64,000 nt of DNA from Methylocella sp. (GTDB lineage Bacteria > Pseudomonadota > Alphaproteobacteria > Rhizobiales > Beijerinckiaceae), in assembly GCA_037200525.1 (NCBI GenBank), contig JBBCGG010000001.1, forward strand, positions 3,774,501 through 3,838,500, read 5' to 3'. A program made the position numbers and the translations under genes. This document shows, piece by piece, positions 1 to 64,000 of the stretch; the stretch's first letter is position 1; each line of letters starts with the position of its first letter. Under the pieces are notes generated by a model, which had not been told where the DNA came from, did not search any database, and saw only the letters and a list, made by a program, of their open reading frames with translations.

Positions 1-3000
1 CGACATGCGCCTGGCGGCACAGGACCTTGATCGACACCAGTTTCATCAGCTGCTCGACTTCGCCCGGCAAAGGCCCGAAGCGATCGATCATCTCGGCCGC
101 GAAGGTCTCGATTTCCGCATCCGTTTCGAGGCTCGCGAGACGTCGGTAGAGACCGAGCCGCAATTGCAGATCAGCGACATATTCCTCGGGAATGGTGACC
201 GGCGTCCCCAGCGTGATCGAGGGCGACCAGGTCTCCTCAGCCGGCTCCTCGACGCCGGACTTCAAGGCCTCGATCGCCTCCTGCAGCATCTGCTGATAAA
301 GTTCGTAGCCGACTTCCTTGATGTGGCCGGACTGATCATCGCCGAGCAGATTGCCGGCGCCGCGAATGTCGAGGTCGTGGCTGGCGAGCTGGAACCCGGC
401 CCCGAGCGTATCGAGCGAATGCAGTACCTTGAGCCGCCGCTCGGCTTGCGGCGTCATGGCGCGATCCGCCGGAACGGTGAACATGGCATAGGCGCGAACT
501 TTTGAGCGGCCGACCCTGCCGCGCAATTGATAGAGCTGGGCGAGGCCAAACATATCGGCGCGATGCACGATAAGCGTATTGGCGGTCGGAATATCGAGCC
601 CGGATTCGACAATCGCGGTCGAAAGCAAGACATCATATTGGCCGTCATAGAAGGCCGCCATTTTGTCTTCGAGTTCAGTCGCGGCCAGCTGACCGTGGGC
701 GATGACGAATTTTACTTCTGGAACGTGCTGGCGCAAAAAGGCGGCGGCTTCCTCGATGTCGTCGATGCGCGGACAGACATAAAAACTTTGGCCGCCGCGA
801 TAGCGCTCGCGCAGCAGCGCCTCGCGCACAAGAAGCGGGTCGAACGGCGAAATGAACGTGCGCACTGCGAGACGGTCGACCGGCGGCGTCGCGATGATCG
901 AAAGTTCGCGTACGCCGGTCAAGGCAAGCTGCAAGGTGCGCGGGATCGGCGTCGCGGACAAAGTCAGGACATGCACTTCCGCGCGCAATTCCTTCAGCCG
1001 CTCTTTGTGCTTAACGCCAAAATGCTGCTCCTCGTCAATCACGACGAGGCCAAGGTCCTTGTAGTCGACTGTCTTGCCGAGCGCCGCGTGGGTGCCGACG
1101 ATAATGTCGACTTCACCCGAGGCTGCGCCCGCCTTGGCGGCCTTGAGATCGGCCGCGCTTACCATGCGCGACATTTGCGCGACCTTGATCGGCAAATGAG
1201 CGAAGCGCGCCGCGAAATTCTTAAAATGCTGGCGCGCCAGCAGCGTCGTCGGCACGATCACCGCAACCTGCTTGCCCTCGATCGCCGCGGCGAAAGCGGC
1301 GCGTAGGGCGACCTCGGTCTTGCCGAAACCGACGTCGCCGCAGACGAGGCGATCCATCGGGCGGCCGGACGCCATGTCCTCCAGAACCGCCTCGATCGTC
1401 GAGAGCTGGTCTTCCGTCTCGTCATAGGGAAAACCGGCGGAGAATTCCGCATAAAGCCCTTCGGGGGGAGAGAGTTTTGGCGCCGCTTTGGTCTCTCGCG
1501 CGGCGGCGATCTTGATGAGGCCGGCGGCCATTTCGAGAATGCGCTTGCGCATCTTCGCTTTGCGCTTCTGCCAGCCGCCGCCGCCGAGGCGATCGAGTTG
1601 AACCTCGGTGTCTTCCGAGCCATAGCGCGACAAAAGCTCAAGGTTTTCGACGGGCAGAAATAATTTTGCGCCGTCGGCGTAGTGCAGTTCGAGACAATCA
1701 TGCGGCGCGCCGCCCGCCTCGATGGCCTGCAGGCCGATAAATCGTCCGATGCCATGATCGACGTGGACGACGATATCGCCGGCCGTCAGCGAGCCGACCT
1801 CGCTCAAAAAGTCCTGCGCGCGCCGAGGCTTTTTGCGGCTGCGCAACAGGCGGTCGCCCAAAATATCCTGCTCGCCGACGATGACGAGATCGCCGGCCTC
1901 GAAACCGGCCTCAAGGCCGATGACCGCCATGGCCACGCTTGATTGCGGCAGCCCCAAGGCCTGCTCCAGCGAGGAAACCGGCGCGGCGTTGGCGAGGCCA
2001 TGGTCGGCGAGGACATGAGACAGCCGCTCGCGCGAGCCGTCCGACCAAGCCGCCAGAATGACCCGCTTTCGCTCGGCTTGCAGCGTTTTGACGTGTTCAA
2101 CGGCGGCGCTGAATACATTGGCGTTTTCGTCGGCGCGTTCCGGCGCAAAACTGCGCCCCGGCTTCGAGCCGCAATCAACGATAAGGCCGCGCGCGCTTTC
2201 GGGCTGCGCGAAAGGCGTCATCCGCACGACGCGAGCGCCCCCGGTACGTTGCTTCCATTCCGCCTCCGACAAATAAAGCTGATCGGGTTTGAGCGGTTTA
2301 TAATTGGAGTGCGCGGGATCGGCGTCATAGGCGGTCTTGCGCGCCTCATAATAGTCGTCGATGAGCGCGAGGCGTTGGTGGGCGGCCTCGTCAATCAGCG
2401 GATCGAAAATCAAGGGGGCCCTGCCCGCATAATCGAACACCGTGTCGAGGCGGTCGTAGAACAGCGGCAGCCAATGCTCATAGCCGGCATGCCTGCGGCC
2501 TTCGCTGATCGCTTCATAGAGTCCATCGCCGCGGGTCTGCGCCCCGAAACATGCCACATAGGCCTGCCGGAACCGGCGCATCGCTTCCGTCGTGAGCTGA
2601 ACTTCGCTCATCGGCACGAGATCCAGCCCGCGCAAAGGACCGATGGTGCGTTGCGACTCAGGGTCGAAAGCGCGGATCGTCTCCAGCGTATCGCCAAAGA
2701 AATCAAGCCGCACGGGCTGCGCCATTCCGGGCGCGAAGAGATCAAGAATGCCGCCCCGCACGGCATATTCGCCGGCGTCGCGCACGGTCGAGGCCCGCGT
2801 GAAGCCATTGGTCTCAAGCCATTGCGTGAGCGCGTCCATATCGACGGCATTGCCGGGGGCCGCCGAAAATGTATCGCCGGCGATCCGTTGCAAAGGCGCG
2901 ACGCGCTGGAGGAGAGCCTTGATCGTGGTTGAGAGAATTCGGGGGCGCTCCTCGCTGGAACGCGAGCGCGCCAACCGCGAAAGGACGATCATGCGCCGCG

Positions 3001-3289
3001 CGGCGATTGACGCATTCGGCGACACCCGATCATAGGGCTGGCAATCCCATGGAGGGAAATCGAGGGTCTCGATGTCCGGCGCCGCGAAAGAGAGAGCCTC
3101 GGCGAAGGCGCTGGCGCGCTGGCTGTCGCGCGCCACGTGGACCAGAACGACGGCGCGATTTTCGGCCTCGCGAGCAAGCGCGCGGGTCAAATCAGCGACG
3201 CAAAACGCATCGAACCCGTCGGTCAAGGAAGCCAGCGTCAGCGAGCCGCCTTTGGCGAGTTCGGCAATCGCTCGTTTAAGATCAGCCAC
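1..3289 (-). CDS. mfd: Transcription-repair coupling factor Mfd (3' end cut by window)
   Basis: Mfd is a dsDNA translocase that removes stalled RNA polymerase and recruits UvrA to the lesion. About 1096 codons are present of a protein usually near 1170 residues; the C-terminus lies left of the window. Seen directly: an N-terminal UvrB-like region containing PWDCQPYDRVSPN, Walker A GDVGFGKT near residue 650, the DEEQHFG box near 750 and the helicase motif SATPIPRTL further on. The start is a GTG at 3289, because an in-frame TGA lies four codons upstream and no ATG intervenes. sdhE ends 68 bases upstream on the same strand, the usual Rhizobiales order. Identification is firm. Confidence 0.95.
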   Translation of the reverse strand, partial: MADLKRAIAELAKGGSLTLASLTDGFDAFCVADLTRALAREAENRAVVLVHVARDSQRASAFAEALSFAAPDIETLDFPPWDCQPYDRVSPNASIAARRMIVLSRLARSRSSEERPRILSTTIKALLQRVAPLQRIAGDTFSAAPGNAVDMDALTQWLETNGFTRASTVRDAGEYAVRGGILDLFAPGMAQPVRLDFFGDTLETIRAFDPESQRTIGPLRGLDLVPMSEVQLTTEAMRRFRQAYVACFGAQTRGDGLYEAISEGRRHAGYEHWLPLFYDRLDTVFDYAGRAPLIFDPLIDEAAHQRLALIDDYYEARKTAYDADPAHSNYKPLKPDQLYLSEAEWKQRTGGARVVRMTPFAQPESARGLIVDCGSKPGRSFAPERADENANVFSAAVEHVKTLQAERKRVILAAWSDGSRERLSHVLADHGLANAAPVSSLEQALGLPQSSVAMAVIGLEAGFEAGDLVIVGEQDILGDRLLRSRKKPRRAQDFLSEVGSLTAGDIVVHVDHGIGRFIGLQAIEAGGAPHDCLELHYADGAKLFLPVENLELLSRYGSEDTEVQLDRLGGGGWQKRKAKMRKRILEMAAGLIKIAAARETKAAPKLSPPEGLYAEFSAGFPYDETEDQLSTIEAVLEDMASGRPMDRLVCGDVGFGKTEVALRAAFAAAIEGKQVAVIVPTTLLARQHFKNFAARFAHLPIKVAQMSRMVSAADLKAAKAGAASGEVDIIVGTHAALGKTVDYKDLGLVVIDEEQHFGVKHKERLKELRAEVHVLTLSATPIPRTLQLALTGVRELSIIATPPVDRLAVRTFISPFDPLLVREALLRERYRGGQSFYVCPRIDDIEEAAAFLRQHVPEVKFVIAHGQLAATELEDKMAAFYDGQYDVLLSTAIVESGLDIPTANTLIVHRADMFGLAQLYQLRGRVGRSKVRAYAMFTVPADRAMTPQAERRLKVLHSLDTLGAGFQLASHDLDIRGAGNLLGDDQSGHIKEVGYELYQQMLQEAIEALKSGVEEPAEETWSPSITLGTPVTIPEEYVADLQLRLGLYRRLASLETDAEIETFAAEMIDRFGPLPGEVEQLMKLVSIKVLCRQAHV

Positions 3290-3357
3290 GTTGCGAGATC
3301 AATTCGAAGGTCTATCCCAGGAAACAACGCAAGGCGGCGAGGCCTTGCGGGACGAAG

Positions 3358-3654
3358 CTAGATCTTGACCGGATAAAAGCCGGCATGGAAAGCGATAAGT
3401 TTCCGGAACACCCGCGTATCATACAGTGGCGGCGTTTCCGCCTCACCCGTCGCCCAGCTGAAAATGTCACGGTCCACCGCCTCCAGCAAGACCTCATAAT
3501 CGTCGAGCTCGGCCTCGCTGAGGTTTTCGACCTCGGCGTCGGCGAATCGGCCAAGGAGCAGGTCGGTCTCCAGCATTCCACGATGCCAAGACCGAAATTT
3601 GATGCGGCGCCGGCGGGCGTCGATCGTCGCGCTCGTTGGCGGCAAACCGGACAT
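3358..3654 (-). CDS. sdhE: FAD assembly factor SdhE (succinate dehydrogenase assembly factor 2)
   Basis: Small protein of 98 residues that promotes covalent FAD attachment to the SdhA flavoprotein. The family hallmark RRRRIKFRSWHRGMLETD is near the N-terminus, followed by the acidic helical part with DYEVLLEAVD. A longer frame opens at 3720, but the ATG at 3654 is preceded by GGAG at a normal distance, gives the family length and places the RRR motif correctly. The same strand continues into mfd. In related genomes recG starts divergently right beside this gene; here about 4.5 kb of cargo intervenes, and a second fragment of this gene's 5' half sits at 6171-6243. Confidence 0.93.
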   Translation of the reverse strand: MSGLPPTSATIDARRRRIKFRSWHRGMLETDLLLGRFADAEVENLSEAELDDYEVLLEAVDRDIFSWATGEAETPPLYDTRVFRKLIAFHAGFYPVKI

Positions 3655-3921
3655 GAATGGAGCTCCGCGTGAGATTGAAGCCATAAGAACCGCACTCTGC
3701 GCGGCCCGGCCCCCCGGCATATAATATTTGAGCGTGCGCCTGTCAGCCCTTCTGATGGACGAGGATGGCGAGCCCAGGAACCAATAGAACCTATTTCAAC
3801 TAAAAACTGCCAAGATGACTTGCATAATACCTTCGACAGCACCTTTTTTGGGAGCGATATACTTTGGCATGATGGAGATGCGCTCCTCGAAAGAAGCCCC
3901 GCCGCGCGCTTGAGCGCGTTC

Positions 3922-4732
3922 TCAAGGATTCCATTTTCGAGTGAACTCCGCCGTCATAGGCTCGCTATAATCGGGTCCCATCCAATCCGTCAGGGAAAGA
4001 CCCGTCAGGCGGGAGGTCTCGTCAATGTCCTCCTCAAACAGGCTGTTTAGTTTCTGCAAAGCAGGCACGGACATTGCGCCGATTTCATCGCTGCGCAATG
4101 GAACTATGTAGTTGGTCTCGGCCGACGCGGTAGAATCAAGGTTCAGAAAAACGATAAACACGAGAGAGAGTATTTTCCGTCCTCGTCCATAAATCGTCAG
4201 TTCTAAGAAACAGCAGTTGCTCCGGCGGAAACAATTCTCTCAGTCTACGAATCTGATGAGCGTAGAAGCCACGCTCAACATATGAATAAACGCGGTGGAC
4301 GCCTCGATCCAAGTTCCGCACACGGCTGCGGCCCACTTCCGAAATGGCGTCCTCAAATGACAATGTGTCGGCCGACCGCTTGGTCTCCATCCGCCAGTGC
4401 GAATGCGCGCGGTAGGCGGGATGCCGCAGACACACGATCAACTTGGACGCGGCGTTGTAGCGGCGAATCCTCTCCATGGCATTTGGCCAATAAATATATA
4501 TCGGCGTCGCTTCGCCGCGGATGACCCCAGAGGTCTGAGACCACTCAAAATGCTCGTGGAAAGGCAGGTAGTTTGGATCACTCCAGTCGAGGCTTTCGTT
4601 GTCGAAGAAATGGACTTCCTTTACGTCGGCCATTTGAACGAACGGATTTCGCCGTAGATAGGAGTCCAGAGCCGTCGTGCCGCCCTTTTGAACGCCAACG
4701 ATAAAAAAATCGACGGAACGCACACCGGTCAT
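3922..4732 (-). pseudogene. Sulfotransferase family protein, frameshifted
   Basis: Two overlapping frames together make one PAPS-dependent sulfotransferase of about 270 residues, a normal length. The first 198 residues carry the 5'-phosphosulfate loop GVQKGGTTAL near the N-terminus and the 3'-phosphate motif LRHPAYRAHSHW. After ...LSRVYRF the frame ends; the next frame continues LNLDSTASAETNYI to a stop at 3922. The break falls in a run of five A (five T on the coding strand) at 4147-4151; four would restore the frame. It is either a genuine disabling mutation or a sequencing error. Base composition around 3800-4900 is clearly poorer in GC than its neighbours, as in transferred surface-glycan genes. 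The acceptor is unknown; a lipopolysaccharide, Nod-like or exopolysaccharide sugar is a guess. Confidence 0.75.
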
Positions 4733-4911
4733 CTTATCTAGAAATATCCGAGATTAGGAACAAATAAACACACATTTCAATGCCTAATTTGGCAAAGCTT
4801 ATGGTCGCATAATAGAATGAGCAGCCTGCTCTGTCTACGGTCCGCGACCTGAACCTCGTCGAACATCGCCTACCTCGCAGAGGCTAGATGTCCATTATAA
4901 ACGGGAAGGAT

Positions 4912-5823
4912 CTAGCGTCCGAGATAGCTGGCGAGAGCGGCTTGATAGGCGATGCGCTCCCGATCGACCGAGTATTTAGCCGCCGTCCTCACCCCGCCCG
5001 CTGCAAGCCGTTCTAGCTGCCTCTGGTCGTGCGCAAGCTCCAGCGCTGCGGCGGCGAGGGCGTCTGCATCGTAGTCCGGCATCAAGCAATTCTCGCCAGG
5101 ACGGCAATAGGCACGGTTGCCGCCGCAATCCGGCGTAACGACCCCGCGCTCGAGCGCCATCGCTTCAAGCGGCGGCAGGAAAAAACCTTCGCGCGCGACC
5201 GGCAGCATGACGCAGATCGAGGCTGCCGCGATTTTCGCCAGAAAGGCGAGGCGAGGCATCTGTTCCACCACAAGATCGACCTCGGCGTGAGATTCGAGTC
5301 GCGCTGAGATAGCACGGGCGACCTGCGGATTCTTGAAGCCGGCAATGAGGATGCGCGGCGGAGCGGCGAGCGGCCGCCGATCGACGACCGCGTCAAGCTC
5401 GACGCCGTTCTCGACGACTTGCACATCGCCGTTCGCATGGCCGCGAATAGCGTCCGCCACGGCGGAGCTAACGCATATCCTCAGCGCCGGACGCGCGAGG
5501 TAAGCGAAGAGCGGATGCGCCGGGTCGGCGTGGCGAAGGCCTTGGATCAGATTGACGACCGGCCTTCCGCCAGGATCAATGCCGGCCGCTTCAAGGATGA
5601 ACCAGTCCTCGCCGGCGAGGAAATAGGCCGGAAAAGGACGCAGCTCATCAATTGTGGCGCCTTCATAATCATTGAAAATGTTGCCGGAAACATCGCGCGA
5701 ACGCGGCGTTTGGTACAGCACAGGGTCGGCTATCCCGCTTGCAGCCGTATGTCTCATATAGTCCGCGAACTTTAGATGCCCGCCGGTAAACCCGGCGAAG
5801 TCACGAACGAACAGCATTTCCAA
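4912..5823 (-). CDS. GT-B fold glycosyltransferase
   Basis: 303-residue cytoplasmic sugar transferase. The C-terminal half carries the retaining GT1/GT4-type nucleotide-sugar motif: EGFFLPPLEAMALERG, an E-x7-E arrangement, then VVTPDCGGNRAYC. The N-terminal domain is short and begins LFVRDFAGFTGGHLKF, resembling the glycine-rich acceptor loop. GGGGAG lies eight bases before the TTG at 5823; an ATG at 5817 is the alternative start. It follows the sulfotransferase in the same direction after a 179-base AT-rich gap without a gene. With the pyruvyltransferase/glycosyltransferase fusion at 6414 it suggests a small glycan-modifying cassette. Donor and acceptor sugars cannot be told. Confidence 0.8.
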   Translation of the reverse strand: MEMLFVRDFAGFTGGHLKFADYMRHTAASGIADPVLYQTPRSRDVSGNIFNDYEGATIDELRPFPAYFLAGEDWFILEAAGIDPGGRPVVNLIQGLRHADPAHPLFAYLARPALRICVSSAVADAIRGHANGDVQVVENGVELDAVVDRRPLAAPPRILIAGFKNPQVARAISARLESHAEVDLVVEQMPRLAFLAKIAAASICVMLPVAREGFFLPPLEAMALERGVVTPDCGGNRAYCRPGENCLMPDYDADALAAAALELAHDQRQLERLAAGGVRTAAKYSVDRERIAYQAALASYLGR

Positions 5824-6058
5824 GAATTGGTCTCCCCGGCTTTAGCCACGCTTATCGCATGATCCACGCCGCCCGCCGTCGCTAAGGGTCGCAAGCGGGG
5901 CTGGTCGGCTTACTGAAGGCGCCTGATGCGGAGCAATCGACAAAATTGAAATCTGCATCGCCCGCCGCTCACCTCGACATTGCGCTTACGCGAATTGGCT
6001 GAGCGACGTGCGCGGACTATGCTTTTGATCTCTCGCGCCTCGAGAGCTTTCATCCTCC

Positions 6059-6167
6059 ATGCGCCCTGCCCTCCTGGCGGTGGGCCCAAAACCGGCAAGC
6101 TGCTCGATCGGCTGCTTGGCGGGGCGGCGCCCGAGGCTCGAGTCGTCGATCTGCTGCTTCATCTGCC
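6059..6167 (+). pseudogene. Truncated 5' fragment of recG (duplicate)
   Basis: This stretch matches the first ~140 bases of recG (8171-8313), including the ATG and the codons for [25 protein letters not shown], with only about six substitutions across the last ~97 bases. Thirty-four bases after the CCTGCCC are missing relative to recG, which shifts the frame. The match stops at CATCTGCCC and is followed at once by sdhE-derived sequence on the opposite strand. It is a recombination scar and not a working gene. Confidence 0.88.
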
Positions 6168-6170
6168 CAT

Positions 6171-6243
6171 CAAGCAGCAGATCGGCCTCCAGCATTCCAC
6201 GATGCCAGGACCGAAATTTGATGCGGCGCCGGCGGCCGTCGAT
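6171..6243 (-). pseudogene. Truncated 5' fragment of sdhE (duplicate)
   Basis: On the minus strand this encodes DGRRRRIKFRSWHRGMLEAD and aligns with sdhE 3553-3625 with a handful of substitutions. It lacks the start region and everything after about residue 36. It abuts the recG fragment in a convergent arrangement, the reverse of the normal divergent sdhE/recG order. That is what a tandem duplication of a segment from inside sdhE to inside recG would leave at its joint. Confidence 0.88.
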
Positions 6244-6413
6244 ATCCACATCCAACGCTTGCGAACGAGGCCTATTTGGCCCCACAATTGGAGGGCCAAT
6301 AAACGGCCCTTGAGCCTTTTGGCAGCATGGGCGTCGAAACTGCTGCGCTTAAGCCGCCCCATTTGCGCTTGTTCCAGAATTGCCGGTGAAGCCTTATTTG
6401 GAAACCGCATACG

Positions 6414-8096
6414 ATGTTTCGAACTGACGCGCAGCAAAAAATTGACAATGCTCTCGCCCCAGTTCGCCTTTCCTATTTTATCCGCGTGCGGAACGTCGGC
6501 GACCGGATCAATCCAAATCTTCTCGAAACGATTTTGCTTCGCCGCGTCATTCGTTTGCGCGATCCATCGCTGCCTTACATCCTGGCGATTGGAAGCCTTT
6601 TCGCCGCGGCGACTCCCCATTCCTTCATATGGGGGACCGGCGTCATGCATCCCGACTTCGGCGTCGGTGACCCCGATCCTGCGCGAATATTGGCGGTCCG
6701 CGGCAAGCTCACTTACGGGGAGCTTTCACGCAACGGAAAGATAGTCAAAGACATTCCGCTCGGCGATCCGGCGTTCCTGATCAAAACACTTTTGCCAAGC
6801 GCCCAGGCGCAGCCGCGCCATTTCGAACTGGGCATCATTCCCCATTACGTCGATCTTGCTCATCCTTTCGTGTTGGAAAGAGCTCGACATGAAGCGATAA
6901 AAATCCGCGACCCCACGGTGCCGCCGGAGATTTTCCTCGATGAGATGAGGCAATGCCGGACGATCATCAGCTCAAGCCTGCACGGATTAATCTTCGCGGA
7001 AGCGCTCGGCCTCCCCAATCTATGGATCAAACTCTCCGACGAAATCGCCGGCGACGACTTCAAGTTCCGCGACTGGTTTTCACTAGCGCAAAATCCTCAG
7101 GCCGCTGGACTTCGCCCTTCGCTCGACGCACCGCTAGAAACCCTGATCGCAAGGTGCGAACCGCGCCACGTTGATATCGATGCGAACGCCTTGACGAGCG
7201 CGCTGACGCCCGCCATAGCGCAGGCTTGCGCGGAGGCCGCCAACTTTTCGCCGCGCCGCATCATCCCGGTCGATGCATGTCGAGCGACCCCCCTTCCGAT
7301 TTTTGTGATTTCCTACAATCGCGCGGGCGCTCTGAAGCAAGTCGTCGCCTCCTATAAACGCCAGACGCGACCGGTGGAGATCATCATTCATGACAACGGA
7401 AGCGACGATCCCGCCACGCTCGCCCTCCTGGACGAACTGAGCGAATCTGGCGTGATGGTTTATAGACGACCAGCGATTAATTCCGCCGATGATCTCAATC
7501 TGGTAAATGAGAGCGTCGCCGATTATTTCCAGACTTGGGGCGAGCCATCGCGTTACGTCGTGACCGACTGCGACGTAGATCTTGGCGTCGCCAACGCCAA
7601 TGCGCTTCTCCTCTACGACGAAATGCTTGACCGGTTTCGCAGCGCGGCCTGCGTCGGTCCGATGCTGCGGATCTCGGATATTTCGCAAAAGTACTTTCTC
7701 TTCAACCATGTGATGAACCGACATATCGACCAGTTTTGGCGTCAGGATCCGCTGTTTACTTCGACATCGGTCGGCCGAATCGCCTATATCGAAGCGCCAA
7801 TCGACACGACCTTTGCGTTGCATCGCGCGGGAGAACCTTTTTGCCGCCTAAAACAGGGCCTAAGAACTTATTTCCCCTATGAGGCAAGGCATCTAGACTG
7901 GTATCTTGAACGAGACGCGCCCGATCCTTATTACGAGCGCTCTTCGGCAAATATTTCACATTGGAACAACAAGACTTATTGTGAACGCAATCGGCAGGAA
8001 GCGCTTCTGTTCAAAGATTATAAGGTGGTCGAGCATGATGGCGACGGTCATCTTGTCGTTCGCTTGAGAAGTCCTGTGACGGACAATCCTTGCTAG
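6414..8096 (+). CDS. Polysaccharide pyruvyltransferase / glycosyltransferase fusion protein
   Basis: 560 residues in two domains. Residues ~15-240 resemble polysaccharide pyruvyl transferases: VRLSYFIRVRNVGDRINP at the start, WGTGV in the middle and the diagnostic SSSLHGLIFAEALGLPN near residue 185. From about residue 290 a GT-A glycosyltransferase domain follows: FVISYNRAGALKQVVASY, then IIIHDNGSDD and a DxD-like DCDVD. Known family roles are ketal-pyruvate addition and sugar transfer on exported glycans; joining both in one chain is inferred to couple two modifications. The domain order fits an intact gene. It lies between the recG/sdhE scar and the true recG. No strong ribosome-binding site is visible. 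Confidence 0.8.
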   Translation: MFRTDAQQKIDNALAPVRLSYFIRVRNVGDRINPNLLETILLRRVIRLRDPSLPYILAIGSLFAAATPHSFIWGTGVMHPDFGVGDPDPARILAVRGKLTYGELSRNGKIVKDIPLGDPAFLIKTLLPSAQAQPRHFELGIIPHYVDLAHPFVLERARHEAIKIRDPTVPPEIFLDEMRQCRTIISSSLHGLIFAEALGLPNLWIKLSDEIAGDDFKFRDWFSLAQNPQAAGLRPSLDAPLETLIARCEPRHVDIDANALTSALTPAIAQACAEAANFSPRRIIPVDACRATPLPIFVISYNRAGALKQVVASYKRQTRPVEIIIHDNGSDDPATLALLDELSESGVMVYRRPAINSADDLNLVNESVADYFQTWGEPSRYVVTDCDVDLGVANANALLLYDEMLDRFRSAACVGPMLRISDISQKYFLFNHVMNRHIDQFWRQDPLFTSTSVGRIAYIEAPIDTTFALHRAGEPFCRLKQGLRTYFPYEARHLDWYLERDAPDPYYERSSANISHWNNKTYCERNRQEALLFKDYKVVEHDGDGHLVVRLRSPVTDNPC

Positions 8097-8170
8097 ATGG
8101 CCGGGTAGGCCCTAGCTAATTTTGCCGCGCGGCCGCCCGCCGATGGAATAATTTCAAGGCCTCCGCCTCC

Positions 8171-10264
8171 ATGCGCCCTGCCCTGCTTAATCCGTTGTTC
8201 GCTTCGGCTGCAAGCCTTCCTGGCGTTGGGCCCAAAACCGGCAAGCTGCTCGATCGGCTGCTCGGCGGGGCGGCGCCTGAGGCTCGGGTCGTCGATCTGC
8301 TGTTTCATCTGCCTGTCGCGACGATCGATCGGCGCAATAGGCCCAAAATTGTCGACGCCCCGCTGGGCGCGGTGGTGACGCTTGAGGCCGTTGTCGTGGA
8401 ACACAGGGCGCCGGCGCGCGGCAAAGGCCCCTATCGAGTGCTGGTGGAGGATGAAACCGGCGATGTTCTTCTCGTCTTCTTCCTGGCCAACCACGCTTGG
8501 ATCCAGAAAAGTCTTCCGCTCGGCGGCAGACGCTGGATTTCGGGCAAGCTCGAACTTTGGGAAGGCCATCGCCAGATGGTTCACCCTGCTCATGTCCTCG
8601 ACGCCGAGGGCTTCGCCAAAATGTCGCCGGTCGAGCCTGTCTACGCCCTGACGGAGGGTCTTTTTCCCAAAATCCTGATGAAAGCGGTGGATGCGGCGCT
8701 GAACCGGCTTCCGGCCCTGCCGGAATGGCATGAGGTGGCCGCTCTCGCGAGGACGGAATTTCCGTCGTTCAACGAGGCTTTGCGCGCGGCGCATCAGCCC
8801 CCGACGCCGGAGGCGATCTTGCCCGAAGCGCCGGCGCGGAGGCGGCTCGCCTTTGATGAATTCCTCGCCGGCCAGCTCGCATTGTGCCTAATGCGGGCGG
8901 AGCTGCGGCGCTCGCCGGGGCGGGCCAGCATTGGCGATGGCCGCATCTTCGCCAAGATCATCGAAGCCTTGCCGTTTAAGCTCACGCCCGCGCAGCAAAG
9001 CGTTTTGACGGAAATCCACGCCGATCTCGCCAGCGACAATCGGATGCTGCGTTTGCTGCAAGGCGATGTCGGTTCGGGCAAGACTCTGGTGGCCCTGCTT
9101 GCCATGGCGACTTGCGTCGAGGCTGGACGGCAGGCGGCGCTGATGGCGCCGACGGAAATTCTCGCTCGCCAGCATTTTCAGGCGCTGAGCGGATGGGCCG
9201 AAGCCGGCCTCAAACTCGCGCTGCTCACCGGGCGCGACAAAGGCGCCGAACGGACCAGAACCCTCGACGCCCTCGCCTCGGGCGCGATCGACATCATCAT
9301 CGGCACCCATGCGCTCTTTCAGGAGAGCGTCGGCTTTCACGACCTCGGCCTCGCCGTGGTGGATGAGCAGCACCGTTTTGGCGTGCATCAACGCCTCGCC
9401 CTGGGCGACAAGGGAGAGCGGACCGACATTCTCGTGATGACCGCAACGCCGATCCCGCGCAGTCTGGTGCTAACCTATTTCGGCGACATGGACATTTCGA
9501 CGATCCGGGAGAAGCCCGCGGGGCGCAAGCCGATCGAGACAAGGGCGCTGCCGCTCGAGCGGATCGACGAACTGGTCACGAGATTACGCAGCGCGATCGA
9601 CGCCGGGGCGCGGGCTTTCTGGGTCTGTCCGCTGGTCGAGGAAAGCGAGCTTCTTGACGTCGCCGCCGCGCAGGAGCGCTTCACGCATTTGCAGGCTATC
9701 TTCGGCGATAAAGTCGGCCTCGTCCACGGCAAGATGAAGAGCCACGACAAGGACGCCGCCATGGCTGCTTTCGCAGCTGGCGCGACGCAAATTCTGGTCG
9801 CGACCACGGTGATCGAAGTCGGCGTCGACGTGCCAGAGGCGAGCATCATGGTCATCGAACATGCCGAGCGCTTCGGCCTCGCCCAATTGCATCAGCTGCG
9901 TGGCCGCGTCGGACGCGGGGCAGCTAACTCCTCCTGCCTCCTGCTTTACAAAGGTCCGCTCAGCGAGACCGCCAAGGGCCGCATCGCGATCATGCGCGAG
10001 ACGGAGGACGGGTTTCGCATCGCCGAAGAAGATCTGCGCCTGCGTGGCGAAGGCGAAGTGCTCGGCTCCAAACAATCCGGGCTCCCCGGATTTCGCCTTG
10101 CGGACATCGCGGCGCACGGCGATTTGCTGATTCTGGCGCGCAAAGAAGCGCAAAAGGTCGTCGCAGAAAATCCGCGCCTTGAAGGGGAGCGTGGTCAGGC
10201 GTTGCGGCTCTTGCTGACGATTTTCGAGCGCGGCGAGGCAATCCGGCTTCTGGGGGCGGGCTGA
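8171..10264 (+). CDS. recG: ATP-dependent DNA helicase RecG
   Basis: 697-residue branch-migration helicase that remodels stalled forks and Holliday junctions. The N-terminal wedge/OB region begins with the helix-hairpin-helix-like [12 protein letters not shown]. Walker A GDVGSGKT, the [11 protein letters not shown] box, TATPIPRSL and the C-terminal QLRGRVGRG motif appear in the expected order and the length is typical. The coding sequence ends exactly where the convergent MFS gene ends (10264/10265). Its first ~140 bases exist a second time at 6059-6167. Divergent from sdhE-mfd in related genomes; here the two are pulled apart by cargo. Confidence 0.96.
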
Positions 10265-11500
10265 CTAGGCTCTCCTGCCTGTCCGTAAATACAGCGTAAA
10301 CAGAGCGCACGCGGCAAAAAGCGCCAGTGCGGCGAGAATGGCCGCTGTCGCGCCATAACCGAACGCGTCGATGAGAAGAGCCTGCGGATAGGGCATCAAA
10401 AAAATCCCGATGTTGAAGGCCGTATTGAGCAGCGCTTGCGGGCCGGCGCGCTCGCTTGGCTCAACGCCCTCGCTCATCCACGCGGACAAAACCGGGTAGA
10501 CGACGCTATAGCCCATGCCAAACAGCACGCCGGAGATGACGATCAGCCAGGATTGCCCGGCGAGCGCCAGAAGCGCGAAGCCCGCGCCTTGCGCCAAAAA
10601 TCCGCCGGCGACGAGAATTTGCCGATCGATGGCCTCGAAGGCGCCCATCGCCAGGAAGCGGCTGGCGAATAGGGTGGTTGTCGAGGCCAGGAAAAAAGCG
10701 CCGATAGGAAGCGCCTTGGCCTGCAACAAAGCGGCGAGAAAGGCGGCGGTGAAGCCAAACATCGTTCCGTTAACGAAAACAGCCGCGAAGGCGAAAATCT
10801 GGCTGCGTTTCAATGAGCTCGATAAGTCGAGACCGCGCGCGCGCGGACGCGGGATGGGCCGAACTCCAAACGTCAGCGCAAGGCCGATGCAAGCCGGAAT
10901 AGCGCCCTCAAGGAACATCGTTTGCGCTCCGAAAGCATTGAGAACATAGGCCCCGAAAGGCGGCGCAAACGCCTGCCCCACCGCGAACATGCTGGAAAAC
11001 AACCCGATGAGATAGATAAACCGCCGCATATTGAGCCGGCTCTGCGCGTAGGTCACAAACGAGCTAAGCAGCAGGCCCTGCCCCACGCCCTGAACCAGCC
11101 GCGAGATGAGCGCCGGCCAAAATTCTGCGGCGGTATAGCGCAAGCTGAAAAAACCGACGATCATCAGCGCGACGGCGATGCGGCAAGTACCGAGAACGCC
11201 GATGCGAGCCGCGACGGCGCCTGACAAAAATGTGAACAGAATCACCGGAAACGCATAGAGCGAAAGCAAAAGCCCGGTCGCATGAAGATCGAAGTTTTCG
11301 CGCGCGAAAACGACGGCGAGCAGCGCGGCATGCGAATACATGAAAGAAACAAGAAAAGCGGCGAGCGCCATCTGAAAATATTCGCGGCGCCCCCGCGCAT
11401 CGATGAAGCCGGCCTCAATCGCCGCTGTGTCGGCGGCGTCGGCGCTTTGCGGCGCGTTTCTCTCGCCGCGCAAGAATCGCTTGGGAAAAAAGGAAACCAT
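10265..11500 (-). CDS. MFS transporter
   Basis: 411-residue inner-membrane protein with about twelve hydrophobic segments, read as a major facilitator superfamily exporter or symporter. The first half has the loop GAVAARIG after the second helix, in the motif-A position, and the second half a glycine-rich VLFGMGYSVVYPVLSAWMSEG segment typical of drug-exporter-like MFS proteins. The ATG at 11500 overlaps the stop of the upstream methyltransferase (TGATG), so the two are translationally coupled. The substrate is not predictable. Confidence 0.85.
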   Translation of the reverse strand: MVSFFPKRFLRGERNAPQSADAADTAAIEAGFIDARGRREYFQMALAAFLVSFMYSHAALLAVVFARENFDLHATGLLLSLYAFPVILFTFLSGAVAARIGVLGTCRIAVALMIVGFFSLRYTAAEFWPALISRLVQGVGQGLLLSSFVTYAQSRLNMRRFIYLIGLFSSMFAVGQAFAPPFGAYVLNAFGAQTMFLEGAIPACIGLALTFGVRPIPRPRARGLDLSSSLKRSQIFAFAAVFVNGTMFGFTAAFLAALLQAKALPIGAFFLASTTTLFASRFLAMGAFEAIDRQILVAGGFLAQGAGFALLALAGQSWLIVISGVLFGMGYSVVYPVLSAWMSEGVEPSERAGPQALLNTAFNIGIFLMPYPQALLIDAFGYGATAAILAALALFAACALFTLYLRTGRRA

Positions 11501-12234
11501 CAAACATCATTAACGCGGCCGAGCAGCGCTCGCCAATGACGGCGCCCGACTTGCGGAGTCGCCGCTATATCCTCGATGGCGAGCGCGCGTAGACCCTGCC
11601 GCTCGGCCTCCGCGAAAATCGAGGGCGGCAGCGGCCAGGGCGGACCTTCCATGTCGGCGCCCTCGTCCCTCGCGCGGGCAATGAGGAGAAGCTTTCCGCC
11701 CGGCGCCAGCATTGAGGCGAGCGCTGCGAGCGCCTGCGGCAATAGCGCCGTGGATAGAGCCTGCAATGTATAGCACTCATGCACCAGATCGAAACTTTGT
11801 CGCCATCCCTCCGGCAGGGCGAAAAGATCAGCCGCTCGGTAGTCGACCTCCGTGCTCGGGAATCGGCGCTTCGCCCAACGGATCGCCTCATCGACCAGAT
11901 CGAACGCAGTGACTTTTGCCCCTGCTGCGGAAAAGCATTCGGCGTTGTCGCCGAGGCCACAACCGACGTCGAGCGCGCGCAGGCCGCAAATTCCCCGCGC
12001 CTGCAGCGAAATCCATGCTTTGGTCAAAGGATGCGGCGCAAGATTTGCCCAAGGCACGCGCGCGGGATCTTCGTCCGCCAGCGCATAGACCGCCTCGAAC
12101 CAGGCGCGGCGCACAGGATCGGCGGGGTTGGCGTCGCCGCCTTTGGCCGGATCAATCGCGTCCAACGCCTGGCGCGCATCAGCGCGGCGCGCCGCGAAAG
12201 CGGGCGAGGCTGGGTCGGCGGCAGATTGGGTCAA
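11500..12234 (-). CDS. Class I SAM-dependent methyltransferase
   Basis: 244 residues. SAM-binding motif I is DVGCGLGDNA near residue 90, followed by the acidic KVTAFDLVDEAI strand and YRAADLFALP, the order of a Rossmann-fold methyltransferase. The start is a TTG at 12234, chosen because AAAGGAG stands five bases upstream. It overlaps the MFS transporter downstream, suggesting methylation and export or import of one small molecule. The substrate is unknown. Confidence 0.82.
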   Translation of the reverse strand: MTQSAADPASPAFAARRADARQALDAIDPAKGGDANPADPVRRAWFEAVYALADEDPARVPWANLAPHPLTKAWISLQARGICGLRALDVGCGLGDNAECFSAAGAKVTAFDLVDEAIRWAKRRFPSTEVDYRAADLFALPEGWRQSFDLVHECYTLQALSTALLPQALAALASMLAPGGKLLLIARARDEGADMEGPPWPLPPSIFAEAERQGLRALAIEDIAATPQVGRRHWRALLGRVNDV

Positions 12235-12280
12235 CTCGGCTCCTTTTTACGGTCCGCGCGGCGGCAAAACCCGCCTTCGC

Positions 12281-12745
12281 TCAAACCTTCCGCTCCCAGC
12301 GCCCGGCATCGCTCTGCTGCCAATAGGTCAGGGCGAAGCCAAGATCCTTAAGCTCCTTCCATTGCGCCCGGGCCAACGCAAGTTCCTCGTCATCATTGCC
12401 GTCGAACACTGTGATCGCGCGGACATAGGAGCCGTCCGGCCGCGCCAAAACCTCGGCCATCGGCGCGCCTTCGACGAAAAACCGCACCGCGGCGCCATTG
12501 GGATTCTCGCCGCCGGTCGAAAGATAAACCGGTTGAAGCTCCCCATCGCCGTCGCGGGCGCGGCCATGCGCGAGAAAACTGGCCTCGGAATAGGTCCAAA
12601 GCCAATTATCCAGCGCATCGAGCCTTTCCTCGCTCATCGCCTGAACCGCGACGCGCCAGCCTTTTTCGAGCGATTTCTCGATGAGGCCCGGCAGCACGTT
12701 TTCAAGACTCTGGCGCTGCAAATGGTAGAACCAGATTTCGGTCAT
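12281..12745 (-). CDS. holC: DNA polymerase III subunit chi
   Basis: 154 residues beginning MTEIWFYHLQ, the characteristic HolC opening, with the conserved LWTYSEASFLAHG stretch in the middle and a basic C-terminus. Chi links the clamp loader to single-stranded-DNA-binding protein. It lies 26 bases after pepA on the same strand, the usual pepA-holC pair of Rhizobiales and many other proteobacteria. Confidence 0.92.
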   Translation of the reverse strand: MTEIWFYHLQRQSLENVLPGLIEKSLEKGWRVAVQAMSEERLDALDNWLWTYSEASFLAHGRARDGDGELQPVYLSTGGENPNGAAVRFFVEGAPMAEVLARPDGSYVRAITVFDGNDDEELALARAQWKELKDLGFALTYWQQSDAGRWERKV

Positions 12746-12771
12746 GCGTTTTCAGCCGGGCGCAAAGAGGT

Positions 12772-14400
12772 TTACCCCTCGTAATGATCGGCGACCAGCC
12801 TGTCGAGCAAGCGGACGCCAAAGCCAGACGCCCAACTCTGGTTAACTTCCGTCGCCGGCGAACTCATGCCGGTTCCCGCGATATCGAGATGCGCCCAAGG
12901 CGCGCCGTTGACGAATCGCTGCAGGAATTGCGCGGCTGTGATTGAGCCCGCGTGCCGGCCGCCGGTATTTTTCATGTCGGCGAACTTCGAATCGATCATT
13001 TTGTCATAGGCGGCGCCAAGCGGCAGAAGCCACAATTTTTCGCCGGTCGCCTTGCCGGCGGCGAGCAGCCGATCGCCCAATTCATCGTCATTGGTGAACA
13101 GCCCGGCGTGCTCCTGGCCGAGAGCGACGAGAACCGCGCCGGTGAGGGTCGCAAGATCGACCATGAACTTCGGCTTGAAGCGATCCTGAACATACCAAAG
13201 CACGTCACCCAGCACGAGACGACCTTCGGCATCGGTATTGATGACTTCGATTGTCTGGCCGGACATGGATTTCACGATGTCGCCGGGGCGCTGGGCATTC
13301 GGACCCGGCATGTTTTCGACAAGACCGATGGCGCCGACGACATCGACCTTTGCCTTCCGCGCCGCGAGCGCCTGAATGAGGCCGACGACGCAGGCGGCTC
13401 CGGCCATATCGCCTTTCATATCCTCCATGCCCGCGGCGGGCTTGATCGATATGCCGCCGGTGTCGAAACATACGCCTTTGCCGACGAAGGCGATGGGCTG
13501 TGTTTTGCCCTTGGCGCCGGCGGCTTTCGCTCCGCGCCAGCGCATAACGACGACGCGGCTCTCGCGCACCGAGCCCTGCCCGACCCCAAGGAGGGCGCCC
13601 ATGCCCAACGCTCGCAGCGCCGGCTCATCGAGAATCTCCACCTCGACGCCGAGCTTTTCCAGCGCCTTGGCGCGATTGGCGAATTCCACCGGATAAAGGA
13701 TATTGGCCGGCTCGTTGACGAGCGAACGCGCGGTCAAGACGCCTTCGGCCACGGCCTCGCGCAGCTTGGCTTCGCGGCGGGCGGCGACAGGATCCGCGAC
13801 GGCGATGAAAATCTCGCTGAGGCCATCCTCCTCAGATTCGTCCTTTTTCTTTGTTTTGTAGAGATCGAAGCGATAATCGCGCAATTGCATTCCAAGCGCG
13901 AATTCTGCGACGGCCTCAGCCGCATCTGCCGGCGGGCGCGGCAAATCGAAGGCAATGGTCGCGCTGGAGCCGCGGCCGAGCTTGCCGATAATGAAACCGC
14001 CGAGATTAGCGTAGTCGGCGGCCGGGGGCGTCTCCGGCTTGATTACGGCGGATTTGTTCGCGCCAGATTTAACAACGTCTGATTCGGCTTTGTCTTGCTC
14101 GTCGGCCGCGCCAATGAGAAGCAGCCGGTCGGCGGCGAATCCCGCCGGGGCGATCAGATCGAGCGCGCTTCCGGCTTTGCCCTTGAACTTGGCGGCGGCG
14201 GCGGCCTTTTTGATCAAAGCCTCGCCATTCGCGCCGATGAGGCGGCGCGTCGCAGCTCCAAAATTCAACTCCGGCCCAACGAAAATAACCAAAGTCTGCG
14301 CGCTTTTGGCTTTGCCGCCTCGTTTGGCCGCCGTTGGCAGCGGCGTTTGAGCATCCAGCGGTTCAAGCGCGACAAATTCAATTTTTATGGACTGCAACAT
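12772..14400 (-). CDS. pepA: Leucyl aminopeptidase (M17)
   Basis: 542-residue cytosolic metallo-aminopeptidase. The family signature [14 protein letters not shown] is present, with upstream metal ligands in the [15 protein letters not shown] block. A frame opens at 14418, but ATG 14400 has GAGG at the right distance and gives the canonical MLQSIKIEF start. A lysine/alanine-rich insertion with a [11 protein letters not shown] stretch lies before the catalytic domain and makes the protein somewhat longer than average. Divergent from lptG across 497 bases. Confidence 0.95.
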
Positions 14401-14897
14401 TTCATCCTCGAGAAACATTTTCTGCTGCGCTCACGATGTCGTGAACTGCGATCGCGCAACCTTTTTTCGCCTTGTCGCACATTTCCACTGAGAAAACGGA
14501 CATTCCCGGCATATGTACGCCCGCAGGAGTTCGGGCAAGGTGCAATAGGCTCCGCTCTGGCTTCGCGCGAAGACCGGACAATGCCGAAAAATAGCCGCGA
14601 CTTTGGAGTTTAGTCACGCTCGCGCCAAAGCAAAAGAGCAAAAGCTCGACCGCAGCCCTCGGCGGCTGTGGTGCGAAGGCCACGCGGCGTCCAATTTCGC
14701 CGCGCATAACCAAATTGAGAGCGCGGCGGCTGGCGGACGCCGCGTCAGAGTTGTACCAAAGTTGAACGTGGGGCGATCGGGTTTGAGTTTAAGATGCCAA
14801 GCATGACGCTTCACGCAATGCGATGGATGAGCGCCGCAGCGGTTGGCGCACCGTTGGCCGCGTTCCGAACAATGCGCGCTGAAGGAAACTCGGCGCG
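14401..14897. other. Divergent intergenic region pepA/lptG, no gene recognised
   Basis: 497 bases with only short, unrecognisable frames. In related genomes lptF usually stands between pepA and lptG; no LptF-like membrane segments are seen here in any frame. It must carry promoters for pepA and for the lptG operon, but no motif convincing enough to place was found. Confidence 0.6.
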
Positions 14898-15983
14898 ATG
14901 ATCGGCCTGACCCTCGGCCGCTATTTTTCCGCCCGCTTCCTGACCCTCATCATGGCGGTGTTCATAACGATTTCCGGCATGATCTTCGTCGTCGACTTCG
15001 TCGAAATGCTGCGCCGCACAAGCGATATAGAAGGAGCGTCAACGCAGCGCGTCGCTATGCTCGCTCTTCTGCGCGCTCCTTCGGCCTCGGAACAGCTGAT
15101 GCCTTTTTGCGTCCTCTGCGGCGCTATGGCGGCTTTCCTCGACCTGACGCGCAAGCTTGAACTGCTTGTCGCGAGGGCCGTCGGCGTCTCGGTCTGGGGA
15201 TTTCTCGTTCCGCCAGTGTTGATCGCGGCTTTGATCGGCGTTTTGTCGGTCGCCTTGTTCAACCCGTTGTCGGCTGTGATGAAGCGCCACGCCGACGGAA
15301 TCGAATTGCAGCTGTTTGGCCGCACGAGCAAGGATGCGCCCCCAGCGGATATTTGGATCAGGCAAAAAAGTGTGGATGGCGAGACCATCATCAAGGCCAA
15401 GTCCATGTCGAACGACGGCGCCCGCCTGATGGGGGCGACCGCTTATGTCTATGATCGAGAGGGCAAGTTTGAATCGGAAGTCGACGCGCCGAGCGCAGAG
15501 CTGCTGCCGGGAGTTTGGCGTCTCGATCACGCCCGCATTCTGACGCCGGGAGAAGAAAGTCTCGAAGTCGGGACCTACCTCCTCGCCACCAATTTGTCGC
15601 CCGAACAGGTCGCCGAAGGCGTCGTTGCGCCTGATTCCGTGCCATTTTGGGAATTGCCTACGATCCGCATGGAAACCGAGACAGCAGGACTCGACTCCAC
15701 GGGTTTCCGGCTGCAATTTCAATCGCTTTTGGCGCGGCCGCTGCTGTTCATCGCGATGGTTTTGATCGCGGCGGCCTTTTCCTTAAGATTTTTCCGATTT
15801 GGTGGAATCGCCAAGATGGTCAGCGGTGGCGTGGGCGCAGGGTTCGTGCTTTATGTGGCGACGAAATTTGTTGGCGACCTCGGGGGAGCTGGATTGCTAA
15901 GCGCGCCAGTGGCCGCGTGGTCGCCGGCCGTCGTCGCGAGCATGCTTGGCGCGCTGGCTTTGTTGCATCAGGAGGATGGTTGA
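14898..15983 (+). CDS. lptG: LPS export ABC transporter permease LptG
   Basis: 361-residue inner-membrane permease of the LptB2FG machine that extracts lipopolysaccharide and drives it across the periplasm. Six hydrophobic segments are seen, three at each end flanking a periplasmic beta-jellyroll region (about 130-260). The opening LGRYFSARFLTLIMAVF...FVVDFVEMLRR is LptG-like and not LptF-like, which decides the symbol. GAAGGAAA precedes the ATG. The stop overlaps the lptD start. No lptF gene precedes it. Confidence 0.9.
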   Translation: MIGLTLGRYFSARFLTLIMAVFITISGMIFVVDFVEMLRRTSDIEGASTQRVAMLALLRAPSASEQLMPFCVLCGAMAAFLDLTRKLELLVARAVGVSVWGFLVPPVLIAALIGVLSVALFNPLSAVMKRHADGIELQLFGRTSKDAPPADIWIRQKSVDGETIIKAKSMSNDGARLMGATAYVYDREGKFESEVDAPSAELLPGVWRLDHARILTPGEESLEVGTYLLATNLSPEQVAEGVVAPDSVPFWELPTIRMETETAGLDSTGFRLQFQSLLARPLLFIAMVLIAAAFSLRFFRFGGIAKMVSGGVGAGFVLYVATKFVGDLGGAGLLSAPVAAWSPAVVASMLGALALLHQEDG

Positions 15984-18697
15984 TGGGGCGGCGTTTTTGC
16001 CCCGGTGATGTGATTGCCTGCCTGATCGCCCTGGGACGCCTCTCTGGCGATCGGGCGGCATTGCGTAACCGCGTCCTCTCGCTCGCGCGCGTCCCGGCGC
16101 AACGGACGCGATTCGCGAAGGCATTTTCGATTTGCCTCGCCGTTTTGCTCGGCGTCGCCCTTTCGGCGCTGGCGGGAGCCGTCCCTTCGCGCGCGCAGAC
16201 GCTCGGCGATAGCCTCGTCAAGAAATCGGACCCCGCCAAACCCGACAAAATGTTCGTCGAGGCGACCGAACTTCGCTATGACCAGGTCAAAAATACGGTT
16301 TCGGCAGTAGGCGACGCCCGGGTGTATTATCAGGGTCGCGTGCTCGAAGCCGATCGCGTGATATATGATCGCAACACCGGCCGCGTCTATGCCGAGGGTC
16401 ATGCCCGGATGACGGAGCCCGACGGCACAATTATGCACGCCGACCGGTTCGACCTTACGGATGATTTCCGCAACGGATTCATCGAGACTTTGCGCACGGA
16501 CACGCCCGAGAAAACCTACGGCACGACGTTCTTCGACAAAGGCAGCTACAAGACCTACTTCAGCGCGCCGCGGGCCGAGCGCGTCGAAGGCGACACCACG
16601 GTTTTCGACAAAGGAACCTACACCGCTTGCGCGGCCTGCCAGGACAATCCCGATAAGCCGCCGCTCTGGCGCGTGCGGGCCAAGCGCATCATCCATAAAA
16701 ACGACGAACAGATGATCTATTACGAGGACGCTTCGTTAGAGTTCCTCGGCATTCCGATCGCCTATGTGCCCTTCTTCTCCGCGCCAGATCCGAGCGTCAA
16801 ACGCAAGTCCGGGATTCTTTCGCCGCACCTCATCATTAGCTCCGACCTTGGCTACGGAGTCGGCATCCCTATCTTTTGGGCGCTCGCGCCCGATTATGAT
16901 TTGACGTTCACGCCAACCTATCTGTCGAAACAGGGATTTCTGGCCAGCGGCGAATGGCGTCAGCGTCTGGACACCGGCCAGTATTATATTCGCGCGAATG
17001 GAATCGCCCAAGAAAATCCGATGGATTTCCCTCAGTCGCCGTTTGGCGCCGGCGATAGGACTTTCCGCGGCTCTTTCGAAAGCAAGGGGCAAATCTACAT
17101 CGCCGATAATTGGAAATTCGGCTGGGAGTTTACCCTCCTCTCGGATAAATTTTTCCTCAACGACTATCATGTTCCAAGTCAGACGCTGTCCTACAATTAT
17201 TTCAGCGAGACGACTTCGACGGTCTATCTGATCGGCCAAGGCGACCGGGGCTATTTTGATTTGCGCGGCTATTATTTCGAGGGCCTCGCGAGCCAGGATT
17301 TCCAGCCTCAGCAACCGCTGGCGCATCCCGTTTGGGACTATAACAAGACCTTCGACGTCGACCCCGCCGCATCCTATGGCATTGGCGGCCAGGTCCAGTT
17401 GGACTTCAATCTGACGAGCCTCTCGGCCACCGCCGCAAGCTTTCAGTCCGTCGGGACTCAGGTGCTCGACAACGCCTTTGGCCTTCACAACGTCTGCACC
17501 AATTATGTTCCGGGCCAGACTGCCGGCACATGCCTACTGCGCGGCGTCGGCGGCGATTACACGCGAGCGACCGTCGAAACCTCCTGGCAACGAAAGTTCA
17601 TCGATCCGATCGGCGAAGCGTGGACGCCCTTGGCCTTCGCCCGCGCCAATGGCGAGTGGCTCGATCTCAATACGACGAATTCGTTTACTTTCGCGTCCAG
17701 CGGCGGCTCATCGACGTTTTCGAATGCGTCGCAAGTGGGTTTCGTCGGCAACAAGGACCAGAGCTTTTATGGCGAGTTCATCCCCGGCATAGGATTGGAC
17801 TACCGCTATCCTTTCTTTACGAAAACAAGCTTCGGCTCGATGACCGTCGAACCGATCGGTCAGATCATCGTGCGTCCAAACAACCAGATCGGGGCGAATT
17901 CGCTGGTCAATCTGGATTCGCAGAGCCTCGTTTTCGACGAATCCACTTTGTTTGAGTGGAACAAATATTCCGGCTACGACCGCTTCGAGACAGGGACGAG
18001 GGCAAATTACGGCGGCCAGTTCACGCTGAACCTGAAGGACGGCGGCTACGCCAACCTCATCGCGGGGCAATCATATCAAGTCGCCGGCACCAATTCCTAT
18101 GCGACGCCTGACGCCGCCAACGTCGGCTTAAGTTCAGGTCTCGACACAAGACGCTCGGACTATGTCACCGGCCTTACCGTCGCCCCAAATGCAATTTTAT
18201 CCTTCACCGCCAAAACTCGCTTGGATGTCGACACGTTCGCGCCAAGGCGCATTGATCTGGTCACCGCCTATAATCTCGGCGCGTGGACAGGAAATATTCA
18301 ATATGCCAATTACCAAGCGCAGCCGGTGATTGGTTATTATGTGCGCCGCGAAGGGCTCTCATTGAACTCGCGATATAGACTCAGCGAGAATTATTTTGCG
18401 CAGGGCAACATTACTTTCGATATGAGCCGCCAATTTTACCCATCCAACTTGATCGGCCCAACCAACCCAGGACCCTTCGCGATCGCGCAGTTGGGAGTGG
18501 GCGTCGGCTATCAGGACGACTGCACGACCTTCTCTGTTAATTATTCGTCGATTTATCAGGACAATGGCAATGGCTCGCTGACTCGCAATCAAACCTGGCT
18601 TATTTCGTTGCAACTGCGAACCCTCGGCGACGCCAGAGTCAGCCAGACCACTTCAACCAATACGGCGCTCGACGGCGTCAACACCAACATTCGTTGA
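15983..18697 (+). CDS. lptD: LPS assembly outer-membrane protein LptD
   Basis: 904-residue outer-membrane beta-barrel that places LPS in the outer leaflet. The open frame runs back to 15647, but ATG 15983 overlaps the lptG stop (TGATG) and has AGGAGGA seven bases upstream. The N-terminus is long and basic before a hydrophobic segment and an SRAQ cleavage region. The periplasmic LptA-like domain follows (ATELRYDQVKNTVSAVGDARVYY), then the barrel with alternating aromatic strands. Cysteines are seen around CAACQDNP and late in the barrel (YQDDC); disulfide pairing is inferred only. Confidence 0.92.
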   Translation: MGRRFCPGDVIACLIALGRLSGDRAALRNRVLSLARVPAQRTRFAKAFSICLAVLLGVALSALAGAVPSRAQTLGDSLVKKSDPAKPDKMFVEATELRYDQVKNTVSAVGDARVYYQGRVLEADRVIYDRNTGRVYAEGHARMTEPDGTIMHADRFDLTDDFRNGFIETLRTDTPEKTYGTTFFDKGSYKTYFSAPRAERVEGDTTVFDKGTYTACAACQDNPDKPPLWRVRAKRIIHKNDEQMIYYEDASLEFLGIPIAYVPFFSAPDPSVKRKSGILSPHLIISSDLGYGVGIPIFWALAPDYDLTFTPTYLSKQGFLASGEWRQRLDTGQYYIRANGIAQENPMDFPQSPFGAGDRTFRGSFESKGQIYIADNWKFGWEFTLLSDKFFLNDYHVPSQTLSYNYFSETTSTVYLIGQGDRGYFDLRGYYFEGLASQDFQPQQPLAHPVWDYNKTFDVDPAASYGIGGQVQLDFNLTSLSATAASFQSVGTQVLDNAFGLHNVCTNYVPGQTAGTCLLRGVGGDYTRATVETSWQRKFIDPIGEAWTPLAFARANGEWLDLNTTNSFTFASSGGSSTFSNASQVGFVGNKDQSFYGEFIPGIGLDYRYPFFTKTSFGSMTVEPIGQIIVRPNNQIGANSLVNLDSQSLVFDESTLFEWNKYSGYDRFETGTRANYGGQFTLNLKDGGYANLIAGQSYQVAGTNSYATPDAANVGLSSGLDTRRSDYVTGLTVAPNAILSFTAKTRLDVDTFAPRRIDLVTAYNLGAWTGNIQYANYQAQPVIGYYVRREGLSLNSRYRLSENYFAQGNITFDMSRQFYPSNLIGPTNPGPFAIAQLGVGVGYQDDCTTFSVNYSSIYQDNGNGSLTRNQTWLISLQLRTLGDARVSQTTSTNTALDGVNTNIR

Positions 18698-18750
18698 TCT
18701 GGCTTGTAATGTTCTTGGAGGGGGCGGCAATTCCAAAGGAGGATAGAGAG

Positions 18751-19716
18751 TTGGGCACGATGCGGAACAATCTTGATGCGCGCGGCATCGGCGGCGTTGC
18801 TGGAGTCTGGTTCAAAGCATGCCTTGTCATTGTCGCGGCGACCGTCGCGTTGATCTTCGGCGGCGGCCAAGGCCATGCTCAGGCGATCGTCGCCAGCATC
18901 AATGGCGATCCGATCACGGATATCGACATCGACCAGCGGATGAAATTGCTCCGCGTTTTGCGCAAACCCGCAACGCGCGACGCGGCGATCGAAAGTCTGT
19001 TTACGGATCATCTCGAAAACCGCGAAACTTGGAAATTTGGCGTCGTCCCAAGAGACGAGGATATTACGCAGCAAATCATCAAGACTGCGGATGAAATGAA
19101 AATCCAGCCGCAAGCGCTGGTCGCCGCAATCCAAGGCGCTGGAGTGACGTCGGATCATTTCAAGGCGCATTTCCGCGCCGAGTTCGCCTTCGATCTTTTG
19201 GTGCAGGCCCTGAACAAAGGCGTTGAAGCGAGCGAAGAACAGGTCCGCGCGGAGATCGCCAAGCAGGGCGGCAAGGCCGCCGCCGGGACCGAATACACGG
19301 TGCGCCAGGTAATTTTCACATTGCCTAGCGCCGCAACGCCCGCCGCTATGATGGAGCGCGGGCGCGAAGCCGAGCAATTGCGCGGAAAGTTCACGAGTTG
19401 CGACACCGGCCTCCCCCTCGCCCGCGCCATCAATGACGTGACGGTGCGCGAACCTTTGACCAGGACCTCGCTCGAAATCAACGAAGGGCTTCGGCAACTG
19501 CTCGATAAAACGCCGGTCGGCCATCTGACGGCCCCGCAACGCTCGTCTTCGGGCCTCGAAATGATCGCCCTTTGCAATAAAGGCCCGGCCAAGGACGATA
19601 CCGCCGCGCGCACCGTGATTTCGCAAAAGCTGCTCGCGTCTCATATTGCCGAAGACAGGCAACGCCGCCTCAAGGAACTCCGCGACCGGGCGGTGGTTGT
19701 GAAGACCGGCTCCTGA
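18751..19716 (+). CDS. surA: SurA-type periplasmic chaperone / peptidyl-prolyl isomerase
   Basis: 321 residues: signal anchor (about 18-40), SurA N-terminal domain starting IVASINGDPITDIDIDQRMKLL, and one parvulin-like segment (TEYTVRQVIFTLP onward). It escorts outer-membrane proteins, including the neighbouring LptD. The frame opens at 18694, but AAGGAGG at 18736-18742 is eight bases before TTG 18751 and 17 before ATG 18760, so TTG is preferred. Shorter than the two-parvulin enterobacterial SurA, as is common in alphaproteobacteria. Follows lptD in the same operon. Confidence 0.87.
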   Translation: MGTMRNNLDARGIGGVAGVWFKACLVIVAATVALIFGGGQGHAQAIVASINGDPITDIDIDQRMKLLRVLRKPATRDAAIESLFTDHLENRETWKFGVVPRDEDITQQIIKTADEMKIQPQALVAAIQGAGVTSDHFKAHFRAEFAFDLLVQALNKGVEASEEQVRAEIAKQGGKAAAGTEYTVRQVIFTLPSAATPAAMMERGREAEQLRGKFTSCDTGLPLARAINDVTVREPLTRTSLEINEGLRQLLDKTPVGHLTAPQRSSSGLEMIALCNKGPAKDDTAARTVISQKLLASHIAEDRQRRLKELRDRAVVVKTGS

Positions 19717-19729
19717 TGGCGAGAGTTTG

Positions 19730-20779
19730 ATGGCGAAACGGGGCGGCTCGGTCGGCGCCAAAGAAGAGATTCTCCTCGCCTTGACCCGAGGCGATCCGTC
19801 CGGCGTTGGCCCCGAACTCGCGCTGAAAGCTTGGACTGCGACCCACGCGGATCCCGAGGCGCCGCCCTTCCTGATTGCCGCCGAGCCGGGGCATCTTGCG
19901 GCGCTGGCGCATCGCCTGCGGCTCGCCGTTCCGATTGAGCCGATCCACGCGGCATCGGAGGCGGCGGCCTTGTTTCGCCGCGCCCTGCCGGTTCTGGCAT
20001 CGCAGCATACCGTCGCAGGCGAGCCCGGCGCACCTGATCCGAGCGACGCCGCCGGCACGATCGCCTCAATCGAGTCCTGCGTAAAGCTCCTTCAAGCCGG
20101 CGAAGCCTCGGCGATCGTCACCAATCCGATCGCCAAAGAGGTTCTTTATCGGGCTGGCTTTCGACATCCGGGCCATACGGAATTTCTCGGCGAATTGGCT
20201 GGGCGTCTTTTTGGCCAAAAGGCCCAGGCCGTGATGCTGCTGTGGTCACCAGAACTTGCCGTCGTCCCGGCCACCATCCATGTTGCGCTCAGCGCTGTCC
20301 CCGCGCTTTTGACCCGCGCGCTTCTCGTCGAGACAGGGCTCATCGTCGCGCACGATTTCACCCAGCGCTTTGGCGTCGCACATCCGCGCCTCGCCTTCAC
20401 CGGCCTCAATCCCCACGCCGGCGAAGGCGGAGCCATGGGTCGCGAAGAGATCGACATCATCGCTCCCTCTCTCGCCGAGCTGGCGGCGGCCGGGGTCAAG
20501 GTCAGCGGGCCGCATCCGGCGGACACTTTATTCCACGCCGCTGCGCGCAAAAACTATGACGTTGCCATCGCGATGTATCACGATCAGGCGCTGATTCCAA
20601 TCAAGACCTTAGCTTTCGCCCATGCCGTCAACGTCACTTTGGGTCTGCCCTTCATTCGCACATCTCCCGATCACGGCACGGCTTTCGACATCGCCGGCAA
20701 AGGGATCGCAGACCCGACAAGCCTCATAGCTGCGCTAAATCTCGCCGGCCGGTTGGCGCGCCAATGCCCGGCCAGTTAG
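19730..20779 (+). CDS. pdxA: 4-hydroxythreonine-4-phosphate dehydrogenase
   Basis: 349 residues; oxidises 4-phosphohydroxy-L-threonine in pyridoxal phosphate synthesis. Family blocks seen in order: [50 protein letters not shown] and [14 protein letters not shown]. Metal-binding histidines are conserved in these blocks. GAGAG precedes the ATG at 19730; the TTG one codon before is less likely. The gene overlaps rsmA by 16 bases, in the classic surA-pdxA-rsmA order. Confidence 0.96.
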
Positions 20780-21657
20780 ACGATCTGCCGCCCCTGCGCG
20801 AGGTCGTCGCCGCGCATGGTCTCGACGCAAAGAAAGCTCTGGGGCAGAATTTCCTCTTCGATCTCAATCTCACCGCCCGCATCGCGCGCGCCGCGGCGCC
20901 GCTCAGCGACGCCACAATCGTCGAGATCGGTCCTGGCCCCGGCGGATTGACGCGCGCGCTATTGGCGGAAGGCGCGAGAAAGATCATCGCCATCGAACGC
21001 GATGAGCGTTGCCTCGCGGCGCTTGCGGAGATCGCCGCGCGCTATCCCGGCCGCCTCGAGATCATAGCCGGCGACGCGCTCGACATCGATCTTGGCGCCC
21101 TCATCGGCGACGAGCGTCCGGCGCGGATTTGCGCCAACCTGCCCTATAACGTCGCCACCGCTTTGCTAACCCGCTGGGTCGAGAGCGAGCCCTGGCCGCC
21201 ATGGTTCGACCGCATGACGCTGATGTTTCAGCGGGAGGTGGCCGAGCGCATCGTCGCCAGCCCGGCGCAGCGCGCCGCATATGGTCGGCTTGCGGTCCTC
21301 TGCAATTGGCGTTGCGAAACGCGGATACTTTTCGACATTTCGCCGGCCGCCTTTACGCCGGCGCCCAAAGTCACCTCGACCTTGGTCGAACTGAAACCCC
21401 GTTCGGCGCCGCTGCCCTGCGAGGGGAAGCTCCTGTCGGAGGTAACGCAGGTGGCGTTTGGACAGAGGCGCAAAATGCTGCGCCAATCCCTGAAATCATT
21501 AGGCTCCGGCGACGTCGCGGCGCTTCTCGCTGAAGCCAAAATCGAGCCCACGGCGCGCGCCGAGGAAATCGATGTCGCCGGTTTTGCAGCTCTTGCGCGC
21601 GCGCTTCAGGCGCGGCGACCGACGGCGACGATTTCTGCGCGTCCGCCCCATGGATAG
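20764..21657 (+). CDS. rsmA: 16S rRNA (adenine1518/1519-N6)-dimethyltransferase
   Basis: 297 residues. Dimethylates two adjacent adenines in the 3' hairpin of 16S rRNA, a late small-subunit maturation step. SAM motif [15 protein letters not shown], catalytic [11 protein letters not shown] and the C-terminal [12 protein letters not shown] stretch are all present. The start overlaps the 3' end of pdxA. Loss of the gene is known to give kasugamycin resistance in other bacteria. Confidence 0.96.
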
Positions 21658-21678
21658 CGTCCCCATCAACTTACGCGA

Positions 21679-22575
21679 TTACGTCTTGGTCTTGCCGGCC
21701 TCGGGCGATGGATCGCGGAGCTGCGGCGCAACCTGTCCGTAATTCAAGCCGGCGACGAGCGCGACGCCGCCAACGACATTGCCAATGAATGTGGGCAGAA
21801 AGAATCGCATGGCATAATCCGACCAAGACGCTTCCCCCGTTTCGACGGCGTAAAAGGCATCGACTGATCCGGCGATGAGATGCGACAGACCCGCGATCGA
21901 CACCACATAAGTTATGATGATGATAATAAATGGCCTCGCCGACCCAACGGCAGGCAGAATCCACACCATCAACGCGATCAGCCAGCCGGCGAAGACGGAC
22001 CTTATGAACGTCGCGCCAAAGAAACCCCGAAAAACCTGGGCGCCGATGTCTGAAAAGGCCTTTTCAACCCCTGTCTCGAACACCGAAGAGTGGGCCAGAA
22101 CAAAAGCGAAGGTCCAAGTGGCGGCAATATTCGCCAACAGCACCAGCGACCAGAGCCGCAGCACTCTTGCTAAAGTTTGACCATTTCTATTGTGCAGCAA
22201 GGGTAGGATCGGAGTCAGCGTATTTTCGGTGAACAGCTGCTGCCGACCGAGCACGACAATCAAAAAGCCGACTGTATAACCAAACGACGCGATCAAGGGC
22301 CGCCATGGCGCATCCGGCAGGTTCGCTTGCAAAACGCCCTGCACGACCAAAGAGAAGCCCATGGAAAGGCCTGCCGCAAATCCCGACAGCAACAGCGCCA
22401 ATACGGTGCGCTTGAGTTCGCTTTCGCCCTCCGCACGAATTGTTTCGTGAATAAGCGCTGCATTGGCGTGGCTCTGTTCATTGATGGCGGCTCTCTCGGC
22501 ATGGGAGAGCTCCTTCAGCCCCGCCGCTGGGCTGAGGCTGTTTCTTTCGTTCTGATCGGACGCTTTCTCTTTCAT
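21679..22575 (-). CDS. Formate/nitrite transporter (FNT) family channel
   Basis: 298-residue inner-membrane protein with about six hydrophobic segments after a ~60-residue charged N-terminal tail, as in YfdC-like members of the FNT family. Glycine-rich FAAGLSMGFSLVVQG and the pseudo-repeat NVVGGVALVAGLNYG fit the FNT fold. ATG 22575 is favoured over a TTG at 22626. The long soluble tail separates it from true FocA/NirC, so formate transport is possible but unproven. It stands alone, convergent with rsmA. Confidence 0.82.
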   Translation of the reverse strand: MKEKASDQNERNSLSPAAGLKELSHAERAAINEQSHANAALIHETIRAEGESELKRTVLALLLSGFAAGLSMGFSLVVQGVLQANLPDAPWRPLIASFGYTVGFLIVVLGRQQLFTENTLTPILPLLHNRNGQTLARVLRLWSLVLLANIAATWTFAFVLAHSSVFETGVEKAFSDIGAQVFRGFFGATFIRSVFAGWLIALMVWILPAVGSARPFIIIIITYVVSIAGLSHLIAGSVDAFYAVETGEASWSDYAMRFFLPTFIGNVVGGVALVAGLNYGQVAPQLRDPSPEAGKTKT

Positions 22576-22653
22576 TAGGGCCCCGGCGCTGCTTTGACGA
22601 ACATGCCATCGCGCGATCCGTTCCAATGTGTTCGAAGCTTGAGCGCCTCGGCT

Positions 22654-23478
22654 TTAATTCTGCGCGGGCCGCACCCTCTTTACGAAAAGGCTGACGATGA
22701 CCGCATGGGCGACATGTTCCGCCATGCATTGGTAGCCGAGATCGTTCAGATGGAAATTGTCGCGTGACATCAACTGCAAGTTCGCCCGCGTCTGAGCGAT
22801 AAACTGCATGGCGTCGTAGCGGCTGACATAGAGAATATTTTCCTGCGCCGCGATCGTCTTCAACGTTTCGCGTATCGCCGCGTAATTTGCATCGCGGGCG
22901 AGGCGCGGCGTGTATTGCAGCCCAACGAGAACAACATCAATTCCATTGTCCTTCAGCCAGCGAATCGTCGACTCGACGGTCGCTTCAAAATCATTTGGCG
23001 GAACGCGGGCGAGCGCGTCATTGGTTCCAAGTTGCCACAGCACCAGATCGGGCTTTTGCAGGGCGACTTCGCTTCGGATGCGCTCGGCCGTGTTCTCGGC
23101 GACCTCGCCCGGGATCCCTCGATTAGTAATCTGGAAGTCGACCCCTTTGAGCGCATGTTCGAGGATCGCCTCCAATTGGGAGGGGTAGCTTTTGCCGATG
23201 CCCGAGGCTCCGATCCCTTCGGTGGAGGAAGAGCCGATCGCGAGGATGCGCACCACCTGGCGCTTTTGCAGCACGGCGGCGACATTGGGGAGCGTCGCGG
23301 GAGCTGCGATATCGATCGCCGGCACATCGCAGGACGGGCTGAGCGGCGGCGCCGTAATTGGACGCGCGGCGCTGTCCTCGGCGTGAAGATTCAAGATGGC
23401 GCAATAGCCGAAGACGAGGGCGAGCGCGACTCGTTGGCCGAGGCTGCCCGCGTTCTTTCGCGCCATTCGGATGCCCAT
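22654..23478 (-). CDS. Secreted SGNH/GDSL hydrolase
   Basis: 274 residues with an N-terminal signal segment (about 14-32, LGQRVALALVFGYCAI). The four SGNH blocks are visible: GSSSTEG (nucleophile Ser), NRGIPGE (Gly), LGTND (Asn) and DNFHLND (catalytic Asp/His). Probably a periplasmic esterase acting on an acylated glycan. Its first 88 bases overlap the end of the OpgC-like gene in another frame, so the two are likely co-expressed, and an acyl transfer/removal pairing is inferred. Confidence 0.85.
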   Translation of the reverse strand: MGIRMARKNAGSLGQRVALALVFGYCAILNLHAEDSAARPITAPPLSPSCDVPAIDIAAPATLPNVAAVLQKRQVVRILAIGSSSTEGIGASGIGKSYPSQLEAILEHALKGVDFQITNRGIPGEVAENTAERIRSEVALQKPDLVLWQLGTNDALARVPPNDFEATVESTIRWLKDNGIDVVLVGLQYTPRLARDANYAAIRETLKTIAAQENILYVSRYDAMQFIAQTRANLQLMSRDNFHLNDLGYQCMAEHVAHAVIVSLFVKRVRPAQN

Positions 23479-24521
23479 GCGACAAGACCCATTATCGAGA
23501 CGCCCAAGATAACGATGATTGCGTCGGTTGCAACGCGCCCGCCGTAAACGAAGCGGAAGATCTGACCGGCGAGGCTGAGCAGGGACGCGGCGCAGAAGAC
23601 ATTCAACGAATTACGCCCGAGCATGGACAAAAAAATCGAGGGGCGCGGCAGCCATAGACTGATCATAGCGAAGGAGCCCGCAAAAAGCGCCGTCAAGGCC
23701 AGGCTGTGGATGAGTCGGGCCGGAGACAGGAACGTTTTGTCGAACATGAACAGAAGCTTTGGGGCGGGCACGGCGATCGGATCAGGCGAGAACCCGGTCA
23801 TCGCCGCGGCGCCTCCAAGCAGGATGACGGGGATCGCGAGAAGCCGCAGCAGCTTGCGATGCCGCCGCGCCAAAGCTCCCAGACCGTCTTCCCCAGCAAG
23901 GACAAAACCCAGCACATAGATGACCTGCCAGGAGAACGGATTGAAGAACCAGGTTCCCTCAACTGGCCAGGTCGGCAAATTCACGCCGAATACAAGGACG
24001 AAAAGATAGATCGCGAACGAGATGGCCAGCAGAAGCCAGCTCCCGAGGCGCTGCGTCAGGGCGACCAGCGGGGCGGCGAACATCAGCACGACATAAAGCG
24101 GCAGGATATTGAAATAGCCGAGCTGATGCGTCAGCAGCACGAGACCGATGTGAGCCCTGACAGGATCGGCGAAGACCGCGGAGGCATTGTGCCAGTCAAG
24201 CAGAAACGGGGCGTCGAAAAAGAGCGAGGAGGCCGCCAGAAGCGCAATGGCGATCTCGGTGATGACGGTCTGCGCGATATAAACATTTAGCGCGCGCCCT
24301 TCGATCCGCAGAACCAGCAAACCTGCGGACAGCCCGGCCGCCGGACCATCGACCAATTTGCGCAAGGCCCAACCGGCGAGAAACACAAAGAGTTCGGCGG
24401 AGTCCGAAAGCGAGATGTTGCGGTAGGTGAACCGCTCGAAATAAAGCCCCGGAATATGATTGAAGAAGATCGTGAGGAGAGCGAAGCCGCGCCAGAAGTC
24501 GATTTCGTTTGGTGAGCGCAT
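23391..24521 (-). CDS. OpgC-like membrane acyltransferase
   Basis: 376-residue polytopic protein with about ten hydrophobic segments, resembling OpgC (succinyl transfer to periplasmic glucans). Signature N-terminus: EIDFWRGFALLTIFFNHIPG, with the conserved R and H of this acyltransferase superfamily, then LSDSAELFVFLAGW. The C-terminal ~30 residues are hydrophilic and overlap the SGNH hydrolase gene. Substrate inferred only from the family. It could instead acylate another exported glycan. Confidence 0.82.
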   Translation of the reverse strand: MRSPNEIDFWRGFALLTIFFNHIPGLYFERFTYRNISLSDSAELFVFLAGWALRKLVDGPAAGLSAGLLVLRIEGRALNVYIAQTVITEIAIALLAASSLFFDAPFLLDWHNASAVFADPVRAHIGLVLLTHQLGYFNILPLYVVLMFAAPLVALTQRLGSWLLLAISFAIYLFVLVFGVNLPTWPVEGTWFFNPFSWQVIYVLGFVLAGEDGLGALARRHRKLLRLLAIPVILLGGAAAMTGFSPDPIAVPAPKLLFMFDKTFLSPARLIHSLALTALFAGSFAMISLWLPRPSIFLSMLGRNSLNVFCAASLLSLAGQIFRFVYGGRVATDAIIVILGVSIMGLVAWASEWRERTRAASANESRSPSSSAIAPS

Positions 24522-24636
24522 GCTGCTTCCCGAAACTGACGTTCATGGCGGCCCGATCGCTTAAGCGGGACTGAGAATTTGCCTTCTCCCCCCGTCTCGG
24601 CAAGCCCCAAGCTAAATTAGCAAGCCACGCGCCAAA

Positions 24637-26253
24637 TTAGAGGGCAGCCGGATCGAAAGCTTCGAAAAGAGCCCGCAGCACCGGCGGCAGGTTTTCCGGA
24701 ATATCCTCCGCCACCAATCCAGGACCAAACTCGCGGGCGGCGGCGCCATGCAGCCAGACCGCCGCTGAGGCGGCCTCAAACGGCGGCATGGCTTGGGCGC
24801 AGAGGCCTGCGATCATGCCGGCCAGCACATCGCCTGAACCTGCTGTGGCAAGCCAGGGCGGCGACGTCTCGTCAATGGTTGCGCGGCCCTGAGGTTCTGC
24901 GACAACGGTATCTGGCCCCTTCAAGAGAACGACGGCGCCGCTCAAGGCCGCAGCCGCGCGGGTCCGCTCGAGTTTTGAGGCGGAGCGCAAGCCATGAAAC
25001 GACGCATGCAGAACCTCAGCGTTTGGCTCCAGTTCCCTCCATTCATCTTCGTGATCGGCAGTCAAATCGCCAAACAGCCGGGCGAATTCTCCGTCATGGG
25101 GCGTCATGATGACGGGGGCGTGGGAGACCTTGATAGCTTGCGCAAGGCCGAAGGCGCGCCCGGCAAAACTGGAGAGGGCGTCAGCGTCAAGGATGACCGC
25201 GCGGGGATCTGCCGCCTCCGCGCCAATCCGAAGCGCCGTCAGAGCCATCTTCCTCGTCGCTTCTCCGACGCCAAGACCTGGGCCGATGACGAGCGCATTT
25301 TTGCGGCGATCTTTCAAAATGGCGGCAAGCTCATCCGGTCCATCGCAAATTGCGGTCATAATGGCGGTTAGCGCCGCCGCATGGACCGCGAGCGCCTCCT
25401 TTGGAGTCGCCACGGTGACAAGGCCCGCCCCAGCGCGCAAGGCGCCTCGCGCTGCAAGCCGGGCGGCGCCGGTATGCGCCAGGCCGCCCGAGAGGACGAC
25501 GGCGTGGCCGCGCGAATATTTGTGGCCGTCAACGCGCGGAATCGGGAAAAGACGGCCCCAGGCGCCCGGCTCATTGGCCAGGGCTTTCGGCTTGATGACC
25601 TCGAGCGCTGCATCCGCTATGCCAATATCGGCGACGACCGTTTCGCCGCAATGGACGCGCCCCGGCAGCAGCAGATGGCCCGGCTTTCGGCGAAAGAAAG
25701 TGATTGTGCACCGCGCCCGGACGGCAACTCCGCGAACCTGCCCGCTGGATCCGTCGATTCCAGAAGGAACGTCGATCGCGAGGATGGGTTTTCTTCGCGT
25801 CTTCGACCATTCATTGAGGCGCGTGACCGTCGCGCTGGCGAGGCCATCGAGATCGCGGGCGAGTCCCGCGCCAAACAGCGCGTCAATGGCCAGATCAGCG
25901 GCTTCCAGATCGAGGGCGTCGATCGGCAAAATATCGCCGTCCCAGGCTTTGGCGGCCGAAGCCGCATCGCCGCGCAAGCTCTCGGCCTCGCCAAGCAATC
26001 CGAGCGTGATCGAAAAGCCCTTCGCCTTCAGAAGGCGCGCTGCGACAAAACCATCGCCGCCATTATTGCCGGGCCCACATAGGACCGCGACGCGCCCCTG
26101 CGGGGGGGCTAGCGACGCTGCCTCGCGGGCGACCGCCGCGCCCGCGTGCTCCATTAGGAAAGATCCCGGCGCGCCGGCGGCGATGGTCAGCCTGTCGGCT
26201 TCGGCCATTTCCGCATTTGTCAAAAGTTCGGAGTGGGAGGACGCTAGCGACAT
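24637..26253 (-). CDS. nnr: Bifunctional NAD(P)H-hydrate epimerase / ADP-dependent dehydratase
   Basis: 538 residues joining two repair activities. The N-terminal YjeF_N epimerase half (1-~220) has LCGPGNNGGDGFVAARLL and IDVPSGIDGSSG. The C-terminal ribokinase-like dehydratase half has GGLAHTGAARLAARGALRAGAGLV, VIGPGLG, TPHDGEFARLF and the catalytic ATAGSGDVLAGMIAG. It converts damaged NADHX/NADPHX back to the active cofactor. Divergent from hspQ over 156 bases. Full length and intact. Confidence 0.95.
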   Translation of the reverse strand: MSLASSHSELLTNAEMAEADRLTIAAGAPGSFLMEHAGAAVAREAASLAPPQGRVAVLCGPGNNGGDGFVAARLLKAKGFSITLGLLGEAESLRGDAASAAKAWDGDILPIDALDLEAADLAIDALFGAGLARDLDGLASATVTRLNEWSKTRRKPILAIDVPSGIDGSSGQVRGVAVRARCTITFFRRKPGHLLLPGRVHCGETVVADIGIADAALEVIKPKALANEPGAWGRLFPIPRVDGHKYSRGHAVVLSGGLAHTGAARLAARGALRAGAGLVTVATPKEALAVHAAALTAIMTAICDGPDELAAILKDRRKNALVIGPGLGVGEATRKMALTALRIGAEAADPRAVILDADALSSFAGRAFGLAQAIKVSHAPVIMTPHDGEFARLFGDLTADHEDEWRELEPNAEVLHASFHGLRSASKLERTRAAAALSGAVVLLKGPDTVVAEPQGRATIDETSPPWLATAGSGDVLAGMIAGLCAQAMPPFEAASAAVWLHGAAAREFGPGLVAEDIPENLPPVLRALFEAFDPAAL

Positions 26254-26409
26254 TGGTGAGGACCGTCCTGTTTTTTGCCGGCATCGTCAAAGTTGACCTC
26301 GTCCGCGGCAGAAGCTACCCATATAAGATTCGGAAGGTCCGTCGTTACCACCGGTGTCCATCGTCCGTATTTCCTTTCAAGCCGCGGGATCGACGGTAGG
26401 CTGCGCTTT

Positions 26410-26739
26410 ATGAAACCCCTTATAGCGAAGTTCGGCATAGGCCAGGTCGTCAAGCACCGGAAATATCTGTTCCGGGGAGTTATTTACGACGTCGATCCGG
26501 TGTTTTCGAACACGGAGGAGTGGTGGCAATCGATCCCCGAAGAGGTTCGCCCCCGCAAGGATCAGCCGTTTTATCATCTCTTCGCTGAAAACGCCGAAAC
26601 TGAATATGTCGCCTATGTTTCGGAGCAAAATCTTCTGCCCGACACATCCGGCGATCCGGTCCGCCATCCCCAGGTCGAAGAAATGTTCGTTCGCGCTCAG
26701 GGCGGCGGCTATCAGATCAAGCCCGCCCGGCAGAACTAA
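26410..26739 (+). CDS. hspQ: Heat shock protein HspQ
   Basis: 109 residues matching the HspQ/YccV hemimethylated-DNA-binding family: KFGIGQVVKHRKYLFRGVIYDVDP, then EEWW and QPFYHLFAENAETEYVAYVSEQNL. In E. coli HspQ modulates Lon and the stability of mutant DnaA. A longer frame opens at 26275 but the ATG at 26410 gives the family start. A CCCATATA box at 26318-26325 resembles a heat-shock -10 element; a GTTGAC 20 bases before it is too distant to be convincing. Confidence 0.92.
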   Translation: MKPLIAKFGIGQVVKHRKYLFRGVIYDVDPVFSNTEEWWQSIPEEVRPRKDQPFYHLFAENAETEYVAYVSEQNLLPDTSGDPVRHPQVEEMFVRAQGGGYQIKPARQN

Positions 26740-26778
26740 AGCGCGACCAGCAAAAGCCGCTGCCTGGAGCTGCGCGTT

Positions 26779-27483
26779 TCAGCGCAGATTTGCGCGGCCC
26801 TGAATTTCGAGCGTGACGAGCCGCGCGAGCAAGGTCGCGGGATAAAGCTGCCCGATAATGCCTTCAACATTGCAGAGCGCGCGCGCCATCGGATGCACCG
26901 GGACGATATCACCATAGCCGATTGAAGTCAGGGTCACGAAGCTGAAATAGATCAGATTGCTCGAGAGCGCTGGATCCTTGGCTATGGTCAGGCCCGAAAA
27001 GCCTTGGGGGGCCAGCAAGCCAACGAAAGTGAAGAACCCCGCGAAAGCCAGCCCGATGGTCAGATACAGCAGAACGGCGCCATTGATGCGGTGATAGGTC
27101 ACTCGACCAGGTGCAAAAACCGCTCCGGCGACCACCCAGATCAACGCGAGTTCGATCAGCAGCCAACCGCTAGCCTCAAGATATAGATCGAAATTTGATT
27201 CGACGCGGACGCGCCCCACAATGGAGGCGACAACCAAGCTAACCCCGATCGATATGACGATTACTAAAGTGAGCTGTCTCGACTGCACAAGGATGCAGGC
27301 CGCCAGCAAAATCACGAGGAAGAATCCGTAACCATGGACTGATATTGTCCCCGCCGCGTGGAGGGGAATGATGACGAAAATCAGAACGATCAACAGCCCG
27401 GTCAGCGCCGTGAGAAACGGATCCCGCATCTCGTCGCGGGCGCGGGCAAGTCGCATTTTGGCGTCGTGATCGAGTCTGGGCAT
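26779..27483 (-). CDS. Two-pore-helix K+ channel family protein
   Basis: 234 residues with about six hydrophobic stretches and one pore loop carrying the potassium selectivity filter TLTSIGYGD near residue 190. After the filter comes the inner helix with GQLYPATLLARLV. Inferred to form a tetrameric ion channel without a visible ligand-binding domain. ATG 27483 is chosen over the preceding TTG. It converges with hspQ, 39 bases apart. Confidence 0.87.
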   Translation of the reverse strand: MPRLDHDAKMRLARARDEMRDPFLTALTGLLIVLIFVIIPLHAAGTISVHGYGFFLVILLAACILVQSRQLTLVIVISIGVSLVVASIVGRVRVESNFDLYLEASGWLLIELALIWVVAGAVFAPGRVTYHRINGAVLLYLTIGLAFAGFFTFVGLLAPQGFSGLTIAKDPALSSNLIYFSFVTLTSIGYGDIVPVHPMARALCNVEGIIGQLYPATLLARLVTLEIQGRANLR

Positions 27484-27956
27484 CAAAAGACCAATCCAAC
27501 TTCAATCCGGGAAACCTTAACGCAAGTTCGAAGCGGGATCATGCATGAAACAACGAAGGTCGGGGCTGATTGCTTCAGAGCGGGGCTTTGGCCCGCGGCG
27601 TCGGACGAGGGTTCGCGCTCAGGAAAGCCGTTCCGCCTCGCGCCGCAGCGCAATTTTGAGCGCGCCGGCTGAAGATGTGGGGGAGTTTAGACCGTCGAGA
27701 ACAAGATCGTCGTCGGTTGCGCGTTGCGGCGACAGCCGCCATTTTGATGAGCAGCCTTGTCATTTCACCGGTTATCGGCGCACGCGACGAATAGATTGCG
27801 CTCGCCGGCCGGGTCTCGTCGAGGGCATTGCCACTCTATATCCGCAAAGGTATCCTGCCGGGCGATCCGCTATCACGCGCGCGTGTCTTTGAGGCGCAAG
27901 TATGTGCTGTTATATGACGCAGAGAATAGCTGTTATAAGGCAAGGACGACTTCAGA
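27484..27956. other. Intergenic region with a possible gene remnant
   Basis: 473 bases without a convincing gene. On the minus strand 27619-27759 is open and reads DDDLVLDGLNSPTSSAGALK then IALRREAERLS before a stop. This looks like the C-terminus of a real protein, but no ATG, GTG or TTG stands between it and the upstream in-frame stop. It may be a decayed or frameshifted small gene. The right end carries the leader of the next gene. Confidence 0.3.
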
Positions 27957-28943
27957 ATGACCAAGGAAAGAGCATCCCTCGGCGCCTCGGCGCAAGGAAT
28001 TTGTTTGGCAGCCTTCGTTGCTATTGGAGCAACCGTCGCCGCTAACGCTGCGCCGGCGGTTATTGAGCTTCCGGGCGATCGCGCCTTTCCAGAAAGCATC
28101 ACGTCGACGTCGGACGGAACGCTCTACGTCAGCAGCTTGGCCAGCGGCGGCGTTCTTCGCGTTCGGCCCGGAGAATCGCAAGCCGAACCGTGGATAAAGC
28201 CGGGCGCCTTCGATACCCGGTCGACATTCGGCGTGCTGGCCGATGAACAATCGAACACTCTTTGGGTCTGCTCGAACGACGCATCTTCGATTGGCGTCCC
28301 TGGACCAAGTTCAGTCAAGGGCGCCTATCTGAAGGGATTTGATCTAAAGACAGGCGAAGGAAAATTCAGCGCCGCGCTCCCGGGCGAGCGCGCGCTTTGC
28401 AATGATATGACATATGGGCCGGACGGGTCCCTCTATGTAACCAATACCTTCGCTCCAGAAATTCTCCGGCTAAAGCCCGGCTCCAAGCAGTTGGAAGTCT
28501 GGGCGTCGGATCCTCTGTTACAGCCCCCGCCAAACGGCGCCGGCTTGGATGGGATTGCGTTCGGCGGCGACGGAAACGTTTACGTCAACACATACACGCC
28601 AAGCGATTTTTTCCGCGTCGATGTGAAAGACGGCGTGGCCGGCAAAGTCACTAAATTGAAGCCGTCGCGGCCGCTTACTAATCCGGACGTTATTCGGGCG
28701 CTTCACGGCAATAGCTTTTTGATGATCGAAGGCGGTGGAAGTCTCGACCACGTGACCGTAACCGGCGACGATGTTGCGATAGAGACGATCAAGGATGGTT
28801 TCATTCAACCCACCGGCGTCGCCAAGGTTGGAGACACGGCATGGGTGGCGGAAGGCCAACTCTCGAGCCTCGGATATCCGGCTAAGGGCGACGCGCCGAG
28901 GCTTCCGTTCCGCGTTTACGCCGTACCACTATCCTTGCACTAA
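27957..28943 (+). CDS. Periplasmic SMP-30/gluconolactonase-like beta-propeller protein
   Basis: 328 residues with a signal peptide (hydrophobic ~12-30, ending AANAA). Repeated blade motifs are visible: ITSTSDGTLYVSSLASGGVLRV, MTYGPDGSLYVTN and IAFGGDGNVYVN, the pattern of SMP-30/NHL-type six-bladed propellers. The function may be lactone hydrolysis or only binding; the metal ligands of gluconolactonase could not be verified. It precedes another secreted beta-propeller dehydrogenase by 120 bases in the same direction. Confidence 0.72.
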   Translation: MTKERASLGASAQGICLAAFVAIGATVAANAAPAVIELPGDRAFPESITSTSDGTLYVSSLASGGVLRVRPGESQAEPWIKPGAFDTRSTFGVLADEQSNTLWVCSNDASSIGVPGPSSVKGAYLKGFDLKTGEGKFSAALPGERALCNDMTYGPDGSLYVTNTFAPEILRLKPGSKQLEVWASDPLLQPPPNGAGLDGIAFGGDGNVYVNTYTPSDFFRVDVKDGVAGKVTKLKPSRPLTNPDVIRALHGNSFLMIEGGGSLDHVTVTGDDVAIETIKDGFIQPTGVAKVGDTAWVAEGQLSSLGYPAKGDAPRLPFRVYAVPLSLH

Positions 28944-29063
28944 AAAGATCCTCCAGCGGAGCTGTTAGCTGCTGGTCTGGCCGATGGAGCCAATTGCCTG
29001 ATAAGATGAAACGCTGGCGGTGCGGGCGCTGCTCGACCGCCTTAAATTGGGGGAGTTTGGCGA

Positions 29064-30836
29064 ATGAAATATCGCATGAAGAGTGGCGGGCGTACTTTGC
29101 CGACTGCGACGGCTGGCGTCCTGATCGCCGCCGCTCTGCAGCTGGGCGGCGCATCCGCGCAAGAGGCTGGCGCGGCGCGTCCGCAGGATGCTTGCGTCGG
29201 CGACGCCGGCGGCATCACCTTGCCGCGCGGTTTCTGCGCGACGGTGTTCGCGGATAATATCGGTCATGCCCGACAGCTCGTGGTCGCGCCGAACGGCGTC
29301 GTCTACGTCAACACTTGGAGCGGTCGCTATTACAAAAATGACAATCCGCCGGCTGGGGGATTTTTAGTCGCTCTCAAGGACACCAAGGGCGATGGCCACG
29401 CCGACGTGACTGCCCGCTTCGGGGAGTCGTTCGCCGAGGGAAGCCACGGCGGGACGGGCATTGGCCTTTATAAGGATGGCCTCTACGCCGAAGTCAATGA
29501 TCGCATCATTCGCTTCGCCTTGTCGGCCGGCGACGTCGCTCCCAAAGGCAAAGCGGAAACGATCGTCTCCGGCATGCCGGTTACCGGCGATCATCCCATG
29601 CATCCTTTCATCATCGATCAGGATGGTAATATTTTGGTCGATCTAGGCTCCGCGACGAACGCCTGCGAGGAAAAGAACCGCATGCCGCAGTCGCCTGGAA
29701 ACGAGCCATGCAAGGAACAAGAAACGCGCGGCGGCGTCTGGCGCTACGACGCGAATAAGACCGGCCAGCAATTCTCGCCCGCGGAACGCTATGCAACGGG
29801 CATTCGCAACGGCGAAGGCTTCTCCTCCGACGCGGCAGGGCGGATCTTCGTGACGCAGCACGGCCGCGATCAACTCTATGAAGACTGGCACCAGTTCTTC
29901 ACCGCTCAACAGGGTCAAGACCTTCCCGCGGAGGAAGTGGTTCAGCTGGTGCGCGGCGGCGATTACGGATGGCCGAAGTGCTATTTCGACAATAGCCAGC
30001 AGAAGCTAGTGCTCGCTCCGGAATATGGCGGCGACGGCGGCAAGAAGGTCGGCGCTTGCTCAGAGAAAAAAGGGCCCGCAGCGGTGTTTCCGGGGCACTG
30101 GGCGCCAAACGATCTGAAATTTTATAATGGCAAAGACTTTCCGGCCGCCTACCGGGGCGGAGCCTTCATCGCCTTCCACGGTTCGTGGAATCGGGCGCCG
30201 GGTCCCCAGGGCGGCTACAACGTAGTCTTCCAGCCCTTCGCCGACGGCAAGGCCTCTGGTCCTTACGCGGTCTTCGCCGATGGCTTCGCGGGAGCCGTAA
30301 AGGAGCCTGGAAGGGCTACCTACCGGCCATCGGGTCTCGCTGTGGGACTGGACGGCGCGCTCTACATCACAGACGATGTGCTCGGGCGCATTTGGCGCGT
30401 AACCTATAAAGGCGCCCCCAACGCCGCCGTCGAGGCGGCCCCAGCGCCTGTCGTAGCCGCTTCGACCTCGGCTGGCGCCTTGCCGCCGGAAGGCGTTCAT
30501 CCGGACGCCGGCCTCCCGACGCCTCCAGGCGCGACCAAGGAGCAGGTTGCGCTGGGCGGCCGCATCTTCCTCGGCGAGGTCGGCGGCGCAACATGCGCCG
30601 GCTGTCATGGAACGGACGCCAAGGGCACCCCGGTGGGAGCCGATCTCACCAGCGGCAAGTGGCTGTGGAGCGATGGAAGCCTTGAGGGCATCACAAAGAC
30701 GATCGTCAACGGAGTTCCGGAGCCGAAGGAGCACAATGGCGCTATGCCGCCGATGGGAGGCGTAGAGCTCTCTCAGGCCGAGATAGCCGCCACGGCTGCC
30801 TATGTTTGGGCTCTGGGTCACCAGAACGCGCCTTGA
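29064..30836 (+). CDS. PQQ-dependent sugar dehydrogenase-like beta-propeller with C-terminal cytochrome c
   Basis: 590 residues, secreted (signal about 10-33, ending ASAQ). Residues ~45-450 resemble the sorbosone/aldose dehydrogenase propeller: LPRGFCATVFADNIGHARQL, NEPCKEQETRGGVWRYD, RNGEGFSSDAAGRIFVTQHGRDQL and GGAFIAFHGSWNR. A c-type haem site CAGCH lies at 511-515 with a likely axial Met in GAMPPMGG. It presumably oxidises a sugar or alcohol in the periplasm and passes electrons to its own haem. GGGGGAG precedes the ATG. The cofactor is inferred from family. Confidence 0.82.
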   Translation: MKYRMKSGGRTLPTATAGVLIAAALQLGGASAQEAGAARPQDACVGDAGGITLPRGFCATVFADNIGHARQLVVAPNGVVYVNTWSGRYYKNDNPPAGGFLVALKDTKGDGHADVTARFGESFAEGSHGGTGIGLYKDGLYAEVNDRIIRFALSAGDVAPKGKAETIVSGMPVTGDHPMHPFIIDQDGNILVDLGSATNACEEKNRMPQSPGNEPCKEQETRGGVWRYDANKTGQQFSPAERYATGIRNGEGFSSDAAGRIFVTQHGRDQLYEDWHQFFTAQQGQDLPAEEVVQLVRGGDYGWPKCYFDNSQQKLVLAPEYGGDGGKKVGACSEKKGPAAVFPGHWAPNDLKFYNGKDFPAAYRGGAFIAFHGSWNRAPGPQGGYNVVFQPFADGKASGPYAVFADGFAGAVKEPGRATYRPSGLAVGLDGALYITDDVLGRIWRVTYKGAPNAAVEAAPAPVVAASTSAGALPPEGVHPDAGLPTPPGATKEQVALGGRIFLGEVGGATCAGCHGTDAKGTPVGADLTSGKWLWSDGSLEGITKTIVNGVPEPKEHNGAMPPMGGVELSQAEIAATAAYVWALGHQNAP

Positions 30837-31267
30837 ACGGACCAAAAGCGGCGAGCTCTATGTTCGCCGCTGATTGCTCCGCGAACCGCTGAGATCGATG
30901 GCCTTGCAACAAGGTCTTGATGAGAGGGCAGAGGCTCTCTCATCAAATGCTAAATGCAGCACCGCTGAACACGCCTCCGCCGAGAGGTCGCAAACGCGAT
31001 CCCTGTCCGCTCGGACGCTGCGTCCTTCCTCGACGGCGCGTCCTTACGAGTAAGGGACAGCGCAAAAGTCGGATGCTAACCGGATGGGCTTGCGCCGGTC
31101 GCCTCATGATCAGGCTGTTTTTCAAGTCAACTTATTGCGTCGCGTCGGTCTCCGCGCCCTACCCGCTCGCGATAGTCCTTCTTAGCGCTTCGGTTTGGCA
31201 GGCCGAGGACGCCCAATGACCGCCGAACCATTCGAACAGCCAATTTACAGAAGGGAAAGAAACAGCC
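30837..31267. other. Intergenic region with two strong hairpins, no gene
   Basis: 431 bases with no recognisable coding sequence. AGCGGCGA (30847-30854) pairs with TCGCCGCT (30864-30871) ten bases after the dehydrogenase stop. TTGATGAGAG (30917-30926) pairs with CTCTCATCAA (30937-30946) around a ten-base loop. Neither is followed by a T run, so they may be Rho-associated 3' ends or leader structures of azoR. Confidence 0.5.
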
Positions 31268-32937
<1,670 letters not shown>

Positions 32938-32992
32938 CATATTGATCCGAGGCTCCGACGGCGCTTTGCGCCGCGAGCATGGAGCCATGCGC

Positions 32993-33856
32993 TCAAGGTT
33001 GGAAAGTTGCCTGCGCCTCGCCGGCGTTCGAGACCGATGACGGCGGAGGCAACTCAGTGACATCATAGGCCCAGACGCGAAACGATTTTAGGACATGCGG
33101 GCCGAACGAGTTGATGAGAGGAATGTCCGCCGCGTCGCGCCCGCGCGCCACGACTATGCGCCCGATCCGCCGCACATTATTGCGAGGATCGAAGGTCCTC
33201 CAGCGCCCGCCGAGATACACTTCGATCCAGGCGCTGAAGTCCATCGGATCGACAATGGGCACGCCAATATCGCCGAGATAACCGTTGATGTAACGCGCGG
33301 GAATATTCATGCAGCGGCATAGGGCGATGGCGAGATGAGCGTAGTCGCGGCAAACGCCGATGCGTTCCTGATAGGCCTCGAAGGCCGTTCGAGTGGAGCG
33401 AGCGTTGTGATAGCCGAATGTGATCTGCTGCTTTACGAAGTCACAGATCGCCTGCACCCGTCTCCATCCTGGCGCAACGCGCTCGAATAGGTCCCACGCG
33501 ATCTGGCTCAGTCTGTCGGTCTCGCAGTAGCGGCTTCCCATCAGATAGACGAGGCAGTCGTCCGGCAGCTGCGCCACGGGGATCTCCTCAGCGTCAGGAT
33601 CGAGCGGGTCGAGAGCTCCATCATCCTCGACCGTGCCATCGCCCCAGATTGCAAGGTCGCCAGCCGGCGCGACGAAGCGGCGGCAGACATTGCCGAAAAG
33701 ATCGTGATACGTCCTCGTGGCGATGGTGGGAGTGGTGATCACCTTCTCAGGGGATCTGACGTCAGCCAGCCTCTCGTCGTGAACGGTCAGTAGGCACACC
33801 ATGGCCGTCGGCTGCGCGCAGTTGATCGTGATGTCATAGCCGTATCTGATCAGCAT
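32993..33856 (-). CDS. Transglutaminase-like cysteine protease family protein
   Basis: 287 residues. An N-terminal beta region (TransGlut_N-like) precedes a transglutaminase core with the nucleophile in GVCRDYAHLAIALCRCMNIPAR. The usual HAW motif is replaced by DFSAWIEVYLGG, so the canonical His is Ser, while the FDPRNN Asp is kept. A second histidine (DYAH) is close to the Cys. ATG 33856 with GGGG upstream is preferred to the open frame from 33979. Whether it is catalytic is open; related bacterial proteins of this type are mostly of unknown function. Confidence 0.8.
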   Translation of the reverse strand: MLIRYGYDITINCAQPTAMVCLLTVHDERLADVRSPEKVITTPTIATRTYHDLFGNVCRRFVAPAGDLAIWGDGTVEDDGALDPLDPDAEEIPVAQLPDDCLVYLMGSRYCETDRLSQIAWDLFERVAPGWRRVQAICDFVKQQITFGYHNARSTRTAFEAYQERIGVCRDYAHLAIALCRCMNIPARYINGYLGDIGVPIVDPMDFSAWIEVYLGGRWRTFDPRNNVRRIGRIVVARGRDAADIPLINSFGPHVLKSFRVWAYDVTELPPPSSVSNAGEAQATFQP

Positions 33857-34354
33857 CCAATCCCCGCTCTCTGAAGCCGCATGAGCGATGGCCCTCACAA
33901 GGCTGGGCGCCCACCGGCAGCGTATGTGCGAATTTCTTTGCGGGTCTGTCGCCGGCCGATCTCCGCGCCTCGGAGGCAAATTTTAGCTGCGGCTCACATC
34001 ACCTGCGTAAAAGCTTATTCTCCCTAAAGGATAAAATCAAACAAAATCAAGCAAATATAGAACCGGTGCAAATACGCAGGAGGCCGCGCGCCGATAGGCC
34101 GGAACGGCCACGCAGAACTCTCAGAGGCGAAGGATCACGGGTTCGATTTAGCGCGGATTACTTAAATCTGTTACAGTCGAGTTTAATTGCGCTCGACGCC
34201 CTTTGGCCGCCATATTGCGCCAACGACATGGCGCCGAAGATTTCAATTTGCGCCTCGACATCTGGCGCCGTCCTTGCGCATTAATTGGCCTGTCGTTCGA
34301 CAAGCCCCCGGCTTCCCGACAACTTTGGCTATTTCCTAAGCAAGGAGCGCATCC
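33857..34354. other. Divergent intergenic region upstream of amiE
   Basis: 498 bases, AT-rich around 34010-34070 with repeated AAATCAA units. An inverted pair CCTGCGTA (34002-34009) and TACGCAGG (34073-34080) brackets this tract. No gene recognised. A sigma-54-like promoter is annotated separately. Confidence 0.5.
34262..34278 (+). promoter_or_regulatory. Candidate sigma-54 (-24/-12) promoter of amiE
   Basis: CTGGCGCCGTCCTTGCG fits the RpoN pattern YTGGCACGRNNNTTGCW with exact spacing of the invariant GG and GC and three mismatches at less constrained positions. It would start transcription about 65 bases before the amiE ATG. RpoN control is expected for an amidase releasing ammonia; this is inference. 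Confidence 0.5.
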
Positions 34355-35461
34355 ATGATGCATGGTGATATTTCGAGCAGCAACGACAGCGTCGGCGTTG
34401 CTGTCGTCAACTACAAAATGCCTCGGCTTCACACCAAAGCCGAGGTTTTGGACAATGCGCGAAAAATTGCCGATATGGTAATCGGGATGAAGAGCGGCCT
34501 GCCCGGCATGGACCTCGTCATTTTCCCCGAATATTCGACCCACGGCATCATGTATGACGAAGCCGAAATGTATGCGACCGCCTCCGTCGTGCCCGGCGAA
34601 GAGACGGCGATCTTCGCCGCCGCCTGCCGCAAGGCCAAAGTCTGGGGCGTGTTCTCGCTGACTGGCGAGCGTCACGAAGAGCATCCGCATAAAGCGCCCT
34701 ATAACACGCTCATTCTGATGAACGACGAGGGCGAGATCGTTCAAAAATACCGCAAAATAATGCCATGGACGCCAATCGAGGGCTGGTATCCGGGCGACCG
34801 CACTTATGTGTCGGATGGGCCGAAGGGTCTGAAAATCAGCCTGATCATCTGTGACGACGGCAACTATCCGGAAATCTGGCGCGATTGCGCAATGCGCGGG
34901 GCGGAGCTGGTAATCCGTTGCCAGGGCTATATGTATCCGGCGAAAGAACAGCAGATCCTCATGTCGAAGGCGATGGCCTTCGCCAATAATTGCTATGTCG
35001 CCGTGGCGAATGCGGCAGGGTTCGACGGCGTCTATACTTACTTCGGCCATTCAGCGCTCATCGGCTTCGACGGCCGCACCTTGGGCGAATGCGGCACCGA
35101 GGAAATGGGCATTCAATATGCCGGCCTTTCGAAATTCCTCATCCGCGATGCGCGCAAGAATCAGCAGTCCGAGAACCACCTCTTCAAACTGTTGCACCGC
35201 GGTTATACAGGCCTGATCAATTCCAAAGAGAATCAACCTGGCCTCGCCGAATGCCCTTATGATTTCTATCGGCGCTGGATCGAAAATCCGGAAGCTACGC
35301 GTGAGGCCGTCGAGGCGATCACCCGGCCCGCGCTCGGCACTGAAGAATGCCCCATCGATGGAATTCCGCCGGCCGCAAAAGCTAAAGCGCCCATGAAGTT
35401 GTCTGAAGCGCGGCAGAAAAAGGGCGCATCGACTCGGCCGCTCAAAGCCGCTTCGAGATAG
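34355..35461 (+). CDS. amiE: Aliphatic amidase
   Basis: 368 residues, closely resembling Pseudomonas AmiE, which hydrolyses short aliphatic amides such as acetamide to acid and ammonia. [20 protein letters not shown] opens the protein. The nitrilase-fold triad is in place: Glu in [14 protein letters not shown], Lys in [17 protein letters not shown], Cys in [13 protein letters not shown]. The C-terminal ~25 residues are basic and longer than in Pseudomonas. AAGGAG precedes the ATG. Belongs functionally with the fmd/urt cluster to its right. Confidence 0.94.
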
Positions 35462-36102
35462 ATCGGGCGGAAGTCAGACTTCTAGTCTTAGCACGTCACA
35501 AACCATCCGCCTCATCGATCGCATTGTCAGAACCGACTCGATGAGGCGTTCGCCGGGCGCGCGAGCCAGCGTGAACATCGTGGCGTCGTCGACGTATTCA
35601 AGCATGCGTAGCACGCGCGCGTCGGCGGCTGCGTGATTCACCTAGGCCACAAGGCTCCGGCCCGAGCGAACGCTGTCTCTATCGTCGTCTCGCGCGTTCC
35701 AATTGCCTGCCATCGTCGAGCGACCCAACCAATCCTGCACGATCAATGCAGCGCGAATCTTTTGGCATCGCCAACCGCCTGAGATCGCTCCAAGACGGTT
35801 AAGATAGCGGACCTCGAGGCCTGCGCGTCAGCATTCGCCATCGATCCGCATATCTTCGACGGTTTTCCTCAATGCCGAAATGAAGACGCGCGCTCCCGCG
35901 CGGGGACTGCAGCTGGCCTAACGCCATATGCCGATATCAGCGCCGCGACTTCCACCGAGCCACAGCGTCAGACGGTTGCAAAGCCCCCGCCGCTAGCGCG
36001 CGCAACAATCGGCTGCTTCGGTCGATTCGGAAGGGACCACCTTAGCCCAACGGGCCATGGTCTCATTCGCCGGCCGGGCTATTCTCTTGCAGCAAATACA
36101 AA
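35462..36102. other. Gene-poor stretch between amiE and the porin
   Basis: About 640 bases without an intact gene. The minus strand from 35916 to 35474 can be read in a single frame with protein-like composition but two in-frame stops; it is entered separately as a possible decayed gene. The remainder shows nothing recognisable. Confidence 0.5.
35474..35916 (-). pseudogene. Possible decayed gene, unidentified
   Basis: One minus-strand frame reads ARVFISALRKTVEDMRIDGEC, a stop, RAGLEVRYLNRLGAISGGW and further residues to GRSLVA, a second stop, then VNHAAADARVLRMLEYVDDA and on to CDVLRLEV and a final stop. Composition is unlike the Arg/Ala/Ser-rich shadow frames elsewhere. No family was recognised. 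It could still be chance. Confidence 0.25.
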
Positions 36103-36132
36103 ACAGCCGACGGGCAAAAGCTCGTCGGCTGT
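36103..36132 (-). terminator. Intrinsic terminator of the porin gene
   Basis: ACAGCCGACG (36103-36112) pairs perfectly with CGTCGGCTGT (36123-36132), extended by a G-T wobble and two GC pairs around an AAAA loop. On the minus strand the stem is followed by TTTTGTATTTG. It stands 31 bases after the porin stop. Confidence 0.8.
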
Positions 36133-36163
36133 CAGCATCTGTCGTTATGTCAGCCGTTGCGGA

Positions 36164-37648
36164 TCAGCCTTTAGCCGATGCGCCCAGCAAGATCCCGATT
36201 GGGACAACAAAAGTTCCGCCGATATAAACGCCGTCTTTCGGACGGGCCGCCGTTACCGGATTAAAGAAGCTGTTAGGGTTGATGAGGTATTGAAACACCG
36301 GCTCGAAAGCAAGACCCTCCGGCAACTCGATATGGGCGTTGGCCTCGATAATATATTTGTTGCGGTTGAACGGAGCGCCGCTGCCTCCAGCCGCGAAATT
36401 CGCCGCGGCCAAGTAGGAGTTATAATTCGGATTCAGCTGCTCCCAATTGAACTTGAGGCCAAATCGATCGTCAGGACGGCCTGCAAACGGCGACATCAAT
36501 TTGGCGCCGACGTAGACAGAGGTGGAAATCGGAACCGTCGAATCGATTGCGGTGCCGGCGCTGCCGTAGAGAGCAACCCTCATTGGCGCCGCGTTGGTGG
36601 CGTCTTTTCCGCCATCGGCGCGCCAGACAACCTGCTCGCCTTGGAAGACGACGCCAGTCGTCACGGGTTGCATCTTTACAGGGCCGCCGAACGCGGTGGC
36701 GACGTTGAAGTCTTCGTGAGGCACGGTGTTGAGGAAACCTGTGACCGAAAAGGTTCCCGGATAGGTGGTTGTCTTAAGGGTCGTCTTCGAGCCGATTTCC
36801 GCCATGCCGATGACGCCCTTCGGATCCTCTTGGTCAAACCACCTGTAGCCCGTCTGGGAGTTTGGGCCTGGGCTGCCAGAAAACACGCCAGCCTCAGCGT
36901 AAATAGGCGAGTCCGTTTTATAGGCTAGATTCGCGCCCCAGACACCGCGCTGCGGCGAGGTCCAACCAGCGTTCTCGTAGAGAATGTCCTGGAAGCAGCT
37001 GTTGATCGAATCGCAGTTCGGAGCCGCGTAATAGCGATCCGCATGCGTTTTACCGATTTCGAAATCGAGCCTGTCATCAAACAGCTTCTGCTCTAGGGTC
37101 ATGACAGAAAGCCAAGCGGTAGGCGGCGTAAATGGGGGTTGAAAGCCCGTCGTGCTATCGCCGATTTGGGGAGCGAGATTCAAGTTCTCGACAATGCCGA
37201 AGAACGTATTTTCATAATGGAGCGAGGTGCCGTTGAAACCTAGGGTCTTGCCTAGATCAATGTCGCCTCCGACGATGAAATAGGCTGCGTTCGAGTAGCG
37301 TCCCGTCACCAAGCCAGCGCTCGGGTTGCCCTGAACGAAATCAAGCGCCAAAGCGTGAAACGTATAACCTTGCGCAGCCAATGGCGCGAAGATCGGGGCG
37401 AGCGGTCCGTTGAACCCGGGCGCCACGTCCGGCTTCACAAGTCCCACCACAAGGTTGGGGTTGACATCCCCCGGCTCCGCGCCGGGGGGCGCTTCAGCAA
37501 CGCCCTGTTGCGCGAATGCGCCCGATGTCAAGCTTAGGAACGCAGCGAAGGACAATCCGCTGATGATGCTTGACCGAACCCTTCGTCCTTTTGATAGCGA
37601 CGCCGGCGATGGCGGGCGAGATGCGGGCGAAGCAGTTGTTTTCGACAT
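36164..37648 (-). CDS. Outer-membrane porin, OprB-like carbohydrate-selective type
   Basis: 494 residues with a long basic N-terminus, a hydrophobic signal segment (SGLSFAAFLSLTSGAFA, ~31-47) and then alternating beta-strand sequence typical of a barrel, e.g. FGLKFNWEQLNPNYN and YIIEANAHIELPEGLAFEPVFQYL. The domain resembles OprB. ATG 37648 with GGGAG upstream is used; the frame is open to 37864. In Methylophilus methylotrophus a porin (FmdC) is encoded with formamidase and amide-transport genes, so a role in amide or urea entry is plausible here but inferred from context. Confidence 0.8.
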   Translation of the reverse strand: MSKTTASPASRPPSPASLSKGRRVRSSIISGLSFAAFLSLTSGAFAQQGVAEAPPGAEPGDVNPNLVVGLVKPDVAPGFNGPLAPIFAPLAAQGYTFHALALDFVQGNPSAGLVTGRYSNAAYFIVGGDIDLGKTLGFNGTSLHYENTFFGIVENLNLAPQIGDSTTGFQPPFTPPTAWLSVMTLEQKLFDDRLDFEIGKTHADRYYAAPNCDSINSCFQDILYENAGWTSPQRGVWGANLAYKTDSPIYAEAGVFSGSPGPNSQTGYRWFDQEDPKGVIGMAEIGSKTTLKTTTYPGTFSVTGFLNTVPHEDFNVATAFGGPVKMQPVTTGVVFQGEQVVWRADGGKDATNAAPMRVALYGSAGTAIDSTVPISTSVYVGAKLMSPFAGRPDDRFGLKFNWEQLNPNYNSYLAAANFAAGGSGAPFNRNKYIIEANAHIELPEGLAFEPVFQYLINPNSFFNPVTAARPKDGVYIGGTFVVPIGILLGASAKG

Positions 37649-38693
37649 TATGAACTCCCATGGATAAGTCAGACCATGAATCAAGAGGCCTCTCGACCAG
37701 CGTGCATTCGGATCTGGAGTAACTGCGGCAGCTCCGCCATCGCAGGACATTCTAGTAGACCTCGTGCGCTGCAAGCCCTCACAGCGCTCGCATTCAAACC
37801 GTATGAATAGCGTCGCGGCCTCTTGATCTGCGGCCGCACGCTCACTTGCCCGCGCTTCCATCAAACAAATATCGGCTCACGATTCTGAGGCCGATTTCCG
37901 TAACGGAAACGGGCCTATTCGCTTCGATTTAGCGGCGATCGATTAACTGCGCCGGCGGCAGCCGATAGCCGAGGCGATGTTCCAGAAGTCTCCCTACTGT
38001 GCATTTGTCATTTGCGCGTAGTCGCTCAAACTACTTTACGCATCTCTCATGCTCTAAATTAGATTCCGTGAACGCGTCATGTCAATCAGTCTAAAACTCG
38101 TTGTTCTTTACAGTGATATCATTGTCACAGTGAAATAGCCGGTCAATGAGCGAGGCCAAACGTATTCTGAAAATATAGCTTTGGGGATAATCAAGGCGAT
38201 CAAGGCAACCGCATCGTTCGGAAACTAGGCAACATATGCGGGATGATGACCGAACATTAGTCAACACGACTACGCATTAGCGCCTAGCTGACCATTTTCG
38301 GTCCAGCATGGCGGGTGAAATCGAAACGGTTTTATCAACGTTTTCGCGCGCCCACCGGCGCGGCCCTGACAATACCTCCAGAACAAAGCTAATCGCGCGC
38401 AGGCTTGCGACACTTTGACCCTTGATTATCGATTTGAACGCTGGCCGGCGAAAAACCAACTTCTTATATTCGTCAGTCATCATTGACGCCGCGATTGTGG
38501 GGGCTGAGACTATCTCGCAGTCCAATAAGGCCGGTCTATCGACGCTATACGCGTCGAGCCGCGATTGCGCGGCGCATCAGCTCCCGCGGAGCCGGCGAGG
38601 CTCCGACATCACGCTATATCTGTTCGGGCGGGCGAGGGATTGAGGCTTCAGCCTGGTTGCGCGGCGCGGGCGGCGCATCGCGCTTAAAGATCG
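37649..38693. other. Long intergenic region upstream of the porin
   Basis: About 1 kb. The first 600 bases next to the porin are AT-richer and presumably regulatory; no promoter could be fixed. The only frame with protein-like composition is 38277-38483 (minus), entered separately. Nothing else recognisable. Confidence 0.5.
38277..38483 (-). CDS. Hypothetical small protein
   Basis: 68 residues starting MMTDEYKKLVFRRPAFKSII, with a balanced composition (Ile, Lys, Phe, Val) unlike shadow frames. No domain, membrane segment or family was recognised and no clear ribosome-binding site precedes the ATG. The frame can extend to a TTG at 38525. It may be chance. Confidence 0.25.
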   Translation of the reverse strand: MMTDEYKKLVFRRPAFKSIIKGQSVASLRAISFVLEVLSGPRRWARENVDKTVSISPAMLDRKWSARR

Positions 38694-38840
38694 AGCATGA
38701 TCGCTCCAATGAGTCGACCATGCTCCTGATTCGTTTATCTCAACGCATGACCACGAAAAGTCCGCAACTTTTCGGGGTCATGTTCGCTCTCTCCAACGCA
38801 TGACCTTGTCCGAAAAGTCAGCAACTTTTCGGGGCCATGC
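38694..38840. repeat. Cluster of three REP-like palindromes
   Basis: Palindrome 1: GAGCATG (38694-38700) and CATGCTC (38719-38725). Palindrome 2, 38746-38782: CATGACCACGAAAAGT, five-base loop, ACTTTTCGGGGTCATG, a 16-bp stem with one mismatch. Palindrome 3, 38798-38840, has the same GCATGACC...CGAAAAGT / ACTTTTCGGGGCCATGC arms and starts one base after the fmdB stop. This GCATGA-CCGAAAA-TTTTCGG-TCATGC type is a familiar dispersed extragenic repeat of Rhizobiales. Copies 2 and 3 likely also act as a 3' end for the fmd operon. Confidence 0.8.
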
Positions 38841-38841
38841 T

Positions 38842-39177
38842 TTAGTGACTAATCATCCAGGGCCGGCTGTTAGGGAAGGTTTTGGCCCCTGAGCCCGCGG
38901 CTTTGGTCCGTGCGGACTTGGCCCCTGCCCCGCAGCATCCGCAGTTCGCGCCATGCCGAACGCCCGCGGACCGGCGAGGCTCGTTCGCGCTGCGTTCGTT
39001 GGTGGCGTGAGCGACCCGAAGTCCGGCATCCATTCCCGCGATCGCAGGAGCGGTCAGAAACGCCCGCGGCGCTTCCACACCGCAGTTCGGACAGGAATAG
39101 GCATCGCGATACTCGGCCATTGGTCGAAATGCGGCGAATGGGCCGCACTCCTCGCAGGAATAATCGTAAACGGGCAT
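38842..39177 (-). CDS. fmdB: FmdB family zinc-ribbon protein
   Basis: 111 residues. The N-terminal zinc ribbon is CEEC...CPNC in MPVYDYSCEECGPFAAFRPM, the FmdB hallmark; the rest is low-complexity, with a second cysteine cluster (CGCCGAG). The ATG at 39177 has GAGG upstream; the longer open frame to 39381 lies inside fmdA. In Methylophilus FmdB is regarded as a regulatory partner of formamidase. Last gene of the urtABCDE-fmdAB series, 10 bases after fmdA. Confidence 0.88.
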   Translation of the reverse strand: MPVYDYSCEECGPFAAFRPMAEYRDAYSCPNCGVEAPRAFLTAPAIAGMDAGLRVAHATNERSANEPRRSAGVRHGANCGCCGAGAKSARTKAAGSGAKTFPNSRPWMISH

Positions 39178-39187
39178 AGCGCGCGCC

Positions 39188-40417
39188 TCACAGATCGGGC
39201 GCGAGAGGCATGTCGATGCCGCCCTTGATGAATTTCTGCGGGCCGGCAGCGGTCGGGCTGATGTCGAAGTCGAAAATTTGAGTCGGCAGCCACAGGGTAG
39301 CGCAAGCGTTAGGAATATCGACCACGCCGGAAATATGTCCCTGGACGGGGGCCGTGCCCAAGATCGAATAGGCCTGCGCACCGGAGTAGCCGAACTTCTT
39401 CAGATACTCGATCGCGTTGAGGCATGCCTGACGATAGGCGACGTTGACGTCGAGGTAGTGCTGGCCGCCATGCTCGTCGACCGAAATGCCCTCGAAGATC
39501 ATGTAGTCATTGTAATGGGGCGTGATCGGGCTCGGCTTGAACATCGGGTTTTTGACCCCGTATTTGGCCATGCCGTCCTTAATGACATCCACTTTGAGGT
39601 GGATCCAGCCGGCCATTTCAACGGCGCCGCAGAATGTGATCTCGCCGTCGCCCTGGCTGAAATGCAGATCGCCCATCGACAGCCCTGCGCCCGAGACATA
39701 TACGGGGAAATAGATCTTCGATCCGCGCGACAAATCCTTGATGTCGCAATTGCCGCCGTGCTCGCGCGGCGGCACGGTGCGCGCTCCCTCGGCGGCCGCC
39801 TGGTCTCTCGCCGCGCCCTTCATGCGGCCCATATGGGCTGTCGGGCCGAACGGCGGATTGGCGAGCGGCGGAACTCGCGTCGGATTGGTGGCGATAAAAT
39901 CCACCTCGCGCTTGTTCCAGGTATCAAGAAGCTTCTTATCCGGCAGACAACCAATAAGGCCGGGATGGATCAGGCCGGCGAAACGCACGCCCGGAATATG
40001 GCGCGATTTCGTGAACATGCCTTCAAAGTCCCAGATCGACTTCTGAGCCTGGGGGAAATGGTCGGTGAGAAACCCGCCGCCGTTTTTCTTCGAAAAAAAG
40101 CCGTTAAAACCCCACTGACTATCGGGCTTGGCTCCGATATCGAGAATATCTACGACGAGCAGGTCGCCTGGCTCCGCGCCTGCAACGCCGACCGGGCCGG
40201 AAAGAAAATGCACGATCGACAGATCGATGTCGCGGACATCCGACGCGTCGTCGTTGTTCTTGATAAAGCCGCCCGTCCAGTCATAGGTCTCGATGATGAA
40301 ATCATCGCCCGGCTTCACCGTGGCGACCATCGGAATGTCCGAGTGCCAGCGATTGTGAACCATGTCGTTTTCGTAAGCTGACTGTGAAAGATCGACCTTG
40401 ATCAAGGTTTCCGGCAT
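39188..40417 (-). CDS. fmdA: Formamidase
   Basis: 409 residues of the FmdA/AmdA acetamidase-formamidase family, hydrolysing formamide to formate and ammonia. Seen: MPETLIKVDLSQSAYEND, HNRWHSDIP, the glycine-rich HPGLIGCLP, and CDIKDLSRGSKIYFPVYV...LSMGDLHFSQGDGE with likely catalytic or metal residues. AAGGAG directly abuts an ATG at 40423, so the ATG at 40417, six bases further, is the better start. It follows urtE by 51 bases. Its formate could feed the formate dehydrogenase at 51344-52546. Confidence 0.95.
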   Translation of the reverse strand: MPETLIKVDLSQSAYENDMVHNRWHSDIPMVATVKPGDDFIIETYDWTGGFIKNNDDASDVRDIDLSIVHFLSGPVGVAGAEPGDLLVVDILDIGAKPDSQWGFNGFFSKKNGGGFLTDHFPQAQKSIWDFEGMFTKSRHIPGVRFAGLIHPGLIGCLPDKKLLDTWNKREVDFIATNPTRVPPLANPPFGPTAHMGRMKGAARDQAAAEGARTVPPREHGGNCDIKDLSRGSKIYFPVYVSGAGLSMGDLHFSQGDGEITFCGAVEMAGWIHLKVDVIKDGMAKYGVKNPMFKPSPITPHYNDYMIFEGISVDEHGGQHYLDVNVAYRQACLNAIEYLKKFGYSGAQAYSILGTAPVQGHISGVVDIPNACATLWLPTQIFDFDISPTAAGPQKFIKGGIDMPLAPDL

Positions 40418-40468
40418 TTGCATCTCCTTGGTTTACATTTGATTTTCTGAGGTGGGACTGGCGCGGCC

Positions 40469-41158
40469 CTAAACGGACAGGAAGCTCGCGACCTTGGCCT
40501 CGTCGATATTCTTGCGTTCGTCGGCATGGACAATCTCGCCATTCTCGAGAACGAGAACCCTGTCGGCGATGTCGAGCGCAAAACTAAGCACTTGTTCGGA
40601 GACGACGATCGACAGGCCGCGCTCATCGCGAATGCGTTTCAACGTCCGGCCCATATCGCGTATGATCGACGGCTGGATGCCCTCCGTCGGTTCATCGAGG
40701 AGCAGCACTTTGGGCTTTGAGGCCAGAGCGCGCGCGATCGCCAGCTGCTGCTGCTGTCCGCCCGATAAATTGCCTCCGCGCCGATTCTTCATTTCGAGCA
40801 ACACAGGGAACATCTCGTAAAGATCGCCGGGGACGCGCCGCTCTCCGGAAACGGTCAGGCCCGTCTCGATGTTTTCCTCGACGGTCATCGTCGAGAAAAT
40901 CATGCGCCCTTGCGGCACATAAGCGATGCCTTTCGCAACGCGCTCGAAGCTCTTCAATTTCGTGATGTCGACGCCGCCGACGCTGATCGACCCTGTTTTG
41001 CTTGGCGCAATCCCCATCAGAGACTTCATGAGCGTCGTCTTGCCCATGCCGTTGCGGCCCATAATCGCGACGATCTCTCCTGGCTGCACATTGAAGCTGA
41101 GCCCGTGCAGAACCTCGCTTTGGCCATAGGCTACGTGCAGATTGACGATGTTGAGCAT
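40469..41158 (-). CDS. urtE: Urea/short-amide ABC transporter ATPase UrtE
   Basis: 229-residue ATPase of the HAAT (branched-chain amino acid-type) ABC family. Walker A GRNGMGKTT, Q-loop VPQGRMIFSTMTVEEN, ABC signature LSGGQQQQLAIARAL and Walker B LLLDEPTEG are complete. Partner of UrtD, forming the heterodimeric motor under UrtBC. Urea versus amide selectivity cannot be read from this subunit; the downstream formamidase argues for short amides. Confidence 0.9.
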   Translation of the reverse strand: MLNIVNLHVAYGQSEVLHGLSFNVQPGEIVAIMGRNGMGKTTLMKSLMGIAPSKTGSISVGGVDITKLKSFERVAKGIAYVPQGRMIFSTMTVEENIETGLTVSGERRVPGDLYEMFPVLLEMKNRRGGNLSGGQQQQLAIARALASKPKVLLLDEPTEGIQPSIIRDMGRTLKRIRDERGLSIVVSEQVLSFALDIADRVLVLENGEIVHADERKNIDEAKVASFLSV

Positions 41159-41173
41159 GTTCTTCGGCTCTCC

Positions 41174-41929
41174 TCAATGTCCGAGATAGACTTCGATGAC
41201 CTTGGGGTCGTTCTTGACCCGCTCCATCGAGCCTTCGGACAAGACTTTGCCCTGGTGCAGCACGGTGACCCGGTGCGCAATATCTTCGACGAATTTCATG
41301 TCATGCTCGATCACAAGGACAGAGCGACCCTTGATGATCTTGTTGAGGAGCTCTGCGGTTTTCACGCGCTCGCTGACGCTCATGCCGGCGACCGGCTCAT
41401 CGAGCATAAGAAGTTCGGGATCCTGAATCAGCAGCATTCCGATCTCGAGCCATTGCTTCTGCCCGTGGCTCAGAAATTCGCCGCGCTCCTGGAGATGATC
41501 CTGCAGAAAGATCATCTCGGCGATCTCGGCGATGCGTTCGCGCACCGCCGCATCGCGCCGGAAGGCCAAGGCCCCAAACACCGAGCGTCCGCGCGGATAA
41601 GAGATTTCCAGATTCTCGAACACCGTCAGGTCTTCATAGATCGAAGGCGTCTGAAATTTGCGGCCAACGCCCGCCGTGACGATATCGCTCTCGCTCATCC
41701 GGCACAATTCCTGACCGCGGAACTTGATCGAGCCGGAGCTCGCGCGCGTCTTGCCGCAGATCAAATCGAGCACTGTCGTCTTGCCGGCCCCATTGGGGCC
41801 GATGATGACCCGGATCTCATTGGGGTCGATGTAAAACGATACGTCGTCGACCGCCTTGAAACCATCGAACGATACAGTGAGGCCTTCGACGGCGAGAACG
41901 AAGTCAGATTGCTGTTCGGTGCTGATCAT
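41174..41929 (-). CDS. urtD: Urea/short-amide ABC transporter ATPase UrtD
   Basis: 251 residues. Walker A GPNGAGKTT, the SHGQKQWLEIGMLL signature typical of UrtD and Walker B LLMLDEPVAGMS are seen. Closely follows urtC (12 bases) and precedes urtE by 15 bases, so the genes are co-transcribed. Second ATPase of the transporter. Confidence 0.9.
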   Translation of the reverse strand: MISTEQQSDFVLAVEGLTVSFDGFKAVDDVSFYIDPNEIRVIIGPNGAGKTTVLDLICGKTRASSGSIKFRGQELCRMSESDIVTAGVGRKFQTPSIYEDLTVFENLEISYPRGRSVFGALAFRRDAAVRERIAEIAEMIFLQDHLQERGEFLSHGQKQWLEIGMLLIQDPELLMLDEPVAGMSVSERVKTAELLNKIIKGRSVLVIEHDMKFVEDIAHRVTVLHQGKVLSEGSMERVKNDPKVIEVYLGH

Positions 41930-41941
41930 TTTTCACTTTCC

Positions 41942-43099
41942 TTATTCGGCCGGGGCGCCAGGCTTGACAGGCGCGCCGCTTGAGGCGACGGACCCTTTCC
42001 TAGATTGCCACAGCCTGATCAGACGCGCTTCGATATGGGTGCGGTAGATGCCCGCAAGGCCGTCCGGGAAGGCGAGAACGACGCCGATGAAAAGCGCGCC
42101 AAGGCCAAACAGCCAAAGCTCGGGAAAGCTCTCGGAGAAGCTTGTCTTGGCCCAATTGACGAGGAGCGTGCCATAGACCGCGCCAAAGAGGGAGATTCGC
42201 CCGCCGACCGCCGTATAGATCACCATGTCGATCGATGGGACGATGCCGACAAGCGAGGGCGACATGAAGCCGACCTGCAGGGTAAACATAGCGCCGCCGA
42301 TCGAGGCGAACACCGCCGCAAGACAAAAGGCGAAGATCTTGAAGTTCGCGACCGAATATCCGGAGAAGCGAACGCGGTCTTCCTTGTCGCGCATGGCGAC
42401 CAATATTCGGCCCAGCTTTGAGCGTTTGACGAACTGGGCGGCGAGGATGCAAGCAAAAAGCGTGATCCCGCTAACGAAGTAGAGAATGACCTTGGCGTGA
42501 TCGGTCCGAATGTCCCAACCGTTCAGCGTCCGCAGATCCGTCATGCCGTTGACGCCGCCGGTATATCCCTGCTGCCCAATGATCAGAATCGTCAAGATGG
42601 CCGCGATCGCTTGGGTGATGATCGCGAAATACACGCCGCCGACGCGGCGCTTGAACATGGCGAAGCCAATGACGAAGGCGAACGCGGCCGGAACGGTCAA
42701 AATAATGATGATCGTCAGCGCAAAGCTATGGAACGGCTGCCAGAAAAACGGCAGCGAAGTGATCTGATTCCAATCCATGAAGTCGGGGATGCCCGGCGTC
42801 GACTGGATTTTGGTGTTCTCGACGCTCGAGGCCTCTAGCTTCAGGAACATCGCCATGGCGTAGCCGCCAAGACCGAAAAAGACGCCCTGGCCAAGGCTGA
42901 GAATGCCGCCATAGCCCCAGCACAAGACAAGACCCAGCGCAGCGAAGGCATAGGTCAAATATTTGCCGACGAGATTGAGACGGAACGCATCCAACCAAAG
43001 CGGCAGGACCAAAAATATCAGGGCTGCGAGCACTGCGAGGCCGACGTATTCCATCGGCTTCATGAAGGGGGATTCGTGTATCTTGGAATCGTATTTCAT
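41942..43099 (-). CDS. urtC: Urea/short-amide ABC transporter permease UrtC
   Basis: 385-residue LivM-type inner-membrane permease with about ten hydrophobic segments. Core motifs LGLVLCWGYGGILSLGQGVFFGLGGYAMAM and GGRISLFGAVYGTLLVNWAKTSFSE are characteristic of UrtC. It follows urtB by nine bases. The hydrophilic C-terminal tail is proline/glycine-rich. Confidence 0.9.
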   Translation of the reverse strand: MKYDSKIHESPFMKPMEYVGLAVLAALIFLVLPLWLDAFRLNLVGKYLTYAFAALGLVLCWGYGGILSLGQGVFFGLGGYAMAMFLKLEASSVENTKIQSTPGIPDFMDWNQITSLPFFWQPFHSFALTIIIILTVPAAFAFVIGFAMFKRRVGGVYFAIITQAIAAILTILIIGQQGYTGGVNGMTDLRTLNGWDIRTDHAKVILYFVSGITLFACILAAQFVKRSKLGRILVAMRDKEDRVRFSGYSVANFKIFAFCLAAVFASIGGAMFTLQVGFMSPSLVGIVPSIDMVIYTAVGGRISLFGAVYGTLLVNWAKTSFSESFPELWLFGLGALFIGVVLAFPDGLAGIYRTHIEARLIRLWQSRKGSVASSGAPVKPGAPAE

Positions 43100-43108
43100 G
43101 GTCGAACC

Positions 43109-44035
43109 TCAGCGCCGAACTTTGAGCGTAAAGAGACCCTGCGGCCGCAGCATGAGAATGATCACGACGCCGAGCAAGGTGAGAACCTTGGCCATCGAGC
43201 CCGAGAGGAAAAACTCCATCGTCGATTGAGCCTGCGAGATCGTGAACGCCGAGGCGATTGTTCCGAGAAGGCTCTGCGCGCCGCCAAAGACCACGACCAA
43301 GAAGGTGTCGACGATATAAAGCTGGCCGGAAGTCGGGCCCGTCGAGCCGATCATCGTGAAGGCGCTGCCCGCGACGCCGGCGATGCCGCAGCCGATGCCG
43401 AATGTGTACCGATCGACTTTTTCCGTGTTGATGCCGACGGCTCCCGCCATGACGCGGTTTTGCATCACGGCGCGCACCTGCTTGCCCCAAACGGACCGGT
43501 AGATCATCAACGCCACTGCGACCGTGATGAGGATCGTGAGGCCCATGACGAAGAGCCCATTGATCGGAATTTCCGTCGATCCGCCGAGATTGATCGAACC
43601 TAGCATCCAGGCCGGAAGCTCAACTCCAACCTCGCGCGCGCCGAACACCGAGCGATAGGTTTGCTGAAGGATCAGGCTGACGCCCCAGGTGCAGAGCAAT
43701 GTGTCGAGAGGCCGCTTGTATAGGCGCTTGATCAACGCCCATTCAACCAGCATGCCAAGCGCCCCCGCGGCGACGAAGGCGAGCGCCATAGCGATGAAAA
43801 AGTAGATGCCGAACAGGCTCGGAAGATAAGCCTGAAAGAAGTTCGACGTCAGATAAGTCATATAGGCGCCGAGGATCATGAACTCCCCGTGCGCCATGTT
43901 GATCACCCCCATCTGGCCGAAAATGATGGCGAGACCCAGCGCCATCAGGACGTAGACGGAGAAAAGGATGAGACCAGCGAAACCCTGCATCACGAAAATA
44001 GAGCCGAGATCGGCCAGCGAGTAATCGCCGAACAT
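43109..44035 (-). CDS. urtB: Urea/short-amide ABC transporter permease UrtB
   Basis: 308-residue LivH-type permease with about eight hydrophobic segments. GLAIIFGQMGVINMAHGEFMILGAYMTYL and VVFGGAQSLLGTIASAF match UrtB. Separated from urtA by 117 bases holding a hairpin (44111-44131), the only sizeable gap within the transporter genes. Confidence 0.9.
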   Translation of the reverse strand: MFGDYSLADLGSIFVMQGFAGLILFSVYVLMALGLAIIFGQMGVINMAHGEFMILGAYMTYLTSNFFQAYLPSLFGIYFFIAMALAFVAAGALGMLVEWALIKRLYKRPLDTLLCTWGVSLILQQTYRSVFGAREVGVELPAWMLGSINLGGSTEIPINGLFVMGLTILITVAVALMIYRSVWGKQVRAVMQNRVMAGAVGINTEKVDRYTFGIGCGIAGVAGSAFTMIGSTGPTSGQLYIVDTFLVVVFGGAQSLLGTIASAFTISQAQSTMEFFLSGSMAKVLTLLGVVIILMLRPQGLFTLKVRR

Positions 44036-44110
44036 AAGTTATCTCCTGAATAATGCGTCTGCCGCTGAATTCGGGCCTTGCATCAAACGGGCCAACAAAT
44101 CGCGCCAAAC

Positions 44111-44131
44111 GGCGCGGCCTAAGACCGCGCC
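44111..44131 (-). promoter_or_regulatory. Hairpin between urtA and urtB
   Basis: GGCGCGG, a seven-base loop, and CCGCGCC form a perfect 7-bp GC stem in the 117-base gap after urtA. No T run follows. Such stems between a binding-protein gene and its permease genes often stabilise the upstream mRNA or reduce read-through, giving excess binding protein; that role is inferred. Confidence 0.45.
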
Positions 44132-44152
44132 GGCGAGCATTGTCGATCGAGG

Positions 44153-45418
44153 TTATTGATAGCCCTTCGGGAAGGGATTGGGTTCGATCAAGTCCGGTGA
44201 TTCGTAGACAATGTCAAACTGACCATCGAGCCGAGCATGCCCAACGCGCGTGTGCGACCAGAGGTGGTGGTTTTCGTGAATCCGGACATAGCCTTCGGGA
44301 GCGCCTTTGAACTCGATCCCGGGCGAGGCGGCCGCGATCTTGTCGACATCGAAGCTGCCGGCTTTCTCGGCGGTCAGCTTCCACAGCCACGGGCCGAGAT
44401 AGGCCGCCTGGGAAACGTCGCCGATCACGGTTTTCGGTCCCCACATCTTGTGGAAATTCTCGACGAAAGTCTTGTTGTTATCGTTCTGGACCGATTCAAA
44501 ATATTTCATGCATGAGAAGGCGCCGGCGATATTGTCGCCGCCGATGCCGTCGATTTCATCTTCCGTGACCGAGATCGTCAGCAGCAGCTGCTTCGACAGA
44601 TCGACGCCGGCCGCCTTCAGCTGCTTGTAGAAGGCCACGTTGGAGCCGCCGACGACGTCGGCGAAGATAACGTCGGGCTTCTTCAGCTTGATCTTGTTGA
44701 TGACGGAATTGAATTCGGTATGTCCGAGCGGGAAATATTCCTCGCCGACGACCTTGCTGTCCTTCAGCACGTTTTCAATGTGCTTGCGCGCGATCTTGTT
44801 CGAGGTGCGCGGCCAAATATAATCCGAGCCAATCAGGAAGAAAGACTTGGCGCCTTTTTCCTTCGTGATCCAGTTGAGGCCGGCGAGGATCTGCTGGGTT
44901 GCTTCCTGACCGGTGTAGATGACGTTCTTGGATTGCTCGAGACCCTCGTAGAAGGTCGGATAATAGAGCATGCCGTTGTACTGCTCCAAAACCGGCAGCA
45001 CGGCTTTACGCGAGGCCGAGGTCCAGCAGCCCATGATGGCGGCGCATTTGTCGCTGACGAGAAGTTTTTTGGCTTTTTCGGCGAAAGTCGGCCAGTCGCT
45101 GGCCCCGTCCTCCTGAATGATTTTGATCTGGCGGCCGAGAATGCCGCCCTGCTTGTTGATCAGATCGATCGCCAGCTTTTCAGCTTCGATCGAGCCCGTT
45201 TCGGAAATAGCCATGGTGCCGGTGACGGAATGCAAAATGCCAACCGTCACGTCCGTGTCGGTGACCGCGAGGCCGGTCGTATTGATCGCCGAGGTCGCCG
45301 GGGGCGCGTCCGCGAAGGCCATTCTGGGCAGAACCGCCATCGCCGGAACAGCCGCCATGCCCATCAGCAGCTTTCGGCGCAGGTTGGACTGGAGACCTCG
45401 ATCCTTATCAATCGTCAT
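44153..45418 (-). CDS. urtA: Urea/short-amide ABC transporter substrate-binding protein UrtA
   Basis: 421 residues. N-terminus SNLRRKLLMGMAAVPAMAVLP carries a twin arginine and a hydrophobic core, possibly a Tat signal. The mature part is a type I periplasmic binding protein of the UrtA/FmdD class: VGILHSVTGTMAISE, GCWTSASRKAVLPVLEQYNGMLYYPTFYEGLE and LGHTEFNSVINKIK. First gene of the series ending in fmdAB, so amides or urea are likely ligands. Divergent from the sensor kinase gene. Confidence 0.9.
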   Translation of the reverse strand: MTIDKDRGLQSNLRRKLLMGMAAVPAMAVLPRMAFADAPPATSAINTTGLAVTDTDVTVGILHSVTGTMAISETGSIEAEKLAIDLINKQGGILGRQIKIIQEDGASDWPTFAEKAKKLLVSDKCAAIMGCWTSASRKAVLPVLEQYNGMLYYPTFYEGLEQSKNVIYTGQEATQQILAGLNWITKEKGAKSFFLIGSDYIWPRTSNKIARKHIENVLKDSKVVGEEYFPLGHTEFNSVINKIKLKKPDVIFADVVGGSNVAFYKQLKAAGVDLSKQLLLTISVTEDEIDGIGGDNIAGAFSCMKYFESVQNDNNKTFVENFHKMWGPKTVIGDVSQAAYLGPWLWKLTAEKAGSFDVDKIAAASPGIEFKGAPEGYVRIHENHHLWSHTRVGHARLDGQFDIVYESPDLIEPNPFPKGYQ

Positions 45419-45450
45419 TATTTGACCCTCTGCCGCAGTTGGAGCTTGCA

Positions 45451-45466
45451 GTACACGGCCGTGTAC
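45451..45466. promoter_or_regulatory. Perfect 16-bp palindrome, candidate operator 1
   Basis: GTACACGGCCGTGTAC is its own reverse complement and lies 33 bases upstream of the urtA ATG, where it could overlap a core promoter or the 5' untranslated leader. Confidence 0.55.
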
Positions 45467-45490
45467 CTATGGTCGAAGAATGCGACGAAT

Positions 45491-45503
45491 TGTGCAATGC
45501 ACA
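45491..45503. promoter_or_regulatory. Perfect dyad, candidate operator 2
   Basis: TGTGCA and TGCACA flank a single central A. It is one base from the third dyad, and the pair lies 73-104 bases upstream of urtA. Confidence 0.5.
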
Positions 45504-45504
45504 C

Positions 45505-45522
45505 ATACGTCGATTGACGTAT
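45505..45522. promoter_or_regulatory. Perfect 7-4-7 dyad, candidate operator 3
   Basis: ATACGTC, spacer GATT, GACGTAT. The size suits a dimeric NarL/LuxR-type regulator such as the one encoded at 49113. Confidence 0.55.
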
Positions 45523-45732
45523 ATTGAAGCTCGGCTCGCAGACGCGGCGTCCGCGGGCCTTCATCGGAGGGCGGACGCCCGGGCCTGGCAGGTAGCTCAT
45601 GGCAGGCAGAACATTGAGCTCCGTATCGCGCGCCCGCGCATGTTGGGCGCGACGCATGGGCGCGCCTATACGGGATCGCGAGCGGCTACCTAATGCCCAG
45701 ACGAAGCTGCGCGGCAAGGGTCGGCGAAGCCA

Positions 45733-48700
45733 ATGAGCGGGCGACAGCGAATCCTTCCGGTTCGCCGCGAATACAATCAATGGGTCGCCAACCAGACGCT
45801 CGAGGATTTTGCGCTGCGCTTTACGGCGAAGGGCGCGCGCCGGTGGTCGACCTTGCGGGTTGCGCAGACCGCCATTGGCGCCATTTCATTTCTTGCGCTC
45901 GAAGCGATCGGCGCCGTCATAACGCTCAGTTACGGCTTCACCAACGCCGCAGCCGCAATCATGGTCGTCAGCGCCCTGATTTTCGCGCTCGGCCTGCCGA
46001 TCGCCTATTATGCCGCCCGTTATGGCGTCGATATCGATCTTCTCACCCGAGGAGCGGGCTTCGGCTACATCGGGTCGACGATCACATCGCTGATCTACGC
46101 CACATTCACATTCATCTTTTTCGCCATAGAAGCGTCGATCATGTCGATGGCGCTGCAACTCTGTTTCGGCGTTCCGCTGCCCCTCGGCTATCTCATCAGT
46201 TCGATCGTCGTGATCCCGCTCGTGACGCACGGCATCACGTTCATCAGCCGCTTCCAACTCTGGACCCAGCCCCTCTGGATTGCGCTCAATCTGCTCCCTT
46301 TCATCTTCATCGCCTTTCAGGACCGGCAAGCGATCGAAGCCTGGGTGCAGTTTCCAGGCTCGCAAACCGGAACCGCCGCCGCGTCCTTTAATATACTCGC
46401 CTTCGGCGCCGCCGCCTCGGTTGTCATCGCTCTCGTCGCCCAAATCGGCGAGCAAGTGGATTTTTTGCGCTTCCTGCCAGCCAACAGCGACAGACCGACG
46501 GCTGGTTGGTGGACGGGCTTGCTGGCGGCGGGTCCCGGCTGGATCATCTTCGGAGGATTGAAGCTGTTCGCCGGATCCTTTCTCGCCGTGCTCGCGCTTC
46601 GGCATGGGACCTCGGTCGAGCACGCGAGCGATCCCACCCACATGTACGAGATCGCATTCCGCTATGTGACGCCCTCCCCCGGATTGGCCATCGCGCTGAC
46701 GGGCGCCTTCGTGATCGTCTCGCAACTGAAGATCAATGTAACGAACGCCTATGCGGGCTCGATCGCCTGGTCGAATTTCTTCTCCCGCCTGACGCATCGC
46801 CATCCGGGACGCGTGGTCTGGCTCGTCTTTAACGTTGCGATCGCGCTCCTCCTCATGGAGCTTGGCATCTACAGGGCGCTGGAGCACACGCTTGGCTTCT
46901 ACTCGATTGTGGCGGTCGCCTGGGTCGGCGCGCTGGTGTCAGACCTCGTCGTCAACAAGCCGCTTGGGCTGAGCCCGCCTCATATCGAGTTCAAGCGCGC
47001 TCATCTTTACGACATCAACCCGGTCGGCGTCGGCGCGATGGCCGCGGCGACCGCACTTGGGTGCATCGCCTTCACCGGCGCGCTCGGGGACGCGCCGCGC
47101 GCCCTGGCCCCGTTCGTCGCCCTCGTCACCGCCTTCGTGACGGCCCCGATCATCGCGGCGGCCACGCGCGGCAGATATTACTTGGCTCGCAAGCCGCGGG
47201 CGCATTGGCGGCATAAGTCGGAAATCGTCTGCCGTGTCTGCGACAACAGCTTCGAAACGGAGGACATGGCGTTCTGTCCGGCCTTTTCCGGGCCGATCTG
47301 TTCGCTTTGCTGCACCCTTGATGCGCGTTGCCACGATCTCTGCAAGCCGCAAGGCAAACTCGGAAACCAGGTGCTCGGGATTCTCAAAAAAAGCTTTCCG
47401 GCCGCCATCGTGACGCGGCTGCAGTCCCGATTTGGACGGTTTGCCGGGCTGATATTCGTGCTCACCTCGATAACGGCGCTGATCCTTTTTCTCATCTATG
47501 TCGAAGCGATCGCCGCCGATCCGGGGAGCAGCGCGATCATCGCGCGAACGCTCTGGAGCGCTTTCTTCGTCCTCTTGATCATAGCTGGGATCGCGGCGTG
47601 GCTCTTCGTTCTCGCGCACGAGAGCCGGCAGGTCGCGCAAGAGGAGTCCGCCCGACAGAATATGCTGCTTCTGCGCGAGATAGAGGCGCATAAGCGCACG
47701 GACGCTCAGCTTCAGAAGGCCAAAGAGGTCGCGGAGGCTGCGAATTTCGCCAAAAGCCGCTACGTCGTCGGCATCAGCCACGAGTTGCGGACGCCGCTTA
47801 ACGCAATTCTCGGCTACGCGCAGTTGCTTGACCGGGAGCCGGCGATTCCAAGCGGTCGTCAGGGCGGCATCCGGGTCATAAGGCGCAGCGCGGAGCATCT
47901 TTCCGGGCTGATCGACGGGCTGCTCGACATCTCGAAGATCGAGACGGGCCGTCTTCAGCTGCAACGCAATGAAGTCCACATCCGCAGCTTCCTCGACCAG
48001 CTCGTCGATATGTTCAGGCTGCAGGCGGAAGCCAAAGGCCTCGAGTTCCGCTTCAGCTCCGCGGACAACCTTCCCGAGGTCGTCTACACCGACGAGAAGC
48101 GCCTGCGCCAAATTCTCATCAACCTTCTGTCGAACGCCCTCAAATTTACGGAAACCGGCTTCATATCGCTCAAGATCGCCTACCGAACCCAAGTGGCCGA
48201 GTTTAGCATTTCTGATTCCGGGGCCGGGATTTCGAACGACGACCTCGGGCGCATCTTTCAACCTTTTGAGCGGGGCAGCGCGCCGAGCGCGCGGGCGACG
48301 ACAGGTTTGGGGCTTGGACTGACGATCACGAAGCTCCTCGCCGAGATTCTCGGCGGCGATATTTCAGTTGCGACGGAACTTGGCGAGGGCAGCACTTTCA
48401 AGGTCCGCCTGATGTTATCGCCCGTTATGCAGCCGAGCGCCGCCCCGCCGCTGCCGACGCCGCCGCGAATATATGGTTACAGAGGGACGCGCCGCACGAT
48501 CCTCGTCGTTGACGACAATCCCGATCACCGCGACCTCATTCGCGAGCTTCTGGCGCCGCTTGGATTCATTGTGTTGACGGCGGGCGACGGCGCAACTTGC
48601 CTCGCCATCGTGGAGGAGATGCAGCCAGACCTTTTCATCCTCGATATTTCGCTGCCCGGCATAAACGGCTGGGATTTGGCGCGAACTCTTCGCGATTCCG

Positions 48701-49116
48701 GTCAAGCCAATGCGGCCATTCTCATGATGTCCGCCAATATCGGCGATGCTCAGCTCGGAGGCGACGAAGGCAACGCTTATGACGACACCTTGCCGAAGCC
48801 GTTCGACGTAAGGCAGCTCTTTGATCGGCTGCAGGCCCTGTTGCAGTTGGAGTGGATCGACGAGCCGGTTCGACCCGCGCCGCATGTGCTCGCGCGCGCG
48901 ACGGTCACGCCTCAGCCGCCGCGGCTGGACGAGCTTTTGCACCTCACCCGCATTGGGTACATTCGGGGCATTGAGGCAAAGCTCGCCGAACTCGAAGCGG
49001 AGGAGCCCGAAACGGCAGCGTTCGTCGATGAAATGCGCGTGCATGTCCGCGCATTCGACATCCCGCGTCTCTTGGCGCGGCTCGAGGCGATCAGCGCCGA
49101 CGAGCCGCTGCCATGA
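45733..49116 (+). CDS. NCS1-type transporter / hybrid histidine kinase fusion
   Basis: 1127 residues in one chain. Residues 1-~470 form a polytopic domain resembling NCS1 (purine/cytosine/allantoin) permeases, with LEAIGAVITLSYGFTNA and AYYAARYGVDIDLLTRGAGFGY. A cysteine cluster follows (C500, 503, 515, 523, 526, 527, 533, 537), then two more membrane segments (~572-592, ~606-628). The kinase has HisKA with SHELRTPLNAIL (H683), an N box NLLSNALKFT and GLGLGLTI. A receiver domain follows with the phosphoacceptor in DLFILDISLPG (D971), then a ~90-residue helical tail. ATGA overlap couples it to the response regulator. Inferred to sense an amide, urea or nucleobase by transport or binding and to control the divergent urt-fmd genes. 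Confidence 0.85.
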   Translation: MSGRQRILPVRREYNQWVANQTLEDFALRFTAKGARRWSTLRVAQTAIGAISFLALEAIGAVITLSYGFTNAAAAIMVVSALIFALGLPIAYYAARYGVDIDLLTRGAGFGYIGSTITSLIYATFTFIFFAIEASIMSMALQLCFGVPLPLGYLISSIVVIPLVTHGITFISRFQLWTQPLWIALNLLPFIFIAFQDRQAIEAWVQFPGSQTGTAAASFNILAFGAAASVVIALVAQIGEQVDFLRFLPANSDRPTAGWWTGLLAAGPGWIIFGGLKLFAGSFLAVLALRHGTSVEHASDPTHMYEIAFRYVTPSPGLAIALTGAFVIVSQLKINVTNAYAGSIAWSNFFSRLTHRHPGRVVWLVFNVAIALLLMELGIYRALEHTLGFYSIVAVAWVGALVSDLVVNKPLGLSPPHIEFKRAHLYDINPVGVGAMAAATALGCIAFTGALGDAPRALAPFVALVTAFVTAPIIAAATRGRYYLARKPRAHWRHKSEIVCRVCDNSFETEDMAFCPAFSGPICSLCCTLDARCHDLCKPQGKLGNQVLGILKKSFPAAIVTRLQSRFGRFAGLIFVLTSITALILFLIYVEAIAADPGSSAIIARTLWSAFFVLLIIAGIAAWLFVLAHESRQVAQEESARQNMLLLREIEAHKRTDAQLQKAKEVAEAANFAKSRYVVGISHELRTPLNAILGYAQLLDREPAIPSGRQGGIRVIRRSAEHLSGLIDGLLDISKIETGRLQLQRNEVHIRSFLDQLVDMFRLQAEAKGLEFRFSSADNLPEVVYTDEKRLRQILINLLSNALKFTETGFISLKIAYRTQVAEFSISDSGAGISNDDLGRIFQPFERGSAPSARATTGLGLGLTITKLLAEILGGDISVATELGEGSTFKVRLMLSPVMQPSAAPPLPTPPRIYGYRGTRRTILVVDDNPDHRDLIRELLAPLGFIVLTAGDGATCLAIVEEMQPDLFILDISLPGINGWDLARTLRDSGQANAAILMMSANIGDAQLGGDEGNAYDDTLPKPFDVRQLFDRLQALLQLEWIDEPVRPAPHVLARATVTPQPPRLDELLHLTRIGYIRGIEAKLAELEAEEPETAAFVDEMRVHVRAFDIPRLLARLEAISADEPLP

Positions 49117-50033
49117 GCGAACCGCTTCAAGAGCGCAACATTGTCCTCGTCGTGGACGATTCGCCTGACACTTTGAGTCTTCTGACCGACGCTCTTGAAC
49201 AGGCGGGGGCGACCGTGCTCGTCGCCGTGTCGGGAGAAATTGCGCTCGATCTCGTCCGGCGCATCACGCCTGACATTATCTTAATGGACGCCATCATGCC
49301 CAAGATGGACGGCTTTGAGACCTGCCGCCGTCTGAAGAGCAACAATGCCGTTTCGCATATTCCCGTCATCTTCATGACAGGGCTGAGCGAAACCGAGCAC
49401 ATTGTGCAGGGGCTCGACGCCGGCGGGGTCGATTACGTCACAAAGCCGATCGCCCCAGACGAGCTTTTGGCGCGAATTCGCGTCCATTTGGCGAACGCCC
49501 GCGCCTCCCAGAGCGCCCGCATGGCGCTCGACGCCACCGGCCGGTTTCTACTAGCGGCCAATGCCGCAGGACGCGTCCTCTGGTGCACGCCGCAAGCGAC
49601 AAAATTGCTCGAAGCGGCGCTGCCGAGCCGCGATGGGAGTTTCGTTTTTCCCGAGACGCTGCGCGCGCGTCTCAAATCGGTCTCTGAACGGAGCGCGGAA
49701 TCTGGACCTTTCTCGCTGCCGAGCTCCACCGGGCAAAAACTTCAATTGTCGTTCCTCGGCCAGATCGGCGATGACGAACTTCTGTTCCGCCTGACGAACG
49801 AACAGGCGACGACGGACCAGCTGGCGGTGCTGAAACAGCAGTTCGGCCTCACGCCGCGCGAATCCGAGGTGTTGCTCTGGGTGGCGCAAGGCAAGGCAAA
49901 TCGGGATATTGGAGAGATTTTGAGCCTCTCGCCGCGAACGGTGAACAAGCATCTTGAGCAGATTTTCACCAAGCTTGGCGTCGAAAATCGCGCCACCGCC
50001 GCTGCAATCGCCGTCCGCGCCCTCAGTTCCTAG
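49113..50033 (+). CDS. LuxR/NarL-type response regulator with PAS-like middle domain
   Basis: 306 residues: receiver domain (1-~125) with the phosphoacceptor in DIILMDAIMPKMDG (D59) and Lys in DYVTKPIAPDE; a middle region (~135-235, LDATGRFLLAANAAGRVLWC) of PAS-like appearance; a C-terminal LuxR helix-turn-helix LTPRESEVLLWVAQGKANRDIG...SPRTVNKHLEQIFTKLGV. Translationally coupled to the fused sensor. Expected to bind dyad DNA; three dyads lie upstream of urtA. Confidence 0.88.
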   Translation: MSEPLQERNIVLVVDDSPDTLSLLTDALEQAGATVLVAVSGEIALDLVRRITPDIILMDAIMPKMDGFETCRRLKSNNAVSHIPVIFMTGLSETEHIVQGLDAGGVDYVTKPIAPDELLARIRVHLANARASQSARMALDATGRFLLAANAAGRVLWCTPQATKLLEAALPSRDGSFVFPETLRARLKSVSERSAESGPFSLPSSTGQKLQLSFLGQIGDDELLFRLTNEQATTDQLAVLKQQFGLTPRESEVLLWVAQGKANRDIGEILSLSPRTVNKHLEQIFTKLGVENRATAAAIAVRALSS

Positions 50034-50088
50034 AGCGATTTTCGAAACCGGTGATGCGTCGCGTTCTGGAAGCTGCTACTGTTAGAGG

Positions 50089-50765
50089 ATGAACATCCAT
50101 AGTAAAAAAGCGTTTAGCGGCCTCTTTTTCCTTATCCTTGCGATGGCGGCGCTGCTGTTTATTCCAGCGTGGACGTTGGATTACTGGCAGGCGTGGACGT
50201 TCCTCGCCGTATATTCCACGGCGTCTTTCGCGATTACCCTCTACCTTGTAAAAAAGGATCCGAAGCTTTTAGAGCGACGGATAAGTGGAGGGCCGTTTGC
50301 TGAGAAGGAAGCAAGTCAAAAAATCATAATGCTTTTAACGTCGCTGGGGTTTATCGGCCTCATTGTTTTGCCCGCCCTCGATCGTCGTTTCGCCTGGTCG
50401 CACATGGCGCCGTTTTGGGCATTGCGGGAGATGTTCTTGTAGTTCTCGGCTTCCTCTCCATTTTTTTGGTGTTCAGGGCAAATACATTTGCCTCCGCCAC
50501 CATTGAATTGGCTCCGGAACAGAAAGTCATCTCAACTGGCCCGTACGCGTTCGTGCGCCACCCGATGTATGCTGGGAGCCTTGTCGTGCTTCTCGGCATA
50601 CCGGTCGCGCTCGGTTCGTGGTGGGCGTTGCTCGTCATTGTGGCGCTGACGCCCGCGATTATATGGAGACTAATCGACGAGGAAAAATTCCTGGCGAAAA
50701 ATCTGCCGGGCTATCGGAAGTACCAGAAAACAGTGAAATATCGTTTGATGCCGCTGATCTGGTGA
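50089..50765 (+). pseudogene. Isoprenylcysteine carboxyl methyltransferase-like membrane protein, frameshifted
   Basis: Two overlapping frames make one ~225-residue polytopic protein of the ICMT/PEMT type. The first (50089-50442) ends soon after DRRFAWSHMAPF. The second continues LGIAGDVLVVLGF through the diagnostic STGPYAFVRHPMYAGSL and ends at 50765. The break is at four T (50413-50416); a fifth would restore the frame. This is either a real inactivation or a sequencing error. The family methylates varied small or lipid substrates; the target here is unknown. It follows the response regulator by 55 bases. Confidence 0.75.
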
Positions 50766-50854
50766 GGCGCCTTCCATCCCTCGTTTAAGAGTATTTTGAA
50801 ACAAAAAATCTATCGCTCGCTGGAGAGATCAAGTCGCGACTTGGAGCGATTTGT

Positions 50855-51106
50855 TCAGGCTCGCATATCAGCGCCGGCAAGCCCTATCGCGACGCCTTGG
50901 CGTGCGGCGATCTCAAGCTTGACTTTGGTCCAATATGCTCGCGATTCAACTCCGTCGACGCAGCGCCCTTTCACCCTATCGCGCGCCTCGAAATAGGCTT
51001 GGTCCTTGAAGCTGGCGATCAGGCGATCGGCATCAGCCAGAATTGCCTCTTTGCGTTGGGCGCGACGGTCAAACCATTCAGAGAGCACAAATATTAAAGC
51101 ATGCAT
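50855..51106 (-). CDS. Small conserved-looking hypothetical protein
   Basis: 83 residues, MHALIFVLSEWFDRRAQRKE followed by ADADRLIASFKDQAYFEARDR. Composition is protein-like and the ADRLI-FxDQAYxEAR pattern recalls short proteins of unknown function found in Rhizobiales. No catalytic motif or membrane segment; predicted helical. Adjacent regions of 88 and 237 bases are non-coding. Confidence 0.5.
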   Translation of the reverse strand: MHALIFVLSEWFDRRAQRKEAILADADRLIASFKDQAYFEARDRVKGRCVDGVESRAYWTKVKLEIAARQGVAIGLAGADMRA

Positions 51107-51293
51107 GATTGCGAATCACTCTACCGCTGCGAGCGCAATTAAGCTGCCTGTCGTGCAGCCAAATCGCAACCCCTGAATGGTAGTTGTTTACAATTTGTTC
51201 GAGAACGGAATTCTACACAGCCTTAGCGGCGATCGCGGGATTCTGATCGCCCGGCGTTCTTTTCGGCGGCAATTAAGTCGAGGGCGCCGCGCG

Positions 51294-51335
51294 TAAAAGC
51301 ACGGCGGCTTCGACCAATTGGCCGAGCCGCCATGC
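51294..51335 (-). terminator. Intrinsic terminator of fdh
   Basis: On the minus strand GCATGGCGGCT (51335-51325) pairs with AGCCGCCGTGC (51309-51299), one G-T wobble, followed by TTTTA. It lies just after the formate dehydrogenase stop. Confidence 0.75.
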
Positions 51336-51343
51336 GTTAGAAA

Positions 51344-52546
51344 TTACGCTTTCTTGAAGCGCGCCGCCTCTTCGGAGCCGGTCGTAGCGTTGCCGGCGCT
51401 GTAGGAATGCGCGCCCGTTCCGGCGAGCTTGCCGCCGTCGACGATCAGATATTCGTCGCGGATCGGCCGTCCCTCGAACCAGCATTCAAGGATTTCGCGC
51501 GTGCCAGCCGCGTAGCGGGTCTGCGCCGACAATGACGTGCCCGAGATATGTGGCGTCATGCCGTGATGCGGCATGGTACGCCAGGGATGATCTTTCGGAG
51601 CCGGCTGCGGGAACCAGACGTCGCCGGCGTAGCCCGCGAGCTGTCCGCTTTCGAGCGCCCGTACGATGGAGTCGCGATCGCACAGCTTGCCGCGCGCCGT
51701 GTTGACGAGATAGGCGCCGCGCTTGAATAGCTTGAGCGTCTCGTCGTTGATCATATGCTCCGTTTCCGGATGCAGCGGGCAGTTCAGCGTGACGACGTCG
51801 CAGACTCCGTACATGTCCTCGCGCGTCGCATGCCAGGTGAGGCCCAGCTCCTTCTCCACCGCTTCCGGCAGGCGGTGACGGTCGGTGTAGTGCAGATGCA
51901 TATCGAAGGGCTTCAGGCGGCGCAGGACGGCGAGGCCGATGCGGCCAGCGGCGACTGTGCCGACATGCATGCCTTCGACGTCATAGGAGCGGGTGACGCA
52001 ATCGGCGATGTTCCAGCCGCCCTTCACCACCCACTGGTAGGAAGGGATGTAGTTGCGCACGAGCCCGAGGATCATCATCACGACGTGTTCGGCGACGCTG
52101 ATCGAGTTGCAGTAGGTGACTTCCGCAACAGTGATCTTGCGGTCAATCGCCGCCTGGAGATCTACGTGATCGGAGCCGATGCCAGCCGTGAGAGCAAGCT
52201 TGAGCTTCTGCGCCTTGGCGATGCGCTCGGCGGTGAGATAAGCCGGCCAGAAGGGCTGAGAGATAACGATTTCGGCGTCGGCCAGCTCGCGCTCTAGGAC
52301 CGAGTCCGGGCCGTCCTTGCTGGACGTGACGACAAACTGGTGGCCAAGGCCTTCGACGTAGGACCTCAAGCCCAATTCGCCGGACACGCTGCCGAGGAGG
52401 GTGCCGGGCTTGAAGCCGATGGCTTTAGGAGTCGGAAGCGTTTGGCCGCCGGGATATTTGTCGATCTTGGGCAGATCATTTCGCGCATAAGATGTTGGAT
52501 ATCCATCGACTGGATCATCATAAAGCACACAAACGACTTTTGCCAT
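51344..52546 (-). CDS. fdh: NAD-dependent formate dehydrogenase (single-subunit, D-2-hydroxyacid dehydrogenase type)
   Basis: 400 residues, the size and sequence type of the metal-free FDH of methylotrophs such as Pseudomonas sp. 101. Oxidises formate to CO2 with NAD+ reduction. NAD loop VGTVAAGRIGLAVLRRL, catalytic Arg in NTARGKLCDRDSIV and catalytic His in HHGMTPHISGTS are present; the N-terminal ~45-residue extension YPTSYARNDLPKIDKYPGG is typical of bacterial FDH. GAAGGGAAG precedes the ATG. It probably disposes of formate from C1 metabolism and from formamidase. LysR-type gene upstream in the same direction. Confidence 0.95.
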   Translation of the reverse strand: MAKVVCVLYDDPVDGYPTSYARNDLPKIDKYPGGQTLPTPKAIGFKPGTLLGSVSGELGLRSYVEGLGHQFVVTSSKDGPDSVLERELADAEIVISQPFWPAYLTAERIAKAQKLKLALTAGIGSDHVDLQAAIDRKITVAEVTYCNSISVAEHVVMMILGLVRNYIPSYQWVVKGGWNIADCVTRSYDVEGMHVGTVAAGRIGLAVLRRLKPFDMHLHYTDRHRLPEAVEKELGLTWHATREDMYGVCDVVTLNCPLHPETEHMINDETLKLFKRGAYLVNTARGKLCDRDSIVRALESGQLAGYAGDVWFPQPAPKDHPWRTMPHHGMTPHISGTSLSAQTRYAAGTREILECWFEGRPIRDEYLIVDGGKLAGTGAHSYSAGNATTGSEEAARFKKA

Positions 52547-52778
52547 GTTATTGCTTCCCTTCGTTCAACGAAAAAGAGGAACGCCGAGCCGTGTGGACTG
52601 CCCACAGACAGAATTCGCGAAAGATATAAGAAGCAGCGTGTTGCTCGAATCCTTATAAATACTCGACCTTGTTCTTGGCGTTTCCCCGTTCCAGCGGATC
52701 AATACACATCGTGCTACTTAAACCGCCGCGAACAGGCGCATACTTGCGCTGCAACCACCACAAGATCAAATGGAAATC

Positions 52779-52808
52779 TTGATAGGATCAATAAAAAAAA
52801 TCTATCAA
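52779..52808. promoter_or_regulatory. Repeated TTGATAG half-sites upstream of fdh
   Basis: TTGATAG (52779-52785) and CTATCAA (52802-52808) form an inverted pair, and the left one is also part of TTGATAGGATCAA (52779-52791), itself a dyad with a three-base centre. They lie 233-262 bases upstream of fdh, touching the lysR stop codon, separated by an A-tract. Candidate LysR-regulator sites; distant for a promoter, so tentative. Confidence 0.35.
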
Positions 52809-53725
52809 ACCTGACCGTGCGCGGCCTCAGCCAAATCGGCTTCGAAGTCCGCGTCGTGCGTCGACTTTAGAAGGGCGTTCGCCATCGGCGAAAGCGGATC
52901 GCGATCGGAGAAGACGAGGCCGACCGACTGGCTATGCACCGGCTCGACGAGGTCGATCGCGACCAAATCGGGCGCCCTGCCAAAAACATAGAAGAAGGTA
53001 TGAGGGACGATGCTAGCCCAAGCGCCGCGCCGGAGATGCGACCACACGCCGAGGTAAGAGTTGCTAACGACCGCCGGCTTGATCGTTAAGCCCAGCGATG
53101 CGGCGACATTATTGATGATGCGCCTGTTCTGCATGTCTTCGCTCAGGAGGCACAGCGATTCTCGCACGGCTTCGGCCCAGGTGATTGTCTTGGCCGCCGC
53201 GTGTCTGCTCGCGCGACTGGTGACGAAAACATATCTCTCGCGATAGAGCTCCATGCGCCGGATATTCTCCAGCGGCTCATTGTTTAAATAGGTCAGTCCC
53301 GCATCGAGCTCCAAGCTGTCGAGCCCACGCTGGATCGACTGCGAGCTCATCGACCGAACCTCGACAGTGGCCGCCGGGTGGGCGGCGCAGAAGCGAGAAG
53401 TCAAAAAGGAGATCGAGAGCATTGCGGCCGGCACCACCCCGAGACGCAAGGCGCCGGTCAAGCCCTTGCGGAGACCAGAAAGACCGACGCGCAGGCTTTC
53501 GTAATCGGCTATAATCTGACGCGCCCATTCAAGCACTCTTTCCCCTTCAGGGGTCAATCCGAGAAACTGGTGGCCCCTGACGACGAGCCTGATGTCCAGA
53601 TCTTCCTCGAGCTTGCGGATCGCGGCCGACAGAGTCGGCTGCGTCACATTGCAGGCCTCCGCCGCGCGGCGGAAATGCTTCTCCCTGGCGAGCGTCACGA
53701 AGAAATACAAATGACGGACGAGCAT
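52805..53725 (-). CDS. LysR-family transcriptional regulator
   Basis: 306 residues. N-terminal winged helix-turn-helix: FVTLAREKHFRRAAEACNVTQPTLSAAIRKLE; the rest is a LysR substrate-binding domain (~90-300). Located 258 bases upstream of fdh on the same strand, like regulators that activate formate dehydrogenase genes in other proteobacteria. Formate as effector is inferred from position only. Confidence 0.88.
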   Translation of the reverse strand: MLVRHLYFFVTLAREKHFRRAAEACNVTQPTLSAAIRKLEEDLDIRLVVRGHQFLGLTPEGERVLEWARQIIADYESLRVGLSGLRKGLTGALRLGVVPAAMLSISFLTSRFCAAHPAATVEVRSMSSQSIQRGLDSLELDAGLTYLNNEPLENIRRMELYRERYVFVTSRASRHAAAKTITWAEAVRESLCLLSEDMQNRRIINNVAASLGLTIKPAVVSNSYLGVWSHLRRGAWASIVPHTFFYVFGRAPDLVAIDLVEPVHSQSVGLVFSDRDPLSPMANALLKSTHDADFEADLAEAAHGQV

Positions 53726-53793
53726 TGCGATTCATTGCTCCAGTCGCGGAATTCAGCGACGCTGCAAGAGCCGCCGAGCAAAGCGGCTGCGCG

Positions 53794-54198
53794 CTAAACC
53801 TGCTCAAGCTCAATTAAAGCGCCAGAAAAATCTTTTGGATTCAGAAAAAGCACAGGTTTGCCATGCGCGCCCATTTTCGGCGCGCCGTCGCCGAGGACGC
53901 GCGCCCCGCTATGCTCCAAACGATCGCGCGCGGCCAAAATATCATCCACCTCGTAGCAGAGATGATGGATCGCTCCATCGGGGTTTTTTGCAATGAAACC
54001 GGCAATTGGCGAACCCTCGCCAAGGGGTTCGATGAGTTCGATCTTGGCGTTGGAGAGCTCGACGAAAACCAGGGTTACGCCATGTTCCGGCAGGGCGACC
54101 GGATCGCTGACGCTGGCCCCCAACGCATCGCGGTAAATCGCTGCGGCGGCCGCCAGATCCTTCACCGCGATGGCGACATGATTCAAGCGCCCGATCAC
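53794..54198 (-). CDS. mce: Methylmalonyl-CoA epimerase
   Basis: 134 residues of the glyoxalase/VOC fold: IGRLNHVAIAVKDLAAAAAIY with the first metal His, IHHLCYEVDDI with the second and a terminal GALIELEQV with the Glu ligand. Interconverts (R)- and (S)-methylmalonyl-CoA. The GTG at 54198 is chosen because it gives the family start and follows GGGGGC at a normal distance; the open frame extends to 54237. Lies 16 bases after rnj. Confidence 0.92.
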   Translation of the reverse strand: MIGRLNHVAIAVKDLAAAAAIYRDALGASVSDPVALPEHGVTLVFVELSNAKIELIEPLGEGSPIAGFIAKNPDGAIHHLCYEVDDILAARDRLEHSGARVLGDGAPKMGAHGKPVLFLNPKDFSGALIELEQV

Positions 54199-54214
54199 AT
54201 GAGCCCCCAGACGT

Positions 54215-55885
54215 TCACACCTCAACCACGAGGACATGCACGGTGGGCCGCTTACCCCAAGCCCCCGCTACGGCGTTGCGCACCGCCTTCTCGACGGCCG
54301 TCGATACGAGATCGGCGTCTCGGCGTTTCTGGCGCGGCAGTTGATCGAAGGTCTGGAACATTGCCTCATCGACAATCGCATCCATCGCGGAGCCATCGCG
54401 CGTCCGCGCCGGGATTCCCGCCGTCATGACATCCGGCACGCCCGCTAGATCGCCCTTCGCAGTCACCGCCATGGCGATCGTGATGATGCCGGACACCGCG
54501 AGTTTTTGGCGCATCCGTATGGCTTCGTCGCCAACCGAGACAAGAATATTGCCGTCTTTGCAGAGTCGACCGCTGTGGGCCTCCCCGCTTACGCCGGGCC
54601 GCCCTGGCGCCAGCTGGACAATGTCGCCATTGTGGGCTCGGATTACATGCTCGACGCCCTGCTTTTCAGCGAAAAGCGCATGTTCGGCCAAATGGAGATC
54701 CTCGCCGTGCGCCGGTATGGCGATGCGCGGCCGGAGCCAGCCATAAAGCTGAGAGACCTCGCCACGACGCGGATGGCCAGAAGCATGAACCAGCGCGGTG
54801 CGATCGGTTACGACATCGATGCCGGATCGAACGAGATTGTTGATGATGCGGCCGACCTCCCTTTCATTGCCCGGAATCGTTCGCGAGGAGAAAATAACCT
54901 TATCGCCCGCCGCCAGCGAAACGGCGGGATGTTCGCCTTCCGAGATGCGGGCAATCGCGGCGCGAGCCTCGCCCTGGCTCCCAGTCGCCACCACCACGAC
55001 CTTGTCGCGGGGCAGATGGGCGAAGGCGTCGACCGAGAAGAAATCGGGGATGCCGTCGAGATAGCCGCATTCGCGGGCGACTGCGATGACGCGCTCCATC
55101 GCGCGTCCCACCACGACGACGCTGCGCCCCGCGGCCATCGCGGCTTCGGCGACGGCGCGCATGCGCGCAACATTGGAGGCGAATGTCGTGACGACGACGC
55201 GCCCCGGCGCTTCGGCGATGATGGCGCGCAAGGTCTTGCCGACATCGCCCTCGGACGGGCTGACCCCCTCGCGCAAAATATTGGTCGAATCGCAGACGAG
55301 CGCCAAAACCCCCTCATCTCCGATCGCGGCGAGGCGCTTTGCATCAGTCGGCGCGCCAAGGCCGGGCTCATCGTCGATTTTCCAATCGCCGGAATGCAGA
55401 ACCAGCCCGAGCGGCGTGCGGATGGCGAGCGCGCAGCTTTCTGGTATCGAATGCGCCATGGATATGAATTCGACCGAGAATGGTCCAAGCGCGATGGTCG
55501 CTCCCTGCGCGACGACAGTAATTGGCACTTCCGGCGCGCCGGGCTCGCCGAGCCGCTTCGTCAGGAGAAGCTCGGCGGCGAAACGCGTCGCATACAGCCG
55601 GCAGCCGAGCCCCGGCCAAACATCGGCGACCGCGCCGATGTGATCCTCATGCGCATGGGTAATGACCAACCCGACCAGATCCGACCGCACCTTCTCGATG
55701 AAACTCGTATCCGGGATGATGAGGTCGATGCCTGCGAGATCTGGTCCGGCGAAAGCGATTCCGCAATCAACCATCAACCACTTCATGCGCCCCTTTGGGC
55801 CGAAGCCGTAAAGGGCGAGGTTCATGCCAATTTCGCCCAGGCCTCCGAGCGGCACGAAGACGAGTTCGTCATTCGCCTCATTCAT
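54215..55885 (-). CDS. rnj: Ribonuclease J
   Basis: 556 residues. Metallo-beta-lactamase/beta-CASP nuclease acting in mRNA decay and rRNA maturation. FVPLGGLGEIGMNLALYG opens the protein; metal motif THAHEDHIGA, LHSGDWKID, the beta-CASP stretch FSSRTIPGNEREVGRIIN and VHASGHP are all present. GGGAGG stands about ten bases before the ATG. In the conserved nuoN-birA-rnj-mce order of Rhizobiales. Confidence 0.95.
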   Translation of the reverse strand: MNEANDELVFVPLGGLGEIGMNLALYGFGPKGRMKWLMVDCGIAFAGPDLAGIDLIIPDTSFIEKVRSDLVGLVITHAHEDHIGAVADVWPGLGCRLYATRFAAELLLTKRLGEPGAPEVPITVVAQGATIALGPFSVEFISMAHSIPESCALAIRTPLGLVLHSGDWKIDDEPGLGAPTDAKRLAAIGDEGVLALVCDSTNILREGVSPSEGDVGKTLRAIIAEAPGRVVVTTFASNVARMRAVAEAAMAAGRSVVVVGRAMERVIAVARECGYLDGIPDFFSVDAFAHLPRDKVVVVATGSQGEARAAIARISEGEHPAVSLAAGDKVIFSSRTIPGNEREVGRIINNLVRSGIDVVTDRTALVHASGHPRRGEVSQLYGWLRPRIAIPAHGEDLHLAEHALFAEKQGVEHVIRAHNGDIVQLAPGRPGVSGEAHSGRLCKDGNILVSVGDEAIRMRQKLAVSGIITIAMAVTAKGDLAGVPDVMTAGIPARTRDGSAMDAIVDEAMFQTFDQLPRQKRRDADLVSTAVEKAVRNAVAGAWGKRPTVHVLVVEV

Positions 55886-55924
55886 ACAAACGTATCCTCC
55901 CTGTATATTGGTTGCGATGAGATT

Positions 55925-56701
55925 CTATTGATCGACGACCTGCGGCGGTGCGAGCAGAAAAACGTCGCCCGCGTCAATCGCGACAGATCCGGAATTTTGC
56001 AGAAGAACGAGACGGCCAGTGGAGTCGATCGTCTGAAAAACGCCTTCGAGGCTATCTTTTGACCGTCGCACGCTGATTTTGCCGCCAATGCCGACGGCGA
56101 GGGACAGCCATTCGGCGCGAATCGTTTCAAACCCTGCGCCTTCGGCCCAAACGTCCAGCCAATAAGCCATCGCCGCCGTCAGTTGCTCGAACACAGTTTC
56201 GGGCGCAACCCGGTCGCCCGCAATTGCCATGAGATTCGTCGCTTTGTAGAGCGTATCTTCCGGATGGGAATTGCAATTCACGCCAATTCCGACGACGCAG
56301 GCAAAGCCCTCCGGCAGCGAAGCGCTCTCAAGCAAAATGCCCGCAAGTTTTGCGCCATCATAAAGAATATCGTTCGGCCATTTGATCGCGAGCCGAGAAT
56401 CGCCGCCAAGGAGGTCGCGCAGCGCCAGCGCGAGCGCGATGCTGGTCACGAAACCGAGTTCCGCGGCGCGGCGCAACGGCGCCGGATCGATCAGCAGGAG
56501 GCTCGCAAAAAGATTGCCGGGGGGCGAGGCCCAGGAGCGGCCATTGCGGCCGCGGCCGCCGGTCTGCGATTCCGCGGTAATCCATAACCGGCCGGGATCG
56601 CCGGATCTCGCGCAAGCCAAAGCCTCGTCATTAGTCGAAGCCAGCCGGCCATGACTGGCCAACCGAAAGCCTTGAGCGTGGACCGATGTGGCGAGATGCA
56701 A
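55925..56701 (-). CDS. birA: Biotin--[acetyl-CoA-carboxylase] ligase
   Basis: 258 residues. Attaches biotin to carboxylase carrier domains. TAESQTGGRGRNGRSWASPPGNL contains the biotinyl-adenylate loop, then KWPNDILYDGAKLAGILLES and a C-terminal SH3-like domain. The DNA-binding N-terminal domain of enterobacterial BirA is absent, so it is a catalytic-only ligase. The start is a weak TTG at 56701, 28 bases after nuoN; no better initiator is seen. Confidence 0.92.
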   Translation of the reverse strand: MHLATSVHAQGFRLASHGRLASTNDEALACARSGDPGRLWITAESQTGGRGRNGRSWASPPGNLFASLLLIDPAPLRRAAELGFVTSIALALALRDLLGGDSRLAIKWPNDILYDGAKLAGILLESASLPEGFACVVGIGVNCNSHPEDTLYKATNLMAIAGDRVAPETVFEQLTAAMAYWLDVWAEGAGFETIRAEWLSLAVGIGGKISVRRSKDSLEGVFQTIDSTGRLVLLQNSGSVAIDAGDVFLLAPPQVVDQ

Positions 56702-56729
56702 AAGGCTGAGACCACCGTTAAGCAGAGAT

Positions 56730-58163
56730 TTAGAACAAGGACTTCGCCGCCGCCGAGGTGGCGTCGATGAAAAGACCCGGATAAGCGAACAAGAACAGCA
56801 CGAGAAGGGTTGTCACCGCAAGCACGACTCGCAAAACAGGCGCCGGTTTGTCGAAAGCCGGAGCCGGATCGTCAAAATACATGACCTTGACGATCCGCAG
56901 GTAATAAAACGCCGCCACGGCGCTCGATAAGACGCCGATGACCGCGAGCGGGTAGAGATGCGCCTGGATCGCCGCGTTGAACACGTACCATTTGGCGAAA
57001 AAACCCGCCAACGGAGGGATTCCGGCCAGCGAAAACATCAGCATCGCGAAGAAGAACGCTGTTACAGGATCAGTCCGCGCGAGTCCCGAAAGATCGGCAA
57101 TTTTCTCGACATTGTGACCGGCGATCTGCATCGACAGGATGACCGCGAAGGTCCCGAGCGTCATAACGAGGTAGATCGCCATATAGGCCATGACGCCGAC
57201 GACGCCGGCCTCAGTTCCAGCCGCAAGGCCGACCAAAGCAAAACCGATATGACCGATGGCGGAATAGGCCATCAGGCGCTTGATGCTGGTCTGCCCGATC
57301 GCCGCGAAGGCTCCGAGCGCCATCGACAGAATGGAGATGAATACAATGATCTGCCGCCATTGCGAGGGAATGCCGGCAAACGGCGTCAGCAGAACCCGAA
57401 CCGTAATGGCGACGGCGGCCATTTTTACCGCGGTCGCAAAGAATGCGGTGACCGGCGTCGGCGCGCCCTCATAAACATCGGGCGTCCACATATGAAAGGG
57501 GGCCGCCGACATCTTGAAGGCAAGGCCTGTCATCAGAAACACCATGCCGAAGACGATGCCGAGCGAGGCCTGCCCATGCACCGCCTCTGCGATGCCGGCG
57601 AAGGAGACCGTTCCGGCGAAGCCATAAATCAGCGACGCCCCATAAAGCAGCATGCCGGACGAAAGCGCGCCGAGGACGAAATATTTGAGGCCCGCCTCAG
57701 AGGCTCGGACATTGTCGCGATGGAACGCGGCGATGACGTAGAGCGCGAGGGACATCAACTCAAGCCCGAGATAAAGCGCGATGAGGCTCTGCGCTGAAAT
57801 CAGCATCAGCATGCCGATCGTGGCCAAAAGAATGAGAATCGGAAACTCGAATTTGTCGATTTTCTCGCGAGCGAGAAAATCCTGGCCCATGACCAAAGTA
57901 ACCAGAGATCCAAGCAGCGCCAGCACCTTCATGAAACGGCCAAACCCGTCATCGATAAAGGCCCCATCGAACACCACCGCCTGGGTTTTGGCGCCGAGGA
58001 GAATGGCGAGAATTGCGGCTCCGAGAAGGCCGACGGCGATCTCGGTCATCGGCCCGTCTGACTCCTTGCCGCGAACGGCGCCAAGGAGGACGAGAACGAG
58101 AACGCCAATCGCCAGAATAACTTCCGGCAAGGAATGCGCGAGAGCGAATGAAAGCGGCGCCAT
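56730..58163 (-). CDS. nuoN: NADH-quinone oxidoreductase subunit N
   Basis: 477-residue membrane subunit of complex I with ~14 hydrophobic helices and the antiporter-like core: LYLGLELMSLALYVIAAFHRD, GLAFKMSAAPFHMWTPDVYEGAPTPVTAF and IKRLMAYSAIGHIGFALVG, carrying the conserved Glu and Lys of the proton path. ATG 58163 is used; the frame is open to 58340. Starts 11 bases after nuoM. Confidence 0.96.
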   Translation of the reverse strand: MAPLSFALAHSLPEVILAIGVLVLVLLGAVRGKESDGPMTEIAVGLLGAAILAILLGAKTQAVVFDGAFIDDGFGRFMKVLALLGSLVTLVMGQDFLAREKIDKFEFPILILLATIGMLMLISAQSLIALYLGLELMSLALYVIAAFHRDNVRASEAGLKYFVLGALSSGMLLYGASLIYGFAGTVSFAGIAEAVHGQASLGIVFGMVFLMTGLAFKMSAAPFHMWTPDVYEGAPTPVTAFFATAVKMAAVAITVRVLLTPFAGIPSQWRQIIVFISILSMALGAFAAIGQTSIKRLMAYSAIGHIGFALVGLAAGTEAGVVGVMAYMAIYLVMTLGTFAVILSMQIAGHNVEKIADLSGLARTDPVTAFFFAMLMFSLAGIPPLAGFFAKWYVFNAAIQAHLYPLAVIGVLSSAVAAFYYLRIVKVMYFDDPAPAFDKPAPVLRVVLAVTTLLVLFLFAYPGLFIDATSAAAKSLF

Positions 58164-58174
58164 GTGATCAGTCT

Positions 58175-59686
58175 CTAATGAAGGGCAAGCGCGGCGGTCT
58201 TGGTCGTCGACAAGGCCATGTCGTAATTCTTGATAAGCGCTGTTATGGAGGCGGCGGAACTTTGCAGAACAGGCGCCGGATGCAGGCCATAGAACAGCGT
58301 TAGCGCGACCAGCGGCGCAAGAATTGCGACTTCGCGCCATGACAGGTCGAGGATGTTTTGCAGGCTGGGCTTGTCGAGCGCGCCGAAGATAATGCGGCGA
58401 TAGAGGTAGAGCGCATAGGCAGCCGAAAGGATGACCCCGGTCGTCGCAAATAGACCGACCCAGCTATTGACCCTGAATGCGCCAAGAAGGCTCAGGAACT
58501 CGCCGATGAAGCCTGAGGTCCCCGGCAAGCCCACATTGGCCATGGTGAAGATCATGAAAGCGACAGCATAGAGCGGCATGCGGGCCGCGAGGCCGCCATA
58601 GGCGGCGATATCGCGCGTATGCATGCGATCATAGACGACGCCAACGCATAGAAACAGCGCGCCGGAGACAAGACCATGCGAGATCATCTGAAACACGGCG
58701 CCCTGGACGCCCTGCTCGGTCATGCTGAAGAGGCCCATGGTGACGAAACCCATATGCGCCACCGAGGAATAGGCGATGAGTTTCTTCATGTCCTCCTGCA
58801 CCAGCGCGACGAGCGAGGTGTAGATGATCGCGATGATGGAGAGCGCAAAGATTAGCGGCGCGAAATAGGACGAGGCGTCGGGGAACATCGGCAGCGAGAA
58901 GCGGATGAACCCATATCCGCCCATCTTCAACAAAACGCCGGCAAGAATGACCGAGCCCGCCGTCGGCGCTTCGACGTGAGCGTCAGGGAGCCAAGTGTGA
59001 ACCGGCCACATCGGCATCTTGACCGCGAGCGAGGCGAAGAACGCCAGAAACAGCCACTTCTGCATCGAGGCCGGGAAGTTGGTTTTCAAAAGCACGGTGA
59101 TATCGGTCGTTCCGGCGACGCCATACATCGCCATGATGGCCAGCAGCATGAGCAGCGAGCCGACCAGCGTGTAGAGGAAAAATTTGAAGCTGGCGTAGAC
59201 GCGCCGCTTGCCGCCCCAGATGCCGATGATCAGGAACATCGGAATGAGGCCGCCCTCGAAGAACAGATAGAACAACACGAGATCAAGCGCCGAAAAGACG
59301 CCAAGCATCAAGGTCTCAAGGATCAGGAAAGCGACCATATAGTCTTTGACGCGATAGGTGATCGATTTCCACGAAGCGGCGATGCAGAACGGCATCAGGA
59401 ATGCGGTGAGGATCAGGAAGGGCATCGAGAGACCATCGACGCCAAGCTTGTAGACGAGGCCGGCTCCGAACCAGGATTTCTCCTCGATGAGCTGAAAAGC
59501 CGGCGAGGACGTATCGAACTTGGAGTAGGCATAGAGCGACAACAGGAACACGATCAACGTCGTGCCGAGCGCCGCCCAACGGGCGTTATTCAAAGTGGCT
59601 TCGTCATCGCCGCGCAGAGCGATGATGAACCCCGCGCCGACGAGCGGCAAAAAGACGATGCAAGAGAGAATGCCGAAGCCAAACAT
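58175..59686 (-). CDS. nuoM: NADH-quinone oxidoreductase subunit M
   Basis: 503 residues, ~14 helices. Typical blocks [58 protein letters not shown] and [16 protein letters not shown] hold the conserved charged residues of the antiporter-like subunit. The ATG at 59686 overlaps the nuoL stop (TAATG); a frame open to 59713 is disregarded. Confidence 0.97.
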
Positions 59687-61662
59687 TAGCGCACTCCCCC
59701 GACCACATACCAAGTGATGATGGCGGCGAGACCGATCAGCATGGCGAAAGCATATTGGTAAATGTAACCGCTCTGCAGTTTCACGACGCGGCCGGTCACG
59801 TCAACGACGCGCGCGGCGACGCCGTCCGGCCCGAAGCGATCGATGATGGCGCCATCGCCCCCCTTCCAGAACAGGCGGCCCAGCCAAAACGCAGGACGCA
59901 CGAAAATCTTGTCGTAGAGTTCGTCAAAATACCATTTGTTGAGCAGAAACCGATAGAGCGCCGGCATGGCTTCCGCCCACCGCGACGCCGTTCCCGGCGC
60001 GAGAATATAGAGATAGAGCGCGACCAGAAACCCAACGACCATCATGATCGCCGGCATCAGACTGGCAAAATGCGGAATTTGATCCATCTCCTCCAGAATG
60101 TGATTTGTCGGAGTGAGAAAGAGCGCCCTTTTCCAAAACTCGGTGACGTCATCGCCGATGAAATCGCTGCGGAATATCATTCCCGCGAACAAAGCTCCAA
60201 TGCTCAGGACGAGCAGCGGGATCATCATGCTCAGCGGCGACTCATGCGGATTGAGCTGATGGCTGTCGTGGCCATGCGCATCATGATCGGACGCCGCGTG
60301 CGCGTCAGCGGCCCAGCGCGCTTTGCCGAAAAATGTCAGGAAGACCAGGCGCCAGGAATAAAAGGAAGTCAGCGCTGCGGCGACGACCGTCATCACATAT
60401 CCGTAGGAAGCCATCGTCTGATGTGATGCGTAGGCCGCCTCTATGATTGCATCCTTGGAGAAAAAGCCAGAAGTGAACGGGAAACCTGTCAATGACAGGG
60501 TGCCTACGGTCATCGCCGCGAAAGTGAACGGGATTTTGCGCCACAGGCCGCCCATCTGGCGCATATCCTGCTCGTGATGCATCGCCGTGATCACCGAGCC
60601 GGCGCCAAGGAAGAGGAGCGCTTTGAAGAATGCGTGGGTGAAGAGATGGAATATGGCGATTGAATAGCCGCCGACGCCAAGCGCGACGAACATATAGCCA
60701 AGCTGCGAGCAGGTCGAATAGGCGATGACGCGTTTGATGTCGGTCTGGACGAGACCGACCGTGGCGGCGAAGAAGGCCGTGGTCGCGCCAATGAAAATCA
60801 CGAAGGATAGCGCCGCCGGCGCCTCCTCGAACAATGGCGAAAGACGCGCGACCATGAAGACGCCGGCGGTGACCATGGTCGCCGCGTGGATCAGCGCTGA
60901 AACGGGCGTCGGCCCTTCCATGGCGTCCGGCAGCCAGGTGTGCAGCAGGAACTGCGCCGACTTGCCCATCGCGCCCATGAACAGCAAGAGACAGGTGATC
61001 GTCATCGCGTCCATGTCGGCGCCGAAGACATGTATCGTCGTATTTGCAAGGCCAGGCGCCGCGGCGAAAATCTGCTCGAACCCGAACGAATTGGTGAGCA
61101 GGAACACCATGAAAATGCCGAGCAGGAAGCCGAAATCGCCGACGCGATTGACGACGAACGCCTTAATCGCCGCTGCGTTCGCCGCAGGCTTTTCGTACCA
61201 GAAGCCGATCAACAGATATGAGGCGAGCCCGACCCCCTCCCAACCGAAAAACATCTGGACCAGGTTGTCGGCCGTCACCAACGCCAGCATGGCGAAGGTG
61301 AAGAGCGACAGATAGGAGAAGAAGCGCGGCCGCGAAGGATCCTCGCTCATGTAGCCGATCGAATAGAGATGGACGAGCGCCGAAACGGTAGTGACGACAA
61401 TGAGCATCACCGCCGTCAAACTATCGATGCGAAGCGACCATTCGGCCCGAAGCGCCCCCGACGTGAACCATTCGCCGAGCACGGAGACGGTGGCGGGCGC
61501 CGTTCCAAGATCGACGTCGACAAAGACGACCCATGACAATGCCGCCGCGACAAACAGCAGCGTCGTCGTGACGATCTCGGATGGGCGAGCGCCGATCCAG
61601 CGGCCGAACGGGCCGGCGATCAAAAATCCAAGCAGCGGAAGGAAGACAATTGCCGCATACAT
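59686..61662 (-). CDS. nuoL: NADH-quinone oxidoreductase subunit L
   Basis: 658 residues, the largest antiporter-like membrane subunit, with the long C-terminal lateral helix region. [57 protein letters not shown] and [20 protein letters not shown] are present. A histidine-rich loop ([17 protein letters not shown], ~460-480) stands between late helices and could bind metal, though such loops are common in this subunit. Confidence 0.97.
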
Positions 61663-61669
61663 GTCCGGC

Positions 61670-61978
61670 TCAGCCCTTCATCATGTTAATGTCTTCGACC
61701 GCGATGGAGCCGCGGTTGCGATAATAGGTGACGAGAATCGCAAGCCCGATCGCCGCTTCTGCCGCCGCGACGGTCAGGATGAAGAGCGCAAAGACCTGCC
61801 CGGTCAGATCGCCGAGAAAGCCGGAGAAGGCGACAAGATTGATATTGACCGAAAGCAAGATCAGTTCGACCGACATCAACACGATGATGATGTTCTTGCG
61901 GTTGAGGATGATGCCGGCGACGCCAAGCGTGAATAGGATGGCCGCGACGACGAGAAAGTGGTTGAGCGTGAGCGTCAT
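61670..61978 (-). CDS. nuoK: NADH-quinone oxidoreductase subunit K
   Basis: 102 residues with three transmembrane helices. [36 protein letters not shown] carries the conserved membrane Glu of the E-channel, and [13 protein letters not shown] the second. Lies seven bases before nuoL. Confidence 0.97.
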
Positions 61979-62029
61979 GGATTTGTCCGCGCGACGAGAT
62001 ATTGCGATGCTTTCATTGCGAAGTCCGCC

Positions 62030-62638
62030 TCACACGCCTTGCCGCGATGGCGTCTTGCGAATTTCGACCGCCTCAGCCGGCGTCCGCGCATTCTGCAGCG
62101 CCACATTCTGGCGCTTGACGCCGATCTTGTGGCGCAGGGTCAGAACGATGGCGCCGATCATTGCGGTGAGAAGGATCAGTCCAGCCGCCTCGAACAGATA
62201 GACATATTGCGTATAGAGCACGCGGCCGAGCGCCAGAGTATTGCTCATGCCGGGCGGCGCAGGCGTCGCAACATTCGCGATCGAGCTTGCGTCGATCGTC
62301 CAGCCGCTGACGACGAGGATCAATTCGAGCAGCACGATGGCGCCGATGGTCCCGCCAATCGGCAAATATTGCAGAACCCCCTGCTTGAATTCGGCGAAAT
62401 CGACGTCGAGCATCATGACGACGAAGAGGAACAGAACGGCCACCGCGCCGACATAAACGACGACGAGGATCATCGCCAAAAATTCCGCCCCGAGCAGAAG
62501 AAACAGGCCCGCCGCGTTGAAAAAGGCGAGGATCAGGAAAAGCACCGAATGGACGGGATTGCGCGATGAAATCACCATGAAGGCCGCGCCGATGAGGACG
62601 GCCGAAAACAGATAGAAGAACAGCGCCGGGACGTTCAT
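62030..62638 (-). CDS. nuoJ: NADH-quinone oxidoreductase subunit J
   Basis: 202 residues with five hydrophobic segments. FFLFLVVYVGAVAVLF-type motif is seen as MILVVVYVGAVAVLFLFVVMML, the conserved helix with the pi-bulge. ATG 62638 (MNVPALFFY) is preferred to the TTG two codons before. 51 bases precede nuoK. Confidence 0.95.
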   Translation of the reverse strand: MNVPALFFYLFSAVLIGAAFMVISSRNPVHSVLFLILAFFNAAGLFLLLGAEFLAMILVVVYVGAVAVLFLFVVMMLDVDFAEFKQGVLQYLPIGGTIGAIVLLELILVVSGWTIDASSIANVATPAPPGMSNTLALGRVLYTQYVYLFEAAGLILLTAMIGAIVLTLRHKIGVKRQNVALQNARTPAEAVEIRKTPSRQGV

Positions 62639-62788
62639 TGCCAAACCCTATCCTTTATCCTTGGCGCCGGCCGCAATCCGAAGGAGCAGTCAGTCGCACG
62701 CGTCCTATTATGCATTACAGTCTTTGTACCGCCCAAAGGGCGCCGTCCGAAAGGATTTGGCGCCCGCGCTTGTTCGGTCAGGACCGCC

Positions 62789-63277
62789 TCACCGGTAAGG
62801 CGCGTCGAGCGCGAGATTGCGCGCGATCTCCCGCTCCCAGCGATCGCCATTCTCGAGCAGCCGGTTCTTGTCGTAGTAAAGTTCCTCGCGCGTTTCGACC
62901 GCAAATTCCGCATTGGGCCCTTCGACGATGGCGTCGACCGGGCAAGCCTCCTGACAGAAGCCGCAATAGATGCATTTGACCATGTCGATATCATAACGGG
63001 TCGTGCGGCGGGTGCCGTCGTTCCGGCGCGGGCCGGCTTCGATCGTGATCGCCTGCGCCGGGCAGATCGCCTCGCAGAGTTTGCAGGCGATGCAGCGCTC
63101 TTCGCCGTTCGGATAACGCCGCAACGCATGTTCGCCGCGATAACGCGGGGACTGCGGATTTTTCTCATGCGGATAGTTCAGCGTCGCCTTCGGCTTGAAG
63201 AAATAGCGCATCGAAAGCATGAAGGCGCCGACGAACTCCGTCAGGAAAACCGCCTTGGCGGATTGATCAAGTTTCAT
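62789..63277 (-). CDS. nuoI: NADH-quinone oxidoreductase subunit I
   Basis: 162 residues with two 4Fe-4S motifs: [16 protein letters not shown] and [16 protein letters not shown], carrying clusters N6a and N6b in the peripheral arm. Typical length and the typical [16 protein letters not shown] lead-in. Separated from nuoJ by 150 non-coding bases and from nuoH by 67 bases containing a short triple repeat. Confidence 0.97.
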
Positions 63278-63289
63278 GATCTGTCCTTT

Positions 63290-63334
63290 CGAACGAGATT
63301 TCGTCGAACAAGATTTCGCCGAACCGCATTTTGC
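63290..63334. repeat. Three tandem 15-bp units between nuoH and nuoI
   Basis: CGAACGAGATTTCGT, CGAACAAGATTTCGC and CGAACCGCATTTTGC follow one another without gap. The first two differ at two positions, the third is more diverged. They fill most of the nuoH-nuoI spacer just upstream of the nuoI ribosome-binding region. Confidence 0.7.
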
Positions 63335-63344
63335 CGGGTGAAGA

Positions 63345-64000
63345 TCATTGCGCCATCCCCGCGCCCCAGCCGGTCAGCTGCAGCACCGCGGCGACAATGA
63401 CCACCATGGCGAGCGACATCGGCAAAAACACTTTCCAACCAAGCCGCATCAGCTGGTCGTAGCGATAGCGCGGCACGAAGGCTTTCACCATGGCGATCAT
63501 GAAGAAAACCCCGCAAACCTTCAAAATGAACCAGATGGCCCCCGGAACCAGAGTGAAAGGCGCGAAGGGGATCGGCGAAAGCCAGCCGCCGAGAAAGAGT
63601 ATGGTCGTCAGGGCGCACATGGTGATGATCGCCACATATTCAGCGAGCATGAACAGCATGTAGGGCGTCGAGGAATATTCAACCATAAAGCCCGCGACAA
63701 GCTCGGACTCGGCCTCGACAAGATCGAAAGGCGGACGGTTGGTTTCAGCCAAAACCGAAACGAAAAAGATGACGAACATCGGAAAAAGCGGCAGCCAATA
63801 CCAGCCGAACAGTCCGAAGCGCGAATTCTGGGCGTTCACTATATCGGTGAGATTGAGCGACCCGACACAGAGCAGCACCGTGATGATGACGAAGCCGATC
63901 GAGACCTCATATGAGATCATCTGAGCCGCGGAGCGCAGCGCCGACAGAAACGGATATTTTGAATTCGACGCCCAACCGCCCATGATGATGCCATAGACGC
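63345..64000 (-). CDS. nuoH: NADH-quinone oxidoreductase subunit H (5' end beyond window)
   Basis: About 218 C-terminal codons of a membrane subunit usually near 340 residues. [26 protein letters not shown] and [26 protein letters not shown] line the quinone cavity and identify NuoH. The reading frame runs off the right edge; the Met at 63983 is internal. Upstream nuo genes are expected to the right. Confidence 0.96.

Follow-up and report, generated by a model that had tools for sequence, protein, structure and literature searches.

The window, a stretch of 64,000 nucleotides of Methylocella sp. DNA, encodes a hybrid sensor kinase that begins with an NCS1-fold permease domain, together with a LuxR-type response regulator. 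This sensor-regulator pair is a conserved and widespread module. We consider it likely that the permease paralogue serves as a receptor for amides or urea, and that kinase, regulator and a palindrome activate the divergent urtABCDE-fmdAB genes. Very probably, the pair tells many bacteria when to make their pumps and enzymes for formamide and urea nitrogen, for which there are no expression data. The computed basis consists of the domain architecture, the fold class, near-total linkage, a sensor-dependent palindrome and the exchange of partner operons.

The sensor kinase, its regulator and their locus

The features of the locus are the following:

38842..39177, minus strand: fmdB, zinc-ribbon protein (Zn_ribbon_8, 38.6 bits)
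39188..40423, minus strand: fmdA, formamidase (NF045496, 767 bits; PF03069)
40469..41158, minus strand: urtE (TIGR03410)
41174..41929, minus strand: urtD (TIGR03411)
41942..43099, minus strand: urtC (TIGR03408)
43109..44035, minus strand: urtB (TIGR03409)
44153..45418, minus strand: urtA, substrate-binding protein of the urea/amide ABC transporter, formamide type (TIGR03407, 528.5 bits)
45505..45522, no strand: proposed operator ATACGTC-GATT-GACGTAT, centred about 95 bp 5' of the urtA start codon and about 219 bp 5' of the kinase start
45733..49116, plus strand: hybrid sensor kinase gene, 1127 aa (NCS1-fold permease, cysteine linker, TM pair, HisKA, HATPase_c, REC, C-terminal tail)
45733..47193, plus strand: NCS1-fold permease domain, residues 1-487, putative receptor (Foldseek and hhalign, without a Pfam transporter match)
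47230..47343, plus strand: eight-cysteine segment, residues 500-537 (short strands and one helix predicted by the model)
47428..47784, plus strand: two further helices in the model, residues 566-595 and 597-684, the second continuing into the kinase dimerisation helix
47752..47949, plus strand: HisKA, residues 674-739, phospho-acceptor His683 (domain match and motif)
48088..48417, plus strand: HATPase_c, residues 786-895 (domain match)
48499..48831, plus strand: receiver domain (Response_reg), residues 923-1033, Asp971 (domain match and motif)
49113..50033, plus strand: response regulator gene, 306 aa (REC 11-123 with Asp59, PAS-like middle about 146-229, LuxR-type HTH 246-300)

The first-pass annotation of this DNA had described one 1127-residue frame that runs from a permease through an eight-cysteine segment into a complete hybrid kinase, coupled by ATGA to a LuxR-type regulator and divergent from urtABCDE-fmdAB. 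Open reading frame, domains, motifs and fold confirm the single frame, and the kinase and regulator frames indeed overlap as ATGA at 49113-49116. The divergent operon is identified by urtA-E and formamidase genes that score above the NCBIfam cut-offs and by the zinc ribbon of FmdB. No Rfam family reached its threshold in 38000-53000.

The kinase fulfils the criteria for a hybrid histidine kinase, that is, HisKA, HATPase_c and a receiver with catalytic residues. Its motifs are present, which we take to be the H box SHELRTP (682-688), an N-box-like and a G-box-like motif, as well as the receiver Asp971; the domain search revealed no PAS domain in the kinase. The regulator fulfils the criteria for the LuxR/NarL type, and the REC and HTH parts claimed for it are matched by Response_reg (11-123) and GerE/LuxR HTH (246-300). 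For its middle (about 146-229), the prediction is a mixed alpha/beta domain whose elements follow a PAS-like order. The fold search with the whole regulator model gave receiver and HTH matches, and the middle was not run separately.

The cysteines of the linker lie at residues 500, 503, 515, 523, 526, 527, 533 and 537. At the place of a four-helix STAC linker, the model shows a small cysteine-rich segment and long helices without a family match; no direct STAC search was done. We infer that the eight-cysteine segment is probably a metal site. As every one of the eight cysteines is kept in at least 97% of the sensors (alignment, n=160) and urease requires nickel, the segment could itself be the true input, namely a redox or metal (Ni/Zn) sensor for urease or formamidase with the permease as an anchor or metal path. 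We regard this explanation as improbable, since the permease residues are conserved as strongly as the cysteines and stand-alone permeases retain part of the cysteines. The segment is thus a feature of the permease lineage as well, rather than of signalling alone.

Fold and residues of the permease domain

Sequence searches did not reveal a transporter family. Even at E<=10, no Pfam transporter family gave a match of weight to the permease, and PF02133 gave none (limit E 10, where the HMMER filters discard most weak matches). The SSF (SSS/SLC5) profile did not match either, and NCBIfam gave no transporter name. Furthermore, a 24-sequence permease profile found no PDB chain at E<=1, and a stand-alone relative as sequence query found no transporter chain in the PDB. 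As the solved NCS1 structures are out of reach for sequence searches alone, we tested for NCS1 by fold and by hhalign.

With the sensor model (moderate pTM of 0.77), the top five Foldseek matches were structures of Mhp1 and CodB, both NCS1 (Mhp1 2jln, E 2.5e-8; CodB 7qoa, TMt 0.76), and SSS structures ranked below them. The TM by query is low (0.44-0.48) because the model contains more than the permease. In hhalign, the sensor permease aligned to NCS1 with a probability of 98.1% over 420 columns, and of 98.5% over 358 columns when the profile was led by Mhp1; single NCS1 sequences gave weaker values (79.8% and 22.7%). The NCS1-like permease of the first-pass annotation is thus borne out by fold and profile-profile alignment, and it is invisible to Pfam.

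The permease shares about 17% identity with the NCS1 transporters Mhp1 and CodB. The substrate-stacking aromatics of Mhp1 in TM3 and TM6 are lost: W117 is replaced by F or L (no W in 159 sensors) and W220 by V231 in the window. Lost as well are the Na2 hydroxyls of TM8, with S312 replaced by K333 (160/160) and T313 by I334 (159/160). The position of Q121 is Glu in 159/159 sensors, and the Asn at N318 is retained. Many polar permease residues are kept in at least 97% of the sensors.

These residues bear on the ligand, for which amide, urea or a nucleobase had been suggested. A nucleobase or hydantoin-type receptor would control the urea and formamide operons as steps downstream of purine and pyrimidine breakdown. 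The relatives by fold and profile are nucleobase and hydantoin transporters, and the other exact palindrome of this genome lies near another NCS1 permease gene. Nevertheless, we judge such a receptor very improbable, and a nucleobase ligand unlikely from the sequence, because both stacking aromatics are lost and Q121 has become Glu, whereas the equivalent of CodB Trp108 is predominantly Trp across the family according to the available part of the source (PMC9379551). In addition, the gene lists that we read, without a systematic search, showed no nucleobase gene next to a sensor. Amide and urea remain as candidates supported by linkage. No column separates formamide-linked from urea-linked sensors well (the best, e.g. 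position 324, are weak), thus ligand specificity is unproven and we claim no specificity residue.

Linkage, partner exchange and the palindrome

We observed that relatives of the sensor adjoin urt, formamidase or urease genes at 83/85 loci in a sample from the order and at 34/35 in a sample from the phylum, both drawn evenly; the three unlinked relatives are contig ends. The order sample excludes two of 87 non-window places (G224, G295). Among the best 80 loci of a genome-contig search, 78 are linked. A few genomes are present twice (five duplicate pairs among the urtA upstreams), which makes totals over all loci slightly redundant, and one wrong-strand row (L018) was excluded from the first alignment. 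Because the arrangement recurs across order and phylum, it is not due to chance. Mostly unlinked homologues would have refuted the reading of the first-pass annotation; we found the opposite.

The most frequent neighbours are urt genes, which is what one would expect if the kinase sensed the working Urt ABC transporter rather than an amide, with the permease domain as a mere scaffold. Such flux sensing is known from BceS-BceAB type systems. However, the sensor also persists at loci near which we found no urt genes: beside amiS/UreI-like genes and fmdA (type 3 sensors, 8 loci), beside ureABC (another clade, 5 loci), and with a stand-alone permease in Acinetobacter and Methylovirgula. Linkage to amide and urea genes does not require urt, and together with the conserved polar permease residues this makes flux sensing an improbable explanation. 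In the sensor tree, from which near-identical sequences (>93%) were left out (163/207 rows kept), formamide and urea operons were exchanged several times as partners. In 77 sensor-negative genomes that we chose, no formamide-type urtA was found, the best match reaching 46% identity.

At 5/9 loci with a stand-alone relative of the permease domain, this relative has a urease or formamidase gene next to it or in the vicinity, so that we take the receptor domain to be a probable paralogue of a permease for urea or amides. At residues 56-57, sensors carry Leu-Glu and stand-alone relatives Asp-Phe. The six annotated neighbourhoods were hand-picked from the 18 highest-ranking matches and are not random; three stand-alone permeases (L052, L053, L317) have no amide neighbour. 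The CodB model was weakly matched by 2/3 stand-alone relatives (2e-6, 1.5e-4).

The palindrome TACGTC-n4-GACGTA lies at 45505-45522, about 90-105 bp upstream of urtA, and its distance to urtA is tightly constrained. Allowing up to two mismatches, it precedes urea-type urtA at 78/83 loci with a sensor compared to 0/30 without (63/68 and 0/28 when duplicates and near-copies are removed). This count covers 83/84 loci, as one had too little upstream sequence. In five families with both kinds of genomes, the palindrome occurs in 18/18 with and 0/11 without the sensor. Among formamide-type upstreams, 67/101 match the relaxed form of the palindrome without mismatch; by this form, the sites of the other 34/101 are merely degenerate, and 50/101 miss the strict form. 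Shuffle controls gave 3/1000 and 1/610. Some scans left out intergenic regions >1200 bp.

Relaxed palindromes also occur in Methylovirgula ahead of fmdA and of a gene for an aliphatic amidase, in Acinetobacter between stand-alone permease and sensor, and in L166 about 90 bp ahead of a downstream urtA. We found none at the type 3 loci (0/8), of which the one checked carries a different regulator, nor in the ureA-divergent clade (0/5), which retains the LuxR-type regulator, nor at four urea-type loci (L152, L155, L156, L160). L117 has the palindrome but, within about 10 kb, nothing that matches urt, fmd or urease.

Among the exact palindromes in 297 genomes, 44/62 (counted by hand) are located upstream of a sensor at a distance of at most 3.6 kb. 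Of the 18 others, four were read (1 kb each side, open reading frames by eye) and no amide gene was recognised; many of these sites are probably chance occurrences. In the genome of the window, a backward-pattern control with up to one mismatch gave 4 sites, as did the palindrome, thus we used only exact or clustered sites. The second exact palindrome of this genome lies by an alpha/beta hydrolase gene, also near another NCS1 permease gene, and is unexplained by the proposed model. As far as sequence comparison can tell, the palindrome is very probably the operator of the regulator, an inference without binding data.

Proposed signalling and comparison with known systems

In the mechanism that we propose, the N-terminal NCS1-fold domain, a paralogue of a urea/short-amide permease, would act as a receptor. 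Binding or slow transport of an amide would shift its conformation, and the HisKA/HATPase kinase would receive this signal by way of the cysteine linker and the TM pair/coiled coil. Phosphoryl transfer to the LuxR-type regulator would follow, either straight from the kinase or under modulation by the kinase's own receiver, and the phosphorylated regulator would bind TACGTC-n4-GACGTA at 45505-45522 and activate urtABCDE-fmdAB. That the permease is the input and the pair switches the amide genes, as first suggested from the letters alone, is supported by comparative evidence only (linkage, sensor-dependent palindrome, neighbours of stand-alone relatives). The site of the regulator, the ligand, activation rather than repression, the phosphotransfer route, the role of the cysteines, transport and the signalling of ligand occupancy to the kinase are inferred without binding, transport or expression data.

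With slightly better than even confidence, we extend this to a transceptor class widespread in Pseudomonadota, in which a hybrid kinase with an operator of its own took over an NCS1-type urea/short-amide permease, together with its cysteine tail, as receptor, and which switched several times between formamide and urea operons; stand-alone relatives next to urease and formamidase genes would then form an as yet unassigned family of sodium-independent urea/formamide permeases. This would suggest which family of permeases is likely to carry urea and amides, and how rhizobia, methylobacteria and marine gammaproteobacteria switch the use of urea and formamide. A defined operator would make the regulon directly testable. 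Furthermore, the stand-alone transporter and its sensor paralogue, which differ in a few diagnostic residues, would allow the transition from transporter to receptor to be tested.

Similar neighbourhoods have been reported. In Bradyrhizobium japonicum, a second five-gene urt-like cluster (blr0969-blr0973) adjoins a PF03069 gene, and the authors argued that it carries amide, not urea; the accessible part of that paper describes no divergent sensor pair or operator (PMC3098086). The urtABCDE operon III of Ectopseudomonas guguanensis G3, noted in passing with a histidine kinase and a LuxR-family regulator, has the same kind of neighbourhood, with fmdA adjoining by locus tag; in the available excerpt, no permease domain, operator or function is described (PMC13296017). 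Amide-responsive control of amidase operons is exerted by AmiC/AmiR, which, as far as the source was available, combines a binding-protein-like sensor with an RNA-binding antiterminator and has no kinase, unlike the window pair (PMC13209695).

We found no description of such an NCS1 permease-kinase fusion in the open-licence PMC literature. Mhp1 and CodB have the fold of the window permease and share the Asn at N318 of Mhp1, whereas the window permease is fused to a kinase and lacks the stacking aromatics and Na2 hydroxyls. Transporter-kinase fusions such as CbrA, to which the first-pass annotation had pointed, do exist: in CbrA, CrbS/MxtR and PrlS, an APC/LeuT-fold permease is fused to a HisKA kinase, CrbS/MxtR and PrlS being hybrids and the partner of PrlS a LuxR-family regulator (PMC7918813, available in part). 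RpuS is a further SLC5-type sensor kinase by the portion available of its source (PMC9100948). Like these, the window sensor joins a full APC/LeuT-fold permease to a HisKA kinase. In contrast, its permease is NCS1-like and not SSS (Mhp1 and CodB rank first), it has a cysteine segment and a TM pair with no recognised STAC, no PAS was found in its kinase, and its neighbours are urea/formamide operons. The Amt-histidine kinase fusion of Kuenenia stuttgartiensis (PMC5764959, likewise available in part) also couples a nitrogen-compound transporter to a kinase, but of the Amt/Rh type and for ammonium. Our reading of the window pair is a transceptor class that senses formamide or urea and has an NCS1 permease as its basis instead of SLC5 or Amt, where the ligand, the sign of control and transport remain inferences. 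Described transporter-kinase fusions are few (SLC5 and Amt types in the literature covered), and NCS1 would, if this reading is true, be the third fold.

Architecture of the sensor-regulator pair

The sensor gene, present as one copy in the Methylocella genome, overlaps the regulator gene as ATGA. On the opposite strand, upstream of the sensor, urtA, urtB, urtC, urtD, urtE and the formamidase gene each exceed their NCBIfam cut-off, and fmdB comes next. The features concerned are:

45505-45522, palindrome (putative operator) upstream of urtA, ATACGTCGATTGACGTAT, perfect match
45733-49116, + strand, sensor kinase of 1127 residues, HisKA, HATPase_c and receiver domains found by Pfam
49113-50033, + strand, regulator, receiver and GerE helix-turn-helix found by Pfam
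51344-52546, - strand, NAD-dependent formate dehydrogenase (NF005750, 708 bits)

The formate dehydrogenase gene lies directly past the regulator, downstream of the pair. As a pathway inference, the enzyme could remove the formate produced by formamidase and is a plausible sink.

The first-pass annotation had described a permease, an eight-cysteine segment and a complete hybrid kinase in a single frame, coupled by ATGA to the regulator and divergent from urtABCDE-fmdAB. Coupling and divergence agree with the open reading frames, Pfam and NCBIfam, and the single frame was confirmed. When the proposed search against NCS1, HisKA, HATPase and REC profiles was carried out, Pfam returned the kinase and receiver domains but not NCS1, which was recognised by fold and by hhalign. 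Among the Pfam transporter models, none matched sensor residues 1-640 at a limit of E 10 except Otopetrin, whose match is sub-threshold (E 0.11) and confined to later helices (565-621). We modelled residues 1-690 with AlphaFold2 (43 sequences, mean pLDDT 78.7, pTM 0.77); the best fold matches were the NCS1 transporters Mhp1 (E 2.5e-8) and CodB (TM by target 0.76), and SLC5 transporters such as SiaT and DUR3, a urea carrier, ranked below them. With hhalign, the sensor permease family scored 98.1% over 420 columns against four NCS1 proteins and 98.5% (E 1.6e-15) against an Mhp1-led NCS1 profile; scores against single NCS1 sequences were weaker (79.8% and 22.7%).

The linker cysteines (500, 503, 515, 523, 526, 527, 533 and 537) are each retained in at least 97% of sensors (n=160), and partly in three stand-alone relatives, that is, permeases without a kinase. 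In the predicted model, the segment forms short strands and a helix, after which long helices run into the kinase. The segment is likely a metal site; the metal itself is inferred and its role is unknown. A family search of the C-terminal tail of the sensor gave no match to the HPt family.

Gene neighbourhoods and exchange of partners

The first-pass annotation had suggested surveying homologues for linkage to fmdA and urt. Of 297 genomes sampled evenly across the order, 88 contained a match, a few of them plain NCS1-like hits. Outside the window, 87 places exceeded 500 bits; of the 85 examined, 83 have urt, fmdA or urease genes close by, and at the two unlinked places the contig extends just 45 and 366 bp upstream. 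A phylum sample yielded matches in 52 of 398 genomes (E<=1e-60), where 34 of the 35 places absent from the order list were linked and the remaining one had no upstream contig. Linkage was also found for 78 of the best 80 among at least 587 confirmed relatives from a genome contig collection; the other two loci are L096, where the contig ends nearby, and L117, a genuine exception. At the level of genome comparison, we regard the architecture and the linkage as shown.

The loci fall into several types. Type 1, the wiring of the window, has fmdBA-urtEDCBA divergent from the kinase and its LuxR-type regulator; it was also found on a Chelatococcus plasmid and on a Klebsiella oxytoca plasmid, where the formamidase gene is annotated amiF. 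Klebsiella accounts for 342 of 535 matching plasmid records. In one plasmid record (CP026716.1; locus L051, 7909-18264), clpK/hsp20 heat-tolerance genes are close to the amiF-urtEDCBA / kinase-regulator module, and a gene for cyanuric acid amidohydrolase follows further along. Type 2 loci have a divergent transporter with ~35-54% identity to that of the window, and ureDABC is next in many of them. Type 3 kinases (eight loci; for example L046 3060-10015 and L048 9962-17131) are without the C-terminal receiver and have fmdA, an AmiS/UreI gene and fmdB nearby; in L046 the channel is PF02293, and the kinase has as its partners a protein of receiver-kinase type (REC-HisKA-HATPase) together with an OmpR-type regulator. 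A further clade has the kinase gene divergent from ureA and keeps the LuxR-type regulator (L162, L168, L171, L172 and L173).

In a tree of 163 permease domains, urea-linked groups are placed several times among formamide-linked ones. The two urt labels change 5 times each, compared to shuffled means of 54 and 50, and the window sensor branches next to the order's large urea clade, as its formamide-linked neighbour (SH-aLRT 85). The tree was inferred with a quick method and a midpoint root, and several long branches were flagged. We read this comparison as showing that sensors have exchanged partners.

A palindrome associated with the sensor

Among 123 non-redundant intergenic regions between urtA and the kinase gene, 68 contain the dyad TACGT-n6-ACGTA (41/48 of the urea type and 27/75 of the formamide type); the maximum in 20 shuffles of a subset of gaps was 4. 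Within two mismatches, the strict 12-base pattern TACGTC-n4-GACGTA is present in 60/61 regions of the urea type and 51/100 of the formamide type, compared to 4/305 and 8/500 random segments of the same loci. The relaxed form TACGY-n6-RCGTA matches exactly in 57/61 and 67/100 regions, respectively (shuffles: 1/610 and 3/1000). Where a site exists, its centre lies at a median of 105 bp (urea) or 89 bp (formamide) upstream of urtA. The window copy is the sole match in 64 kb at up to three mismatches (shuffle mean 1.13).

The decisive control compares one gene, the urea-type urtA, between genomes that have the sensor and genomes that do not. For the latter, 77 genomes were chosen by hand, of which 53 had a urea-type urtA match and 30 loci were returned. 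The strict site within two mismatches was found upstream of urtA in 78 of 83 loci with the sensor but in 0 of 30 without; the counts were 63/68 versus 0/28 once duplicates and near-copies were removed, and 18/18 versus 0/11 in the five families having both kinds of genome. By this comparison, the palindrome depends on the presence of the sensor. In none of the 77 chosen sensor-negative genomes was a formamide-type urtA detected (best identity 46%).

The association has exceptions. The relaxed form is missing from about a third of formamide-type upstream regions (34/101), and the palindrome from 8/8 type 3 and 5/5 ureA-divergent loci. Among the relatives, L158, L160 and L165 have none near the sensor, and the region upstream of urtA is without it in L152, L155, L156 and L160. 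The urt genes of L166 are downstream of the sensor, and a relaxed copy stands ~90 bp before their urtA.

The 297 genomes contain 62 exact palindromes in 60 genomes. By hand count, 44 of these precede a sensor by no more than 3.6 kb and 18 are elsewhere; off-sensor sites and control totals, also counted by hand, give a background of ~1 exact site per ten genomes. The Methylocella genome has a second exact palindrome (locus L250, 12248-12263; G000:C1:677247-677262), which precedes a gene for an alpha/beta hydrolase by ~60 bp, with an NCS1 permease gene (PF02133), a second hydrolase and apparent mobile-element fragments in the vicinity. Given this background it may be chance, or else a second target. 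Elsewhere the genome has two urease alpha genes above the cut-off. Beside one of its ureases (ureABC), locus L251 (4324-10740) contains a further urt-like operon, identified from translations, that has an FmdA/AmdA-family gene; at up to two mismatches, the palindrome was not found at this operon.

Ligand, stand-alone relatives and known systems

We take Mhp1 W117, W220, Q121 and N318 to be substrate residues, and S312 and T313 to be the Na2 hydroxyl residues. In the hhalign mapping, which is tentative at only ~18% identity, W117 becomes Phe or Leu in sensors (98 F, 61 L, 0 W; n=159) and W220 becomes V231, while Q121 corresponds to Glu133 (159/159) and N318 to Asn338 (160/160); S312 and T313 are replaced by Lys333 (160/160) and Ile334 (159/160). 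The first-pass annotation had named an amide, urea or a nucleobase as ligand. Because both sandwiching aromatics, conserved throughout NCS1 according to PMC9379551, are lost in the sensors, the mapping argues against the nucleobase; the choice of amide or urea is inferred.

Several stand-alone relatives have urease or formamidase genes close by. The gene lies directly before ureEFG-DABC in Acinetobacter ursingii and after ureDABCEFG in Klebsiella pneumoniae, diverges from fmdA-fmdB in Moraxella, and is separated from fmdB-fmdA by a single gene in Tsukamurella; no relaxed site was found in these four loci (Klebsiella: L316). In A. baumannii, a 548-residue permease frame without kinase is divergent from the sensor gene, with a relaxed site in between. 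In Methylovirgula, the stand-alone has the sensor pair on one side and an aliphatic amidase gene on the other, with fmdBA beyond the pair; relaxed sites precede fmdA (~100 bp) and the amidase gene (~150 bp), and two weaker copies are near the latter. No urease or formamidase neighbour was found in the annotated locus of Streptomyces angustmyceticus, whose single two-mismatch copy is inside another gene, or recognised in the S. chartreusis and Arthrobacter loci. The relatives near urease or formamidase genes are candidates for a urea/amide permease family. Five stand-alones with such genes adjoining or near (L315, L316, L318, L319 and L320) are annotated as allantoin permease, cytosine permease or hypothetical.

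Sensors and three aligned stand-alones share Glu133, Asn338, Lys333, Gln237, Glu240 and Gln241, whereas positions 56-57 are Leu-Glu in sensors (Met-Glu in four) and Asp-Phe in the stand-alones. The displacement of the TM1 acidic residue by one position is a candidate, from alignment alone, for the switch from transporter to receptor.

In the mechanism that we propose, an amide would bind the permease-fold receptor and drive the kinase, and the regulator would then bind the palindrome and activate the amide or urea operon. Ligand, sign of control and phosphotransfer path are inferred. In the open-licence literature we found no description of an NCS1-type receptor kinase, its palindrome operator or its function, which is weak evidence of absence. 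Parts of the system have precedents: a formamidase-linked urt cluster has been argued to carry amide (PMC3098086, PMC13209695), and kinase and LuxR-family genes adjoining such a cluster are listed for one strain (PMC13296017). Fusions of a transporter to a kinase are likewise known, as SLC5 proteins with STAC (CbrA, CrbS and PrlS, PMC7918813; also RpuS) and as an Amt-kinase fusion (PMC5764959); CbrA is also described as an SLC5/STAC fusion in PMC13022988.
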